DNA of 64,000 nt from Xestospongia bergquistia (lineage: Eukaryota; Porifera; Demospongiae; Haplosclerida; Petrosiidae): positions 3,701,821 to 3,765,820 of the forward strand of contig OZ014417.1 of assembly GCA_963965975.1 (NCBI GenBank), read 5' to 3'. Of the stretch, positions 1-64,000 are shown piece by piece. A program made the position numbers and the translations under genes. The stretch's first letter is position 1. Each line of letters starts with the position of its first letter. The notes under the pieces are model-generated. The model saw only the letters and a list, made by a program, of their open reading frames with translations, had not been told where the DNA came from and did not search any database.

Positions 1-330
1 GGAAAAAGTTAAGTATTGAATATGTTCATTGTTTTATTGATGTAAATGAAATGTTTAATACTACAATTACAATAGTAAATATTCCATTCATTTTGTACTA
101 TGTTTTTTTACGTAATGTATATATGATGGATTTATTACAATCATTGTATTAACGTTGTAAATGTTTAATTGTAATAACACTTTGTAAATTTGTATGTAAA
201 AGTATTGTAAATTTTACAACGTCTTTACACTGTTCTATTAACATTGTAAATTTTCAATTGCATTATTAACACTGTAAATTTGTAATTTAATTTTTCCAAA
301 AGTTTTATGAAAATGTAATATTGTAATTAA

Positions 331-1815
331 TGAAAAAACATCTGTAAATAACAAAAATGTATTTAAAATATTCCACTAGTCTAAAATTAGTTTAGTAATG
401 TGTGGTGAACGAGTAGATGAAATATCAAGTTCTTTCTGAGCTCCTAAATAGTACAGTTCACAGAAAAGCTCATAAGTAGTGAAGAATAACTCCCTGAGAA
501 CCCTCCAAGTGTTGAACACATAAACAACAAATCTGGCACATCATTCAGATCAATCTGTTGTCTTGATAGATATTCTATACTTTAGGACACACTGACGTAG
601 TAGTAAAGAATCAATGTTAGCATTCGTGATACATGAAGTCTCCATGTCTGAAAGTTTGTTTTGTTCGCCCCATGAGTTAATTTGATGATTTCTAAAAAAA
701 CTAAAGCAAATTATTACTAATGAAGTGTTTCTTTGATAAGGTCAAATTTGTCTTGTATCTATCTATTCATCCATTCACTATCCTTACCAGGATAAATATT
801 AAAGAGACATTGATAGTATTGACATCAGAGATTCTGGAGTCTTCTTCATCATAAACCAAGTTGTACAAACTGTGAAAGAACAAAATTAATTGAGAAAGAA
901 CTGGCCTACAATTATAATGTATTGTTGATGCAGTATCGATAAATGTAAAATAATTAATACTGAGTATGCAGACTTACATGTATTGAACTACTAACACACT
1001 TATTGTTAGCAATTGACATTATGGCTACCTCAAAACAGAAGTCATAGAATAAAGAACAACTTACATGACCAGTTGTTGATTGCAAACGAAGTCTTTTTAA
1101 TTAAGATTTCCTCCACATAATAAATAGATGAGACTGGCATATTCCTAGCAACATTGATAGAGTGGTCAATTGAAAAGATAAACAAATATGGATGAATGGA
1201 TGGATGGTCATGATAAAGAGTTGAATGAATGGACTGACACATACCTAGAGAAGCAAGACATTTTACAAGTACCATCTATTCATATGATCAGCTATATATA
1301 CATTCTTTCACTAATTAAAAAAAGAACATCTGTAAATAACGACAAATGTATTGGAAAAATTCCAACTTAGTTTAGTAATTGGTGGTCAATGAGTGGAGCA
1401 ACTATCAAGCTCTTCCTCAGCTCCTGAATCAGTACAGATCACAGGAAGTAGTGAAGGATAAATCCCTGAGAACCCTTCAAGTATTAAATGCATAAACAAT
1501 AAAATCTGGTATATATTCAGATCAATCTGTTGTCTTGACAGATCTTCTGTACTTTAGGATACACTGACATAGTAGCAATAAAGGTCTAAAGTTTGCATAC
1601 ATGATACATAAATTCTCCATGTCTGCAAATTTATTTTGTTCACTCCACAAGTTGATTTGACAAGTCTATAAATTGCTAGAAAAGCCGAACAAAATTATTA
1701 CTAATGAAGTACTTTTTGATAATGATGAAAAGTACAGATTGCTTTGTATCCATCTATCCATCCATTCACTATCCTTACCAGGACTAGCATTAAAGAGATT
1801 GTTAGCAATTGACAT
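331..1815. repeat. Diverged tandem duplication, about 1 kb period
   Basis: Two stretches (about 331-825 and 1318-1815) share ordered blocks: 'acatctgtaaataac', 'tagtttagtaat', 'agatcaatctgttgtcttga', 'atccttaccagga'. They are substituted and indel-bearing, so the duplication is old. No open frame of convincing composition spans either copy. The flanking 1-330 is AT-rich with recurring 'ttgtaaat' words and no gene. 825-1317 and 1815-1850 also show nothing I can support. Confidence 0.6.
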
Positions 1816-2199
1816 TAAACTATGTATAGGTAGTAACTTATACATAGTTTATTTTTAACAAATACTGTATACACAACCTTTTTAGATATAATAATAAGTT
1901 AAAACTGTAAACAATGAAATTAAAACTGTTGCATGTGTAATTATGCACAAAAATTTGAGGATAGCATTTGATGCTACTGTGGTGATATGAACAATGAATT
2001 TGTTACTACACTGTATATAATTCTTATGCTATTGAAATTTCATTAACAGACTATCTTACCTTGAATTTACTTCATTATTATAATATAAGGCAATACACGG
2101 TAGATGACGTTTACTATAGTGTTCACGTGATCGACCAAATAAATTATGAATATTAAGTAGTTTCATTCCTGTGACTAGCCGCTTTGGATCGTAGTTGAA

Positions 2200-3249
2200 A
2201 TGCCTTCCAACTCGTTTTCCAATCATTGCAACGGATCTTTTACAAAGAGTCAAATGAACCATTTGTTGATAGCAATGACAAGTACTAGTGCTGTATCAAC
2301 TCTGATGTGTATTGTGACAATAGCAATAGTTCTTTATCTAAAGTTATATACATATTTTGTTTATCGATTGGCAATATACCAAGTTGTCGCTGCGTTATTG
2401 TTTAGTTTGGCTGAATGTCTGGTTATATTAAATATAAACTATACAAACAGTCTATTTCATTCTATTGCCTGCAAGACAACAGCTTTTCTTATCCAATATA
2501 CAACGTGGGTAAAACTTCTATTTACATTGTGTCTAGTCTTTCATTTGTTTTGTCTGACTGTGTGTTTGAAAAACTTTGTGAAACTAGAAGTCATCTACAT
2601 TTTGCTATCTGTGTTGTTTCCTTTACTTCATGTCTGGATTCCATTTATTCATAACTCATATGGCATAGCAAATGCATGGTGTTGGATAAGAAATTGGAAT
2701 GACAACTGTCCTACTAGGAAGTACAAAGAAGGAATTATTGAACAATTTGCATTGTGGTATGGACCTCTCTTTGTCTCTCTTACTGTTTGTTTATTTATGG
2801 TCATTGGCATCCTTTTTGTTTTAACTTGTAGAGCTTGTAGACACCATGAGATAGAGACAGAACCACTGATGATTAACCAAGAACAAAATCGTAACAAGAC
2901 TGCTTTAAAACAACTCCTACCATTGCTAGCATATCCAATTATATTCTATACGCTAAGTCTCTTTGCCATAGTCGATCGGATCTATGGAGCTATATCTTCA
3001 CATGGGAGTTATAATTTAGTAATGGTACATTCAGTAATAAATGGACTGTTGGGATTTTTCTCTGGACTAGCACTTCTAGTTCATGTCACATTTCTACAGA
3101 AGTCTTGTTGTTACCAGAGACATCATCATCCTTTCTCTATCAACAGAGTAGTAGCAGATACAGCAGTTTATTCAAGATATACCACTGCATCAACTAATGC
3201 CATAACACAATATGTAATCGAAGGACCAGATTCAGAAAATGATGAATGA
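2200..3249 (+). CDS. 7TM (GPCR-like) receptor, copy 1
   Basis: Single-exon gene for a 349-residue membrane protein with seven hydrophobic segments (approximate residues 22-48, 54-78, 88-120, 127-150, 186-213, 234-258, 270-296). The extracellular N-terminus is short, with an N-glycosylation site (CNGS). Conserved Cys residues precede TM3 (HSIACKTT) and sit in the second outer loop (AWCWIRNW), suiting the usual disulfide. The tail is about 50 residues and ends in acidic SENDE. The TM layout and TM6-TM7 look more like class B/cAMP-receptor-like GPCRs than rhodopsin-like ones, but I cannot fix the family; ligand and G protein are unknown. The start is the first ATG in frame; copies 2 and 3 carry a longer start, and copy 1 lacks about nine bases there. 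AATAAA lies at 3339-3344. Two paralogues lie at 30639 and 46750. Confidence 0.85.
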   Translation: MPSNSFSNHCNGSFTKSQMNHLLIAMTSTSAVSTLMCIVTIAIVLYLKLYTYFVYRLAIYQVVAALLFSLAECLVILNINYTNSLFHSIACKTTAFLIQYTTWVKLLFTLCLVFHLFCLTVCLKNFVKLEVIYILLSVLFPLLHVWIPFIHNSYGIANAWCWIRNWNDNCPTRKYKEGIIEQFALWYGPLFVSLTVCLFMVIGILFVLTCRACRHHEIETEPLMINQEQNRNKTALKQLLPLLAYPIIFYTLSLFAIVDRIYGAISSHGSYNLVMVHSVINGLLGFFSGLALLVHVTFLQKSCCYQRHHHPFSINRVVADTAVYSRYTTASTNAITQYVIEGPDSENDE

Positions 3250-4424
3250 ATTTACTTTATGCATTACAATTATGATTATTATAGTATCAGCATTATACAT
3301 ATTTTCCTTGTTTTATTACTTAGATGTTTACTTAGCTTAATAAATTTTCTATACAGTATAAAGTAATCTATTAGAATTACTTTTCATTAAAACTTCACCA
3401 CTAATAAGCAATCAACCATTGTTCACTTGTACAGTGTGATATATAGTACTAGTGGTAAGAGGATTTTGTAGCAGGATATAAAACTACAAACAATACACCT
3501 GTGTTAAATGTAAAATATTGCTTGTTTGATGTACATTTATTTGATTGCTAAAACAAAAACTACAATTGCAATTGGCCAAATATTAGTGATAGTAATGATG
3601 TAATTAAACAGATGTAGCAACAGATTTCCCTATTAAGAGAAAGCAACAGATGTTCTTACTTGTAACTACAATGTATGTGTAAAGATAACAGGGAAATAGA
3701 TTGTATAGTACATAAAGATTAAAGCAGTCATAGCTATTGTCTATTGAGAGGTTATGCAGCATCTCATAACTCTGACAATCAACTATAAATGACTGACCAT
3801 TAGTATATTAGCAATGAAAACAGAGTGGAGTTAACTATACACCTCAAACAACCAATATCTACTAACCTAAGCAGAGGGGTAGGAATGAAGTGTAAGTTAG
3901 AGGGTCTGACCTTATATTTAGTTGCATTACATTATTAAAAATTAAAAAAGACCAAAGAATTTATCAGCCTGTCGTTAAAGGAGACAAACTCTTTAGCTTT
4001 TTCTAATAAGTTTATGTTATCAGTACGGTCCTATATGTATGCAACAGCATGACATTCTTGGGTCATAGTACTTCGTAGGTAATTTTTTAGTCAGTGTAAG
4101 GTTGAAAAAGTGCGTTCCGCTGTAGCAGAAGTCATTGGTATGGTTAGATACAGTCTAATTAGGTTGTTTTGTACATAGTATTGAGTGCAAATCAGGGGGG
4201 GGGACTTAGCCCCCTGATTTGCAGTTGGTAGGAGGCATCAGTCCCCCCTGCCCCCCCCCTTTTCCTATGAGGTCAAAGACTTAATTAAAGATATGATAAT
4301 AATTATGCAAACTGGGTGAAAGCTTGTGATTTCATTGCTGAATCAGACTTTGATTCATTGATAACTGATAATATGTAACGATTAGTGGCTTAATTGAAAA
4401 AAACAATTCTTGAATATGTGACTT
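3250..4424. other. Receptor 3' flank, no gene
   Basis: This holds the 3' UTR and flank of the receptor. Blocks of it recur after the other receptor copies (31.7-32.5 and 47.8-48.4 kb) and, without any receptor, at 51.1 and 53.7 kb. It contains the hairpin at 4187-4222. I see no open frame worth calling. Confidence 0.5.
4187..4222. repeat. Perfect 13-bp inverted repeat with G/C runs
   Basis: The arms gcaaatcaggggg (4187-4199) and cccccTGATTTGC (4210-4222) are exact reverse complements around a 10-base centre. A C9 run follows at about 4250. It could fold as a hairpin; function unknown. Confidence 0.8.
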
Positions 4425-4690
4425 AATTTGCAGTAAGGGACTATTTCTTGTCAAAACTTTTGTGACCTGATTTATGAAAAGGAACAACTGTTAAAATATC
4501 TCAAAAACAGTTTTGTATAGATACATTTACCATGAATAGACATTGTGCCTATACAGCAACTGTATGTATACAAAACTGTTTATTGAGGTGTTTTAACAGT
4601 GGTCCCGTTTCACAAATTAGGTCACAAATGTTTTGCCAGAAGTGGTCCCTTATTGCAAATCAGGTCATATATTATGTCTGGACATATTCT
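4425..4690. repeat. Fold-back repeat with 40-bp subunits
   Basis: The left part reads 'gtgacctgattt..gaaaagg'. The right part reads the reverse complement 'tggtccc..caaattaggtcac' twice, about 40 bp apart, around a centre containing 'catgaatagacattgtgc'. The same palindromic family recurs at about 26594-26840, 31890-32090, 32660-32925, 48500-48985, 51250-51450, 53580-53890, 54472-54760 and 55450-55620. This suggests a non-autonomous fold-back/MITE-like element. Confidence 0.6.
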
Positions 4691-4714
4691 TAACAATATC
4701 ATCTCTAAGAGTCC

Positions 4715-5945
4715 AAATCTTCGATATTTAAAAAATAAAGACATGAAGAAAAAAATATTCTGTATTGTTGTGCAAAATTTACTGGTAACTACTCCAAGTA
4801 CAAGATTCAGAGAAACAAAACACTGAACAATTTACAAATAGTAAAGATAAAGTTTATCTGTAGTTTACATCAGATTCCTGAAGTGTTTGGAAGCCATTTA
4901 AATATATCAACAAACTAAATCTTCTATACCTAAATTAGCTGATGGAAATAGTGCTATTCCCTGAAGAGACCTGGAAAAGGCAAATTTACTAAATACATTT
5001 GTTATCATATTTTAATCAATCATGTTTATTACTTGAATATCATGTGAATCAGAAGGATTAGTAATATTCATAGTCATATCTTGAAGCCTGTTGCATTAAA
5101 GGTGAAATTTGTCTAAAGTTAAGCTCTTGGAGACATCCAAAGCCAGTGACTTTTCAGCTAGAATAAACATACATGCAATTGCATGGTTTTTCAACTTCAT
5201 CAATAACAAACAATTTATTATGAAATCAGGTCAAATACCACAAAATGGAAAGTTAGTCATATTGTGCCCTCCAAACATCAATTCACAAGATGATTATTGA
5301 TCTGTGTCATTTTTAAGCAATATAAGTATTGTGATTTAACATGACATATAAAATACTACTATTGGAAATCTTTATATCAACTCCTCCCTCTCTCTCTTCC
5401 TTTCAATGGGGATTTATGAAAGGTCAATCCACTGTTACTACATTATTGTCTATAACTGATGAATAGTTATAGACACTTGAAAATAGGAACGAAGTTTGTG
5501 CTGATTTCTTTGACTTTAAAAATCCTTTAACTCTCAGATACTCTGTCCATTTCATGCTCCACTACTCAGCAAAATATGACTCATTGACTTAAATAATTAT
5601 TACATTAAGTGGATTATCAACTTCCTCAAAAACAGAAGACAGGATGTTGTAGTCAATATAGTAGTATAAACAGACACTGCACTAGTTCTTTCAGGAGTTC
5701 CTCAGAGATCATTTTGGATTTAATACTATTTTTAATTTATAATTTATTAATAACATAAATGAATTAACACTCAATGGAGAGTTGACACTCTAGCAGATGA
5801 CTTGTTGTTGTATCAGAGGATCTCCTCAATTAATGACTTTACTTTTGTTCAAAATGATATTTCATCCATAGACAGGTTGTAGGAAGAAAACTATATATCA
5901 TTAAATACATCAAAATGCAATGAATGCTGTCTTTAATCTTTAAAA
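4715..5945 (+). mobile_element. LINE (CR1/L2-like) reverse transcriptase remnant
   Basis: Broken frames on the plus strand spell parts of a non-LTR retrotransposon polymerase. In order: a pre-RT stretch around 4720-5000 (FGSHLNIST-like), the KASGPD/ISARMLK-like entry motif near 5130, a QWGFMKGQSTV-like motif near 5400, ITDE..LE and FFDFK near 5480-5520, then the region before the YADD-like site near 5790 (here LADDLLLYQ-like). Many stops and frameshifts rule out activity. Related copies lie at 32.9-33.5, 49.0-50.5 and 54.8-56.0 kb, always between a receptor block and a PRDM9-like block or their remains, so this copy probably travelled with the cassette. Confidence 0.7.
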
Positions 5946-6274
5946 TAATGAATGAAATGATTTATTTCAAGTGGTGGGATAAAAGCTCAAATGGAATTAC
6001 CATATGAATTTTGTTCTTTCAGATCACTAACTTTTCTTTTCCACTAGTGCATCATTATAACTCATTTATCCAGCAACTGTTAGACAAGGGAATCTATTAA
6101 GTGAATCCCAAATAAAGCAATCTATATTGACATCTTTTAAATCTAAATTATTTAAATAATTATTATATTATAAGTACCATAATAACTTTTTCCTTACTAA
6201 GACATTTCATCTTATTAGTTTTCACTATGTAAATAATGACCTGTGCTTATTATTATCAACACATATGAAAAATA

Positions 6275-6355
6275 GTCTCACATAGTCAGCCCCTACCTTA
6301 AGGAGCGTTGGCTACATAAGACTTGTGGAGGGCAATTATGTGAGAGCGAGACTAG
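6275..6355. repeat. Dispersed 'CACATAGTCAGCCCC' hairpin, copy 1
   Basis: An imperfect palindrome, clearest in the copy at 33595: CTCACATAG..GCCCCTCC pairs with GGAGGGG..CTATGTGAG around ttaa. Here the right arm is degraded. A single third-arm repeat follows (tgtgagagcgagactag). Confidence 0.65.
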
Positions 6356-6599
6356 TGACTAATAATAAATTAATAGTGGGTGGTACTGAAAATCAAATTT
6401 GGGAATGCCACGCATCTTGCAAAAATATTCTTCTGCTGAGAAGAATTCCTGGCATATGGTATTATATGCAATGAAAATGACGATTGATATGGTTAAACCA
6501 ACCAATTCATTTTTACAATGATATATTACAGGAGTAATTACACAATAACTATATTAACTTAATAATATATAATACCAGTTTTGTAGTATATATTTGACT

Positions 6600-7240
6600 A
6601 AATCCCACAGTACTGACATTGGTAAGGTTTATTACCAGTGTGTAATGCCAGTATGAAGATGATTCCTCAATGATAACTGATGCAAAAATTTCTTTCCACA
6701 ATAATGACAAATGTTATCTGAATTTCCAACTACCAGTTTATCATTAGAAATGAGTCCTTGTTTTTTGATTTTCTTCTTTTACATTAAATAGCTCATGTTT
6801 ACAAATGTGGTCTTGTAACTGATACAATTTACAAAAGATTTGACAATCATCTAAAAATAGATAGTAAAGTTATTTCTGCAAAAAGAATTATCTTACTTTA
6901 TTCAAAACTAGCTGTAATCCCAAGTTCTCTTACATATTGTTCACCATACCATACATAGAGTTCATTAGCAGGATAGATATGCTTGAATAAGAGTTGTCAC
7001 CGCTGTATTAATAAAACAATATTAACAATACTGATATAATCTAGCTTACACATCTTCAATTTTAAACCTTCAAAGTCTTCATATTATTGATTATTATCAT
7101 CTCCAAATAGCTGGAAAACTCGTTAGACAACTTGTAAATCAAGGCTCTCAAATGAAGGCTCCTCCCCTCTACAGGTTGGTAATATTTCTCCTGTTGTTTT
7201 ATGCTGCTTCAAGACACTCGTGACTTGATGATCCTAAGGC
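6600..7240 (-). pseudogene. PRDM9-like fragment P1
   Basis: On the minus strand this holds recognisable pieces of the PRDM9-like gene at 40-42.5 kb: a finger stretch (CxYCGKKF-like, about 6650-6720), linker-finger sequence (QLQDHI, about 6800-6840), the last part of the SET exon (NELYVWYGEQY-like, about 6905-6985), and the exon with LFGDDN and FEG.KIEDV (about 7050-7235). The array, the rest of SET and the 5' exons are missing. The upstream side is cut by LINE DNA at about 7240. It cannot encode a functional protein. Confidence 0.7.
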
Positions 7241-7870
7241 CAACTTGAACATGTCAATTCATTTAAATTATCTTGGTGTTATTGTCATCTTCAATTTATT
7301 ATGGTCTTCTCACATCCAATCTGTCTACTCTAAAGCTTGTCAAATTATTGGTGTCATCTACTGTAACTTCTATAAGCATGCTTCTCCTCAAACTCTTCTC
7401 ACTTTGTATTGCTCTCTTGTCATTTCCTATTATACTTATTGCTTCTCTGTCTGGGACCCACCAGCATCTTTCCACCATTTCTAAAATTCTCACATAAAAT
7501 AACCCTTTGGTCTAAAAATGTGCTCTCATAAATGGGACAGTGATTACTCATCTCTTCTCTCAACTTTTAGCCTTCTGTCCCTCTCAACTTGTCACTCTAT
7601 TTCTAAATTATTTATTCTCTATAAAATTACTAACAACCTCCTTTATTTTCCTTCTGTTATTCGGATCCACAAACCTCCGTCAAGTCATGCTTCTCATCAC
7701 ATTGATCCTCTCACCTTTACCATCTCTTTTTCTCACTCATCTGCTTAAAAAAGCTCATTTGTCCCTTCTGTTCTCTCTCTGTGGAATTCACTTCCTTATC
7801 ATGTGAAATCTAGCTTATCTCTAATCACTTTTAAATCTAAAGTAAATATGCTTACTTACTAATCATCCAC
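7241..7870 (+). mobile_element. 3' end of a second LINE family
   Basis: Two to three overlapping frames with frameshifts spell the C-terminal part of a non-LTR retrotransposon ORF2. They include LGVIVIFNLLWSSHIQ, YCNFYKHASPQTLLTLYCS and VWDP, then KITNNLLYFPS and DPLTF. The order and spacing match the thumb and tail of CR1/jockey-type polymerases. It is 5'-truncated, as LINE insertions usually are, and lands inside the PRDM9-like fragment P1. It differs from the LINE at 4.7-5.9 kb, which carries the polymerase core. Confidence 0.7.
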
Positions 7871-8159
7871 TAGCTATCACTTATTACACTAAAACTTATC
7901 AGATACCATCAATCATTTATTTCTATCTATATCTTATTAATCATACTATATCTAATAATTTCATACTATTTTGTTTATTATTGTTCTATTCTGTTTATGC
8001 CCTTAAAATTTGCAGGAGGTATTGGACATTCATTTTGTCAATAAAAAGAAAAAACCTAAAAAAACCTACCATAACAATCATTAAAACTAAGTTAACAATC
8101 ATTCTAACTTTCATTAGACAGAGTCAGTTAATACATCTAGTTGAGATAGGCAAGAAGGA

Positions 8160-10330
8160 CACTTAATACTAGCTAGAGTTGTTAACTTGATATCATTTAC
8201 TCCACTGGCTACAGTAACACTGTATTCTGTTACAGGGCTCTAGAACCTTGGGACTAGTTGCCCTGGAGCTATTTTAATATCTCTTATAGAATCCATACCT
8301 GGTACCTTAGTATGTGGTTTTGGGACTGGTTTTTGTTCATTAGTTGACTGTGATTCTGATGACTCTAGATATTGGTGTTCAATTATCTTCAATAAATCTT
8401 TGCCAAGGACACTAGATCAGTGCGGTCTTTGCCGTGACTGCATGGTTCTCAGGCTCTGGTCTTCCTGGTACTGGAGATCTTGAGATGTAGTTAGAGGGTC
8501 CTAGACATTTACATCTGGATACTAGAATAGGCTGTGTTGTCCCTGCTGCTGCAATGCTGAGGGGGGGTTTCTTCTGATTTTCTGCGTGTTCACTCACATT
8601 AGTATATACTGTTGATACTGTTTTGCTAAATCTTTAGGCATTTATTCTTGGTAGTTCTTTACTGATATATTAGCTCCAAACGGAACAAGAATTTTGCCGT
8701 ACAAGTAGTCATTTTTCTAAATAAAATAAATTAGTTTCATTATTACTATCAACTTTTACATGTACACATATAATATACTGATCAATTAAAAATATAATTG
8801 GTCTAACAAGAGACTTAATTCTTTTAAAAACGTACTTCAACTGTAAACTTTAATGGAGTGTTGTCATAGTGATGTCTTGCATCAATATCAAAGCCATACC
8901 CACATTGAAAAAACAATAGTACTTATAACTATGTCTTTGTGGTTTCTGTACATACAAATAAAGAGCAAAATATCCTTCATCATCTCTGATATTAGGGTCT
9001 ATAGTCTTATCTTTAAAGATGTCATGTAGTTGTTACAGAAAGAATACATTGACCATGTGTCAGAAAAGGAAAAAAGAAAAAAATGTGAAACTCACACTTA
9101 AAGTGCTCTGTAAAGAAGAGATAAATTGACTTAGAAATTCCTGGCTGTAAATAAAGTAACATTACACATCAATCCATTGTGTATTTGGTACATTACATCA
9201 CATAACAAGACATTTCATTTGATGATTAAATTTGAACAATACACCATCAATTAAATATTGTTTAATACAAATATTGTTGTTTTCTTATTCAGTAGTAATA
9301 GAGTAGGAATATAATAAAGGTTATTATTAAGACATCTTACTTTGTTCTCATCAAACCACTTGCAGTCTTTAAATTACCAATATAATTATTGATCTCATAC
9401 CTGACTGATAACACTCTCTTCACCATCCATTCTAGGTCAAATATCAACAGTTATATCAGTAGTAGTGGGTGGAGTCTTATTCTTCCTTCCAAATATAGGA
9501 CTCTAAATGAACAAAAAATGCTAACAAATTACATTATTTTATTAATAAAACTACATTGTGTCAATAGCCATTTGTAATGACAGTAGAATATACAGAGAAT
9601 ATATAGAGGTTATTTGATCACATTCTGGTGCACTTTTCTTTCTATCTCTATTTCTATTTCTTTTATTAATTATGAATAAAACATATGTAATAGTTGCATT
9701 AATTGAACAGATAAAATTGTATTCAAATATTTTCTTTACCTTGAAGGTTTATTAGGAGATGTTCTTTTTTCTGTTGATGATGTAATATGAGATAATTCAT
9801 CTTGAGTCTATTCAGATAGTGAACACAACAATGATGACATTACTTTATGAAAATCCTCACTTCTTTAAATAATAAACCAGGTATTTCAAAGTTAAGTGTC
9901 TTTGGAGTTGATTCTTGTTCTCCCAGAAGACCACAAGTAGATATTTCATTACATCCAACTATGTCAAATGATATATACAGATGAATGGATGGACAGACTT
10001 TAAGATACATAACAACCTGTTTTCTCTTTGGTATCTTCTTTATTATATCTTACATAATGATGACATGTTGACTTAAAGTCATCGGTTGCTAAATCTAACA
10101 TAGGTAAGAGAATGGAAGGATCAGACTCATATGGGCTCATGCCAGTATCTTGGACTAGGAATGGAGTTATATAATGTATATGAAATTGACCTTTGTTCCT
10201 GATTGTTCTTGATTTTTCTTATGTTTCAAGTTTGTATTATTTACTTCCTTTAAATAAACATATTTTCTGTCATCATCAGGTGACTCTTGACAAATCTTAT
10301 GTTCAAATTGCATTTAAGATAGCTGTGTTA
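8160..10330 (-). pseudogene. Remnant of a multi-exon gene with ankyrin-like exons
   Basis: Several minus-strand stretches look coding. 10200-10315: FEHKICQESPDDDRKYV. 10030-10160: TGMSPYESDPSILLPMLDLA. 9865-9960: STCGLLGEQESTPKTLNF. 9740-9810: QDELSHITSSTEKRTSPNKP. 8830-9010: PNIRDDEGYFAL and GFDIDARHHYDNTPL. 8630-8705: ILVPFGANISVKNYQE then PKDLA. The last two resemble ankyrin repeats. 8410-8600 is a Pro-rich stretch (RSPVPGRPEPENHA). Splice-like junctions exist, but frames break between exons and stops occur, so I call it a decayed gene. I could not identify the protein. An alternative is a functional gene with exons I failed to join. Confidence 0.4.
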
Positions 10331-10640
10331 TTGATATAAAACCACTAGTATGTGGTTTTAGAACTGGATTTTGTTCATTAGTTGGCTGTGATTATGATGG
10401 TTCTTGATATCGACATTCAATTATCTTCAATGAATCTTTGCCATGGAAACTAGAAGGGCATGGTCTTTGCTGTGTCTGGTATTCAGGTTCTGCTTGTCCT
10501 GGTACCAGAAATCTTGAGATGTAGTTAGAGGATATTGGACATTTGCGTCTGGGAGCTGGAATAGGCTATGTTGTCTCTTGTTTTTGAATGCTGAGGGGAG
10601 AAAAGTTTATTCTCATTTTCTGTGTTCTCTCCCTTAATTG
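8330..10640. repeat. Pair of diverged direct repeats, 2 kb apart
   Basis: About 8330-8600 and 10345-10620 share ordered blocks: 'tgtggttt', 'ttttgttcattagttg', 'tcaattatcttcaat', 'cttgagatgtagttagag', 'aataggct'. The second copy is the more decayed. In the minus reading both begin with a Pro-rich segment, so an exon region of the ankyrin-like remnant was duplicated. Confidence 0.6.
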
Positions 10641-11570
10641 CTTAAATGGGACAAGACAACTTTGGATATTAGTAACATTGAAATATGAAGAGGGATTTCT
10701 ATACAAGAGATCATTTGATGCCATATTGCTGAGATATCTTTTACAAAAAAACACAAAATATTAACAAAAATTGGCATAAAATTATTAATAGTCAAGTCTA
10801 GTATAGGTATCAGACCAGTATTATTGAGATTTAGAGAGTGGGGTCAAATAATAACCATTGGTCTTAAAAGATGAACCATTGTTACTGTTTTGAACTACAG
10901 AGTTGAACACACCTCAATGTAAAAGTGAGGTTGAAAGGTCTGCTTGCTAGATTAATCCATGTGTTACCTCTGAATGTGAACCCTGAGGTAGTTGGAAATC
11001 ATTTGAGCCATACCAATAATTATCAACTGACGCCCTTAACATCTTGTGATAGAATACATGATATACCAGTAACTTAGTTGGTAAGTAATATAAAGTACAA
11101 GTTAATTAGATAAGTCGCATTTGTTATTAAATTTAACATATGACTGTGTGAGGAAAACCCTGCATATCCTCATACTTCTTTAATATTAATTACCTATTGT
11201 GTTTTCATGTCCTGTGTAATGATATATTGCATACAAATCTAAACTAAGAAGTTTATAGGAATTACATGACCATATTTCTATCTTATGAGTTATATTTTAA
11301 GAGACATTACATAATAATAAACAAACAAACCCTGTATATTGTGTAGTTAATAATGCAGGTAGCCATGATAAAAAAAATAAATTAATACTCATCTCTTTCA
11401 GACCAGATTACAATTGTTATACTAATTCTTGTATTAATATAATATTGCCAGTTATATCTTATCACTAAACTTTTATAAATTAGTAAATATATCTGTAGTA
11501 GTCGTAGTTACTTGTGTACTTTCTCTAGGGTCAGAAAACAGCTCTATATTTAGCATCAAAAGGGAGTACT

Positions 11571-13275
11571 GTGATATCATACAGCTACTGTTACACTCCA
11601 GTGTCGATTCTCTACGAGAGGGACATTCCAATTAAACGGGGTTATACGGATTTGAATGTCCGTCCATGGCTTCCGGAAATAATAGAATATGCTGCTGTGC
11701 GATTGCATGCTAAGGAGTGGCTCAATAGTTTGCACAGATATGACATTATGTCTCTTACTCTTCTCTTGCATAATTTTTTGGTAACCAGGATGCACCTTTC
11801 TCTAACAAACGCAGCAAAATTGATTGGAGAGACAGTCAAGAAAAGTGATCAAACTGTTAGAGAATGGAGAGTAGTGTTTTTAACTAACAGTAATAATTTC
11901 TCAGATTCGTTACAGGGAAGATATCAACGAAGAGGTGTTTTGTGGCACAATGAGCGATTAAATAAGTGTGTTAGACAGTTTGTGCGGGAAAATGCTTCAG
12001 TAAAAGGTCGACCAAACATGACAGCAAGATCGTTTTGCCACTGGGTCAATGAAGAGCTTCTGCCCAATGAACCTTTGGAACCATGTTTTCCTCGAAGAGT
12101 TAGTGTTGAAACCTCTAGAAAGTGACTGCATGAGCTTGGTTTTCATGTCTTGGACCAAAAGAAGGGTATATAAACTATATATATTGACAGACATGAAAGA
12201 GATGATGTGGTTGAGTATAGGTGGAAATTCATTCGTAAAATGGTTACCCTGGGATTTATTAACAAAGACAATGCTCCGACAATTGAAGCTGCTCAGTGTC
12301 TTCCAAGTGATTATGAATGTCCACCTACTGCTATTCTTAACAAGACTGTTGTCATTTTTCATAACGAATCAATATTCTCAGCTAATGAAGATCAAAGAAC
12401 ACAGTGGGGTAGTGTTGACATGTATTCGATAAAACCAAAGGGTAAAGGTGTTAGTATTATGGTTTCGGACTTTATAGATGAGCACAATGGATATTTGTGT
12501 CTTAATGATGAAGAGTTTGAACAAGCAAAGGTAATATATGGTCCAACAATGAAGAAAGAGGCAAGAGAGTTATTAGAATATGGTGACAATAAAGAAGAAT
12601 ATTGGACGTCTGAAAATTTTTTTGCACAAATTGACAAGGCTGTTAAAATTGCAAATATAAAATATCCTCCTGAAGATGGTTTCAAAGTTATTTGGATATT
12701 TGACAACAGCAGTTGCCACAATTCCTACTCTGATGATTCTCTAATAGCAGCTCACATGAATGCTAAGCCAGGGGGGAAACAAGCTGTTATGAGAGACACA
12801 ATCTGGGATGGGAAACCTCAAAGAATGGTGTTTAATATAGGTGTTCCTAAGGGACTGATACAGGTGTTAAAAGAAAGAAGTAGATATCACCCAAAAATGA
12901 AATTGGAAGATATGAGAAAAGAAATTTCATCACACCAAGACTTTCTTATTGAGAAAACAAAGTTGGAACACTTTTTACACAATCGTCAGCATTGCTATAA
13001 TGCTTCCCAAGTTCCACTGTGAATTAAACCCCATTGAACGTTGCTGGGGACAATCAAAGAGATACACCAGAGCATATACTAATTACATCTTTCCAAATCT
13101 ACGTAAAAACATTCCACTGGCTTTAGATATTGTTACACGAAACATCAAAAACTATTTTAGGAAGGCAAGGCAATACATGTTTGGTTATATAGAAGGTCTA
13201 GGTGCTGGCCCTGAGTTAGAAAAACAGATCAAAAAAATTTACAAGTGTCATCGAAAAATAAATGTAACTGAATAA
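11571..13275 (+). pseudogene. DDE transposase (Tc1/mariner/IS630-like), disrupted
   Basis: Plus-strand frames read a helix-turn-helix-like N-terminal half (11571-12122), then a DDE catalytic domain (12207-13275). Catalytic landmarks are FHNESIF near 12360, FDNSSCH near 12705 and NPIERCWGQ near 13030, the last supplying the C-terminal Glu. The first motif normally reads H-D-E in this superfamily and reads H-N-E here, so a catalytic Asp is lost. The frame is broken at least three times: an in-frame TGA at 12123-12125 where a Trp codon is expected, an insertion near 12165-12180 forcing a frame change, and a frameshift near 12985-13010 before NPIE. I found no convincing terminal inverted repeats. 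Inactive as it stands. Confidence 0.75.
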
Positions 13276-13279
13276 GAGT

Positions 13280-15427
13280 AAAAAAACAAGAACAAATGTA
13301 TTTCCTTCAGTACGTGTAATTTTCCAAAAGTCTTCTGTAATTTTACTTAGCAATAACCTTACTTTTAAGATATACTTTTGCAATTTTTTCCTTTTTTTCA
13401 TTTATGAGCTCATATTTTTTCTTATTTCATAAAAAAAGTTCTAGAATTTTAAATACTAAACTATTTCACAAAACCTTCTGTAAATAAGATACTATAAGTA
13501 TACAGTAAAGGTATGCAAGAAATGAGGAACTTTAATAGAGTAGTTCGTTAGATTATACAATTTTTTCATATATTATGCATACAGTGGATTAGAGCAGACA
13601 TTTTTAAAAAGAAACTTTTTTAGTGAAATTAATGCTAAGATGTGATTGCCAAATAATATATCTGTCTGGATGTAAATTAATATTGTCAATAGTTAATAGT
13701 TAACCCTTCAAAAGATATAAAGTTTTGAATTTTAATTTTAATTTTGGAAGTTTATGGGCGGGTGCACTATATAACCAAACTCAGGAACACAGAAACAACT
13801 CGCTAATGCTCGATTCTGAGTACACGGGCTCTGCATTTTATTAAATAACAAAAAAGCCTAAAAATGGTGCACATGACAAAAATGGAATTAGGAAAAAGAA
13901 ATTGAACTAATTGCGATTTTTAGAAATAAAAAAGAAATAAAAAATAGGAATTGGAATGTCCGCCTGCGGCTTCCGTAGTTCTTGGCTTCCTTGATACAAA
14001 AGGCGCGTTTCGTACAATGCAAGCGCAGAACAGCTCTAAAGAAACTTCTTTGCTCGTCCCGTTTGAATGAGTCTGTGCTAAAACCCATCAAACAAACAAA
14101 CTAGATATTTTCCTGTATCTTCATTGAATAGAAGTATCAAGAGTATCAGCTATCACATTGTGCTGTCTGTAGAATATTGTGTGGAGTATATGATCTGTTC
14201 TATTACTCTAGCAGCTGTAAGTTCTCAATAGCTATATATAATTAAAACATATAGATAAAAATATAGTTCACAATGTTACACAAATAAATATATAAATAAT
14301 GGTATTGACTATAAATTAACATGGGTCTTGTAAGTATTCCTACTATGACAAAAGCATCAATAACATCTAAATAAAAACAAGAAACTTGAAAATATGCTAA
14401 AGGATTAACAAACCCTTTTATCACTTACACCTCATCTGAGCTCTCAGAAGAACATAGGCCTAGCAGTGGAAATTCATTTCTATTTTTCACACAGTATCAT
14501 ATACTAGAAATACAGCATTTACTAATGATCAATACCTCGCCAAATAACTTTGATATTCATTTGTGACATAAATTCATGTCCTAAGTTAGTTGATTGTTGA
14601 TTTCTACGAGAAATGTTTCTCCTCTGCTAGCTCATTATTATACAAGAGCTACTCTTAAAAGTGCTGACTGCAATCATGCATAAAAAGTTATTATTTTTGG
14701 TATAATATTATGCATGTGTTGCACACTGTAAAAATTGTTTGGTTATATAAGTTGCAATTGTAAATTAATTTTTGTTTAAAAAGTAAGCATAATACTGTTT
14801 TTATTACTAATGTACTACTGTTTATGTAGCTAAATAACCATCAATGTCATAATACATTATTAATCAAAATAGTATTATGTTTACATTTTGCATATACAAC
14901 CTGTATAAACATATGTTAGTTAAATCAATCAAAACAGTGTGCATACAATACAAATAGGAGACATTGTATGCTTATTAACATCACACAGTGGTTATTTCTA
15001 CAATATATACTGATTGAATGTCATGTCCTGAATTAATCATTAAAGCATCAAACATTCTGGTTAAAGTCTATCTCATAATTATGATACTGTGTTTGTCATC
15101 AAGGGCTGTTGTTATGTTATCTGTAGTACTACTATTAATGGCTGTCACTATTTAATATACAATAGGTCTTCCCTCTTTGTTTAATTATGTAATTAGGTGG
15201 TCTTATAAAAGTACTTCTAAGGGTATGTACTGTATTGGGGCATTATAATAATGCAGCCCTAAAGTGGATGTGTTACTGATCAATAGATTGTTTATTTAAC
15301 TGATTCGTTATCAGTTCAGTCGTATTCTATTATAACTGACACTGTATTTACTATAAAAATGGACATAATGGAACAATAACATAATATTGTATACTTAGCC
15401 AATATTAATAAGAATAACATAACAATA
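13280..15427. other. No gene seen
   Basis: About 2.1 kb of AT-rich sequence without a convincing coding frame on either strand. The only structured item is the GC-rich core at 13956-13978, described separately. Confidence 0.5.
13956..13978 (+). repeat. GC-rich 'GTCCGCC..GGCTTCCGTAG' core, copy 1
   Basis: An island in AT-rich DNA that begins atgtccgcctgcggc and continues ttccgtag, preceded by A-rich 'aggaattgga'. Relatives occur at about 45938-45959, 52149-52172 (reverse) and 52451-52474. The centre is near-palindromic (GCCGAAGGC type). Confidence 0.6.
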
Positions 15428-18150
15428 AAACACAAACTCAGGAGTCAGAGAAGAACATACATGTGCTTGATGTTATTGCCTCCATACAATAACGATCATT
15501 AATTACATGAATATAACATACTACATCAATATACCACATCTCTACTCCATTAAACAATACATAATAATTAAGAGAATAAAACAATTAGAAATATCAAAAG
15601 TACCTGTTGGAAGGCATCAAATTCGTTGTGAGTAATGACGACTGATAACAATTGGAGGTCTGACGACTTGCTCGGAATTATAAGGTGGTAAGAGATTATT
15701 AAAATAATAGTCAGTATCAACATTGAAGGCAAAACTTAATTAAGAAACCGAAAGTCTAATTTGATCAATGTGTCTTCTCCATAACTGTCTATTATCCATT
15801 TGAATGAGATATGATAGGAGACCAGATTTCTTTTGAACTACAAAGTCATATCCATATGGGTTCATCTTGCTAATTGCTGGTTAGCACTTAATTTCCGATA
15901 TCAATTTGCCTTTCTTAGATGAATCATGTTTCTTTTTGTGCTGTGTTGCTTAGCAAACACATGAGCTTCGTTGTTAGGTTTCAAAAGACTTATCCTATTT
16001 CACAAATCACATTTCAAAAACAGTTCACTAGCAGTTACACCAGTAGAAACCTGTGGTGTTGATTTATAACATAAGAGAAAATTGGATAAACTGTCTTCCA
16101 CAGATCTTCCTTCTCTGATGCTTTCATGGATCTCTTAAAGATTTGAACAAAACATTCAATAGCTCCATTAGAGGAATGGCATAACAAGGTACGAATATTA
16201 CAGATACCATTCTCTTGACAAAAATGAGCAAATTCTTGAGAAGTGAACTGAATACTATTGTCTGAAACTAGTTGATTAGGTAAATGATATGAAGAGAAAA
16301 CATGTTTAAGAATTTCAATAGTCTTAGTACATTAGGTGGATGACACACAAAATATTTTAGGCTGCTTAGAACGAGCATCGACAAGAAGAAAAAACATATG
16401 GCCTTGAAACAGTCCACCAAAATCTGCATGAACTCTTTGCCAAGGTCTGTCTGACTATATATAATCACGGATACATGGGAGCTGTAGGTGAAGAAGGCTT
16501 TACTTCTTGACATACTTGACAGGTCTTGCATACTTCTTCAATAGACTTATCTAAGGATGACCACCAAACATGACTTTTGGTAATAGTCTTTATTATAGAT
16601 ATACCAAGATGAGTTTTGTGTAGTTCAGTTAAGACACGTTCTTGCAACTTAGTAGGAATGACAACATGAATTCCCCATGAGAAACAATTATTCTCAATAG
16701 TAAATTCATCTTTACAATTATAAAATAGCTTATTATCAAAATTGGAAGGCCAACCTGATTTAGTATAATGGAAAACACGACCTAATAGACGGTCACAACA
16801 AGTAGCTTGTTGTAACTCTTTTGCTGTGACAGTCAATTTGCTTTATATTAAAAATGGTTGGTTCTAATGAAACAGCTATGTTAGAGGGTGTTGTTAGGGG
16901 TAAATGAGATAACATGTCAGCATAGCATTATTATGCTAGCTGATGGGAACATATTGTACATTGTAATAATATGCTGATAACAAAATGGCCAATCTCTGGA
17001 GCATAGCAGCTACTAAAGAGGGTATCCCCTTTTTGGGACTCAATATGGAGGTTATTAAATTGGAGATCTGAGGCTAAATTACAATTAAATTTATGTGGTA
17101 ATTAAGTAAAACAAAGATTGTAATTTACAAACATTCCCAGGAGAGGGAGCATTAACAATAGCATCCAACTTACTCTTTGATGTGCGGATTCCACAGAGTC
17201 TACACAATGTCTTAGGTATTCCAGAGTCTGAGAAATTCACATTTGCTGCTCTTCACATGAACTCCATACAATTGTAACTGACGTAACACTTCTTTAAGGT
17301 TCTTCAAATGGGTCTCTTAAGTTACTTTTGTGATTTTAAAAACATCAATGTAACATAAAACATTTATTATGCCCTCCAGAATAGAGTCCATAGTTCATTG
17401 AAACCGGGCAGGAGCAGATGACACTCCAAAAGGAACGCAATGTACCTGAATAGATCCCTATGAGTATTAAAATTGACATACTTGCGATAATCTTCATCTA
17501 ATAACATCTATTGATATACTCATGACAAATCCAATTTCGAAAATTGTTCACCACTAGTAAGAGTAACAAACAACTCCTCAGGAGTAGGGAGAGGGTGCTG
17601 GTCCTCAATTAGAGACTGATTAAATGTAATCTTATAGTCAATGCATATTTGGATTTTTTGCTCCCTTTCTTTGGGACTGGGACAATAGGAGCTACCTAAT
17701 CTCTACTTGTAACATTCTTGAGAATGCCAGCATTCTCAAGTTCTTCATCAATCACTGTCTTGTGTGCAAATGGTACAGGATGATGACAAAAGAAACGAGA
17801 TTTTGTGTCAGAACAAAGTTATAATCTAGCTTTAAATGTATTAATAGTTCTTAATTCATCTTTAAAAATATATAGACTAGAAAACACAACAACAAAACAC
17901 AGAACAGAACAACTAGGCGTGTCCTTATCGCCCCCATACAATAATGACAATAATATTAATGACATGATACATCAATATACTACACGTAATTACTAATTAA
18001 GTTGTGCAGTAATGTATAGAACATACGTGTCATGTTTATTTTATTAAAAGACACTACATGAATATAACATAATACATCAATATACCACGCGTAATTACTA
18101 ATTAAACTGTGCATAGAACATATGTGTCATGTTTATTTTTTAAAAGATAC
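15428..18150 (-). mobile_element. Ty3/gypsy retrotransposon, degraded, with LTR-like ends
   Basis: Minus-strand pol remnants occur in gypsy order. Reverse transcriptase lies at about 17800-17350 (APIVPVPKK, IDYKITFNQSL, FSKLDLS, LDEDYRKYVNFNTHR, PFGVSSAPARFQ). A decayed RNase H region follows (17340-16840). Next is an H2C2 integrase finger within 16836-16465 (HKTHLGI..CKTCQVCQEVKPS), then the integrase core at about 16480-15850 (VDARSKQPKIF, SDNSIQFTSQEF, SSNGAIECF). Stops and frameshifts break every part, and gag/protease are not visible. Flanking stretches 15428-15600 and 17873-18130 share 'catacaataa', 'atgaatataacat' and 'acatcaatata', and are probably diverged LTRs. The right one contains a 105-bp tandem repeat (from about 17967). 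A 3' piece also lies at 23816. Confidence 0.75.
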
Positions 18151-19701
18151 TACTAGTAAACACTGTCTTGTCTGCATACTCTACAGTGAATACGCTGTTT
18201 CATAGAGAGATTATAATAAAATCACTATGTGTACAAAATATCTATTATCTGTTAGACTTATTTTGTACACTAGACTTGGTTTAGATGATTGAACATGTGT
18301 GAACTCAGTGTCGTCTGACATTTTCATTAATAGTATAAATTATGCATAATTAGAAGACAGTATCGAGCTAGAGGATTCCATAGTAACAAAGTAACAACTT
18401 CCGTTGGAAAATTAAATTATGCTTTATACCAAAGACCATAAACCCTATGCATATTTACTTAGACTCTACTATGGTTGTTATATGTAAGAATTATTATAAT
18501 ACAATTGCTAAATATACTGTGATGGTTTAGATGTTTGCACTACCATGCCTTTGGTTCATGATGTTAATGAAGTTGCAACATTTTATTTCAATTAAGATAG
18601 ATACTTTTATTGATATTATTAAAATACCAGTAATGTCAAAACAATGATTAAAGGTTCACTTAAGTTACATGTGCTGGCCTAATTTCTTTGAAAGTAATTC
18701 ATTCAGGCCTAGTAAAATTTATTTAAGCCAAAATTTTAACAGTTCATTACTTTGAATGAAGTATTTTTGATGCAGCTGCTACATTGACTATCATTGTTAC
18801 AGGTGCCAGGTAGACTGACTTATAGTCAATCAACTGAACCAACTATACACCATTAATAAAGTAATCTTAATAGATTCAAAATAAATTTACTTTTAATAAA
18901 ACAATAACAATAAACATTAAAGAGATTAGGACAGAATGGATATTATATCAGTCACAAGTTATAGCAGTGCTTATGATCTGGATTGTCCAATGAAACATAA
19001 TGGCAGAAAACAATAAACATTAAACTCAAAAGTGCTGCTTGACTTTGATTATTAAGTTGGTACTTACCATACCTATGCTTTCAACATGGATTGCATAAAA
19101 TAACAAAGTCTGTTAGATATTTTATTCTAGGTGTTTATTAATAAGTTATCATGCACTAGCAGCAATTACAAAACAAACTAACATAACTACAGATACTGTG
19201 GTGACGGTTCTGCATTTTGTTCCTTTATATTGCAACAGGTTTGTTCATTTTTATCAATTGAATCTACTGTTGTAATGAATAAAAGAATTCAAACAATACC
19301 TTTAAGATTGACGCTTACAACAAGATTACAAAAAACACTATTGTTGCTTCAAGTATACAAGGTAAGGTCTGCAATGGTAGCATAGCAATAACTGCTTGAC
19401 TAGTATCCTGCATTCAGGGAAGTTTCACATTTATTGCAGCATAAGATACATCACAAATTTGGTGAGATACTTCCTTAATAAAAAGTTAATATTTAATTCT
19501 AATACATTGAACTCTGAATATATGCATTCAAGGTAAACGTTAACATATGTGGCTACAATGTAAGGATTATATATTGTGCACAATCATCCCTTATATTATA
19601 GGAATGCTTGTGAAACTTTTTTAAATTTACAAATAAAAATATCTGTTGTTTAAATAAAGTTTATAAGATTTTAATATTGCAGTTTGTGCTTAAACTCTAA
19701 A
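18151..19701. other. No gene seen; 5' flank of the receptor gene
   Basis: AT-rich sequence with no convincing frame. The last few hundred bases should hold the promoter and 5' UTR of the receptor gene starting at 19702, but I recognise no specific element. Confidence 0.5.
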
Positions 19702-22700
19702 ATGGTGAGGCTTTTGATTGCCTTGTTTTGTTATACAGTTTTGATGGATAGGTAAGTTTTATTGTGACACTGTGATATTGTAATCTGTCTTATCATATAC
19801 AGTTGTCATGCTGTAGCATCCTGCTCATACTATGTATATGTGGCTACCCAAACAACATATTACACATATACTGCTACTTACACCTCATGTGGGATTTGGG
19901 GATGGGTTCGTTGTCGAGATGGGTCAGTATGATATTATTTATTGCTTAGTAGGTACTTATAACTATTAAACTTTGGTTATAAAATACATATGACATCATA
20001 TAATCTGCAATATGGTAACAAAAGTTTCCATTAATTACATTATTGTTGATATGGGTTCAAAGCTTTTAAAAATATTTTGCAGGAAATTTTAGTTAGAAAC
20101 AAAAAATTATATACTCATTTTCTAAGATAGTACATGCAAATAATATATACAACAATAACAAATAAATGCTTATATTACAATATAGAAATCGCATAATACA
20201 ACAAACTAAATCGATTTATAGGCGTCAACTACGATGTTGTTCAGGTTATGGTCCTACACCAAACTGTCCACGTAAGTTACACTTGTTATTAATGTAAACA
20301 GAATATTATAATATCACAATTTAGCAATTTGCAATTCACAATGTGGCACAAATAAACAATGTACAGGTCATGACACTTGTACATGTGTCAGCGGATGGAT
20401 GGGCGGTGACTGTTTAACACGTATGTTTGCATAATATACAAAAATCATTATGAAGTCCTATAATAACACAGCTATCTGCAGTTCACCTTGTGGCACAAAC
20501 AAGCAATGTACAGCACCTAACAATTGTACATGTATCAGTGGATGGACAGGCAGTGACTGTTTAACAGGTATGTTTACATAATTATGCATGTTTGTTTATA
20601 TAACATATATAACCAATTTCAATGTGACACAAACATAAAATCTACTGCTATTGTTTTATTGACAATAGATATCAATGAATGTTCCCACAACTTATGTCAA
20701 GTTCAATGTACTAATACTAATGGATCATATTACTGCTCCTGTAATACATCAAGTGTCCTTGCTACTGATGGAATTCATTGTCTAGGTAGATTATATTTAA
20801 AGTAATGTAGAAAATATTATTGTTGTCAATGGCTCAATATATCATTATAAACACATTTGCCTCTGTTTAATATATATTTTAAATATGCATATATGGGAAC
20901 ATTTTTTAGTGAAATATTTTAAAATTATGTTATTCAATAGAGCTCATATTAAAAGGTATGCTATTAATAATTCATTTTTTTCTACACAGGAGCTATTCAA
21001 GATATGACCTTTTCACAACTGTCCAGTACACACTGCATAATAAAATGGAATCCTCCATTTCAATACATGCAATATGGAAGTTTTGATGGTTACATAGTGA
21101 TGTGTAATATATCAAATACTAACACTATAGTAACATTAAACATCACACAGAAATTGAATACCACAGTACTATTTTTAAAACCATTTACTTCATATATTTG
21201 CTGTGTCACACCTCAGTGGACAACTATTGGAACAGGAAAAACAGAATGCATTAATTTTACTACATTACAAGATGGTAAGAGACAGACTAACTATTATTAA
21301 TTAGGATATAACCTTCCAATTTAGCTCCTGATGACTCTCCAGTTAATATTACAGTTAGTGTTGTTAATTCTTCATCTCTTCTAATTCAATGGGAGCCTCC
21401 ATTGATACCTAATGGTATCATTACTCACTATACTCTGTACATCAACTATACTAATGGTAGTGAGATATCTACTAGAACTGTAGATAGTCAATTAAGACAA
21501 ATACTCTTGGAGGGACTGAGACCTCATCAACAAGTGGGAGTAAGTATATCAGCTTCAACTGGTGGAGGAGAAGGACCTCAATCAGACTATGTCTATAATA
21601 CTACTGAACAGACAGGTTAGATTGATGGATGGATGGATGGGTATACATCTAAAATATGGATAGGTAGTCCAAATAACACAAAAGACAAAGAGATTTTATC
21701 CAGTGTAATTGGTTCTGCTGGTGGTTTATTAGTGTTTCTTTGTGCTTGTTGCATAATAATATCAGTTTGTATTTGCCAAAAATTTATATCAAAAAGAAAT
21801 GACAATTTAAAACCAAGGTTTGTTATATACATAATTTCAAGTATTTTAACTAATGATGTCATTACTATGTATGTACAGAGGATATGAAATGCAAGAAAGA
21901 AATGATGATGATGAATATCATTACTATTCACAATCTGAAATAACACTTAATAATGAGCTGGACCTTGTATGTAATAAGAAAGGTATTTCTGCTAATAGGT
22001 AATTACATATCATTCATCAACAATATTTGTTTAATATAAACTTTTTAAGTGTTGTATATTCTGAAGACTGTTATGAGCATCCAAATGACATTACAGCAGA
22101 TGAAAAAACTACTAGTGGACTAAAGTTTGTAATTTTCATGTAATAAGTAATTGTTTAGTGTTTTTTATCAAAGAGCTATTGATGATTTGCCAGATATGAT
22201 CTATGATGCTGAAATGGATGAAATGATCTATGAAGCGATAGATGATATAAACTATGATGAGATGAATGTTCCTCAATATTATGAGTAATATTAATTATTA
22301 CAAATAACATTTTGTTGTCATTTTAATATACTAGGGCAATGTCATCTACAAAATTGGGTCCAATGAATGTGAATGAAACCAACTGCAATACTGCAGACAC
22401 TAGTGTTAATGACCCTCCTACTGTTAATTCTACAAGAATGAGGCAAGTTAATAACCCCATGTTGTTCCAGGAAATGTTATGTAATTATAGTATATCACAG
22501 AATGTCAAAAAGCAACCAATTCCTTCTGTTCCTTCTTCTAAGAAAGCAAGGTTAACCAGTCACATACTGTATATAATTATGTACACTATATATATTATAG
22601 TAAACATGGAACCTCAGATACAGAACGTTTTGAAATGACATACAATTATGGTTATAGCAAAGGAATGACTGCTCAAAAGCAAGGACTTCCTTCTGTTCCT

Positions 22701-22882
22701 TCTTCTAAGAAAGCAAGGTTAACCAGTCACATACTGTATATAATTATGTACACTATATATATTATAGTAAACATGGAACCTCAGATACAGAACGTTTTGA
22801 AATGACATACAATTATGGTTATAGCAAAGGAATGACTGCTCAAAAGCAAGGACTTCCTTCTGTTCCTTCAAAGCAAGGTTAA
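19702..22882 (+). CDS. EMI/EGF/FN3 single-pass receptor with Tyr-rich tail
   Basis: Fifteen exons with GT/AG borders and consistent phases encode about 670 residues: 19702-19751, 19803-19922, 20222-20271, 20325-20420, 20472-20567, 20669-20785, 20990-21274, 21325-21615, 21664-21817, 21879-21998, 22050-22124, 22174-22284, 22335-22550, 22601-22717, 22768-22882. Parts: signal peptide (MVRLLIALFC..), Cys/Trp-rich EMI-like domain (18-73), two EGF repeats (74-137, CGTNKQCT), a calcium-binding EGF (138-176, DINEC), two FN3 domains (180-368, IKWNPPF and IQWEPP), a TM helix (about 379-403), then a long cytoplasmic tail. The tail is rich in acidic residues and tyrosines (DEYHYYSQ, MIYEAI, NYDEM, QYYE), which suggests phosphotyrosine docking. 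EMI plus EGF plus Tyr tail recalls MEGF10/Draper engulfment receptors, but the FN3 pair does not. Ligand unknown. Confidence 0.85.
22551..22877 (+). repeat. Tandem duplication of intron plus exon
   Basis: A unit of 167 bp (22551-22717: a 50-bp intron plus a 117-bp exon) is followed by a 160-bp copy (22718-22877). By eye the only difference is a 7-bp loss near the end of copy 2. The near-identity means a recent event. It doubles the tail segment that begins SKHGTSDTERFEMTYNYGYS. Confidence 0.9.
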
Positions 22883-23329
22883 TATCCTGAAAGTGACTCC
22901 TGATTTTATTATAATCTCTAGGAATTGTGAAAAGAAAAAACTGAAATTTTATAGCCAAATAATGATTTAGTATAAAGACAATAAGGCTGAATTTATATTT
23001 TCCTTATTACATACAGTGTTAGATTAATTAATGTGAGAGTAAATGTGAATGTGATCATTTTAGTAAGTAAAATGTAAATACAAACATGATTTTGGTCTTA
23101 AGTAATTGATACATATTGATAGTATCAAGCTATTGACTCATCTCCTTCAGTAATCTTTTGTAGTATTAACCACAGTGTAGTTTATTTATTGATCAATTAA
23201 CCAAGCAGACTCTCAAATTGCAATAACTTTACAATCAACTGTAAACATTATAATAAATTCCATCAATCTTGCTACATCAACTGCACTATATATGTGTGTA
23301 CATTACATCATCATTACGTACATCAGGAT
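22883..23329. other. Receptor 3' flank, no gene
   Basis: AT-rich 3' UTR or intergenic DNA. I see no coding frame or clear repeat. Confidence 0.5.
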
Positions 23330-23740
23330 CTTCCCATGCTAATAAGATTAATTATAGCTCCTTAAGGATAGAGTAAATGGGAGGATTAATAGGGTTGTAA
23401 GTAATGACAAAGGGATACCATCCTTTCTGCTGGTGGTAAAAGAAAATAAGGATCCACTCTGGATTATTAAAGGCTTTGTTGATACCTAATACAATAGTAT
23501 ATTTAGTATAGCCTTTTCAATTAATTTCATTACTTCTTTTGATAAAATCTGAGTCCTGTGAACAGAATGTCTTGCTTTTGCTGTAAGGAATGGATTTCAT
23601 TCAATATGGAAGTTGGCAGTTGGCAGCTATCATAGGTGAGATAAAGATGTCTATTTGTGAGTTTTGTGTACAAATGAAACCATCTTTAAGGGCCACTCAA
23701 ACATCTAGGAAATTAACCTCTGTGTGAGACCAGTTGCTAA
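23330..23740 (-). mobile_element. Penelope/DIRS-type reverse transcriptase fragment
   Basis: Minus-strand frames, broken by stops, read a KDGFICTQNSQ stretch, then SIPYSKSK, then FVITYNPINPPIYSILKE. This order (FLD..DGF, SIPYSQ-like, TYNP..ISSI-like) is typical of the C-terminal part of Penelope-like and some tyrosine-recombinase-element reverse transcriptases. It is only about 130 codons long and clearly dead. Confidence 0.5.
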
Positions 23741-23815
23741 TACCTCAACTAAGAGATGAAACTGGTTAGACTATCAATAAATTGAACAAGATTTATTTCT
23801 CCATGTCTCTTGGTT

Positions 23816-23910
23816 AACACTTTACTTCCAATATCAATTTGCCTTTCTTTCTTAGATGAATCATGGTCCTTTTTCTGTTGAGCTTGCTTGGCAAACACAT
23901 GAGCTTCAAT
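23816..23910 (-). mobile_element. Ty3/gypsy fragment
   Basis: Nearly the same as about 15890-15975 of the gypsy element: 'atcaatttgcctttctt', 'agatgaatcatg', 'ggcaaacacatgagcttc'. It abuts the PRDM9-like 5' fragment at 23911, so the element inserted into, or was joined to, a cassette copy. Confidence 0.7.
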
Positions 23911-24110
23911 TTTTACGAGTTTTTATTTATCATGCAATAGTAATTTACCTAAACTTTTTGTGAATTTTTACGAGTTTTTATTTATCATGCAATAGTAATT
24001 TACCTAAACCTTTTGTGAGTTCTATATTCTTTTTAATATTCTCTAGTCTTCTCTTCTTATTATAGTCGCATAATTCTTCCATTACATCTGCCACTTCAGA
24101 CTAGCTGGTA
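23911..24110 (-). pseudogene. PRDM9-like 5' fragment (KRAB-like exon), orphan
   Basis: The minus strand carries the first exon of the PRDM9-like gene. The coding part, about 24110-24010, contains the conserved RRLENIKKN core and ends before a clear donor (ttag|gtaaat). The downstream exons are replaced by gypsy DNA. A 55-bp tandem repeat (23911-24016) duplicates the donor region. Confidence 0.65.
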
Positions 24111-24239
24111 AACAGATAACAGACCAATATTTTCGTTAACCTCTCCCACTGAAATTTTATTTTTTTTCAAAAATAAACTTATTAATAATTATTATCTTTA
24201 GTTTTTGATTAGACAGTTTAATAATCATTTGTTGAAATT

Positions 24240-25020
24240 GTAGTACTTTTGCTCTCTTACGAGGAACGCTGGTTATATCTGCAACCTAACCTCCCTAAAA
24301 TACACTCTGTCTTTCCTACACAACTATATTAACTTCTTTATTTTAATTAACTTGTTATTAAGATTATCTCCCACTTGTCAACTTAAATGAGTCCCCATGA
24401 CTGTTCTAAAGTTCTTTTTTTATGGAACCATTTTATTTTAGCTTTAACTTTTCAAATCCCTGCACATTTGTCTGTCCATGTTCATCCAGTTACTCCAGAC
24501 CTACTCAACAAACTTTGGCTGATCAATGTACATAATTATGTTAACAGTCACTTGTATATATGCTTTTTGGGCTCCTTTAGAGCTTGTGGGATGGTCTTCA
24601 ACTAGTAAAAGCCCAAAAGAAATGATAGATTAATGAATCATGGAAAGATAGACAAAATTACAAGGACAAATATTGATGAGGTGCCAGTTACATGAATGGT
24701 GAGATGATGACACAAGAAAGTACGAAAAAATAGTAGAGGAGAGTTGACCCTGAAAGTCATTACTTAAAGGGAATTAGTTAACAAAAAAGTTTTGGGTAAC
24801 TTATGATGATAGAAATAGTGATTGACAACAGTCTCTTAGTAAGCAACATTGATTATCGCATACTTTCCTTCTACAATATCCATAATATCATCAAATGACC
24901 TGGCAATATCAAGTTGAGGCATTAGCTGATGAAATCATCTTAGAAGACATATTTGGAGTTCTTTTACTTGTGGAAGTTTGTAAACTAAAGATGCACTTGG
25001 TTTGTGGGACAACCTTTCAC
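24240..25020 (-). pseudogene. Gene 'Y' fragment 1 (unrecognised, multi-copy)
   Basis: Minus-strand coding-like exons recur upstream of the KRAB-like exon in every cassette block. P (about 25010-24760) reads QLDIARSFDD and MDIVEGKYAIINVAY. Q (about 24545-24375) corresponds to the IDQPKFGGVG...EFEKLKAK exon of other copies. R (about 24330-24240) corresponds to DVTKIPRKKAKVSQPTI, a basic, possibly nuclear-localising end. Conservation of frame across copies suggests a former protein. I do not recognise it; an OB-fold or transposon-related protein are only guesses. This copy has stops in Q. Confidence 0.45.
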
Positions 25021-25558
25021 CTCTTAGCCCAATTACTAACTGTAAACAATCATGCATTGCTATAAATAGCGTGACTCTTTTTTGCCTAGTTTCATACAGC
25101 TAATGAAGGCCTTTGGCCGAAACATTCTGTGATTTTTTTTCAGAATATATTTTAGAACATTCATAAAGCTCAAATAATCTTTTCTTAAAACATGAATAAC
25201 GTGGTAAAGAAACTCCCAACTTCACTGTATAAATGTATTAGTTGTTCAACTAATATATATTATATATTTAGTTGAGCTGCAATAATACATGATGGGATAC
25301 AATTTGGTTTTATAATTAATAAACTAATTGATAAATCATGTAGTAAATTTTGTCAGTATGAGCTCTAGATCATTGCATGTGTATGATTAGTCAATTCCAT
25401 AGTAATTAGTAATCAAAACAGATTATGTTTTCAAATAATAGATGTATTTTGTAGACATGTATTCAAACTGAGTGATCATCAGATAGTTAAAGAAATAATC
25501 TATTACAACAATACATGTAAATTATACCACTACATAGTCTGAAAGGGCTGGTACTAAC
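25021..25558. other. Esterase intron-5 remnant, no gene
   Basis: About 25240-25558 matches the intron following exon 5 of the intact esterase (about 60890-61186). 25021-25240 shows nothing supported. Confidence 0.6.
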
Positions 25559-27467
25559 CATATTGACAAATTTCTCTGAAGTACATTTGACCAGTAATGC
25601 TTGCAACATCAATAATATGTCTATCAAATAACAAAAAAGGCATTAAAAGAACCAAATAATTAATGCATTTATTCTAGAATAGTGCACTTATACAAATGAC
25701 TTACCCAGCATCAGCCATAGTTTTATACTTAGTGGATGATGGAAGAGTATTTTGGACATAATCAGCATGAAAGTAAGTGGCTAATCCACCAGCTGTAATA
25801 ATCAAAGATATGATAACTACTTTTATTATAATTGTTAATATGTTATGAACATTTGTCATAAAATTGTGGTTAATAATATATAAATTTAATTTGTAATATC
25901 TATATCTATAAAAGATAAAAAAATATTTTGTATATTTAGTCCAATTAAAGAAGGTTGCTCACAAACAAGATGTTAGTACAGATGCTAACAGATTTGACAT
26001 CCTAATAAGGTAATTCTATATCATTGTAAAAATTAATGTTATTGTAACAACTATAATATGTAGCTTACAGACGGATTTCTGCACATTATGGAGTATAGAA
26101 TTCATGTTATTACCATACAATTTGTTGCTTTGTAATACTATACCATACCAAAATATTTTATAGTGAATATTTCACATGACCTATAGATTCCAAAGTAATC
26201 CACTGATTTAAGCTACAATTTAGTTGTTAAATAACACAATAGTTTTTGCAATGAGCATACTTATTTAATTTGTTTTTGTTTCTTTCACTGAGCTGGGACA
26301 GAGCCACCTTGGGTCTTTAATTTTATAAAAGAAGGTGATATGGAGTAAAATAGAGAATGACATAACTGTTTATGAAGCAAACACAATATGTTATTGAGGC
26401 TATACTGCTATATAGTATAGCCTCCTTGACATAATCATGTATATGCATGTATTGTATACATACATTGTGAATCAGCACATACTGAATGTGATCAAACTAT
26501 TATAAATACAAATCATATAAGATTTAGTGATATGCAATGATATTAACTTATTGTATAAGACACTTGTATAATATGCCATCTGTACTATGATCTTATTTGC
26601 AAAATGAGACCACTTCTATCAAACCATTAAAAACACTTGCATGCATGTATGTAAGCATTTTTTAAACAGAAAGCTTATAAATTTGCATTTTAAGTTATTT
26701 ATTGTTTTAAAACTGATATACATTTATTGTAAACATCCATTGAGAAGTGTATGTTTGTATACACAACAATTGGATGTCTTTGAGATGTTTTAACAGAAGT
26801 GGTCCTTTTTAGCAAATCTACTCACAAATTATGACATTGTATACCTGAACAACCAGTTAGAATCACTTCCTCAGATTTGTCCATTCCAGCTATCACTAGC
26901 ACACTCAATATTGATTGAAGTATTCTGAAGCCTCTAAAATAGATTGGAGTCCCTTCTACATCAACTGGATGGTCACTATAGTATAATACATGTATACACA
27001 ATCATTGATGTTATATTATAACTTACACATTGCCAGTAAATGATGCTCCATCACAATAGTTAATAAAAGCTAGATTCCAATTATAAAAGTCAGGATTAGT
27101 GTCTTGATTATCAGAAAGAAAACCAGAGAACACAGTAGTAGCTGGCCAGGACTTTGATGACCCAAGACTGGAATTACTTCAATCTAAACAACCTCCTTCA
27201 TCGTAACAACATCCTCCACCTTCCAAATGAATAATCCATTTACTAGCACCAGATCCTGAACCTACATATAGGTAATGTGGAAAAGTGTGTCACCAGCCAA
27301 TACTTTGCTATATTACAACTAACCTAGCGTAAAATAATATCCTAGAGGTGAGCCATCTAGACATAAAGCTTCTTGTTCATCCTGAAAGAGCACTAATTTC
27401 GCTGGTTCACTGTACACAACTATCAAAAACGGATGTAAAGCAAGGACTATAAAGAATAAGAGTTCAT
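25559..27467 (-). pseudogene. Pectin acetylesterase-type hydrolase, 5' half, broken
   Basis: Five exons match exons 1-5 of the intact gene at 59661-62962: exon 5 at 25559-25620, exon 4 at about 25700-25793, exon 3 at about 26845-26977, exon 2 at about 27028-27262, exon 1 at about 27335-27467. Exon 2 has an in-frame TGA where the intact gene has CGA (after the CYDEGGCLD stretch). Its GGGWCYD motif reads GGGCCYD. The start codon is out of frame with the signal-peptide reading. Exons 6-8, carrying the catalytic Asp and His, are absent below 25.5 kb. A pseudogene from cassette duplication. Confidence 0.85.
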
Positions 27468-27540
27468 TGTCTCTACCAAGTCACAGAATATGGAACGTTC
27501 TTACAGAAGTAGTCTTAATTAGCCAGAGGAAAAACAATTA

Positions 27541-28020
27541 ATGTTCATAGTAGGGTTTGTCTTTCCCTCAATAACAGTAACAAAACATGATACTGTGCTC
27601 AATTTGGATTACAGAGATGTGGTGGACTCAAGTCTTCCCTCAGGATTAATAAATCTAGGAAACATTTGCTTTGCAAATACAACTTTTCAGACAATCCTTC
27701 ATATTCATCTCTTATATACAAGAATATATAAATAAACATGAAGAATGCAGTAAAACTTGTTATTGTCAATATCATAATAACATAAATGTATACTCTTAGC
27801 TAGATAATGCTGTATATGTTTGATAAAATATTGAAGAATCTCTGTATGTAGTAGGGGGATAAGGTGATCAAAAGAGATCTACAATCACCTGAACAGTAGT
27901 TGACAAAACTAAGTGAAGAAAATTACTTATTTTATAGAACTCATTCCACATTGGTCTCCAGGTGATCGGGGATATGCCCATGAGTTTTTCTTTAAATTAA
28001 AGAGAGGTATTTATAATCAA
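27541..28020 (+). pseudogene. Ubiquitin-specific protease (USP) fragment, copy 1
   Basis: The plus strand reads SLPSGLINLGNICFANTTFQ (about 27633-27695), the Cys box of USP/C19 deubiquitinases. After a frameshift it reads HEECSKTCYCQYH-like sequence. After a splice-like acceptor near 27939 it reads IPHWSPGDRGYAHEFFFKLK, matching the Q-D-A-H-E-F box. The catalytic Cys is kept, but its neighbour Thr is Ile, and the QDAHEF Asp reads Tyr. No His/Asp box is present. A second copy lies at 36415. Confidence 0.65.
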
Positions 28021-28680
28021 TAATGAGTTCAATATTCTTTTTATTATTCTCAAGTCTTCGTTTCTCGTAGTCGCATAATTCTTGTATCATTTTGAACGTA
28101 AGTAAAGAAGTTAATAAATAGACCACTATTTCCGTTAAAAATATAAGTTCCTCCCCTAAATCTTAAATTGGTTTTAATTAAAAATTAGACTGTTTAATAA
28201 TTATTTGTTAAAATTGTAGGCTGTGATACTTTTGCTTTCTTACGAGGAATTTTTGTTACATCTACAACCTAACCTGATCCTTCTCCCTAAAATATACTCT
28301 CTGTCTTTCCCACAACAATTATATTAACTTCTTTATTTCAATCCATAATTATTAAGATTTTGAATTCTTTCCTAGATATCAACTTAGGCGAGTCCCTATG
28401 ACTGTTTAAAAGTTCTTTTTTATGGAACCATTTTATTTTAGCTTTTAATTTCTCAAATTCCTGCACATGATTCTTTGTTCATCCTGTTAGTCCTGACCTA
28501 CTCCACCGAACTTTGATTAATGTTAACAGATAACAGTCACTTGTATATATACTTTACGTGCACCTCCAGAGCTTGTGGGATAGTCTTTATTTTGAGTTCT
28601 TTTACTTTTGACATTTGTGACTTTTCCACTAAAGATGCATTTGGTTTGTGGCTCTTGCACTGTATCTGCTTGACATATTA
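28021..28680 (-). pseudogene. PRDM9-like KRAB exon plus gene 'Y' fragment 2
   Basis: The minus strand carries the KRAB-like exon (about 28110-28030, with the CDYEK-RRLE..IKKNIEL core and indels), then the R, Q and P-like exons of gene Y upstream (about 28240-28680, KIPRKKAKV and a decayed IDQPK exon). It is a duplicate of 36826-37475 apart from small indels. Confidence 0.55.
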
Positions 28681-29029
28681 AAAAATAAGGTAGTTTTACA
28701 GTATAATAATTGTGAATGGAGTGAGGAGATATAGCAACTATTTTAATGTTAACAGATGTTGAGTGCCTTCTATTAAAGATTGCTTAGCCTGAATTGATGT
28801 AAAAACACAGCTAATTAATACAACCTGTTTTTACATGCTTACAGAATAAAGGATTATCCTTGTAATATATTATTTACACTCCTGATATTCTAGTGATTTA
28901 ATAATTATTGTTTATGAAGTCTCCTACAGATTATCATCCCACAACCAAAACAAACTAACTTGAATTAAAAATCAGTTTACAGTTATCACTTTATAGATAA
29001 GGCAATAATTTTTATAATTATTACTTTCA

Positions 29030-29455
29030 GTAGGATTTATTACATGGACAGGAATAGTCAACTTCTTTTGAGTTCCCAGAAGTCTTCAAGTACCAGTTAC
29101 TAAAAGTCTTACTGGCACTTGGACTTTCTACTTCTATTGAATTCCAAGATTTGTCACTCAGAGATTGACAGTGAGTCAAACAAGAGTCTAAGAAAGCACA
29201 TTACTCTCAGATGTAATGATAGGATAAGTAGCTTCTTCAAACTCCTATATAATTTGTCAACACAAAGCATGATTATTTGTTATTAAGCTTAGATGAAAGA
29301 ATTGTTCAATTTTTCCATCTCCTCAGGAGTACAATAAGGTGGTGCGCATTTTAGTTGGAGAGTGTTATGAAGTTGCCATGTGTCATATTGAGAATTTAGT
29401 ACAAATATTGGACTATAGAGATATAATGATAAGTATACTAATAGAAGAAAGAAAA
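29030..29455 (-). pseudogene. Pectin acetylesterase exons 7-8 fragment
   Basis: Exon 7 (about 29440-29293) reads SPIFVLNSQYDTWQLHNTL and CTPEEMEK. Exon 8 (about 29247-29036) reads YPIITSESN, then shifts frame. Compared with the intact gene, exon 7 gains two bases before SPIF, loses one near its end, and its donor GT is CT. The upstream edge at about 29456 fuses directly to PRDM9-like exon T sequence, marking a rearrangement breakpoint. Confidence 0.8.
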
Positions 29456-30480
29456 TCTCCACTATCACTGCTACTATTATTTTAATTACTATATCGTCTC
29501 CTTTTTCTGACTGTAGTCTTGTTTTGGGACTTGTCATCTAAACCTACACACAATCTTTATGATTTACCATGTAATAGTATTTTACTTAAAGTTTTCGTGA
29601 GTTCTATATTCTTTTTAATATTCTCTAGTCTTCTCTTCTTATTATAGCCGCATAATTCTTGGGTTGTATCTGCCATTTTGAAAATCTATACATAATAGAC
29701 CACTATTTCCGTTAAAAATATTACTCCCTCCCCTAGAACTTAATTGTTTTTTATCAAAAATAAATTTATTAATAATAATTACTATTAGTTTAAATTCAAA
29801 ATTTAGAATGTTTAATAATCATTTGTTGAAATAGTAGGTTGTGATACTTTGCTCTCTTACAAGGAAATGTTCGTACAATGTTCGTTACAACTACAAGATC
29901 CTTCTCTCGAAAATACACTCTCTTTCTTTCCTACAACAATCACATATTAACTTCTTTATTTCAATCAACTTGTTATTAAGATTTGGAATTCTTTCCCAGA
30001 TGTCAACTTAGGCGAGTCCTTATGACTGTTTAAAAGGTTTTTTTATGGAACTATTTTTCTTAGCTTTTAACTTCTCAAATTCCTGCACATAATTCTTTGT
30101 CTGTCCATTTTCATCCTGTTGGTCCTGACCTACTCCACCAAACTTTGGCTGATCAATGTACAAAATTATGTTAACAGTCACTTGTATATATATGTTTTAT
30201 GTGGTCCTCCAGAGCTTGTACATGGGAAGGTCTTTAACTAGCTAAAACCTAGAAGGTATGATAGATTAATGATTTATGGAAAATAGACAAAAATACAACA
30301 TCCATAACATCATCAAATGAACTGGCAATATCAAGTTGAGGCATTAGCTGATGGAATCATCTTAGAAGACATATTTTGAATTCTTTTACTTTTGACATTT
30401 GTCTACTAAAGATGCACTTGGTTTGTAGCTTTTGCACTGTATATGCTTGACATACTTAAAAAATAAGGTAGTTTTAAACA
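29456..30480 (-). pseudogene. PRDM9-like exons T and S plus gene 'Y' fragment 3
   Basis: The minus strand carries a truncated exon T (about 29545-29456, RKRRR region), the KRAB-like exon (about 29690-29600, ELCGYNKKRRLENIKKN-like), then gene Y exons R (about 29920-29850), Q (about 30160-29990, KFGGVGQDQQDENGQ and YVQEFEKLKAK) and P (about 30480-30290). Close to 42290-43015. It ends against the 5' flank of receptor copy 2. Confidence 0.55.
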
Positions 30481-30638
30481 GTTTACTTCATTATTATAAT
30501 ATAAAGCAATGCACGGTAGATGATACTGAACGTTCATGTGATGATGATAACTGTAGTGTTCACATGATCGACCAAAATAATCAATGAATTATTAAGTAGC
30601 TTAATTCCTGTGACTAACCGCTTTGGATCGTTGCTGAA

Positions 30639-31694
30639 ATGGAGCTCTTACGTTCCAACTCATTTTCCAACCATTGCAATGGATCTTTTACAAAGAGTCA
30701 AATGAACCATTTGTTTATAGCGACAACAAGTACTAATGCTGTATCAACTCTGATGTGTATTGTGACAATAGTAATAGTTCTTTGTCTAAAGTTATACAAA
30801 TATTTTGTCTATCGATTGGCAATTTACCAAGTTGTCGCTGCGTTATTGTTTAGTTTGGCTGAATGTCTGGTTATATTAAATATAAACTATAGAAACAGTC
30901 TCTTTCATTCTATTGCCTGCAAGACAACAGCTTTTCTTATCCAATATACAACGTGGGTAAAACTTCTATTTACATTGTGTCTAGTCTTTCATTTGTTTTG
31001 TCTGGCTGTGTGTTTGAAAAACTTTCTGAAACTAGAAGTCATCTACATTTTACTATCTGTGCTGTTTCCTTTATTTCATGTCTGGATTCCATTTATTCAT
31101 AACTCATATGGCATAGAAAATGCATTGTGTTGGATAAGAAATTGGAATGACAACTGTCCCAATAGAAAGTATAAAGAAGGAATTATAGAACAATTTGTAT
31201 TGTGGTATGGACCTCTCTTTGTCTCTCTTACTGTCTGTTTCTTTATGGTCATTGGCATCCTTTTTGTTTTAACTTATAGAGCTTGTAGACACCATGAAGC
31301 AGAGGCTGAACCACTGATGATTAACCAAGAACAAAATCGTAATAAGACTGCTTTAAAACAACTCCTACCATTGCTAGCATATCCAATTGTGTTCTATATG
31401 CTAATTCTCTTTCCCATAGTTGATCAGATCTATGGAGCTATATCTTCACATGACAATTATAATTTAGTAATGGTCCATTCAGTGACAAATGGACTAGTGG
31501 GATTTTTCTCTGGACTAGCACTTCTAGTTCATGTCACATTTCTACAGAAGTCTTGTTACCGGAGGCGTCATCTACCTTTCTCTCTCAACAGAGTAGTAGC
31601 AGATACAGCAGTTTATTCAAGATACACTACTGCATCAACTAATGCCATAACACAATATATAATTGAAGGAGTAAATTCAGAAAATGATGAATGA
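30639..31694 (+). CDS. 7TM (GPCR-like) receptor, copy 2
   Basis: Intact single-exon gene, 351 residues, same layout as copy 1: N-glycosylation site near the N-terminus, seven hydrophobic segments, IACKTT before TM3, LCWIRNW in the second outer loop, SENDE tail. By eye it differs from copy 3 at about 20 of 351 positions and from copy 1 at more. Substitutions are mostly conservative and scattered through TM1, loops and tail. The ORF is fully open with no frameshift, so selection probably maintains it or the copy is recent. The start ATG sits in the same context as copy 3. AATAAA lies at 31796-31801. The 5' flank conserved with the other copies is about 150 bp. Confidence 0.87.
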   Translation: MELLRSNSFSNHCNGSFTKSQMNHLFIATTSTNAVSTLMCIVTIVIVLCLKLYKYFVYRLAIYQVVAALLFSLAECLVILNINYRNSLFHSIACKTTAFLIQYTTWVKLLFTLCLVFHLFCLAVCLKNFLKLEVIYILLSVLFPLFHVWIPFIHNSYGIENALCWIRNWNDNCPNRKYKEGIIEQFVLWYGPLFVSLTVCFFMVIGILFVLTYRACRHHEAEAEPLMINQEQNRNKTALKQLLPLLAYPIVFYMLILFPIVDQIYGAISSHDNYNLVMVHSVTNGLVGFFSGLALLVHVTFLQKSCYRRRHLPFSLNRVVADTAVYSRYTTASTNAITQYIIEGVNSENDE

Positions 31695-31889
31695 ATTTAC
31701 TTTGTATTGCAATCATGACTATTATAGTATCTGCATTTCTTATTTTGTTTATTTGCTTTATTACTTAGAAGTTTACTTGTTATAGATGTTAGCTTAATAA
31801 ATTTTCTATACAGTATAAAGTAATTGATTACAATTTCTTTTCATTAAAACTTTACCAGCAAGCAATCAAGTATAGTTCACTTGTATAGT

Positions 31890-32925
31890 GTGGATGACTT
31901 GTGACCTGATTTGCAAAAAAGGGACCACTTCTGTCAAAATACTTGTGACCTTATTTGTATACAAACCATTGTTAAAACATTTCAAATAAGTCAGTTTGGT
32001 ATACATAGAGTTGCTATATATGTATAACTATTCATAAGTATGCAAAACTGTTTTTGATATGTTTTAACAGTAGTTTTCTCACAAATCATGTCAGGATGAT
32101 ATATATAGTCGTAGGAAGATTGTGTGGCAGGATATATAACCACAAACAGTACACTTGTGATAAGTGTAAAGTATCACTTGTTTGATTTGCATTTAACAAC
32201 AACCTAAAACAAAAACCACAATTAGCCTAACATTAGTGATAGTAATGGTGTAATTAAACAGATGTAGGCAACAGATTTCCTATTAAGAGAAAGCAACAGA
32301 TGTTCTTACTTATAACTACAATGTATGTGTAAACATAACAAGGAAAAAGATTGTATAGTATATAACGACTAAAGTGGTCATAGCTATTGTTTATTGAGAG
32401 GTTATACAACATTTCATAACTCTAACAATCTACTATAAATGACTGGTCATTATTAATATATTAACAATGAGATCAGAGTGTAGTTTACTATACCCTTCAA
32501 ACAACCAATATCTATACTAGGCTAAGACTTATTTGAAGATATGATTATAATTATGAAAACTAGGCGAACGCTTGTGATTTAATTGTTGAATCAGACTTGG
32601 ATTCATTGATAACTGATAATATGTAACAATTATGATTCAATCGAAAAAAATACTTTTTGAATATGTGACTTAATTTGCAATAAGGGACCTCTTCTTTCCA
32701 AAACTTTGTGACCTGATTTGTGAAAAGAAACTATACTACCTCAAAAAACAGTTTTGTATAGATAGTTACCATGAATAGACATTGTGCATATATATCAACA
32801 GTATGTATACAAAACTGTTTATTGATGTGTTTTTTGACACTGGTCCCTTTTTACAAATTAGGTCACAAAAGTTTTGACAGAAGTCGTCCCTTATTGCAAA
32901 TTAGGTCACAATTACATTAAAAGGA
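31890..32925. repeat. Receptor 3' flank with two fold-back repeats
   Basis: 31890-32090 and 32660-32925 belong to the fold-back family described at 4425. The stretch between copies 3480-4430 with substitutions. No gene. Confidence 0.55.
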
Positions 32926-33560
32926 TTACCAACTTCTTCAGAAACAGAAGACAGCCTTTTGTAGTCAATAGTAGTAAAATGGACAATCCACTTGTTCTTT
33001 CAAGAGTTCCTCAGAGATCAATTTTGGGTCTAATACTATTTTTTTGTTTATATTAATGATAAATGAATTAACACTCAATGGAGAGTTGACACTCTAGCAG
33101 ATGACTTGTTGTTATATCAGATGATCTCTTCAGTTCAGGACTTTACTTTTGTTCAAAATGATATTTCATCTATAGAGAGGTTGTCAGAAGAAAATATCAT
33201 TAATCATTAAATACATAAAAATGCAAATATATGATGGTTTTAATGTTTAAAATAATGAATGAAATGATTTATTTCAAATGGTGGGCTAAAACATAAAGAG
33301 AAATTACGATATGAATTTTGTTCCTTCAGACAACTAATTTTTTCCTTCCACTAGTGCACATTATAACTCATTTATCTAGCAACTGTTAGACAAGGAAACC
33401 TATTGAGTGAATTCCAAATAACCCAATCTTCATTTATATCTTTAAATCTAAATTGTTTATTAAAATAATTGCAATATTATAAGTACTATAACAATTTTTC
33501 CTTACTAGGTTATTTCATCTTATTAGTTAATACTATATGAATGTTCTATGCTTATTATTA
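32926..33560 (+). mobile_element. LINE remnant, copy 2
   Basis: Homologous to the second half of the LINE at 4715-5945: a SSKMDNPLVLSRVPQRSILG stretch followed by the ADDLLLYQ-like site and the 3' tail. Its 5' part is replaced by the fold-back repeat. Confidence 0.65.
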
Positions 33561-33594
33561 TCAACACAAATTATTATTTAAAAAAAGAAAAATA

Positions 33595-33672
33595 GTCTCA
33601 CATAGTCAGCCCCTCCCTTAAGGAGGGGTTGGCTATGTGAGACTTATGGAAGGCTGGCTATGTGAGACTAGT
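33595..33672. repeat. Dispersed hairpin, best copy
   Basis: gtctcacatag (33595-33605) pairs with ctatgtgagac (33633-33643). gcccctcc (33609-33616) pairs with ggagggg (33622-33628) around cttaa. A third arm copy (ggctatgtgagactag) follows at 33655. Confidence 0.75.
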
Positions 33673-33790
33673 GGTGTTTGGTGGTTGTGACTTCTAATAA
33701 ATTAATAGTGGGTGGTACAGTGAAAATTAAATTCCTTACAATTTGTGAAAATATTCTTCTGCTGGGAAAAAGCCCTGGCATATGGTATTA

Positions 33791-34575
<785 letters not shown>

Positions 34576-34710
34576 ATAAACACGATGATGACTTTGGAGA
34601 CTACTATTCTGACTTAATTCTTTTCCACAGTACTGACATTGGTAAGGTTTATCACCAGTGTGTATATGAAGATGATTTTTGAGATGAATGCTTTGATTAA
34701 ATCTTTTTCA

Positions 34711-34800
<90 letters not shown>

Positions 34801-34803
34801 CTA

Positions 34804-35093
<290 letters not shown>

Positions 35094-36414
35094 TCACAAT
35101 ACCTTTCTTGTCATTTTTGACAAGTAAAACATTGAGGATTAGCAGAAAGACAATTTGGATTATGTCGAAGATGCAAATCAAAATTAGATTTCAAAACAAA
35201 ACTACTTCCACAATTTTTGCAATTATAAAGTTGACAATCATCTAAAAATAAATAGTAAAGTTATTTCTGCAAATAGAATTACCTTACCTTCTTCAAAACT
35301 AGTTGTAATCCCAAGTTCTCTTGCATATTGTTCACCATACCATACATAGAGTTCAATTATATGACCCCTCTCTAAAACACTTTACATGAATAAATTAAAA
35401 TGATTAATACTTGTTAATTATTTACAATACCTCCCACATGCAGCTAGTATCTTCTCTTTCAGTTAGCTCTTCTTTTAACACTCTCCTTCCTTCATAAGGA
35501 CCAAATCTAACTCCACAAGGTATAAACTGTGTAGCAAAAACACCCAGACCAGCATTTGGTATCTTAGAAGGTTTAACAGTTAATTCAGATGGAACAAATA
35601 CACTAGTGTATTGTAGAGATGCTTCATCATGACCACTAGAAGGATCTAGAATCAGTAAGGGTCCATGACAGGATAATCATCATGATGAATTCGTTACAGT
35701 CATCACAAACTAGTAATAAAAGTTGTAGAAGTAACCATATTCATACTGAACTTACAGAGATATTCATCTTCTCTGTATTCTTTTTGGTGAGTTAATCTCT
35801 TAGGAAGTTAGGATATCTTTCATTAACTGGGCACTGAGGTATATCACCACTGTATTAAGAAAACAACATTAGCAATACTGATATAATCTAACTTGCATAT
35901 CTTCTATATCAAATCAAAGTCTTTATATTTTTCATTATTATCATCTCCAAATAACTTGAAAAACTCACTAGACAACTTGCTCTCAAATGAAGGCTCCTCC
36001 CCCTTTCAGGTTGGTAATATTTATTGTTGTTTTTTGCTGCTTCAAGACACTCATATGTTAATAATCCTAGAGGGATAGCCCAACATTACAGTTGTATCAA
36101 ACACTTACCACATGTTCTGCTATATCACACAGAGGATCTCTCACTGCAGTCTCAACTACTGGAACTAAACACAATAAAATGACATTCATATTTAATTTAC
36201 AAGTTTATTACCTCTTGTGATATTATTTGGTTTTTTCTTCATCACACAAGTCTCTAGACCAGGTACCCATTCATCTCCACTATCACTGCTACTATTACTA
36301 CAATTACTATATCGTCTCCTTTTTCTAATTCTACTCTTGTTTTGGGACTTAACATCTAAACCTACACACAATCTTTATGACTTTTTATTTACCATGCAAT
36401 TGCAATTAATTGGA

Positions 36415-36820
36415 TGTGATGGGCTCAAGTCTTCCCTCAGGATTAATAAATCTAGGAAACACTTGCTTTGCAAATACAACTTTTCAGACAATCCTTCATA
36501 TTCCTCTCTTATATACAAGAATATATAAATAAACATGAAGAATGCAGTAAAAATTGTTATTGTCAATATCATAATAACATAAATGTACTCTTAGCTAGAT
36601 AATGCTGTATATGTTTGATAAAATATCAAAGAATCTCTGTTTGTAGTAGGGGGATAAGGTGATACAGCCAAAAGATATCTACAATCACCTGAACAGTAAT
36701 TGACAAAACTAAGTGAAGAAAATTACTTATTTTATAGAATTCATTCCACATTGGTCTCCAGGTGATCGGGGAGATGCCCATGAGTTTTTCTTTAAATTAA
36801 AGAGAGGCATTTATAGTCAA
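36415..36820 (+). pseudogene. Ubiquitin-specific protease fragment, copy 2
   Basis: The plus strand reads SLPSGLINLGNTCFANTTFQ (about 36433-36492), a consensus USP Cys box with the GNTC core intact. HEECSKNCYCQYH follows one frameshift later. After a splice-like acceptor (about 36736), in another frame, comes IPHWSPGDRGDAHEFFFKLK with the D-A-H-E-F box intact. It lies inside PRDM9-like copy P2, between exons T and S, in antisense orientation. Frameshifts and the missing His box mean no active enzyme, but it is better kept than copy 1. Confidence 0.7.
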
Positions 36821-37044
36821 TAATGAGTTCAATATTCTTTTTAATATTCTGTAGCCTTCTTTTCTCGTAGTCGCATAATTCTTGGCATCACTTTGAACGT
36901 AAGTAAAGAAGTTAATAGACCACTATTTCCGTTAAAAATATAAGTCCCTCCCCTAAAACTTAAATTGGTTTTAATTAAAAATTAGACTGTTTAATAATTA
37001 TTTGTTGAAATTGTAGGCTGTGATACTTTTGCTTTCTTACGAGG

Positions 37045-37475
37045 AATTTTTGTTACATCTACAACCTGATCTGATCCTTCTCCCTAAAATACACTCTCTG
37101 TCTTTCCCACAACAATCATATTAACTTCTTAATTTCAATCAACTTATTATTAAGATTTGGTATTCTTTCCCAGATGTCAACTTAGGCGAGTCCTTATGAC
37201 TGTTTAAAAGTTCTTTTTTATGGAACCATTTTATTTTAGCTTTTAACTTCTCAAATTCCTTCACATGATTCTTTGTTCATCCTGTTAGTCCTGACCTACT
37301 CCATCGAACTTTGACTGATTGATGTTAACAGTCACTTGTATATATACTTTACGTGCATCTCCAGAGCTTGTGGGATGGTCTTTATTTTGAGTTCTTTTAC
37401 TTTTGACATTTGTGACTTTTCTACTAAAGATGCACTTGGTTTGTGGCTCTTGCACTGTATCTGCTTGACATATTA
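37045..37475 (-). pseudogene. Gene 'Y' fragment 4
   Basis: The minus strand reads exon P-like ADTVQEPQTKCIFSRKV and KSKRTQNKDHPTSS (about 37475-37365), exon Q (ending LNSHKDSPKLTSGKEYQIL, about 37290-37150) and exon R (GEGSDQVVDVTKIPRKKAKV, SQPTISTNNY then stop, about 37090-36985). This copy gives the best reading of R. Role unknown. Confidence 0.5.
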
Positions 37476-37837
37476 AAAAATAAGGTAGTTTTGAACAGTA
37501 TAATAATTGTGAATGGAGTGAGGAGATATAGCAACTATTTTAATGTTACAGATGTTGAGTGCCTTCTATTAAAGATTGGTTAGCCTGAATTTATGTAAAA
37601 ACACAGCTAATTAGTACAACCTATTGTTGCATGCTTACAGAATAAAAAAATCATCCTTGTAATATAATATTTACACTCCTGATTCTAGTGATGATTTAAT
37701 AACTATGGTTTATGAAGTCTCCTACAGATTATAATCCCACAACCAAAACAAACTAACTTGAATTAAAAATCAGTTTACAGTTATCACTTTATAGATAAGG
37801 CAATAATTTTTTTAATTATTACTTTCAGTAGGATTTA

Positions 37838-38416
37838 TTACATGGACAGGGACAGTCAACTTCTTTTGAGTTTCCAGAAGTCTTCAAGTACCAGTTACTA
37901 AAAGTCTTACTGGCACTTTGGCCTCCTACTTCTATTGAATACCAAGATTTGTCACTCAGAGATTGACAGTGAGTCAAACAAGAGTCTAAAAAAGCTCCAT
38001 TACTCTCAGATGTAATGATAGGATAAGCCGCTTCTTGAAACTCCTATATAAATTAGTCAACACAAAGCATTATTAATTGTTATTAAACTTAGATGAAAGA
38101 ATTGTTCAACTCTTTCCATCTTCTCAAGAGTACAATAAGGTGGTGTGCATTTTCGTTGGAGAGTGTTATGAAGTTGCTATGTGTCATATTGAGAATTTAG
38201 TACAAATATTGGACTATAGAGATATAATGATAAGTATACTAATGGAAGAAAGGAAAGTGTTTTCAAGTGGTACCAATATTCCATCAAAACTAAATTTCTA
38301 TGTGCCTGAGTCATAATACATTTCCAAGTTTCATTCCTGTTAGCCATGATACATTTCTGATTGACACCACTAGTACAGTTCTGGATCTTAAACATTGAAA
38401 AACAAATAGAAAACAT
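37838..38416 (-). pseudogene. Pectin acetylesterase exons 6-8 fragment
   Basis: Exon 6 (about 38395-38310) reads TSGVNQKCIMANRNETWKCI, exon 7 (about 38240-38098) SPIFVLNSQYDT, exon 8 (about 38040-37838) YPIITSESNGAFLDSCLTHC then the C-terminal Cys-rich end. It contains exactly the exons missing from the 5' half at 25.6-27.5 kb, but lies on the wrong side to be its continuation. The two-base gain before SPIF is shared with 29.0-29.5 kb, so the two fragments are duplicates of each other. Confidence 0.8.
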
Positions 38417-38529
38417 TTTGTTATTACTATCGTAACAAAGGTTTGATTGTAAATAATTGCCTTTTTGTGGTAATGTTTCTGTAGACTACTAGTTTCAGAA
38501 GAACAAAGTTTCATCTAATTATGATTTTT

Positions 38530-38900
38530 CTGAGAAGAATTATTTATTATGAGGATTGGGTCAAATACCAGATAAATACAAACTTAGTTATATTGTGTCC
38601 ATTTCAAAGTCTCCTAACATCAATTCACCAAATGATTATCGACTTGTGTAAATTTTAATTATTACCTAAGTACATATTATAACTCATTTATCCAACACCT
38701 GTTAAAAGGGAATCTATTGAGTGAATCTCAAATAAAACAATTTATATTGATATCTTTTAAATCTAAATTATTTATTTATATAATTGTTATATTTTAAGTA
38801 ACATATTAATTTTCCTTACTAAGGCATTTCATCTTATTAGTTAATACTATGTAAATGTCCTGTACTTATTATTTCAATACAAATTTTTATTTAAAAAAGG
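38530..38900 (+). mobile_element. LINE 3' tail fragment
   Basis: A short stretch similar to the end of the LINE copies ('tcatttatccaacacctgtta', 'gtgaatctcaaataaa'), followed at about 38903-38975 by a degraded copy of the dispersed hairpin. Confidence 0.5.
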
Positions 38901-39199
38901 AAAAATCTCATAATAGTCAGCCCCTCCTTCAACAAGGGTTAGCTACACAGCTAGGGCTGACTAGTGGTGGGTGTGACTTCTATTATTAGTGGCGAAAATT
39001 AACTTTGGGAATGCCTTGTGAAAATATTTTTCTGCTGGCCAAAAATACTGGTATATGGTATTATATGTAACAAAAATGACTGTTGACTTGGTTAAACTAA
39101 CCAATTCATTTTTACAATGATATATTAGAGAACTAATTACACAATAACTCTAATAACTTAATAATATATAATACAAGTTTTGCAGTATAAATATATATT

Positions 39200-39583
<384 letters not shown>

Positions 39584-40022
39584 TCAAAGGTTTATTACAG
39601 TTTTTGAAAAATACTAGCACTATCAGCCCTTTAACATAAACAAATTAATAATCATGCTACCTAGAATATTATTACAGAATGAAATATAACAAGTTCTTTT
39701 TTTTATAGAATATGATATAGCAAGCCATTAATTATCCTAGAATAGATATTGCAAGCCAAAATGTTTTGTCCTAGGATAAGCTTTGTGCTAGCTAGTAAGA
39801 AAAAATCCTGCAGCAATATTTTATTCTAGGATAAAATAATTTTCCAATATTTTTCAGGTGGGAAAAATTTTAGGTAGTAAAATAATTGTCATGACAAAAC
39901 AATTTACATCCACTTTAATTAAATAAAAAGCACTGCTATCACTGGTTAGAAGTGTTGAATTCACTTCCTTCACTAGCTACAGTGATGGTGCTCTGGAAAA
40001 TAGCAAAAAATAGTTAATTATT

Positions 40023-40763
40023 TTAAAGATGAATACGAAGATGAGTTTGGTGATGAGCACTTTGGTTAAATCGTTTCCCACAGTACTGACATTGGTAAGG
40101 TTTATCACCAGTGTGTATACGAACATGAGTTTGAAGAATACCATTACGACTAAATCTTTTTCCACAGTACTGACATTGGTAAGGTTTATCACCAGTGTGT
40201 ATACGAACATGATTTCGGAGAGAACTGCTATTATTGAATCCTTTTCCACAGTACTGACATTGGTAAGGTTTATCACCAGTGTGTATACGAAGATGAGCTT
40301 GAAGATTACAATTATGACTAAATCTTTTTCCACAGTACTGACATTGGTAAGGTCTCTCGCCAGTGTGTATACGAAGATGACTTTGGAGAGAGCTGCTTTG
40401 ATTGAACCCTTTTCCACAGTACTGACATTGGTAAGGTTTATCACCAGTGTGTATACGAATATGAGTTTGGAGCTCACTACTCTGAGTAAATCTTTTTCCA
40501 CAGTATTGACATTGGTAAGGTTTATCACCAGTGTGTATACGAAGATGACCTCGAAGACTACCATTATGACTAAATCCTTTTCCACAGTACTGACATTGGT
40601 AAGGTTTATAACCAGTGTGAATACGAAGATGAGTTTGGAGAGAACTGCTTTGATTGAATCCTTTTCCACAGTACTAACATTGGTAAGGTTTATCACCAGT
40701 GTGTATACGAATATGATCCTTCAATGATGACCTATATGAAAATTTCTTTCCACAATAATCACA
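40023..40763 (-). repeat. Nine-unit 84-bp C2H2 zinc-finger minisatellite
   Basis: Exactly eight 84-bp units plus a 66-bp last unit and TAA (40025-40023). All keep CxYCGK(G/R/K)F...H(L/I/V)RIH, and all but the last continue TG(D/Y/E)(K/R)PYQ. Helix residues -1/2/3/6 per finger: YSSD, QSST, HGSG, QSET, QSSS, HCNA, NSSN, RGIT, QAHT. The backbones are almost identical while contact residues vary. Finger 2 starts with C-stop instead of C-Q. The last finger has His for the core Leu. Confidence 0.9.
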
Positions 40764-42451
40764 ATTGTTATCTAGATTTCCAACTACCAGTTTATCATTG
40801 GAAATAAGCCCCTTTTTTTGCTTTTCTTCTTTTACATTAAATAGCTCATGTTTACGAATGTGGTCTTGTAACTGATACAATTCACAAAAGCTTTCTTGAC
40901 ATTTTTGACAAGTAAAACATTGAGGATTAGCAGCAAAACAATTAGGATTATGTCGAAGATGCAAATCAAAATTAGATTTCAAAACAAAACTACTTCCACA
41001 ATTTTTACAATTATAAAGTTGACAATCATCTAAAAATAGATAGTAAAGTTATTTCTGTCAAAACAATTACTTTACCTTCTTCAAAATTAGTTGTAATTCC
41101 AAGTTCTCTTGCATATTGTTCACCATACCATACATAGAGTTCATTACCAGGATAGATATGCTTGAATGAGCGATAATAGATGTTACCATAATACTGAAAA
41201 GCTACTAAATTCTGTTCATCTTCATTGCGAGCACAGTTAATAAATCGTAACCAATTACTTTCCTTATCTGATTGACCATCAATATAATATGACTCCTCTC
41301 CAAAATGCTTTACCTAAATAAATTAAAATAATTAATAATTTTTATTATATTATTACACTACCTCCCACATGTAGCTAGTATCTTCTCCTTCAGTGAGCTC
41401 TTCTTTTAACACTCTCCTTCCTTCATAAGGACCAAATCTAACTCTACGAGGTATAAACTGTGTAGCAAAAACACCCAGACCAGCATTTGGAATCTTAGAA
41501 GGTTTAACAGTTAATTCAGTTGGAACAAATACAGTAGTGTATTGTAGAGATGCTTCATCATGACCACTAGAAGGATCTAGAGTCAGTAAGGGTCCATGAA
41601 CAGGACAATTACCATGATGAAATTTGTTACAGTCCTCACAAACTAGTAACAAATGTTATAAAAGTAACATTATTTATACAGAACTTACAGAGATATTCAT
41701 CTTCATCAGATAGTTCATCTCCTTCGTATTCTTTTTGTTGACTTAATTTCTTTGGATACATTTCACTAACTGGAAAATGTGGTATATCACCACTGTTTTA
41801 AGAAAACAACATTACCAATACTGATATAATTTAACTTACACATCTTCGATATCAAATCCTTCAAAGTCTTCAAATTCTTTAACATTATCATCTCCAAATA
41901 ACTCGAAAAACTGCGTATGCAGAAATGAAGGCTCCTCCCCCTTTACAGGTTGGTAATATTTCTTTTGTTGTGGTTTTTGTTGCTTCAAGACTCTTGTAAC
42001 TTGATCATCCTAACATTATTGGGAGGGATAGCCCAACATTACAGTTGTATCAAATACTTACCACATGTTCTGCTATATCACACAGAGGATCTCTCACTGC
42101 AGTCTCAACTACTGGAACTAAACACAATAAAATGACATTCATATTTAATTTACAAGTTTATTACCTCTTGTGATATCATTTGGTTTTTTCTTCATCACAC
42201 AATTCTCTAAAGCAGGTGTCCATTCATCTCCACTATCACTGCTACTATTACTACAATTACTATATCGTCTCCTTTTTCTGACTGTAGTCTTGTTTTGGGA
42301 CTTGTCATCTAAACCTACACGCAATCTTTACGAGTTATTATTTACCATGTAATAGTAATTTACTTAAAGTTTTCGTGAGTTCAATATTCTTTTTAATATT
42401 CCCTAGTCTTCTCTTATTATAGTGGCATAATTCTTGGGTTGCATCTCCCAT
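40674..42451 (-). CDS. PRDM9-like KRAB/SSXRD/PR-SET zinc-finger gene (P3)
   Basis: Eight minus-strand exons join with consistent phases: S 42451-42364, T 42308-42165, U 42117-42062, V 42009-41840, W 41792-41689, X 41642-41362, Y 41313-41076, Z 41029-40674. The product is 478 residues. In order: KRAB-like start (RRLGNIKKN, residues 15-23), SSXRD-like SDSGDEWTP (53-61), acidic stretch (DELSDEDEYL), zinc knuckle CEDCNKF..CPVHGP (189-206), PR/SET (about 215-350: IPNAGLGVFA, FGPYEGRR, NWLRFINCARNEDEQNLVAF, YPGNELYVWYGEQYARELGI), two linker fingers (CKNCGSSF, CQKCQESF), then one finger before TAG at 40674-40676. PRDM9 is a meiotic H3K4/K36 methyltransferase that places recombination hotspots through its fingers; every landmark but the long array is here. 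Eight more fingers follow the stop in frame. It may be an allele, an error or early decay. A role in meiosis is inference. Confidence 0.85.
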
Positions 42452-42634
42452 TTTGAAAATCTATAGATAATAGACCAGTATTTCCGTTAAAAACATTACT
42501 CCTCCCCTAGAACTTAATTTTTTTTAGCAAAAAAAATTATTAATAATAATTACTATTAGTTTAAATTAAAAATTTAGAATGTTTAATAATCATTTGTTGA
42601 AATAGTAGGTCGTGATACTTTGCTCTCTTACAAG

Positions 42635-43015
42635 GAAGGTCCGTACAATGTTCGTTACAACTACAAGATCATTCTCTCGAAAATACACTCTCTTTCTTTC
42701 CTACAACAATCATATTAACTTCTTAATTTCAATCAACTTGTTATTAAGATTTGGTATTCTTTCCCAGATGTCAACTTAGGCAAGTCTTCATGACTGTTTA
42801 AAAGTTTTTTTATGGAACTATTTTTCTTATCTTTTAACTTCTCAAATTCCTGCACATAATTCTTTGTCCGTCCATTTTCATCCTGTTGGTCCTGACCTAC
42901 TCCACCAAACTTTGGCTGATCAATCTACAAAATTATGTTAACAGTCACTTATATATATATGTTTTATGTAGTCCTCCAGAGCTTGTACATGGGAAGGTCT
43001 TTAACTGGCTAAAAC
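42635..43015 (-). pseudogene. Gene 'Y' fragment 5
   Basis: Minus-strand exon Q (about 42925-42770: KFGGVGQDQQDENGRTKNY, VQEFEKLK) and a decayed exon R (about 42700-42640). Near-identical to 29855-30240. It sits just 5' of the PRDM9-like P3 exon S, as in every block. Confidence 0.5.
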
Positions 43016-43076
43016 CTAGAAGTACTTAATAGTATTGTCTATTTTATTGACTCAATTTTAGATACATTTTGGAGGA

Positions 43077-43804
43077 ATGAGTTATGACTGTGAGTTGGAA
43101 AGAGGTGTGCGAAAACATAACATTGCTCCTCCACGTGTTGTTGACCTACCAAAACGTGCTACATACAATGATATAATAAAAAAAGGGCAAGAGATATTTT
43201 TCAAGGACTGTTCTTCAGACATAAAAGACTATTACTTATCTGGTACAGCTGGGATTCCTTACAATATTGAGGATAAGGAGAATTGGACTCTTGTAGATTT
43301 TATGAAATCACATGGATTTGTTCCTAGCAAATTTAGACTTTACATTGTGTACAAGAAAGTAAGGCAATTTTTATAATTATGTCAATCTCAGGGTGATTTT
43401 AGGTATTAAATAAGAGCAAAGAGTATGTGGAGCTAGAGGATATGTTTACTTTTAGGAGGAAATTGTACCATTAGATGAGGTAGCAGATGAAGATACTAGT
43501 TATGGTGAGGAGACTCTTCCTCCTTTACTTAAATTATGTGAAAGTAAGATTTCTTTACTGTTAACTGTGTTAATTAAATCTGTGTATAGGAAAAACAGTA
43601 CCTCAGGAAACTTTGTGCAATTCATGTGGCAGATCATTCCTAGCTCCAGTTCCTGATACAATGTGTCACTTGCCAGATGGCGGTGTTGTATGCTATGGTA
43701 ATCCAATTACAGACTGTCCACTATGTGATAATCTCTTTGGGGCTTCTTGGAATGCTGATATCATGGAAGATTTGGCCTTTATGAAAACTGAATTAGAATA
43801 TTGA
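43077..43804 (+). CDS. Small gene with Cys-rich zinc-binding-like end
   Basis: Three exons (43077-43358, 43456-43543, 43590-43804) with GT/AG borders and matching phases give 194 residues. The N-terminal part (WTLVDFMKSHGFVPSKFRLY) is polar with no signal peptide or TM helix. The middle is acidic (DEVADEDTSYGEE). The end reads CNSCGRSF..CHLPDGGVVCYG..CPLC, a pattern that could bind zinc in a ribbon or RING-like fold. I do not recognise the family. An upstream exon may exist: the ATG follows an acceptor-like ttttag at 43056-43061. It stands between gene Y DNA and an integrase-like pseudogene, tail to tail with the latter, so a mobile-element origin is possible. Confidence 0.6.
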
Positions 43805-43849
43805 GTTATGAATTTATACATTAGTTGTGTTATGAATTATACATTAGTT

Positions 43850-45736
43850 GCAGTCTAATAGTCCTCCATGTCAACAAGCAATAAACTTAATAGCTCCATC
43901 ACATCCAATACATTTCTAGGTTGCTGAAGTGAATGTTCCTCCATAAGACAATATGCATACTCTTCAAATTCTGTACTGCATATCTTAAAAGGCAGGCCAT
44001 ATGTAGATTTAGTATACTTAAAGAGGTCCTTGTCAAGGTTCCACTTATAATCAATAGTACCTAAATTTAAGTTTTCATTAAAAACACAAAGATGTCACCA
44101 TGAATCCATACTTACCTGACTGCTCTGGTAAGAAAAATAATATCTCTGGAATACCTCCAGGGGTTTCAGCTCTTGGACATATGTTGTGATGATTCCACTC
44201 ATTAACAAGATTTCTCAACTCAATTCTGATGACTGGAATAAAACAAAATCTAACTGCTTCACTACAAAAAAAGCAATATCTACATTAAATTGATAGCACT
44301 TGGACAGGTAGCCTATAAATAGAATATTGATGTCAACAGTAAATTGAAATGTGTATTGTTAAACCAATAATGTGGAGTTTCCCCTATTTTGGTATATGAA
44401 AACAGAAAAATTAATGTTAAAAACTTCTAAAGAGTCTAATCTGATCTAAAGAGTCACCCACACAACCGGAAGAGATTAAATCCTGTTGAAATTACAGCAT
44501 TATAGTAAATATTTTGTTACACTTACTTTAAAGAATGTGATCCACATACGCAAATATGACCACCATGCTTCTATCCTCTGTGGTACATTAAAATAACATT
44601 ATAACATTAATAAGAAAAAAAATACAAACCTGATTAGAGCTTGACCTTCCATACCTAAAATTCTTTTCATCGGCAAATTCATCAGTGTGATTGCTACGTA
44701 AAGTTGGATGAAGAAAACATATAATACTATTTTCTGTTCCGTGATCATTGCGCAAGATACAAGGAAGACCTGTAAAATTTCAGTAAATTTAAGAGTGATT
44801 CACAAACAAAGTTAACATCTAAACATTCAATAGCATCAAAATAGTGTTGTGCGACAATTTGTGGATCATTATTAGAAGACCCACAAGCCATCCATATGAT
44901 TCATCTAGAATATCTATAAATTAATTAAGATGATATGCAGCGAAGATTTAGGATAACAAATTACCCATCAATACAACCATGAATGGTGATTCCAAATGGT
45001 TTTAGCTTGTCATATCCGTCACAATGCCAGATAAAATTGGGACCCTTAAAGTAGCAATAATTATTATTATTCAAGACATCAACACCAAACAAGTATACAA
45101 ATTACCTTGCTCCTATAAACTCTACGCTTCAATCTGCAACATGCTCAATCAAGAGATCCCTGTGGATCTAAAATTGGCAAGAGCATCATCACTGTATCAC
45201 TAATAAGTGTTATGAAACAGAGAATCAAAAATTAACATCAACTAACTGTCTAACACTCATTTGATGCGTTATTTTGAGCCTATTCAACATACTTCTGTAT
45301 CCTAAAAGTGAACCTGAGCCCTCTAACTCTTCCTATAGTAGAATATATATATTTCCCACTAGTAATTAATATAATTTACCAGCTCTACATCAATCACATA
45401 CCTTTACACACACAACATATTAACCACCCCAAAAAATTTCCCTAGTCTGGGACTCCTACCCCTTCGCTAAGACAGAGGAATGAGCTGCAACATCAGACTA
45501 AATTTTACCGTAATAGCAGAACAAATAGACGGAATATCTGCCTCCTCTGTCAACGTACTGACTCCAAACTCATGTCTTAAGCGGCGAAGGTGCCTTTTAC
45601 TAATTAAGTACCCAATTCTTTGGAGAAGCCTTTGTATGATTCCAGTAGATAGTCCCATCATGCAATAATATATAATTAAGTTATTACGTGAAAAACTCCT
45701 TGAGTAAAACTCTGGAGACAGTGGCACTACAGCCAT
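43850..45736 (-). pseudogene. Intron-bearing integrase-core (DDE) gene, broken
   Basis: Minus-strand exons, N to C: 45736-about 45540 (SRNNLIIYYCMMGLSTGIIQ, HLRRLRHEFG), about 45340-45250 (LEGSGSLLGYRSMLNRL), about 45200-45108 (LKRRVYRSK), about 45050-44965 (IWHCDGYDKLKPFGITIHGC), about 44910-44810 (SSNNDPQIVAQHYFDAIECL), about 44770-44640 (LPCILRNDHGTENSII), about 44575-44520 (RIEAWWSYLRMW), about 44235-44120 (NEWNHHNICPRAETPGGIPE), about 44060-43865. This is the integrase-core protein type common in fish and invertebrate genomes: WH(I/C)DGYDKLKPFG gives the first Asp, DHGTEN the second, RIEAWW the Glu. In-frame TGA codons near 45143 and just before IIWMACGSS break it. The introns are unusual for a transposase. 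Confidence 0.65.
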
Positions 45737-45879
45737 TTTTCATTTTTCTCGAGTCGGATGTTTACTGATAACACGTGCTTCCAATGGAAAATGGAAAATG
45801 GCTATAGCAAACTGGCTATACCGTATTAGTCTAAATAATCTGAAATTAGACTTTGTGCGTACATTTTTTTGACATTTTA

Positions 45880-45960
45880 AATAGAAAGTACGAAATTAAA
45901 ATCGAAAACTGCAAAGTAAATTACGAAATAGAAATGGATGGCCGCCTTCGCCTTCCGTAT
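45880..45960 (+). repeat. GC-rich core repeat, copy 2
   Basis: 'cgaaaactgcaaagtaaa' followed by 'gatggccgccttcgccttcc', the same order as the arms of the inverted repeat at 52.15-52.47 kb. It directly precedes the coding remnant at 45.96-46.32 kb. Confidence 0.65.
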
Positions 45961-46330
45961 ATTTCAGTAGAACCATCAAATGTCCCTGTGAAGTCACTCA
46001 ATGTTGGAAATGAAGAAACATTCCGTGATGTAAAATCTTAGAGGAATACACTAGAACAGCTGTCATGATAAAACAGATACAGAGAGATATGGATCATCTA
46101 TATGTCTTATTAGATCAATGTACAGATGATTCCTGCAACAAATAAGACAGAATATAAGAGTAGTATTAAATCCTGTTGAAGTCAATATAAAAGAAGTATC
46201 ATCTAGATTTAACAGGCTATCAAATGAACCAGAAAACAAAGCACTATCTCCACAAAAACCATTCTTCTCAACTCCAAAAAATCATAAAACTTTAACAAAA
46301 TCACTAAATCAACCAATAAAATAAGCATGA
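45961..46330 (+). pseudogene. Unidentified coding remnant
   Basis: Three plus-strand frames connect through small frameshifts: SLNVGNEETFRDV, then LEEYTRTAVMIKQIQRDMDH and LYVLLDQCTDD, then QQIRQNIRVVLNPVEVNIKE and FNRLSNEPENKAL. The central part looks like an amphipathic helical segment. Composition says former coding sequence, but I cannot name it. It ends where the receptor-block flank begins (about 46395). Confidence 0.4.
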
Positions 46331-46749
46331 GCTAAAACAGTCACTTCTATTAGAACTCCAATCACTCAATTTTCCTAAGACAGCTATAAAGTAATACCTC
46401 ACATTGTTTATTTTCAACAAACACTGTATACACAATTTTTTAGATGTAATAATGAGATTAAAACTATAAACAATGAAGAACTGTTGCATTAGTAGTTATG
46501 CACAAAAATTTGAGGTTGACAGTTGATACTACGTACAGTTGTGATATGAACAATGAATTTGTTACCACACTACATATAGTTCTTGTGCCATTGACATTTC
46601 ATTAACAACCCAGAATTTACTTCATTATTATAATATAAAGCAATACACGGTAGAACGTTCATGTGATAACTATAGTGTTCACGTGATCGACCAAAATAAC
46701 AATGAATTAGCTTCATTCCTGTGACTAGCCGCTTTGGATCGTTACTGAA

Positions 46750-47805
46750 ATGGAGTTCTTACCTTCCAACTCGTTTTCCAATCATTGCAATGGATCTTTT
46801 ACAAAGAGTCAAATGAACCACTTGCTGATAGCAATGACAAGTACTAGTGCTGTATCAACTCTGATGTGTATTGTTACAATAGCAATAGTTCTTTGTCTAA
46901 AGTTATACAAATATTTTTTTTACCGACTGGCAATTTACCAAGTTGTCGCTGCGTTATTGTTTAGTATGGCTGAATGTCTGGTTGTATTAAATATGAACTA
47001 TAGAAACAGTCTATTTCATTCTATTGCCTGCAAGACAACAGCTTTTCTTATCCAATATACAACGTGGGTAAAACTTCTATTTACATTGTGTCTAGTCTTT
47101 CATTTGTTTTGTCTGGCTGTGTGTTTGAAAAACTTTGTGAAACTAGAAGTCATCTATATTTTGCTATCTGTGCTGTTTCCTTTACTTCATGTCTGGATTC
47201 CATTTATTCACAACTCATATGGCATAGAAAATGCATTGTGTTGGATAAGAAATTGGAATGACAACTGTCCCAATAGCAAGTATAAAGAAGGAATTGTAGA
47301 ACAATTTGTATTGTGGTATGGACCTGTCTTTGTTTCTCTTACTGTCTGCTTCTTTATGGTCATTGGCATCCTTTTTGTTTTAACTTATAGAGCTTGTAGA
47401 CACCAGGAAGCAGAGGCTGAACCAATGATGATTAACCAAGAACAAAATCGTAATAAGACTGCTTTAAAACAACTCCTACCATTGCTAGCATATCCAATTG
47501 TGTTCTATATGCTAATTCTCTTTCCCATAGTTGATCAGATCTATGGAGCTATATCTTCACATGACAATTATAATTTAGTAATGGTCCATTCAGTGACAAA
47601 TGGACTGGTGGGATTTTTCTCCGGACTAGCACTTCTAGTTCATGTCACATTTCTACAGAAGTCTTGTTACCGGAGGCGTCATCTACCTTTCTCTCTCAAC
47701 AGAGTACTAGCAGATACAGCAGTTTACTCAAGATACACTACTGCATCAACTAATGCCATAACCCAATATGTAATTGAAGGAACAAATTCAGAAAATGATG
47801 AATGA
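46750..47805 (+). CDS. 7TM (GPCR-like) receptor, copy 3
   Basis: Intact single-exon gene, 351 residues, closest to copy 2 (about 94% identical by eye). Same features: NHCNGSF glycosylation site, seven hydrophobic segments, IACKTT, CWIRNW, long third inner loop region RACRHQEAEAEP, tail SENDE. The 5' flank matches copy 1 back to about 46395 versus 1850, longer than the flank shared with copy 2, while the coding region is closer to copy 2. That mosaic suggests gene conversion or unequal exchange. The AATAAA present after copies 1 and 2 is altered here. Confidence 0.87.
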   Translation: MEFLPSNSFSNHCNGSFTKSQMNHLLIAMTSTSAVSTLMCIVTIAIVLCLKLYKYFFYRLAIYQVVAALLFSMAECLVVLNMNYRNSLFHSIACKTTAFLIQYTTWVKLLFTLCLVFHLFCLAVCLKNFVKLEVIYILLSVLFPLLHVWIPFIHNSYGIENALCWIRNWNDNCPNSKYKEGIVEQFVLWYGPVFVSLTVCFFMVIGILFVLTYRACRHQEAEAEPMMINQEQNRNKTALKQLLPLLAYPIVFYMLILFPIVDQIYGAISSHDNYNLVMVHSVTNGLVGFFSGLALLVHVTFLQKSCYRRRHLPFSLNRVLADTAVYSRYTTASTNAITQYVIEGTNSENDE

Positions 47806-48499
47806 ATTTACTTTGTGTTGCAATCATGATTATTATAGTATCTACATTACTTATTTTGCTTGCTTTATTACATAGTAGTTTACTTGCTATAGATGTTAGC
47901 ATAACAAATTGTCTATACAGTATAACAAACAATCTATTACTATTCACTTGTACAGTGTGGATGATATATAGTGGTAAGAGGATTGGGTTGCGTGGCAGGA
48001 TATAAAACTACAAACAGTACACCTGTGATAAATGTAAAATACCACTTGGTTGATTGCTAAGGCAAAAACCACAATTGACCAAACATTAGTAATAGTAATG
48101 GTGTAATTAAACAGATGTAGCAACAGATTTCCCTATTAAGAGAAGGCAACAGATGCTCTTTCTTGTAACTACAATGTATATGTAAAGATAACAAGGAAAA
48201 AGATTGTATAGTACATAAAGATTAAAGTGGCTATAGCTATTGTCTGTTATGAGGTTATACAGCATCTCATAACTCTGGAAATCAACTATAAATGACTGGT
48301 CTTTAGTATATTAGCAATGAGAGTTTTCTTACACCTCAAACAACCAATATCTACTATATCAAGACTTATTTGCATGGGGATATGATAATAATTGCACAAA
48401 CTGGGCGAAACCTTGTGATTTAATTGCTGAATCAGACTTGGATTCATTGATAACTGATAATATGTAATGATTCGTGGTTCAATTGGAAAAACCAATTTT

Positions 48500-48985
48500 T
48501 GAATATGTGACTTAATTTGCAATAAGGGATCACTTCTTGTCAAAACTTTTGTGATCTGATTTGTGAAAAGGGACCACTGTTAAAATACCTCAAAAAACAG
48601 TTTTGTATATATACAGTTACCATGAACAGACATTGTGCATATATATAGCAAATATATGTGACAAGATTTGCAAAAAGGGACCACTTCTGTCACAACATTT
48701 GTGAAAAAACACTGTTAAAACATAACACAAACAGTTTTGCATACATGTAGAATTGTTATGCATATATATCAAATGTATGTATACAAAACTGAGATGTTTG
48801 AAATCTTTTAACAATGGTTTGTTCACAAATCAGGTACCAAATGTTTTGACAGAAGTGGTCAAATCAGGTCACATATGTATACAAAACTGTTTATTGAGGT
48901 GTTTTAGCAGTGGTCCCATTTTACAAATTAGATCACAAATATTTGCCATAAGTTGTTTCTTATTGCAAATCAAGTGGTATATTAT
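48500..48985. repeat. Fold-back repeats after receptor copy 3
   Basis: Three nested members of the fold-back family described at 4425, in both orientations. The stretch 47806-48500 is the common receptor 3' flank without a gene. Confidence 0.6.
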
Positions 48986-49019
48986 GTCTGAACATATTCC
49001 TAACAATAGGAAGATTTGA

Positions 49020-50530
49020 CCTTTAAGAGATCAAATCTTCTATGTTTAAAAAATAAAGATATGAAGAAAACAATATTCTGTTATTGTTGTGTAAAATTTA
49101 CTAGTAACTACTCCAAGTACAAGATTAAGAGAAACAAATACTGAACAATTTACAAATGGCAAAGATAACTTTTTGTAGTTTATTACATCCTAAGGATTTC
49201 TAAAGTGTTTGGAAGCCATTTAAATATATCAACAAAGCTAAGTCTTCTATACCTAAATTAGCTGATGGAAATAGTACTATTCCCAGGACAGACCTGGAAA
49301 AGGTGAATTTACTAAATATATTTTTATCGTATTTTAATCAATCATGTTCATTACTTGAATATCATGTGAATCAGAAGGATTAATAATATTCATTGTCATA
49401 GGTTGAAGACTGTTGTACAAAAGGTGAAGTTTGTCTAATCTTAATTTATTGGAGACATCCAAAGCGAGTGGACCTGATGACATTTCAGCTAGAGTTTTAA
49501 AATATATGAAAGTAAACACATATGTTTCTTTAAAGTTTACTACATACAGGTTGCATGTAGCAAACTTTAAAGAAACATATGTGTTTACTTTCAGTTTGTA
49601 ACATGTTTATTTCAGTTTACTACGAGCATATATATAATACTGTTTTTATTACTGTTGTCCTATGAGTTGATTGTTTATTAAATGAAAGTTTTTTATAAAA
49701 TCATTATTGGTTCTAACATTTTGTAAACAACTTGCATCACATAATCTGTATAATTTTATATTGATCAAATTAATCAATGAGTTTTACTGTATAGTTTTTC
49801 ATCAATTTCAAACTAGTTATCATGAAGATCAGGTCAAATACCAGATGAACAGAAACTTGGTTATATTGTGCCAATTTCAAATTCTTCTAAAATCATTTTA
49901 CCAAATGATTATCGACCTGTGTCAGTTTTAAGCATGTGCTGGAACATGACATATAATGCACTATTATTGGTAATCTTTAGATCAACTCCCCTCTCTCTCC
50001 TTTTACTTTCAATTGGGAGCTATGAAAAGCCAATCCACTGTTACTCCATTACTGTCTATAACTGATAAATAGTTACAGACACTTGAAAATAGATATGAAG
50101 TTTGTGCTGTTTTCTTTAACTTTAAAAAGGCTTTTCACTCTGTCCATCCCCATGCTCCACTACTCAGCATAATATAATTTTAAATAATTGCATTATTAAG
50201 TGGATTATCAACTAACTCAGAAACAAAAGACAGGCTGTTGTAGTTAATAGTAGTAAAACAGACACTGCACAAGTTCTTTCAGCAGCTCTTCAGGGAAAAA
50301 TTTGGGTCTAATACTATCTTTGTTTTATATTAATGATATAAAAGAATTAACAGTCAATGGAGAGTTGACACTCTAGCAGGTGACTTGTTGTTGTATTAGA
50401 GGATCTCATCAGTTGAGGACTTTACTTTTGTTAAAAATGATATTTCAACCCTAGAGAAGTTGTTAAAATCAAACTATATCTATCAGTAAATACATCAAAA
50501 TGCAATTTTATGATAATTTTAATGTTTAAA
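49020..50530 (+). mobile_element. LINE remnant, copy 3
   Basis: Same family as 4715-5945. Landmarks: pre-RT part 49050-49330, KASGPDDISARVLKYMK near 49455-49503, insert (see 49508), ILPNDYRPVSVLSMC near 49885-49940, FFNFKKAF-like near 50115, ADDLLLY-like near 50375. Stops throughout. Confidence 0.7.
49508..49592. repeat. Perfect 31-bp palindromic arms
   Basis: Arm 49508-49538 (starts gaaagtaaacacatatg) and arm 49562-49592 are exact reverse complements. The 23-base loop itself has ctacat/atgtag arms. It sits inside the LINE reading frame at the start of an insert reaching about 49795 that other LINE copies lack. Confidence 0.9.
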
Positions 50531-50849
50531 AATGAATAAAATAGTTTATTTCAAGTGGTGAGATGAAACTGCTTAAAAAGGACTTATCATATGAATTTCG
50601 TTCCTTCAGACCACTAACGTTAACTATTATATCTTGTTTATCCAGCAACTGTTAGATGAGGTAATCTATTGAGTGAATCCCAAATAAAGGACATATTTTA
50701 TATCTAAATTATTTCTTTAAATAATTTTAATATTAGAAGTACAATATTGATTTTTCCTTACTAGGGCATTTCATCGTGTTAGTTCACACTATGTAAATAT
50801 CTTGTGTTTATTATTATCAACACAAATTTTCATTTAAAAAAGAAAAAAA

Positions 50850-50935
50850 TCTCGCATAGTTAGCCCCTCCCTTAAAGAGGGTTGGCTATGCAAGACTTAT
50901 GAAGGGCTGGCTATATGAGACTAGTAGCAGTTATG
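50850..50935. repeat. Dispersed hairpin, copy
   Basis: 'ctcgcatagttagcccctcc' and 'gggttggctatgcaaga' arms, with a further 'ggctatatgagactag' arm. As elsewhere, it lies just after a LINE 3' end. Confidence 0.65.
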
Positions 50936-51079
50936 ACTTCTAAAAAATTAATAGTGGGTGGTGTAGGAAAATGATATTTGTTAATGCCTGTTAAAACTTC
51001 TGGCATATTGTATTATATTCAAAGAAAAAGACTATTGATTTTTATTGATTATTATTGATTATTATTATTATTATTATTA

Positions 51080-51660
51080 TTTAGTATCTGCATTTCTTAT
51101 TTTGTTTATTTGTTTCATTACTTAGCAGTTTACTTGTTATAAATGTTAGCTTAATAAATTTTCTATACAGTATAAAGTAATTGATTACAATTTTTTTTCA
51201 TTAAAACTTCACCAGCAAGCAATCAAGTATAGTTCACTTGTACAGTGTGGATGAGTTTGTACATGATTTGCAAAAAGGGACCACTTCTGTCAAAAATACT
51301 TGTCACCTTATTTGTATACAAACTATTGTTAAAACATCTCAAACATCTCAGTTTGGTATACATAGAGTTGCTCTATATGCATAACGATTTTTATGTATGC
51401 AAAACTGTTTTTGATGTTTTAACGGTAGTTTTTTCACAAATCAGGTCAGGATGATATATATATATATATATAGTGGTAGGAAGATTGTGTGGCAGGATAT
51501 AAAATTACAAACAGTACACCTGTGATAAATGTAAAATACCACTTGGCTGATGTGCATTTATTTGATTGCTAAAACAAAAACTACAACTGACCAAATATTA
51601 GTGTTAGTAATGGTGTAATTAAACAAATGTAGGCAATGTTAAAATGAATGTTAAAACATA
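51080..51660. repeat. Receptor 3' flank without receptor
   Basis: Closely matches 31725-32270, including 'ttaataaattttctatacag', the fold-back repeat and 'cctgtgataaatgtaaaata'. No receptor lies upstream; 51040-51080 is an ATT-rich simple repeat. It marks a truncated cassette copy. 51660-52147 shows a short LINE scrap (about 51700-51800) and nothing else. Confidence 0.65.
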
Positions 51661-52147
51661 CATTGTATGTTTTTCAACTTCATCAATTACAATCTATTCA
51701 TCATGAAATCAGGTCAAATACCAGATAAATGGAAAGTTAGCCATAATATTATTGTGCCCATTTCACAGTCTCCAAACATCAATTCACGAGATAATTATTA
51801 ACAATAGCTGTGAATCCCTTGTAACACCTTAACTATGGGATGCTATTGCTAACTAAAGCTTAATATCACAAAAGACATCTTTATTTATTCTTTTCTTGTT
51901 GTTGTTGATGACAATACAATCCATTATGTAGTTGTTACAAAACTAACTCCACTAATACATTCATCTCCTATAATTACATACTCTAACATATTCTGTTTTC
52001 CTAGAAATATAGTCCTTACTGTGTATAGTATTGTGTTATTCGATGTTTATTGTTCGATTTTAATATTAATTAGAATAAGAATAAGAATAATATGCCAACA
52101 CCCACGCAATATTTCACTCACAAGCTCATTTGCGTCTGTCAGTGTTT

Positions 52148-52474
52148 CCTACGTAAGCCGAAGGCGGACATGCAATTCTACTTCGTAATTTCATATTTTG
52201 CTTTGCAGTTTTCCAAAAATATTCCAATTCCAAATGTATTTTCCATCGCTCAATGAAGTGAAGCGAGCACCACGAGCCGTCTCTTAGAATGGAGCGAAGT
52301 GACATGTTTCCAGTTAGGGTGGGGGTATAGGAATTTCGTTGTTAGATATTCCGTCGAAAGATTGAAAATAGAATTGGAAATTTGGGGAAAAACTGCAAAA
52401 TGGAATTGGATATTTTCGGAAAACTTCAAAGCAAAGTATGAAGTAGAAATGATGGCCGCCTTCGGCTTCCGTAG
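52148..52474. repeat. Inverted repeat with GC-rich core at both ends
   Basis: The left arm (about 52149-52226) reversed and the right arm (about 52402-52474) share 'ggaattgga', 'ggaaaact', 'caaagcaaa', 'gaagtagaa' and 'ccgccttcggctt'. The inside is about 175 bp. It may be a MITE-like element, or two facing promoter-type motifs just upstream of the gene at 52592. Confidence 0.75.
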
Positions 52475-52591
52475 TTTCCGGACCGGGTGGACTAAGACTA
52501 AATATAAAAGTCTCGGGCTTTCAAATTTGTCATTTGTAACAGCCGTTTCAGTCTGCAAATAAAGCAACTTATGTATAGGCTGGTGAGAAAA

Positions 52592-53277
52592 ATGACTACT
52601 GATATTCCCATCAAGTATATCAATGCCACTAGAAACACTGACTTTGAAGTGGTTGTCTTTACCAAAAACTTCAATACCAATAAACCTACGATCTATTATG
52701 CTGCTTGGCAAATTCTCAGGGGACAAAGCAGTGTTCAGTTTGTCTATCCTGTGTCAATGTCTGTTGGTGCTATTTATACGTCTGGTGGTCAAGTGATCAC
52801 TGCAGGACCTTTCCCAGCAAAATTGGGAAGTTCTTGGGAGATCACTCAAGAGTCTGCTGCTGCTACTGCTGTACTCAAAGAAAGTAAGACAAACAGCTTA
52901 TTATATTCATTTTATATAGTTTTATTTTATTAGAGACTGGTATTCCTGTAAATCCTGATAATGCCATCGTTGTTAAGAATATTCCTCCTGCTGCGTGGAG
53001 TGGACATATGTTTGATATTGGTGTCTACAAAGCAGATCATCTTCTGGTTACTCAACCTGATGTTCGTGTTGGAGACCAAATTGACTTCATGTTGCAGCCT
53101 AAACTGTTTTTTGGTGTGGTACGTAATATGAAAGTTGGAGATACTTTCACCTCTCTGGAGAGCACAACTGCTCTCACTGAGTTTGACCTCAGTGATTATC
53201 CTAGTGGAATTGAGGTCACTCTTAATGAAGCACCTAGAGGAGGTCGTTACAGCTTCTCTGGACAGTCTATGATCTAA
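52592..53277 (+). CDS. Conserved-looking two-exon gene, function unknown
   Basis: Exons 52592 (or 52571)-52883 and 52934-53277 give 211 (or 218) residues; I prefer the later ATG (MTTDIPIKYINATRN) because the upstream seven residues are basic filler. No signal peptide or TM helix. The sequence alternates short hydrophobic strands and turns (FEVVVFTKNF, IYYAAWQILRG, VQFVYPVSMSVGAIYTSGGQ, FPAKLGSSWEIT, VVKNIPPAAWSGHMFDIGVY, IDFMLQPKLFFGVV, EVTLNEAPRGGRY), suggesting a beta-sandwich. I do not recognise the family. AATAAA lies at 53372-53377, about 95 bp after the stop. It is single-copy inside a heavily duplicated region, with an inverted repeat immediately upstream. Confidence 0.75.
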
Positions 53278-53642
53278 CTGATCTTAAGACATTGTTACTG
53301 AATAATAGCTATAACTAATCTTTTAGCATAGTTTATAGTAGTATTGTACTTTGATTTCATTTGATATAATTAATAAAATGCCAAAATAATTGTTTTGTAG
53401 TGTGTTAATGTATAATTGATACCATTAGCAAAAGAGAGATTTCAACAAGATATAAGTAACAATTGGGTTGCGAACAATCAGATACAATCTATGAGGTATT
53501 ACTATATATATACAGTTACCATGAACAGACATTGTGCATATATACAGCAACTATATGTATACAAAACTGTTTATTGAGGTGTTATAACAGTGGTCCCATT
53601 TCACAAATTAGGTCACAAATATTTGCCATAAGTTGTTGTTGC

Positions 53643-53685
53643 CATCCACACTGTACAAGTATAGTTCACTTGTACAGTGTGGATG
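53643..53685. repeat. Perfect 18-bp inverted repeat at a duplication edge
   Basis: catccacactgtacaagt (53643-53660) and acttgtacagtgtggatg (53668-53685) flank a 7-base centre. The right half is the normal start of the receptor 3' flank; the left half is its inverted copy. Confidence 0.9.
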
Positions 53686-53883
53686 AGTTGTGACCTGATT
53701 TGCAAAAAGGGATCATTTCTGTCAAAATACTTGTCACCTTATTTGTATACAAACCATTGTTAAAACATCTCAAACATCTCAGTTTGGTATACGTAGAGTT
53801 GCTATATATGCATAACGATTTTTATGTATGCAAAACTGTTTTGATATGTTTTAACAGTAGTTTTTTCACAAATCAGGTCAGGA

Positions 53884-53921
<38 letters not shown>

Positions 53922-54471
53922 GTAGGAAGATTGTGTGGCAAGATATTAAATTACAAACAGTACACCTGTGATAAATGTAAAATACCACTTGGTTGATGTG
54001 CATTTATTTGATTGCTAAAACAAAAACTACAACTGACCAAATATTAGTGTTAGTAATGGTGTAATTAAACAAATGTAGGCAACAGATTTCCCTATTAAGA
54101 GAAAGCAACAGATGCATGCCTTTTCTTGTAACTACAATTAAACATAACAAGGAGATAGATTGTATAGTACATAAAGATAAAAGTGGCCATAGCTATTGTC
54201 TATTCAGAAGTTATACAGCATTTCATAACTCTGACAATCAACTATAAATGACTGGTCATTAGTATATTAGCAATGACAACAGAGTGTAGCTTTCTTTACC
54301 CCTCAAACAACCAAACCAATATCTACTAAGAAAAGACTTATTTGGGGATATGTTTATAATTATGCAAAGTGAGTGAAAGCTAGTGATTTAATTGCTAAAT
54401 CAGACTTGGATTCATTGATAACTGATAATATTTAAACAATTCGAGGTTCAATTGGAAAAACAATTTTTGAG
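53686..54471. repeat. Receptor 3' flank without receptor, second copy
   Basis: Matches 51228-51640 and 31890-32470. It contains a long (TA)n run at about 53886-53919. No gene. Confidence 0.65.
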
Positions 54472-54760
54472 TATGTGACTTAATTTGTAATAAGGAACTA
54501 CTTCTGTCAAAATTTTTGTGACCTGATTTGTGAAAAGGGACCATTTCTAAAATACTTCAAAAACAGTTTTGTATAGATACAGTTACCATGAATAGACATT
54601 GTGCATATACCATGAATAGACATTGTGCATATACAACAACTGTATGTATACAAAAATGTTTATTGAGGTGTTTTAACAGTGGTCCCATTTCACAAATTAG
54701 TTCACAAATTTTTTGCCAGAAGTGGTCCCTTATTGCAAATCGGTCATATATTATATTTGA
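54472..54760. repeat. Fold-back repeat copy
   Basis: Member of the family at 4425, here with a doubled centre ('accatgaatagacattgtgc' at about 54586 and 54609). Confidence 0.6.
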
Positions 54761-54789
54761 ACATATTCCTAACAAAATCATCTCTAAGA

Positions 54790-55960
54790 GGTCAAATCTT
54801 CCATGTTTAAAAAATCCTTAATCAAAGACATGAAGAAAAGCAATATTCTGTATTGTTGTGCAAAATTTACTGGTAACTACTCCAAGTACAAGACTCAGAG
54901 AAACAAACACTGAACAATTTACAAATGGCAAAGATAAAATTTTTCTGTAGTTTAATCCTAAGAATTCCTACTAAAGTGTTTAGAAACCATTACATCAACA
55001 AAACTAAATCTTCTATACCTAACTTAACTGAGAGAAACAGTATTATTCCCAGGACAGAAAGGCGAATTTACTAAATACATTTTTAATCATATTTTAATCA
55101 ACCATGTTTATTACTTGAATATCACGTGAATTAATCAGAAGAATTAATAATGTACATTGTCATATGTTGAAGCCTGTTGTACTAAAGGTGTAGCTTGTCT
55201 AATCATAAGTTCTTGGAGACATCCAAAGTCGGTGGACCAGATGACATTTCAGCTAGAATGTTAAAACATACATTGTATGGTTTTCAACTTCATCAATTAC
55301 AATCTATTTATCATGGAATCAGGTCAAATACCAGATAAATGGAAAGTTAGTCATATTGTGCCCATTTCACAGTCTCCAAACATCAATTCACGAGATAATT
55401 ATTGATCTGTGTCATTTTTAAGCATTATAAGTAATGTGATTTAACATGACATATAAAACATGCACTGTTAAAACATCCCAAAAAACAATTTTGTATACAT
55501 ACATTTGCTAATATATGCACAGTTATTCATGGTAACTGGTATTTTAACAATGGTCCCTTTTCACAAATCAGCTCACAAAATTTTGACAGAAGTGGTCCCT
55601 TATTGCAAATTAGATCACAATTACATTAAGTGGATTACCAATGTCTTCAGAAACAGAAGACAGGCTATTGTAGTCAATAGTAGTAAAATGGACAATCCAG
55701 TAGCTCTTTCAAGAGTTCCTTAGAGATCAATTTTGGGTCGAATACGATTTGTTGTTTATATTAATGACAAATGAATTAGCACTCAATGGAGAGTTGACAC
55801 TCTAGCAGATGACTTGTTGTTGTATCAGAGGATCTCCTCAGTTCAGGACTTTACTTTTGTTTAAAATAACATTTCATCTATAAAAAGGTTGTCAGAAGAA
55901 AACTATCTATCATTAAATACATCAAAATCCAAATATATGATGACTTTAATGTTTAAAATA
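54790..55960 (+). mobile_element. LINE remnant, copy 4
   Basis: Same family as 4715-5945, interrupted by a fold-back repeat at about 55450-55620. KVGGPDDISARMLKH-like and ADDLLLYQ-like sites are visible. Inactive. A dispersed hairpin copy follows at 56280-56360. Confidence 0.65.
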
Positions 55961-56279
55961 ATGAATGAAATGATTTATTTCAAATGGTGGGCTAAAACAT
56001 AAAGAGGAATTACGATATGAATTTTGTTCCTTCAGACAACTAATTTTTTCCTTCCACTAGTGCACATTTAACTCATTTATCCAGCAACTGTTAGACAAGG
56101 AAACGTATTGAATGAATTCCAAATAAAGCAATCTATATTTATATCTTTAAGTCTAAATTATTTATTAAAATAATTGTAATATTATAAGTATCATATTAAC
56201 TTTTCCTTACTAAGGCATTTCATCTTATAAATTCTTACTATGTAAATGTTCTGTGCTTATTATTTTAAAAAAAGAAAAA

Positions 56280-56360
56280 CTCTTATATAGTCAGCCCCTC
56301 CCTTAAGGAAGGTTGGCTACACAAGAATTATGGAGGGTTCGCTATGTGAGACTAGTGGTG
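56280..56360. repeat. Dispersed hairpin, copy
   Basis: 'tagtcagcccctcccttaag' then 'ggttggctaca' and 'cgctatgtgagactag'. Same position relative to LINE and PRDM9-like DNA as at 33595. Confidence 0.65.
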
Positions 56361-56579
56361 TTTGGGCTTCTAATAAATTAATAGTGGGTGGTACAGTGAA
56401 AATTAAATTTGGGAATGTCCTACAATTTGTGAAAATATTCTTCTGCTGAGAAATATTCCTGGCATGTGGTACTAATATGCAACAAAAATGACCATTGACT
56501 TTGTTAAACCAACCAATTCATTTTTACAATGATATATTAGAGGAGTAATTACACAATAACTCTATTAACTTAATAATAC

Positions 56580-58420
56580 AAAACAAGTTTTGCAGTATAT
56601 GTTTGACTAAATCCTTACAATACTGACATTGGTAAGGTTATCACAGGTGTTTTTATGAAGATGAATTTGGAGATTACTATAATTACTAAATTCTTTTCCA
56701 CAGTACTGACATTGTTAAGGTTTATTACCAGTGTGAATACAAAGATGAGTTTGGAGATGACTCCTTTGATTAAATCCTTTTCCACAGTGCTGACACTGAT
56801 AAGGTTTATCACCAGTGTGTATACAATGATGAGTTACGAGACTACCATGATTACTAAATCCTTTTCCACAGTACTGACATTGGTAAGGTTTATCACCAGT
56901 GTGTATATGACGAACATGAGTTTGAAGATCACCATTCTGACTAAATCCTTTTCCATAGTATTGGCATTTGTAAGGTTTATTACCAGTGTGTATACGAAGA
57001 TGAGTTTGGATTTTACTGCTTTGATTAAATTCTTTTCCACAGTACCGACATTGGTAAGGTTTATCACCAGTGTGTATACGAACATGAGTGCTCAACAATG
57101 ATTGATGCGAAAATTTCTTTCCACAATAATCACAAATGTTATCTAGATTTCCCACTACCAGTTATTATTATTGGAAATGAGCTTTTTTTGATCATCTTCT
57201 TTTACATTAAATACTTCATGTTTACGAATGTGGTCTTGTAACTGATACAATTCACAAAAGCTTTCTTGACATTTTTGACAAGTAAAACATTGAGGATTAG
57301 CAGAAAGACAGTTAGGATTACGTTGAAGATGTAAATCAAAATTAGATTTCAAAACAGAACTACTTCCACAGTTTTTGCAATTATAAAATTGACAATCATC
57401 TAAAAATAGACCAAATCTAACTCAACGAGTGTAGCAAAAACACGCAGACCAGCATTGGGTATCTTAGAAGGTTTAACAGTTAATTCAACTGGAACAAATA
57501 CAGTAGTATTGTAGAGATGCTTCATCATGACCACTAGAAGGATCTAGAGTCAGTAATGGTCCATGAGCAGGACAATCACCATGATGAAATTTGTTACAGT
57601 CCTCACAAACTAGTAACAAAAGTTGTAGAAGTAACCATATTCATACTGAACTTACGGAGATATTCATCTTCTCTGGATTCTTTTAGGTGACTTAATCTCT
57701 TAGGACATCTTCCACTAACTGGACACTGAGGTACATCACCACTGTATTAAGAAAACAACATCAGCAATACTGATATAATCTAACTTACACATCTTCAATA
57801 TCAAATCCTTCAATGTCTTCATATTCTTCAATCTTATCATCTCCAAATAACTCGAAAAACTCCTTCGACAACTTGCAATAACGGCTCTCAAATGAAGGCT
57901 CTTTCTCCTTTAGAGGTTGGTAATATTTATTTTGTTGTTTTTTTGCTGCTTCAAGACACTCATATGTTGATAATCCTAGAGGGATAGCCAAACATTACAG
58001 TTGTATCAAATACTTACCACATGTTCTGCTATATCACATAGAGGACCTCTCACTGCAGTCTCAACTACTGGAACTAAACACAATAAAATGACATTCATAT
58101 TTAATTTACAAGTTTATTACCTCTTGTGATATTATTTGGTTTTTTCTTCATCACACAAGTCTCTAGAGCAGGTACCCATTCATCTCCACTATCACTGCTA
58201 CTATTACTACAATTACTATATCGTCTCTTTCTCCTTTTCCTAATTCTACTCTTGTTTTGTGACTTGTCATCTAAACCTACACAATCTTATGACTTTTTAA
58301 CTAAAGTTTTCGTGAGGTCAATATTCTTTTTAATATTCTCTAGTCTTCTCTTCTCGTAGTCACACAATTCTTGCATTACATCTGCTATTTTGAACAAGCT
58401 GGTAAACAAGATAACAGACC
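56580..58420 (-). pseudogene. PRDM9-like pseudogene P4
   Basis: Minus strand. KRAB-like exon: about 58410-58318 (ELCDYEKRRLENIKKN). T: about 58275-58122. U: about 58075-58018. V: about 57985-57795 (FFELFGDDKIEEYEDIEGF). W: about 57755-57660. X is partly kept (about 57615-57412: CEDCNKFHHGDCPAHGPLLT to the TELTVKPSKIPNAGL region), then a deletion removes the rest of X and all of exon Y, fusing into the acceptor of exon Z (57399). The linker fingers are open to 57155, where a frameshift (ISNNNNW, stop) separates them from the array. The array keeps five fingers to a TAA at 56717-56715 and one more beyond. Contact residues (-1/2/3/6) are HSLT, QSKT, QGDT, NGST, QSHT, unlike P3. Finger 3 lost a Cys. 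Confidence 0.8.
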
Positions 58421-58490
58421 ACTATATTTCCGTTAAGAATATTAGCAACTTCCCTAAAATTTAATTGGTTTTTATCAAAAATAATAATAA

Positions 58491-59082
58491 TTAACCTCGC
58501 TGTGCGTGAGTAGTAGTGTATGTGTGTCTGTTACCCGGGCAAATGGCTTTGAACTGCTTTAACTCAGCAAACACGGCACTGGTAGCCACCAAACTATAGT
58601 GGACGGTAGCAAAACTTCTGTACTTCTAAAGAATACTGCCAAAAGGAGCGTTAAACGAACAAAAAGCTTCAAGAGTCTGAAAAACTTTTGAAAAAACCAC
58701 AGCTTTCAGTGAAGACTCGAGAATTCAATAAAACATCCTACATACAGCTTATGACAATTTTCAACGCTTTAAAGTAAGAATTTTTTCAAAAATACTTCTT
58801 TGGAAAGTTATGACAGTTTTACTAATTTTTGGCAGTTATCTTTGTCGATACATTGAGCACGAACTTAAATTACTATCACCATAGTTGTCATTGGAGAATC
58901 ACTAACTTTTACTAAAAAGTTGGAAAGTATTGGACCTTTTGTCAATTAGAGTGCAAAGTAACCAGCAGACGCACTAAACGGCAAAGCTTTTTTCCCCTTT
59001 GATTGAAGAGAAATGCTGAGTCATCAATAATCATCTTGCGCATCACGTGAGATTACGTCCTTGAGGACCGCAGCGAGGTTAA
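58491..59082. mobile_element. TTAA-flanked non-autonomous element (piggyBac-like MITE)
   Basis: TTAA (58491-58494) then CCTCGCTG at the left; CAGCGAGG then TTAA (59079-59082) at the right. The ends are inverted and match for 8 bases directly after a TTAA duplication, as expected for piggyBac-type transposition. The inside (584 bp) is clearly less AT-rich than its surroundings and has no ORF. Other cassette copies (about 29757 and 42530) lack it. Confidence 0.75.
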
Positions 59083-59164
59083 GCACTTTAGTGCATTTCA
59101 TTACTATTAGTTTTAATTCAAAATTTAGACGGTTTAATAATCATTTGTTGAAATTGTAGATTGT

Positions 59165-59440
59165 GATACTTATGCTCTCTTACGAGGAATGCTCGTTAAA
59201 GTGAATCAGTTAAGAAAAACGTTTTGGGTAACTTATGATGACAGAAATAGCGACATTGATTATTGTACACTTTTTTTCTACAATATCCATAACATCATCA
59301 AATGACCTGACAATATCAAGTTGAGGCATTAGCTAATGGAATCATCTTAGAAGACATATTTGGAGTTCTTTTACTTGTGGACGTTTGTCTACTAAAGATT
59401 CACTTGGTTTGTGGCTCTTGTACTGTATCTCCTTGATATG
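59165..59440 (-). pseudogene. Gene 'Y' fragment 6
   Basis: Minus-strand exon P (about 59440-59225: QTS..SKRTPNMSSKMIPLANAS, then SFDDVMDIVEKK) and a stub of exon R (about 59200-59165). Exon Q is missing. It lies between PRDM9-like P4 and the intact esterase, which defines the ancestral gene order. Confidence 0.5.
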
Positions 59441-59660
59441 CTTAAAAAATAAAGTAGTTTTGAACAGTATAATAATTGTGAATGGACTGAGGAGATATAT
59501 AGCAACTATTTTAATGTTAACAGATGATGACTGCCTCCCGTGAATGAAAGACCCTCCTTCAGATTATAATACCCCACAACGAAAACAAACTAATTGAACT
59601 CAAAATCAGTTTACAGTCAGCAATTTATAGATAAAGCAATAGTTTTTATAATAATTATAT

Positions 59661-62600
59661 TCAGCAAGATTTATTACATGGATAGGGACAGTCAACTTCT
59701 TTGGAGTTTCCAGAAGTCTTAAAGTACCAGTTACTAAAAGTCTTACTGGCACTTTGACCTCCTACTTCTATTGAATTCCAAGATTTGTCACTCAGAGATT
59801 GACAGTGAGTCAAACAAGAGTCTAGAAAAGCACCATTACTCTCAGATGTAATGATAGGATAAGCAGCTTGTTGAAACTCCTATATAATTTAGTCAACACA
59901 AAGCATGATTAGATTTTATTAAATTAATTTAATTTAAACTTACATGAAAGAATTGTTCGACTTTTTCCATTTCCTCAGGAGTACAATTAGGTGGTGTGCA
60001 TTTTAGTTGGACAGTGTTATGAAGTTGCCATGTGTCATATTGAGAATTTAGTACAAATATTGGACTGGAAATGTAAGGGTAAGTATACTAATGGAAGAAA
60101 GGAAAGTGTTTTCAAGTGGTACCAATATTCCATCAACACTAAATTTCTATGTACCTGAGCCATAATACACTTCCAAACTTCATTCCTGTAAGCCATTATA
60201 CATTTCTGATTGACTCCACTAGTAGAGTTCTGCATCTTAAATACTGAAAAACAAATAGGAAACATGTTGTTATTATTATTGTAACAGCATTTTGATTATA
60301 AATAATTGCATTTATGAGATAATGTTGCTATCAACTATATACTAGTTTCAGAATAACAAAAGTTCCATTTAAATTATGATCTTTCTAAGAAGTGAGTTAT
60401 CTCTATAGAACATCAAGAATATTGATTACAGAACTGAAAGTTGTGGTTACATTGGACAATGTCCATTAATTGGTGTCATGTTTGGGATATGCAGAATATA
60501 AATATACATGTAGACCAGAACAATCATGGACCACTTTATATAAAATCATCACATGTATAGGGTGTCTACTTATTACCAATGTAGTGTGTATCAGCACATT
60601 ACATTGGCAGTCAATGGGCACAATTTGTTTATGTGTTGTCTTTACTATATATAGTCACATGCAAGAACAAAATTAAAGAAAATGACTTATAATTGAGCTG
60701 TGAAGTTATGAAGATAGGAAAATGGGCAGCTGTATCTGTGCAAGTAGAGTGACTATATATAGAATGCTAGAAATTATTTAAAAGAAGCTTCAAGCCTTTG
60801 TAGAAATGAACTTAATATATTATATATAGTGTTAACATGCATGCATACATATAACACTATATAAACGTATTAGTTTTTCAACCTGTATATACATATATAT
60901 GAGCTGCAATAATACATGATGGGACACAATTCGGTTTTTATAATTAATAAACTAATTGATAAATCATATAGTAAATTTTGTCAGTATAAGCTATAGACTC
61001 ATTACATGTGTATGATTAGTCAATTCCATAGTAATTAGTAATCAAAACAGATTATGTTTTTAAATAATAGATGTATTTGTAGACATATATTCAAACTGAG
61101 TGACCATCAGATAGTTAAAGAAATAATCTATTACAACAATACATGTAAATTATACCACTATATAGTCTTAAAGGACTGGTACTAACCATATTGACAAATT
61201 TCTCTGAAGTACATTTGACCAGTAATGCTTGCAACATCAATAATATATCTATCAAATAACAAAAAAGGCATGAAAAGAACCAAATAATTAATGCATTTAT
61301 TCTAGAATAGTGCACTTATACAAATGACTTACCCAGCATCAGCCATAGTTTTATACTTAGTGGATGATGGAAGAGTATTTTGGACATAATCAGCATGAAC
61401 ATAAGTGGCTAATCCACCAGCTGTAATAATCAAAGATATAATAACTACTTATATTGTAATTATTAGCAATTGGCAATATAAGGTAGTGGTTTATATACAT
61501 ATATATGTTATAAACGTTTGTCATAAAATTGTACTTAGTAATACATAAACTTAATGTGTAATGTCTTAAATATATTTATAAAAGTTAAGAAAATTTTTTG
61601 TATATTTATTCTAATAAAAGAAGCTTGCACACAAACAAAATGATAGTACATACAGTTGCTAACAAATTTGACATCCTAATAAAGCAATTATATCACTGTA
61701 AAAATTAATGTGTTATTTTAACAACTATAATTAATTTTACAGCTTACAAGTGGATTACTGCGCATTATGGAGTATAGAATGCATGTCATTACTATATAAT
61801 TTGTTGCTTTGTAATAGTATACCATACCAATAAATTATGTAGTAAATATTCACATGACCTTTAGATTCCATAGTAATCCACTGATTTAAGCTGGAATTTA
61901 GTTGTTAAACAATGTAACAGTTTTTACAATGATGCATGATTATCTGTTTTGTTTGTGTTTCTTTCAGAGCCACCTTGAGCCTTTAATTGTATAAAAGAAT
62001 CGAAAGTGATACAGGGGAAATACAGAATGACATAACTATTTATGAAGCAACTAGACTATGATATTGAGGCTATACTACTATATAGTATAGCCTCATTGAC
62101 ATAATCATGTATGTATATATGTATATATTGTGAATCAATACATACTGTGAGTCATTTACTTTATTACTTAATGTGATCAAACTATAATAAAAACAAATCA
62201 TATAAGATTTACCTATACACAATATTATTAACTTAATAATGAGGAACTAGTATTATATGCCATCTGTACTAAAGTTAATGTAAAAATTATGACATTGTAT
62301 ACCTGAACAACCAGTTAGAATCACTTCCTCAGATTTATCCATTCCAGCTATCATTAGTGCACCCAGTATTGATTGAAGGATTTTGAAGCCTCTAAAATAG
62401 ATTGGAGTCCCTTCTACATCAACTGGATGGTCACTATAGTATAATACATGTATACACAATCATTGATGTTATATTATAACTTACACATTGCCAGTAAATG
62501 ATGCTCCATCACAATACTTAATAAAAGCTAGATTCCAATTATAAAAGTCAGGATTAGTGTCTTGATTATCAGAAAGAAAACCAGAGAATGAAGCAGTAGC

Positions 62601-62962
62601 TGGCCAGGATTTTGATGATCCAAGACTGGATTTACTTCGATTTAAACAAGCTCCTTCATCATAACACCATCCTCCACCTTCCAAATGAATAATCCATTTA
62701 CTAGCACCAGTTCCTGAACCTACATATATACAAGTAATGAAGAAGGTGTATATTAGCTCCAGTCCTGTGTCGCGTAGCTAGCCCCTCCTGCTGAGGTTGG
62801 TTGTATGTATTGCTAACCTTGTCGAAAATAATAGCCTGGAGGTGAACCATCTAGACACACAGCTTCTTTTTCATCCTGTAGCAACACTAACTTTGCTACT
62901 TCACTTGATACAACATGCAATAAAGCAAAGACTGCGAAGAGAAAGGACTTCTTCCACTTCAT
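59661..62962 (-). CDS. Pectin acetylesterase-family (plant-type PAE) secreted hydrolase
   Basis: Eight exons with consistent phases: 62962-62818, 62719-62485, 62433-62303, 61420-61333, 61248-61187, 60243-60155, 60087-59944, 59879-59661; 370 residues. Signal peptide MKWKKSFLFAVFALLHVVSS. Family landmarks: VCLDGSPPGYYF, LEGGGWCYDEGACLNRS (62-78), SLGSSKSWP, NPDFYNWNLAFIKYCDGASF, TPIYFRG, the nucleophile elbow GCSAGG (Ser170, split by intron 3), SQYDTWQL (Asp268) and LTHCQ (His323) for an alpha/beta-hydrolase triad, and a Cys-rich end. The motifs match plant and protist pectin acetylesterases (carbohydrate esterase 13) better than animal NOTUM, which has GTSAGG-type sequence. Substrate here is unknown; it is secreted and presumably deacetylates a glycan. 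Intron 1 (about 62768) carries a dispersed hairpin motif. Broken relatives lie at 25.6-27.5, 29.0-29.5 and 37.8-38.4 kb. Confidence 0.92.
62066..62094. repeat. Intronic 12-bp hairpin shared with the broken copy
   Basis: gaggctatacta and tagtatagcctc flank ctata. The equivalent site in the broken esterase (26396-26424) keeps both arms despite differences nearby. Confidence 0.7.
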
Positions 62963-63317
62963 GTCTACTTAGATTTCGCGTAGTCAGCCCCGCCCCTTCG
63001 TAGATAAGGATGTGTCATTGAGAGGCGGTCCTAATTTACAGTCTCCACCTCTTTTTAAGTGCAAAAGTTAAAAGTGAACAGGAGTAATTCGAAGAGGTAA
63101 GTAACACGATTTGTTAGATTAAATTCTATCAATAGAATATGTTATACTTTTAAATACAATAGTGAAAACTCAACACATAATAGCTCGGTTTAGTACTGTT
63201 TCTTTCTGTAAAGTGTTTATTGTAGAAGCTAATAATCTATTATTATAACCCTTGTATTTTATTCACGCAAACAATATTGTTAAGTTGTTTTATGTTGTTG
63301 TTTTAGTGACCCAACTA
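62963..63317. promoter_or_regulatory. Divergent promoter with GC box; CLIP 5' UTR intron
   Basis: The esterase start (62962, minus) and the CLIP-like 5' UTR face apart. A GC box (gccccgcccc, 62987-62996) is part of a copy of the dispersed hairpin arm (cgtagtcagcccc). A donor at 63097 (gaag ag|gtaagt) and an acceptor at 63304-63306 define a 210-bp 5' UTR intron of the right-hand gene. Confidence 0.55.
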
Positions 63318-64000
63318 ATGAGTCGATTAAAGGCTCCTGGTAGTGCTGGCCGCTTAGTACGACCAGTTAGTGGGATAAAACCTCCTACTAGTGGCCTTGC
63401 TCCACCTTCCACAGCCAGTGTTGCTCGTAAAAGTTCTGCATCAAATGAGGCTGTTGATAGTAACATTGTTCAATCTCCTTTTGAAATAGGCGACCGTGTT
63501 ATGGTGGGTGGAGTTAAACCAGGAACAGTTTCCTTCATAGGACCCGCAAAATTTGCTCCAGGAATATGGGCTGGTATTGTCCTGGATACAGCTGAAGGCA
63601 AAAACAGTGGCTCAGTGAATGGTGTGAGTTATTTTCAGTGTGCTCCTAATCACGGGCTATTTGCCAAACCTGACAAACTAACTCTTGTACGAAAAGCAGG
63701 AACACAATCTATGGTACCAAAACAAGCCCCTCCTCCTCCTCCCTCTGAAATTGAATATGAAGTAGGAGATAAAGTAATTGTTGATGGATCGAAAACAGGT
63801 ACTGTTGCTTTTGTTGGACCAACTCAGTTTGCCAAAGGAATATGGATTGGTGTCACACTTGATACTCCCGAGGGAAAAAACAATGGGGCAGTTGCTGGAA
63901 TACAGTATTTTAATTGCTTACCAAATCATGGCCTATTTACTCGTCCAGCTAAGTTAGCTTTAGTACGTAGAAAAAGCAGTGAAGCATCATTACCACCACC
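63318..64000 (+). CDS. CLIP-170-like CAP-Gly protein, 5' part
   Basis: Open from ATG at 63318 to the window edge (227 codons, runs off). A Ser/Pro-rich start (MSRLKAPGSAGRLVRPVSG) precedes CAP-Gly 1 (residues about 58-122: GDRVMVGG, GIWAGIVLD, EGKNSGSVNG, YFQCAPNHGLF). A Pro linker follows, then CAP-Gly 2 (about 149-213: GDKVIVDG, GIWIGVTLDTPEGKNNGA, YFNCLPNHGLF). Two CAP-Gly domains near the N-terminus with Ser-rich linkers is the CLIP1/CLIP2 layout: microtubule plus-end tracking through binding of EEY/F tails. The coiled coil and zinc knuckles expected downstream lie outside the window. The GKN(S/N)G loops needed for tubulin/EB1 tails are intact. Probably an ordinary housekeeping gene; its GC content is higher than the surroundings. 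Confidence 0.93.
   Translation, partial: MSRLKAPGSAGRLVRPVSGIKPPTSGLAPPSTASVARKSSASNEAVDSNIVQSPFEIGDRVMVGGVKPGTVSFIGPAKFAPGIWAGIVLDTAEGKNSGSVNGVSYFQCAPNHGLFAKPDKLTLVRKAGTQSMVPKQAPPPPPSEIEYEVGDKVIVDGSKTGTVAFVGPTQFAKGIWIGVTLDTPEGKNNGAVAGIQYFNCLPNHGLFTRPAKLALVRRKSSEASLPP

What the first reader, a model, noticed from the sequence alone, without database searches (positions are those of the whole stretch)
40023..42451. PRDM9-type gene with full KRAB-SSXRD-SET-array layout in an apparent sponge
Seen: eight phase-consistent exons spelling a KRAB-like start, SDSGDEWTP, CEDC knuckle, a PR/SET domain with NCARNEDEQNLVAF and VWYGEQY, linker fingers and an 84-bp finger array. Known: this exact order is the PRDM9 (PRDM7/9) layout, and PRDM9 directs meiotic double-strand breaks. 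Inference: PRDM9-like hotspot control, or its direct precursor, existed at the base of animals. I cannot say whether this locus has been described.
Basis: partly seen in the sequence, partly recalled or inferred. Interest (0 to 1): 0.95.

Follow-up and report, generated by a model that had tools for sequence, protein, structure and literature searches.

The report
Large PRDM9-like gene family in sponge
The window holds one broken copy of a gene resembling PRDM9, the animal gene known for choosing where chromosomes recombine, and this sponge carries dozens of copies, many apparently intact and nearly all with a different DNA-reading part, which raises the question of why one animal would need so many.

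Summary
The eight exons are real: phases fit and introns are GT-AG. The SET domain is of PRDM9 type. Profiles from bilaterian PRDM9 hit, at E<=0.01, only family exon 1 (KRAB-related, 39 of 39) and exon 2 (SSXRD, 26 of 26) among 9,305 six-frame ORFs. Codon 481 is TAG: this copy ends inside the first array finger, the array staying open behind it. And it is one of at least 67 PRDM9-like loci in the genome. Of 46 such loci whose DNA I held, 25 have an open model from ATG through SET to the fingers, with 24 different arrays; DNA-contact positions -1, 2, 3, 6 are the four most variable of 28. 20 of these 25 keep all three catalytic tyrosines. A gene with the ZCWPW domain order is present. PRDM9 homologues in sponges are already in print, so 'PRDM9 at the base of animals' is not new; I found no report of an expansion on this scale (largest seen: 14, lake whitefish). 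Use in meiosis is inferred, not shown.

The parts
42364..42451 (-). exon 1, start codon and KRAB-related (aKRAB) C-terminal part
   Evidence: model; aKRAB profile E=0.0033 for this copy, best copy 9.9e-10
42165..42314 (-). exon 2, SSXRD core SDSGDEWTP
   Evidence: SSXRD profile E=0.00037 for this copy
42062..42117 (-). exon 3, linker (not found by tblastn in a subgroup of paralogues)
41840..42009 (-). exon 4, acidic linker
41689..41792 (-). exon 5, pre-SET linker ending DEDEYL
41362..41642 (-). exon 6, CEDC zinc knuckle and first half of PR/SET
41076..41313 (-). exon 7, second half of PR/SET with NCARNEDEQNLVAF and VWYGEQY
40677..41029 (-). exon 8, readable part: linker fingers up to the stop
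40674..40676 (-). in-frame TAG stop in the first array finger (codon 481)
40023..40673 (-). 84-bp C2H2 finger array behind the stop, open for 216 aa, eight C2H2 matches
39222..39556 (-). degenerate finger remains downstream, with stops
34576..36884 (-). second family copy, broken (exon 6 partial, exon 7 mostly missing, stop in exon 8)
56634..58388 (-). third family copy, broken (exon 7 missing, exon 6 split); too little SET to be among the 67 loci
29455..29676 (-). exon 1 and exon 2 fragment of the family
24005..24094 (-). exon 1 fragment
28025..28084 (-). exon 1 fragment
6616..7233 (-). fragment with exon 4, 7 and 8 pieces

Best explanation
The window gene is a broken member of a lineage-specific family of PRDM9-type genes in a sponge. 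Shown from sequence: intact members encode a KRAB-related part, SSXRD, PR/SET and a C-terminal C2H2 array whose DNA contacts differ in nearly every copy. Inferred from homology: each intact protein binds its own DNA sites through its fingers and methylates histone H3 there (H3K4me3, H3K36me3). Most likely, but not shown, this happens in germ cells, where the marks steer meiotic double-strand breaks and are read by the ZCWPW-type protein, so that hotspot addresses come from a repertoire of genes rather than from one. The window copy itself should be silent or make an array-less protein; its short SET branch and open array suggest that it broke recently (inference).
For: SET best match PRDM9; in the SET tree the family is one clade (100/96), sister to Amphimedon (98/87), among sponge PRDM9-like proteins (94/99). 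aKRAB profile: 39 of 39 hits at E<=0.01 overlap family exon 1; SSXRD: 26 of 26 overlap exon 2. 25 open full-length models in the 46 family loci held. Contact positions -1, 2, 3, 6 differ in 63-73% of finger pairs, the four highest of 28; pooled pN/pS 1.35 at contacts against 0.67 at 21 other positions; SET median dN/dS 0.45. 24 different arrays in 25 genes. All three catalytic tyrosines in 20 of 25. A gene with zf-CW then PWWP, the ZCWPW1/2 order; in vertebrates presence of ZCWPW1/2 is coupled to that of PRDM9 (PMC8892340, passages).
Against: No transcript, protein or chromatin data. Within-array homogenisation, a hallmark of PRDM9 (passages of PMC2779102), is barely visible (0.211 within against 0.221 between genes). 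Dozens of addresses are not what single-gene hotspot models expect (inference). The first half of the KRAB-A box is not seen, and Pfam's KRAB and SSXRD models fail. Five of 25 intact copies carry F for a catalytic Y. Many copies are broken, which fits plain birth-and-death. The closest solved matches of the ZCWPW-like gene are MORC3 (CW) and MSH6/NSD2 (PWWP), ranked above ZCWPW1/2, and such a gene could read H3K4me3/K36me3 outside meiosis.
Confidence: 0.5

Rival explanations
1. The family is a SET-retaining counterpart of tetrapod KRAB zinc-finger proteins: a growing set of DNA-addressed chromatin regulators that track transposable elements or regulate genes, with no role in choosing recombination sites.
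For: Clustered loci, many copies, one array per gene and diversified contacts look like KRAB-ZNF clusters (comparison recalled). Little homogenisation within arrays. One copy (C7:3551751-3550196) has lost both SET exons, joining exon 5 to exon 8, though with a broken frame.
Against: SET with its tyrosines is kept and constrained in the intact copies. The KRAB-A part of human PRDM9 is called inactive for silencing and TRIM28 binding (PMC8835667, abstract passage). I saw no intact SET-less member: exon 1-2 peptides matched 138 times, all on the four family contigs, and chains without SET in the DNA held are fragments or broken. The one Pfam KRAB match in the genome lies elsewhere (C12, 21 bits, E=0.047, two stops inside) and was not followed up.
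Confidence: 0.3
2. Only one or a few copies work, as an ordinary PRDM9; the rest are birth-and-death debris and unexpressed spares that may donate fingers by gene conversion.
For: 21 of the 46 loci held were not counted intact, among them the window gene and the copy at 34576-36884; two of the 21 may be intact but lack a 5' part (C7_3916121, not fetched; C14, no exon 1 recognised). In salmonids many extra copies are truncated or broken and one or two per species are full-length (PMC11703093, passages).
Against: 25 copies have open models of 625-825 aa, and SET dN/dS exceeds 1 in only 4 of 493 pairs.
Confidence: 0.3
3. The loci are an assembly artefact (uncollapsed haplotypes or chimeric joins).
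For: Two copies share the same ordered contacts, so some very recent or artefactual duplicates may exist.
Against: Copies lie at distinct places on four contigs; SET median dS among copies is 0.12; 24 different arrays in 25 intact genes.
Confidence: 0.04

Closest known systems
Vertebrate PRDM9 (PRDM7/9)
   Same: KRAB-related part, SSXRD, zinc knuckle plus PR/SET with the three tyrosines, C-terminal finger array in the last exon with variable contact positions
   Different: At least 67 loci; short N-terminus without the first half of KRAB-A; weak within-array homogenisation; function untested; window copy truncated by TAG
PRDM9-like proteins of other sponges: P0001 (Em0017g774a, Ephydatia by recall of the identifier), P0058 (Dysidea avara), P0002 (Amphimedon A0A1X7ULJ8, named uncharacterized), P0069 (scpid67802, Sycon by recall)
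   Same: Same SET clade; P0001 and P0058 share the short KRAB-related start and an SSXRD-like core
   Different: One cluster for P0001's species, one for Amphimedon and five for Dysidea in my two listings, which are limited by shared words, protein length and, to 120 of 516 rows
Salmonid PRDM9 paralogues
   Same: Multi-copy PRDM9 with full-length, truncated and broken copies
   Different: 6 to 14 copies per genome, one or two full-length (PMC11703093, passages)
Tetrapod KRAB zinc-finger protein clusters
   Same: Clusters with one diversified array per gene (recalled)
   Different: Those lack SET and carry a modern KRAB; here SET is kept and Pfam KRAB does not match at the loci

Membership tests
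PRDM9 (PRDM7/9) | KRAB-related (aKRAB) domain at the N-terminus | tested here: met
   Profile from bilaterian PRDM9: 39 of 39 hits at E<=0.01 on family exon 1. Only the C-terminal part is present; Pfam KRAB does not match.
PRDM9 (PRDM7/9) | SSXRD motif | tested here: met
   26 of 26 hits at E<=0.01 on exon 2; core motif only, Pfam SSXRD does not match.
PRDM9 (PRDM7/9) | PR/SET of the PRDM9 clade | tested here: met
   Short PRDM1 and PRDM4 pieces fell among bilaterian PRDM9 and were flagged as long branches, so the outgroup is imperfect.
PRDM9 (PRDM7/9) | Catalytic tyrosines (276, 341, 357 of human PRDM9, numbering recalled) | tested here: met
   Window gene has all three; in 32 near-complete open SETs 27, 32 and 31 have Y.
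PRDM9 (PRDM7/9) | Long C-terminal C2H2 array in frame with SET, window copy | tested here: not met
   TAG at codon 481.
PRDM9 (PRDM7/9) | Long C-terminal C2H2 array in frame with SET, family | tested here: met
   25 of 46 loci held, 5-14 C2H2 units, linker fingers included.
PRDM9 (PRDM7/9) | Excess change at finger contacts -1, 3, 6 | tested here: met
   (among paralogues, not between species).
PRDM9 (PRDM7/9) | Concerted evolution within the array | tested here: inconclusive
   0.211 within against 0.221 between genes; 0 of 500 shuffles as low, but the effect is tiny.
PRDM9 (PRDM7/9) | H3K4/K36 methylation and direction of meiotic breaks | not testable with these tools
   Needs protein, chromatin and germ-line data.
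Tetrapod KRAB zinc-finger proteins | Modern KRAB domain, no SET | tested here: not met
   SET present, Pfam KRAB absent at the loci.
ZCWPW1/2 (gene on contig C9) | zf-CW followed by PWWP | tested here: met
   PF07496 43 bits and PF00855 52 bits in consecutive exon pieces joined by hand. Orthology was not tested by a tree.

The most novel reading that the evidence does not exclude
A sponge has turned PRDM9 into a large working repertoire: at least 25 intact, differently addressed PRDM9-type methyltransferases act together in one genome, either as a many-gene system for choosing recombination sites or as an independent, SET-keeping counterpart of the tetrapod KRAB zinc-finger expansion.
Probability: 0.5. 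Interest if true: 0.9.

Novelty: new variant of a known kind. Interest (0 to 1): 0.75.

Why it matters
In the papers I saw, PRDM9's role in recombination is traced back to the ancestor of bony vertebrates (about 420 million years) and genomes carry at most 14 copies, one or two of them full-length. A sponge with 25 apparently intact copies whose DNA contacts have diverged while SET is kept makes two open questions testable in one animal: whether PRDM9-type hotspot choice is as old as animals, and whether PRDM9-like genes can by themselves become a large family as KRAB zinc-finger genes did in tetrapods.

Tried and rejected
Pfam KRAB and SSXRD searches gave nothing at the loci (the only KRAB match in the genome, on C12, is weak and was not followed up). 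I did not take this as absence: I see PF01352 in none of the 56 rows either, though one search lists it for some sharks, a coelacanth and mammals; PRDM9-derived profiles were used instead. A first finger pattern was wrong and was mended. A regular expression found no aKRAB in any protein; replaced. The SET check missed two copies (C7_843688, C7_873366) whose motif deviates; I read their peptides and counted them in. Locus names carry wrong coordinates (script slip) and are not used. The species was not identified: no paper with the assembly size turned up. I considered predicting target motifs from the fingers and left it out, as recognition codes are too loose to decide between recombination and transposon targets. 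Structure prediction was not run. Ponting 2011 and a 2016 survey of Prdm genes are not held.

Searches behind 'no report found': in the held open-access library only, and I saw the listed rows, not every paper counted.

Rows dropped and limits: the splice search takes GT-AG pairs within 45 bases of the expected ends and passes over pairs that would bring in a stop, so 'intact' means that an open model exists. Models were built only where exon 7 is nearly complete (41, one of them the unrelated C11 gene, so 40 in the family); loci with a split or missing exon 7 count as not intact in '25 of 46'. C7_3916121 lacks its 5' part because I did not fetch it; C14 lacks a recognisable exon 1; neither is in the 25. 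21 further family loci were not read. 67 is a lower bound: copies with little SET (window 56634-58388; C7:3551751-3550196) are not in it. Fingers: 187 canonical units in open frame of 207 found; units off the 28-residue pattern were dropped, and the pattern itself fixes the Zn ligands and the last P, so their constancy is no result. pN/pS leaves out positions -2, 1 and 5. dN/dS: 493 of 496 pairs (dS 0.02-1.0). The two closest array pairs differ too little to inform. Tree: 27 of the 147 database proteins held, 32 family SETs, 7 others. One search scored 150 of 686 candidates.

Full report
Check of the observation. On the minus strand, exons at 42451-42364, 42314-42165, 42117-42062, 42009-41840, 41792-41689, 41642-41362, 41313-41076 and 41029-40023 join with fitting phases and GT-AG introns. 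The protein starts MGDATQELCHYNKRRLGNIKKNIELTKTL, carries SSDSGDEWTPALE, the knuckle CEDC and a PR/SET domain; Pfam gives PRDM2_PR 149 bits, SET 50 bits and C2H2 fingers. The 84-bp array has 8.1 copies at 40033-40716. The product is 480 aa with the linker fingers but without the array; the array remains open behind the stop. I cannot tell whether the TAG is fixed, polymorphic or a sequencing error.

Identity. Against solved structures the SET region scores 156 bits with PRDM9 chain 4c1q, 100 with PRDM14, 93 with PRDM12, 84 with PRDM11. In a 66-row SET tree the family is one clade (100/96), sister to an Amphimedon queenslandica protein (98/87), inside a clade of sponge PRDM9-like proteins (94/99), with cnidarian and bilaterian PRDM9, and apart from PRDM12, PRDM14 and the genome's C11 gene (89/95). 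Short PRDM1 and PRDM4 pieces fell among bilaterian PRDM9; the tool flagged them as long branches, so the outgroup is imperfect. PRDM11 fell inside vertebrate PRDM9. The species is a sponge by this tree; it is not named, and the best-matching pieces are only up to 77% identical to the Amphimedon protein.

KRAB and SSXRD. Pfam's models do not match. I therefore built profiles from the N-termini of bilaterian PRDM9 proteins found and searched the 9,305 six-frame ORFs of 20 aa or more in the window and the genome DNA in my set. At E<=0.01, 39 of 39 aKRAB hits overlap family exon 1 and 26 of 26 SSXRD hits overlap family exon 2; at E<=0.1 one of 47 aKRAB hits lies elsewhere and 32 of 32 SSXRD hits fit. 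The window copy scores 0.0033 and 0.00037. Only the C-terminal part of KRAB-A is present. P0001 and P0058 of other sponges start the same way, so the short start is probably real.

A family, not a gene. A search of the window's own genome (146.46 Mb, 21 contigs) with the PR-domain model gave 96 matches, which group into 69 loci. One is, by eye, a SUV39-like SET (C4:9796978) and one a PRDM14/12-like gene (C11). This leaves 67 PRDM9-like loci: 57 on C7, 8 on C1, one each on C4 and C14. It is a lower bound, since copies with little SET are missed. Peptides of exons 1-2 matched 138 times, all on these four contigs; the finger-array matches that were listed also lie only there (196 matches, not all listed, 150 of 686 candidates scored). 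I held the DNA of 48 of the 69 loci, 46 of the family.

Intact copies. Of 41 gene models with a near-complete exon 7 (40 in the family), 23 were flagged full-length by script and two more by reading: 25 of the 46 family loci held. The models allow some freedom at splice sites and avoid stops there, so intact means that an open model exists. They are 625-825 aa with 5-14 C2H2 units, linker fingers included, median 11. In a subgroup no exon 3 is recognised and exon 2 joins exon 4 in frame. The window's three copies are broken. The copy on C4 branches first in the SET tree (99/72) and has no proper array. One copy (C7:3551751-3550196) has lost both SET exons, joining exon 5 to exon 8, with a broken frame.

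How the parts evolve. Among 187 canonical fingers, positions -1, 2, 3 and 6 differ in amino acid in 72, 73, 70 and 63% of pairs; the next highest positions are at 58 and 54%. The Zn ligands are fixed by my pattern and say nothing. Pooled pN/pS is 1.35 at contacts and 0.67 at 21 other positions, uncorrected and with non-independent pairs. In array pairs of 0.17-0.22 codon difference, non-synonymous change is denser at contacts, for instance 10 of 24 contact codons against 9 of 126 others in C7_857927 and C7_879013 (the former has a stop in SET); the two closest pairs differ too little to inform. The SET exons show median dN/dS 0.45 at median dS 0.12 (493 pairs). Y276 is Y in 27 of 32 and F in 5; Y341 is Y in 32 of 32; Y357 is Y in 31 of 32 (numbering recalled). 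All three are kept in 20 of the 25 intact copies (19 by motif; C7_879013 from the alignment). 25 genes carry 24 different arrays, judged on canonical fingers. Against a plain PRDM9 picture: fingers within a gene are hardly more alike than between genes (0.211 against 0.221).

Partner. Two zf-CW matches were found in the genome. The one on C9 is followed by a PWWP exon, the order of ZCWPW1 and ZCWPW2. These are known or expected readers of PRDM9's marks, and their presence is coupled to that of PRDM9 in vertebrates (PMC7494361 and PMC8892340, passages). Solved-structure matches rank MORC3 CW and MSH6 or NSD2 PWWP above the ZCWPW1/2 single domains, so the assignment rests on the domain order.

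Mechanism. Shown: architecture, family size, open frames, constraint on SET, diversification of contacts. Inferred: DNA-addressed methylation of H3K4 and H3K36. Held at about one in two: use in meiosis to place breaks. The rivals, a KRAB-ZNF-like set of chromatin regulators, or a few working genes amid debris, stay open.

What is known. A 2026 review states that full-length PRDM9 homologues occur in Cnidaria and sponges, citing Oliver 2009 and Ponting 2011 (PMC13186367, passages); 'sponge' does not occur in the main text of Oliver 2009 (PMC2779102, term search), and Ponting 2011 was not held. Oliver 2009 reports positive selection at -1, 3 and 6 in Nematostella (passage). The largest copy number I met is 14 in lake whitefish (PMC11703093, passage). 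Several species in my listings have more than one PRDM9-like cluster (for instance Rhinoraja, Amphibalanus, Dysidea), so multi-copy as such is not unique; the scale and the number of intact copies are what I did not find in print.

Noticed in passing
window 2179-3246, 30618-31691, 46729-47802 (+): Three near-copies of a single-exon ORF that looks like a seven-helix receptor; Pfam gives only a weak sub-threshold GPCR match for the third, the only one scanned. They may have been duplicated together with the PRDM9-like copies.
   Followed up: partly
window 16468-16842 (-): Integrase zinc-binding ORF (PF17921, 53 bits), probably a retrotransposon remnant.
   Followed up: partly
window 11529-13019 (+): Two overlapping ORFs that look like a transposase by eye; no Pfam match.
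   Followed up: partly
window 63249-63998 (+): CAP-Gly protein ORF (PF01302, 175 bits).
   Followed up: no
G000:C1 1667200-1753800: Family copies lie in two opposite-facing groups (minus at 1.668-1.700 Mb, plus at 1.738-1.754 Mb), suggesting an inverted duplication.
   Followed up: no
G000:C7 4323015-4324544: Longest stop-free finger frame in the listing, 593 aa, at a locus not fetched.
   Followed up: no
L030 (G000:C4 5614800-5618500): Family copy that branches first in the SET tree, with an extra acidic segment also seen in C7_899429 and no proper array; another finger array lies about 1 kb upstream.
   Followed up: partly
G000:C7 3519843 and 3944487: Two loci 0.42 Mb apart on opposite strands with identical ordered finger contacts, the closest array pair.
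   Followed up: partly
G000:C7 3551751-3550196 (L028): Family copy that lost both SET exons, so that exon 5 runs into exon 8; frame broken by a shift and a stop.
   Followed up: partly
G000:C12 2747302-2747367 (-): Only Pfam KRAB match in the genome (21 bits, E=0.047, two stops inside), away from the family.
   Followed up: no
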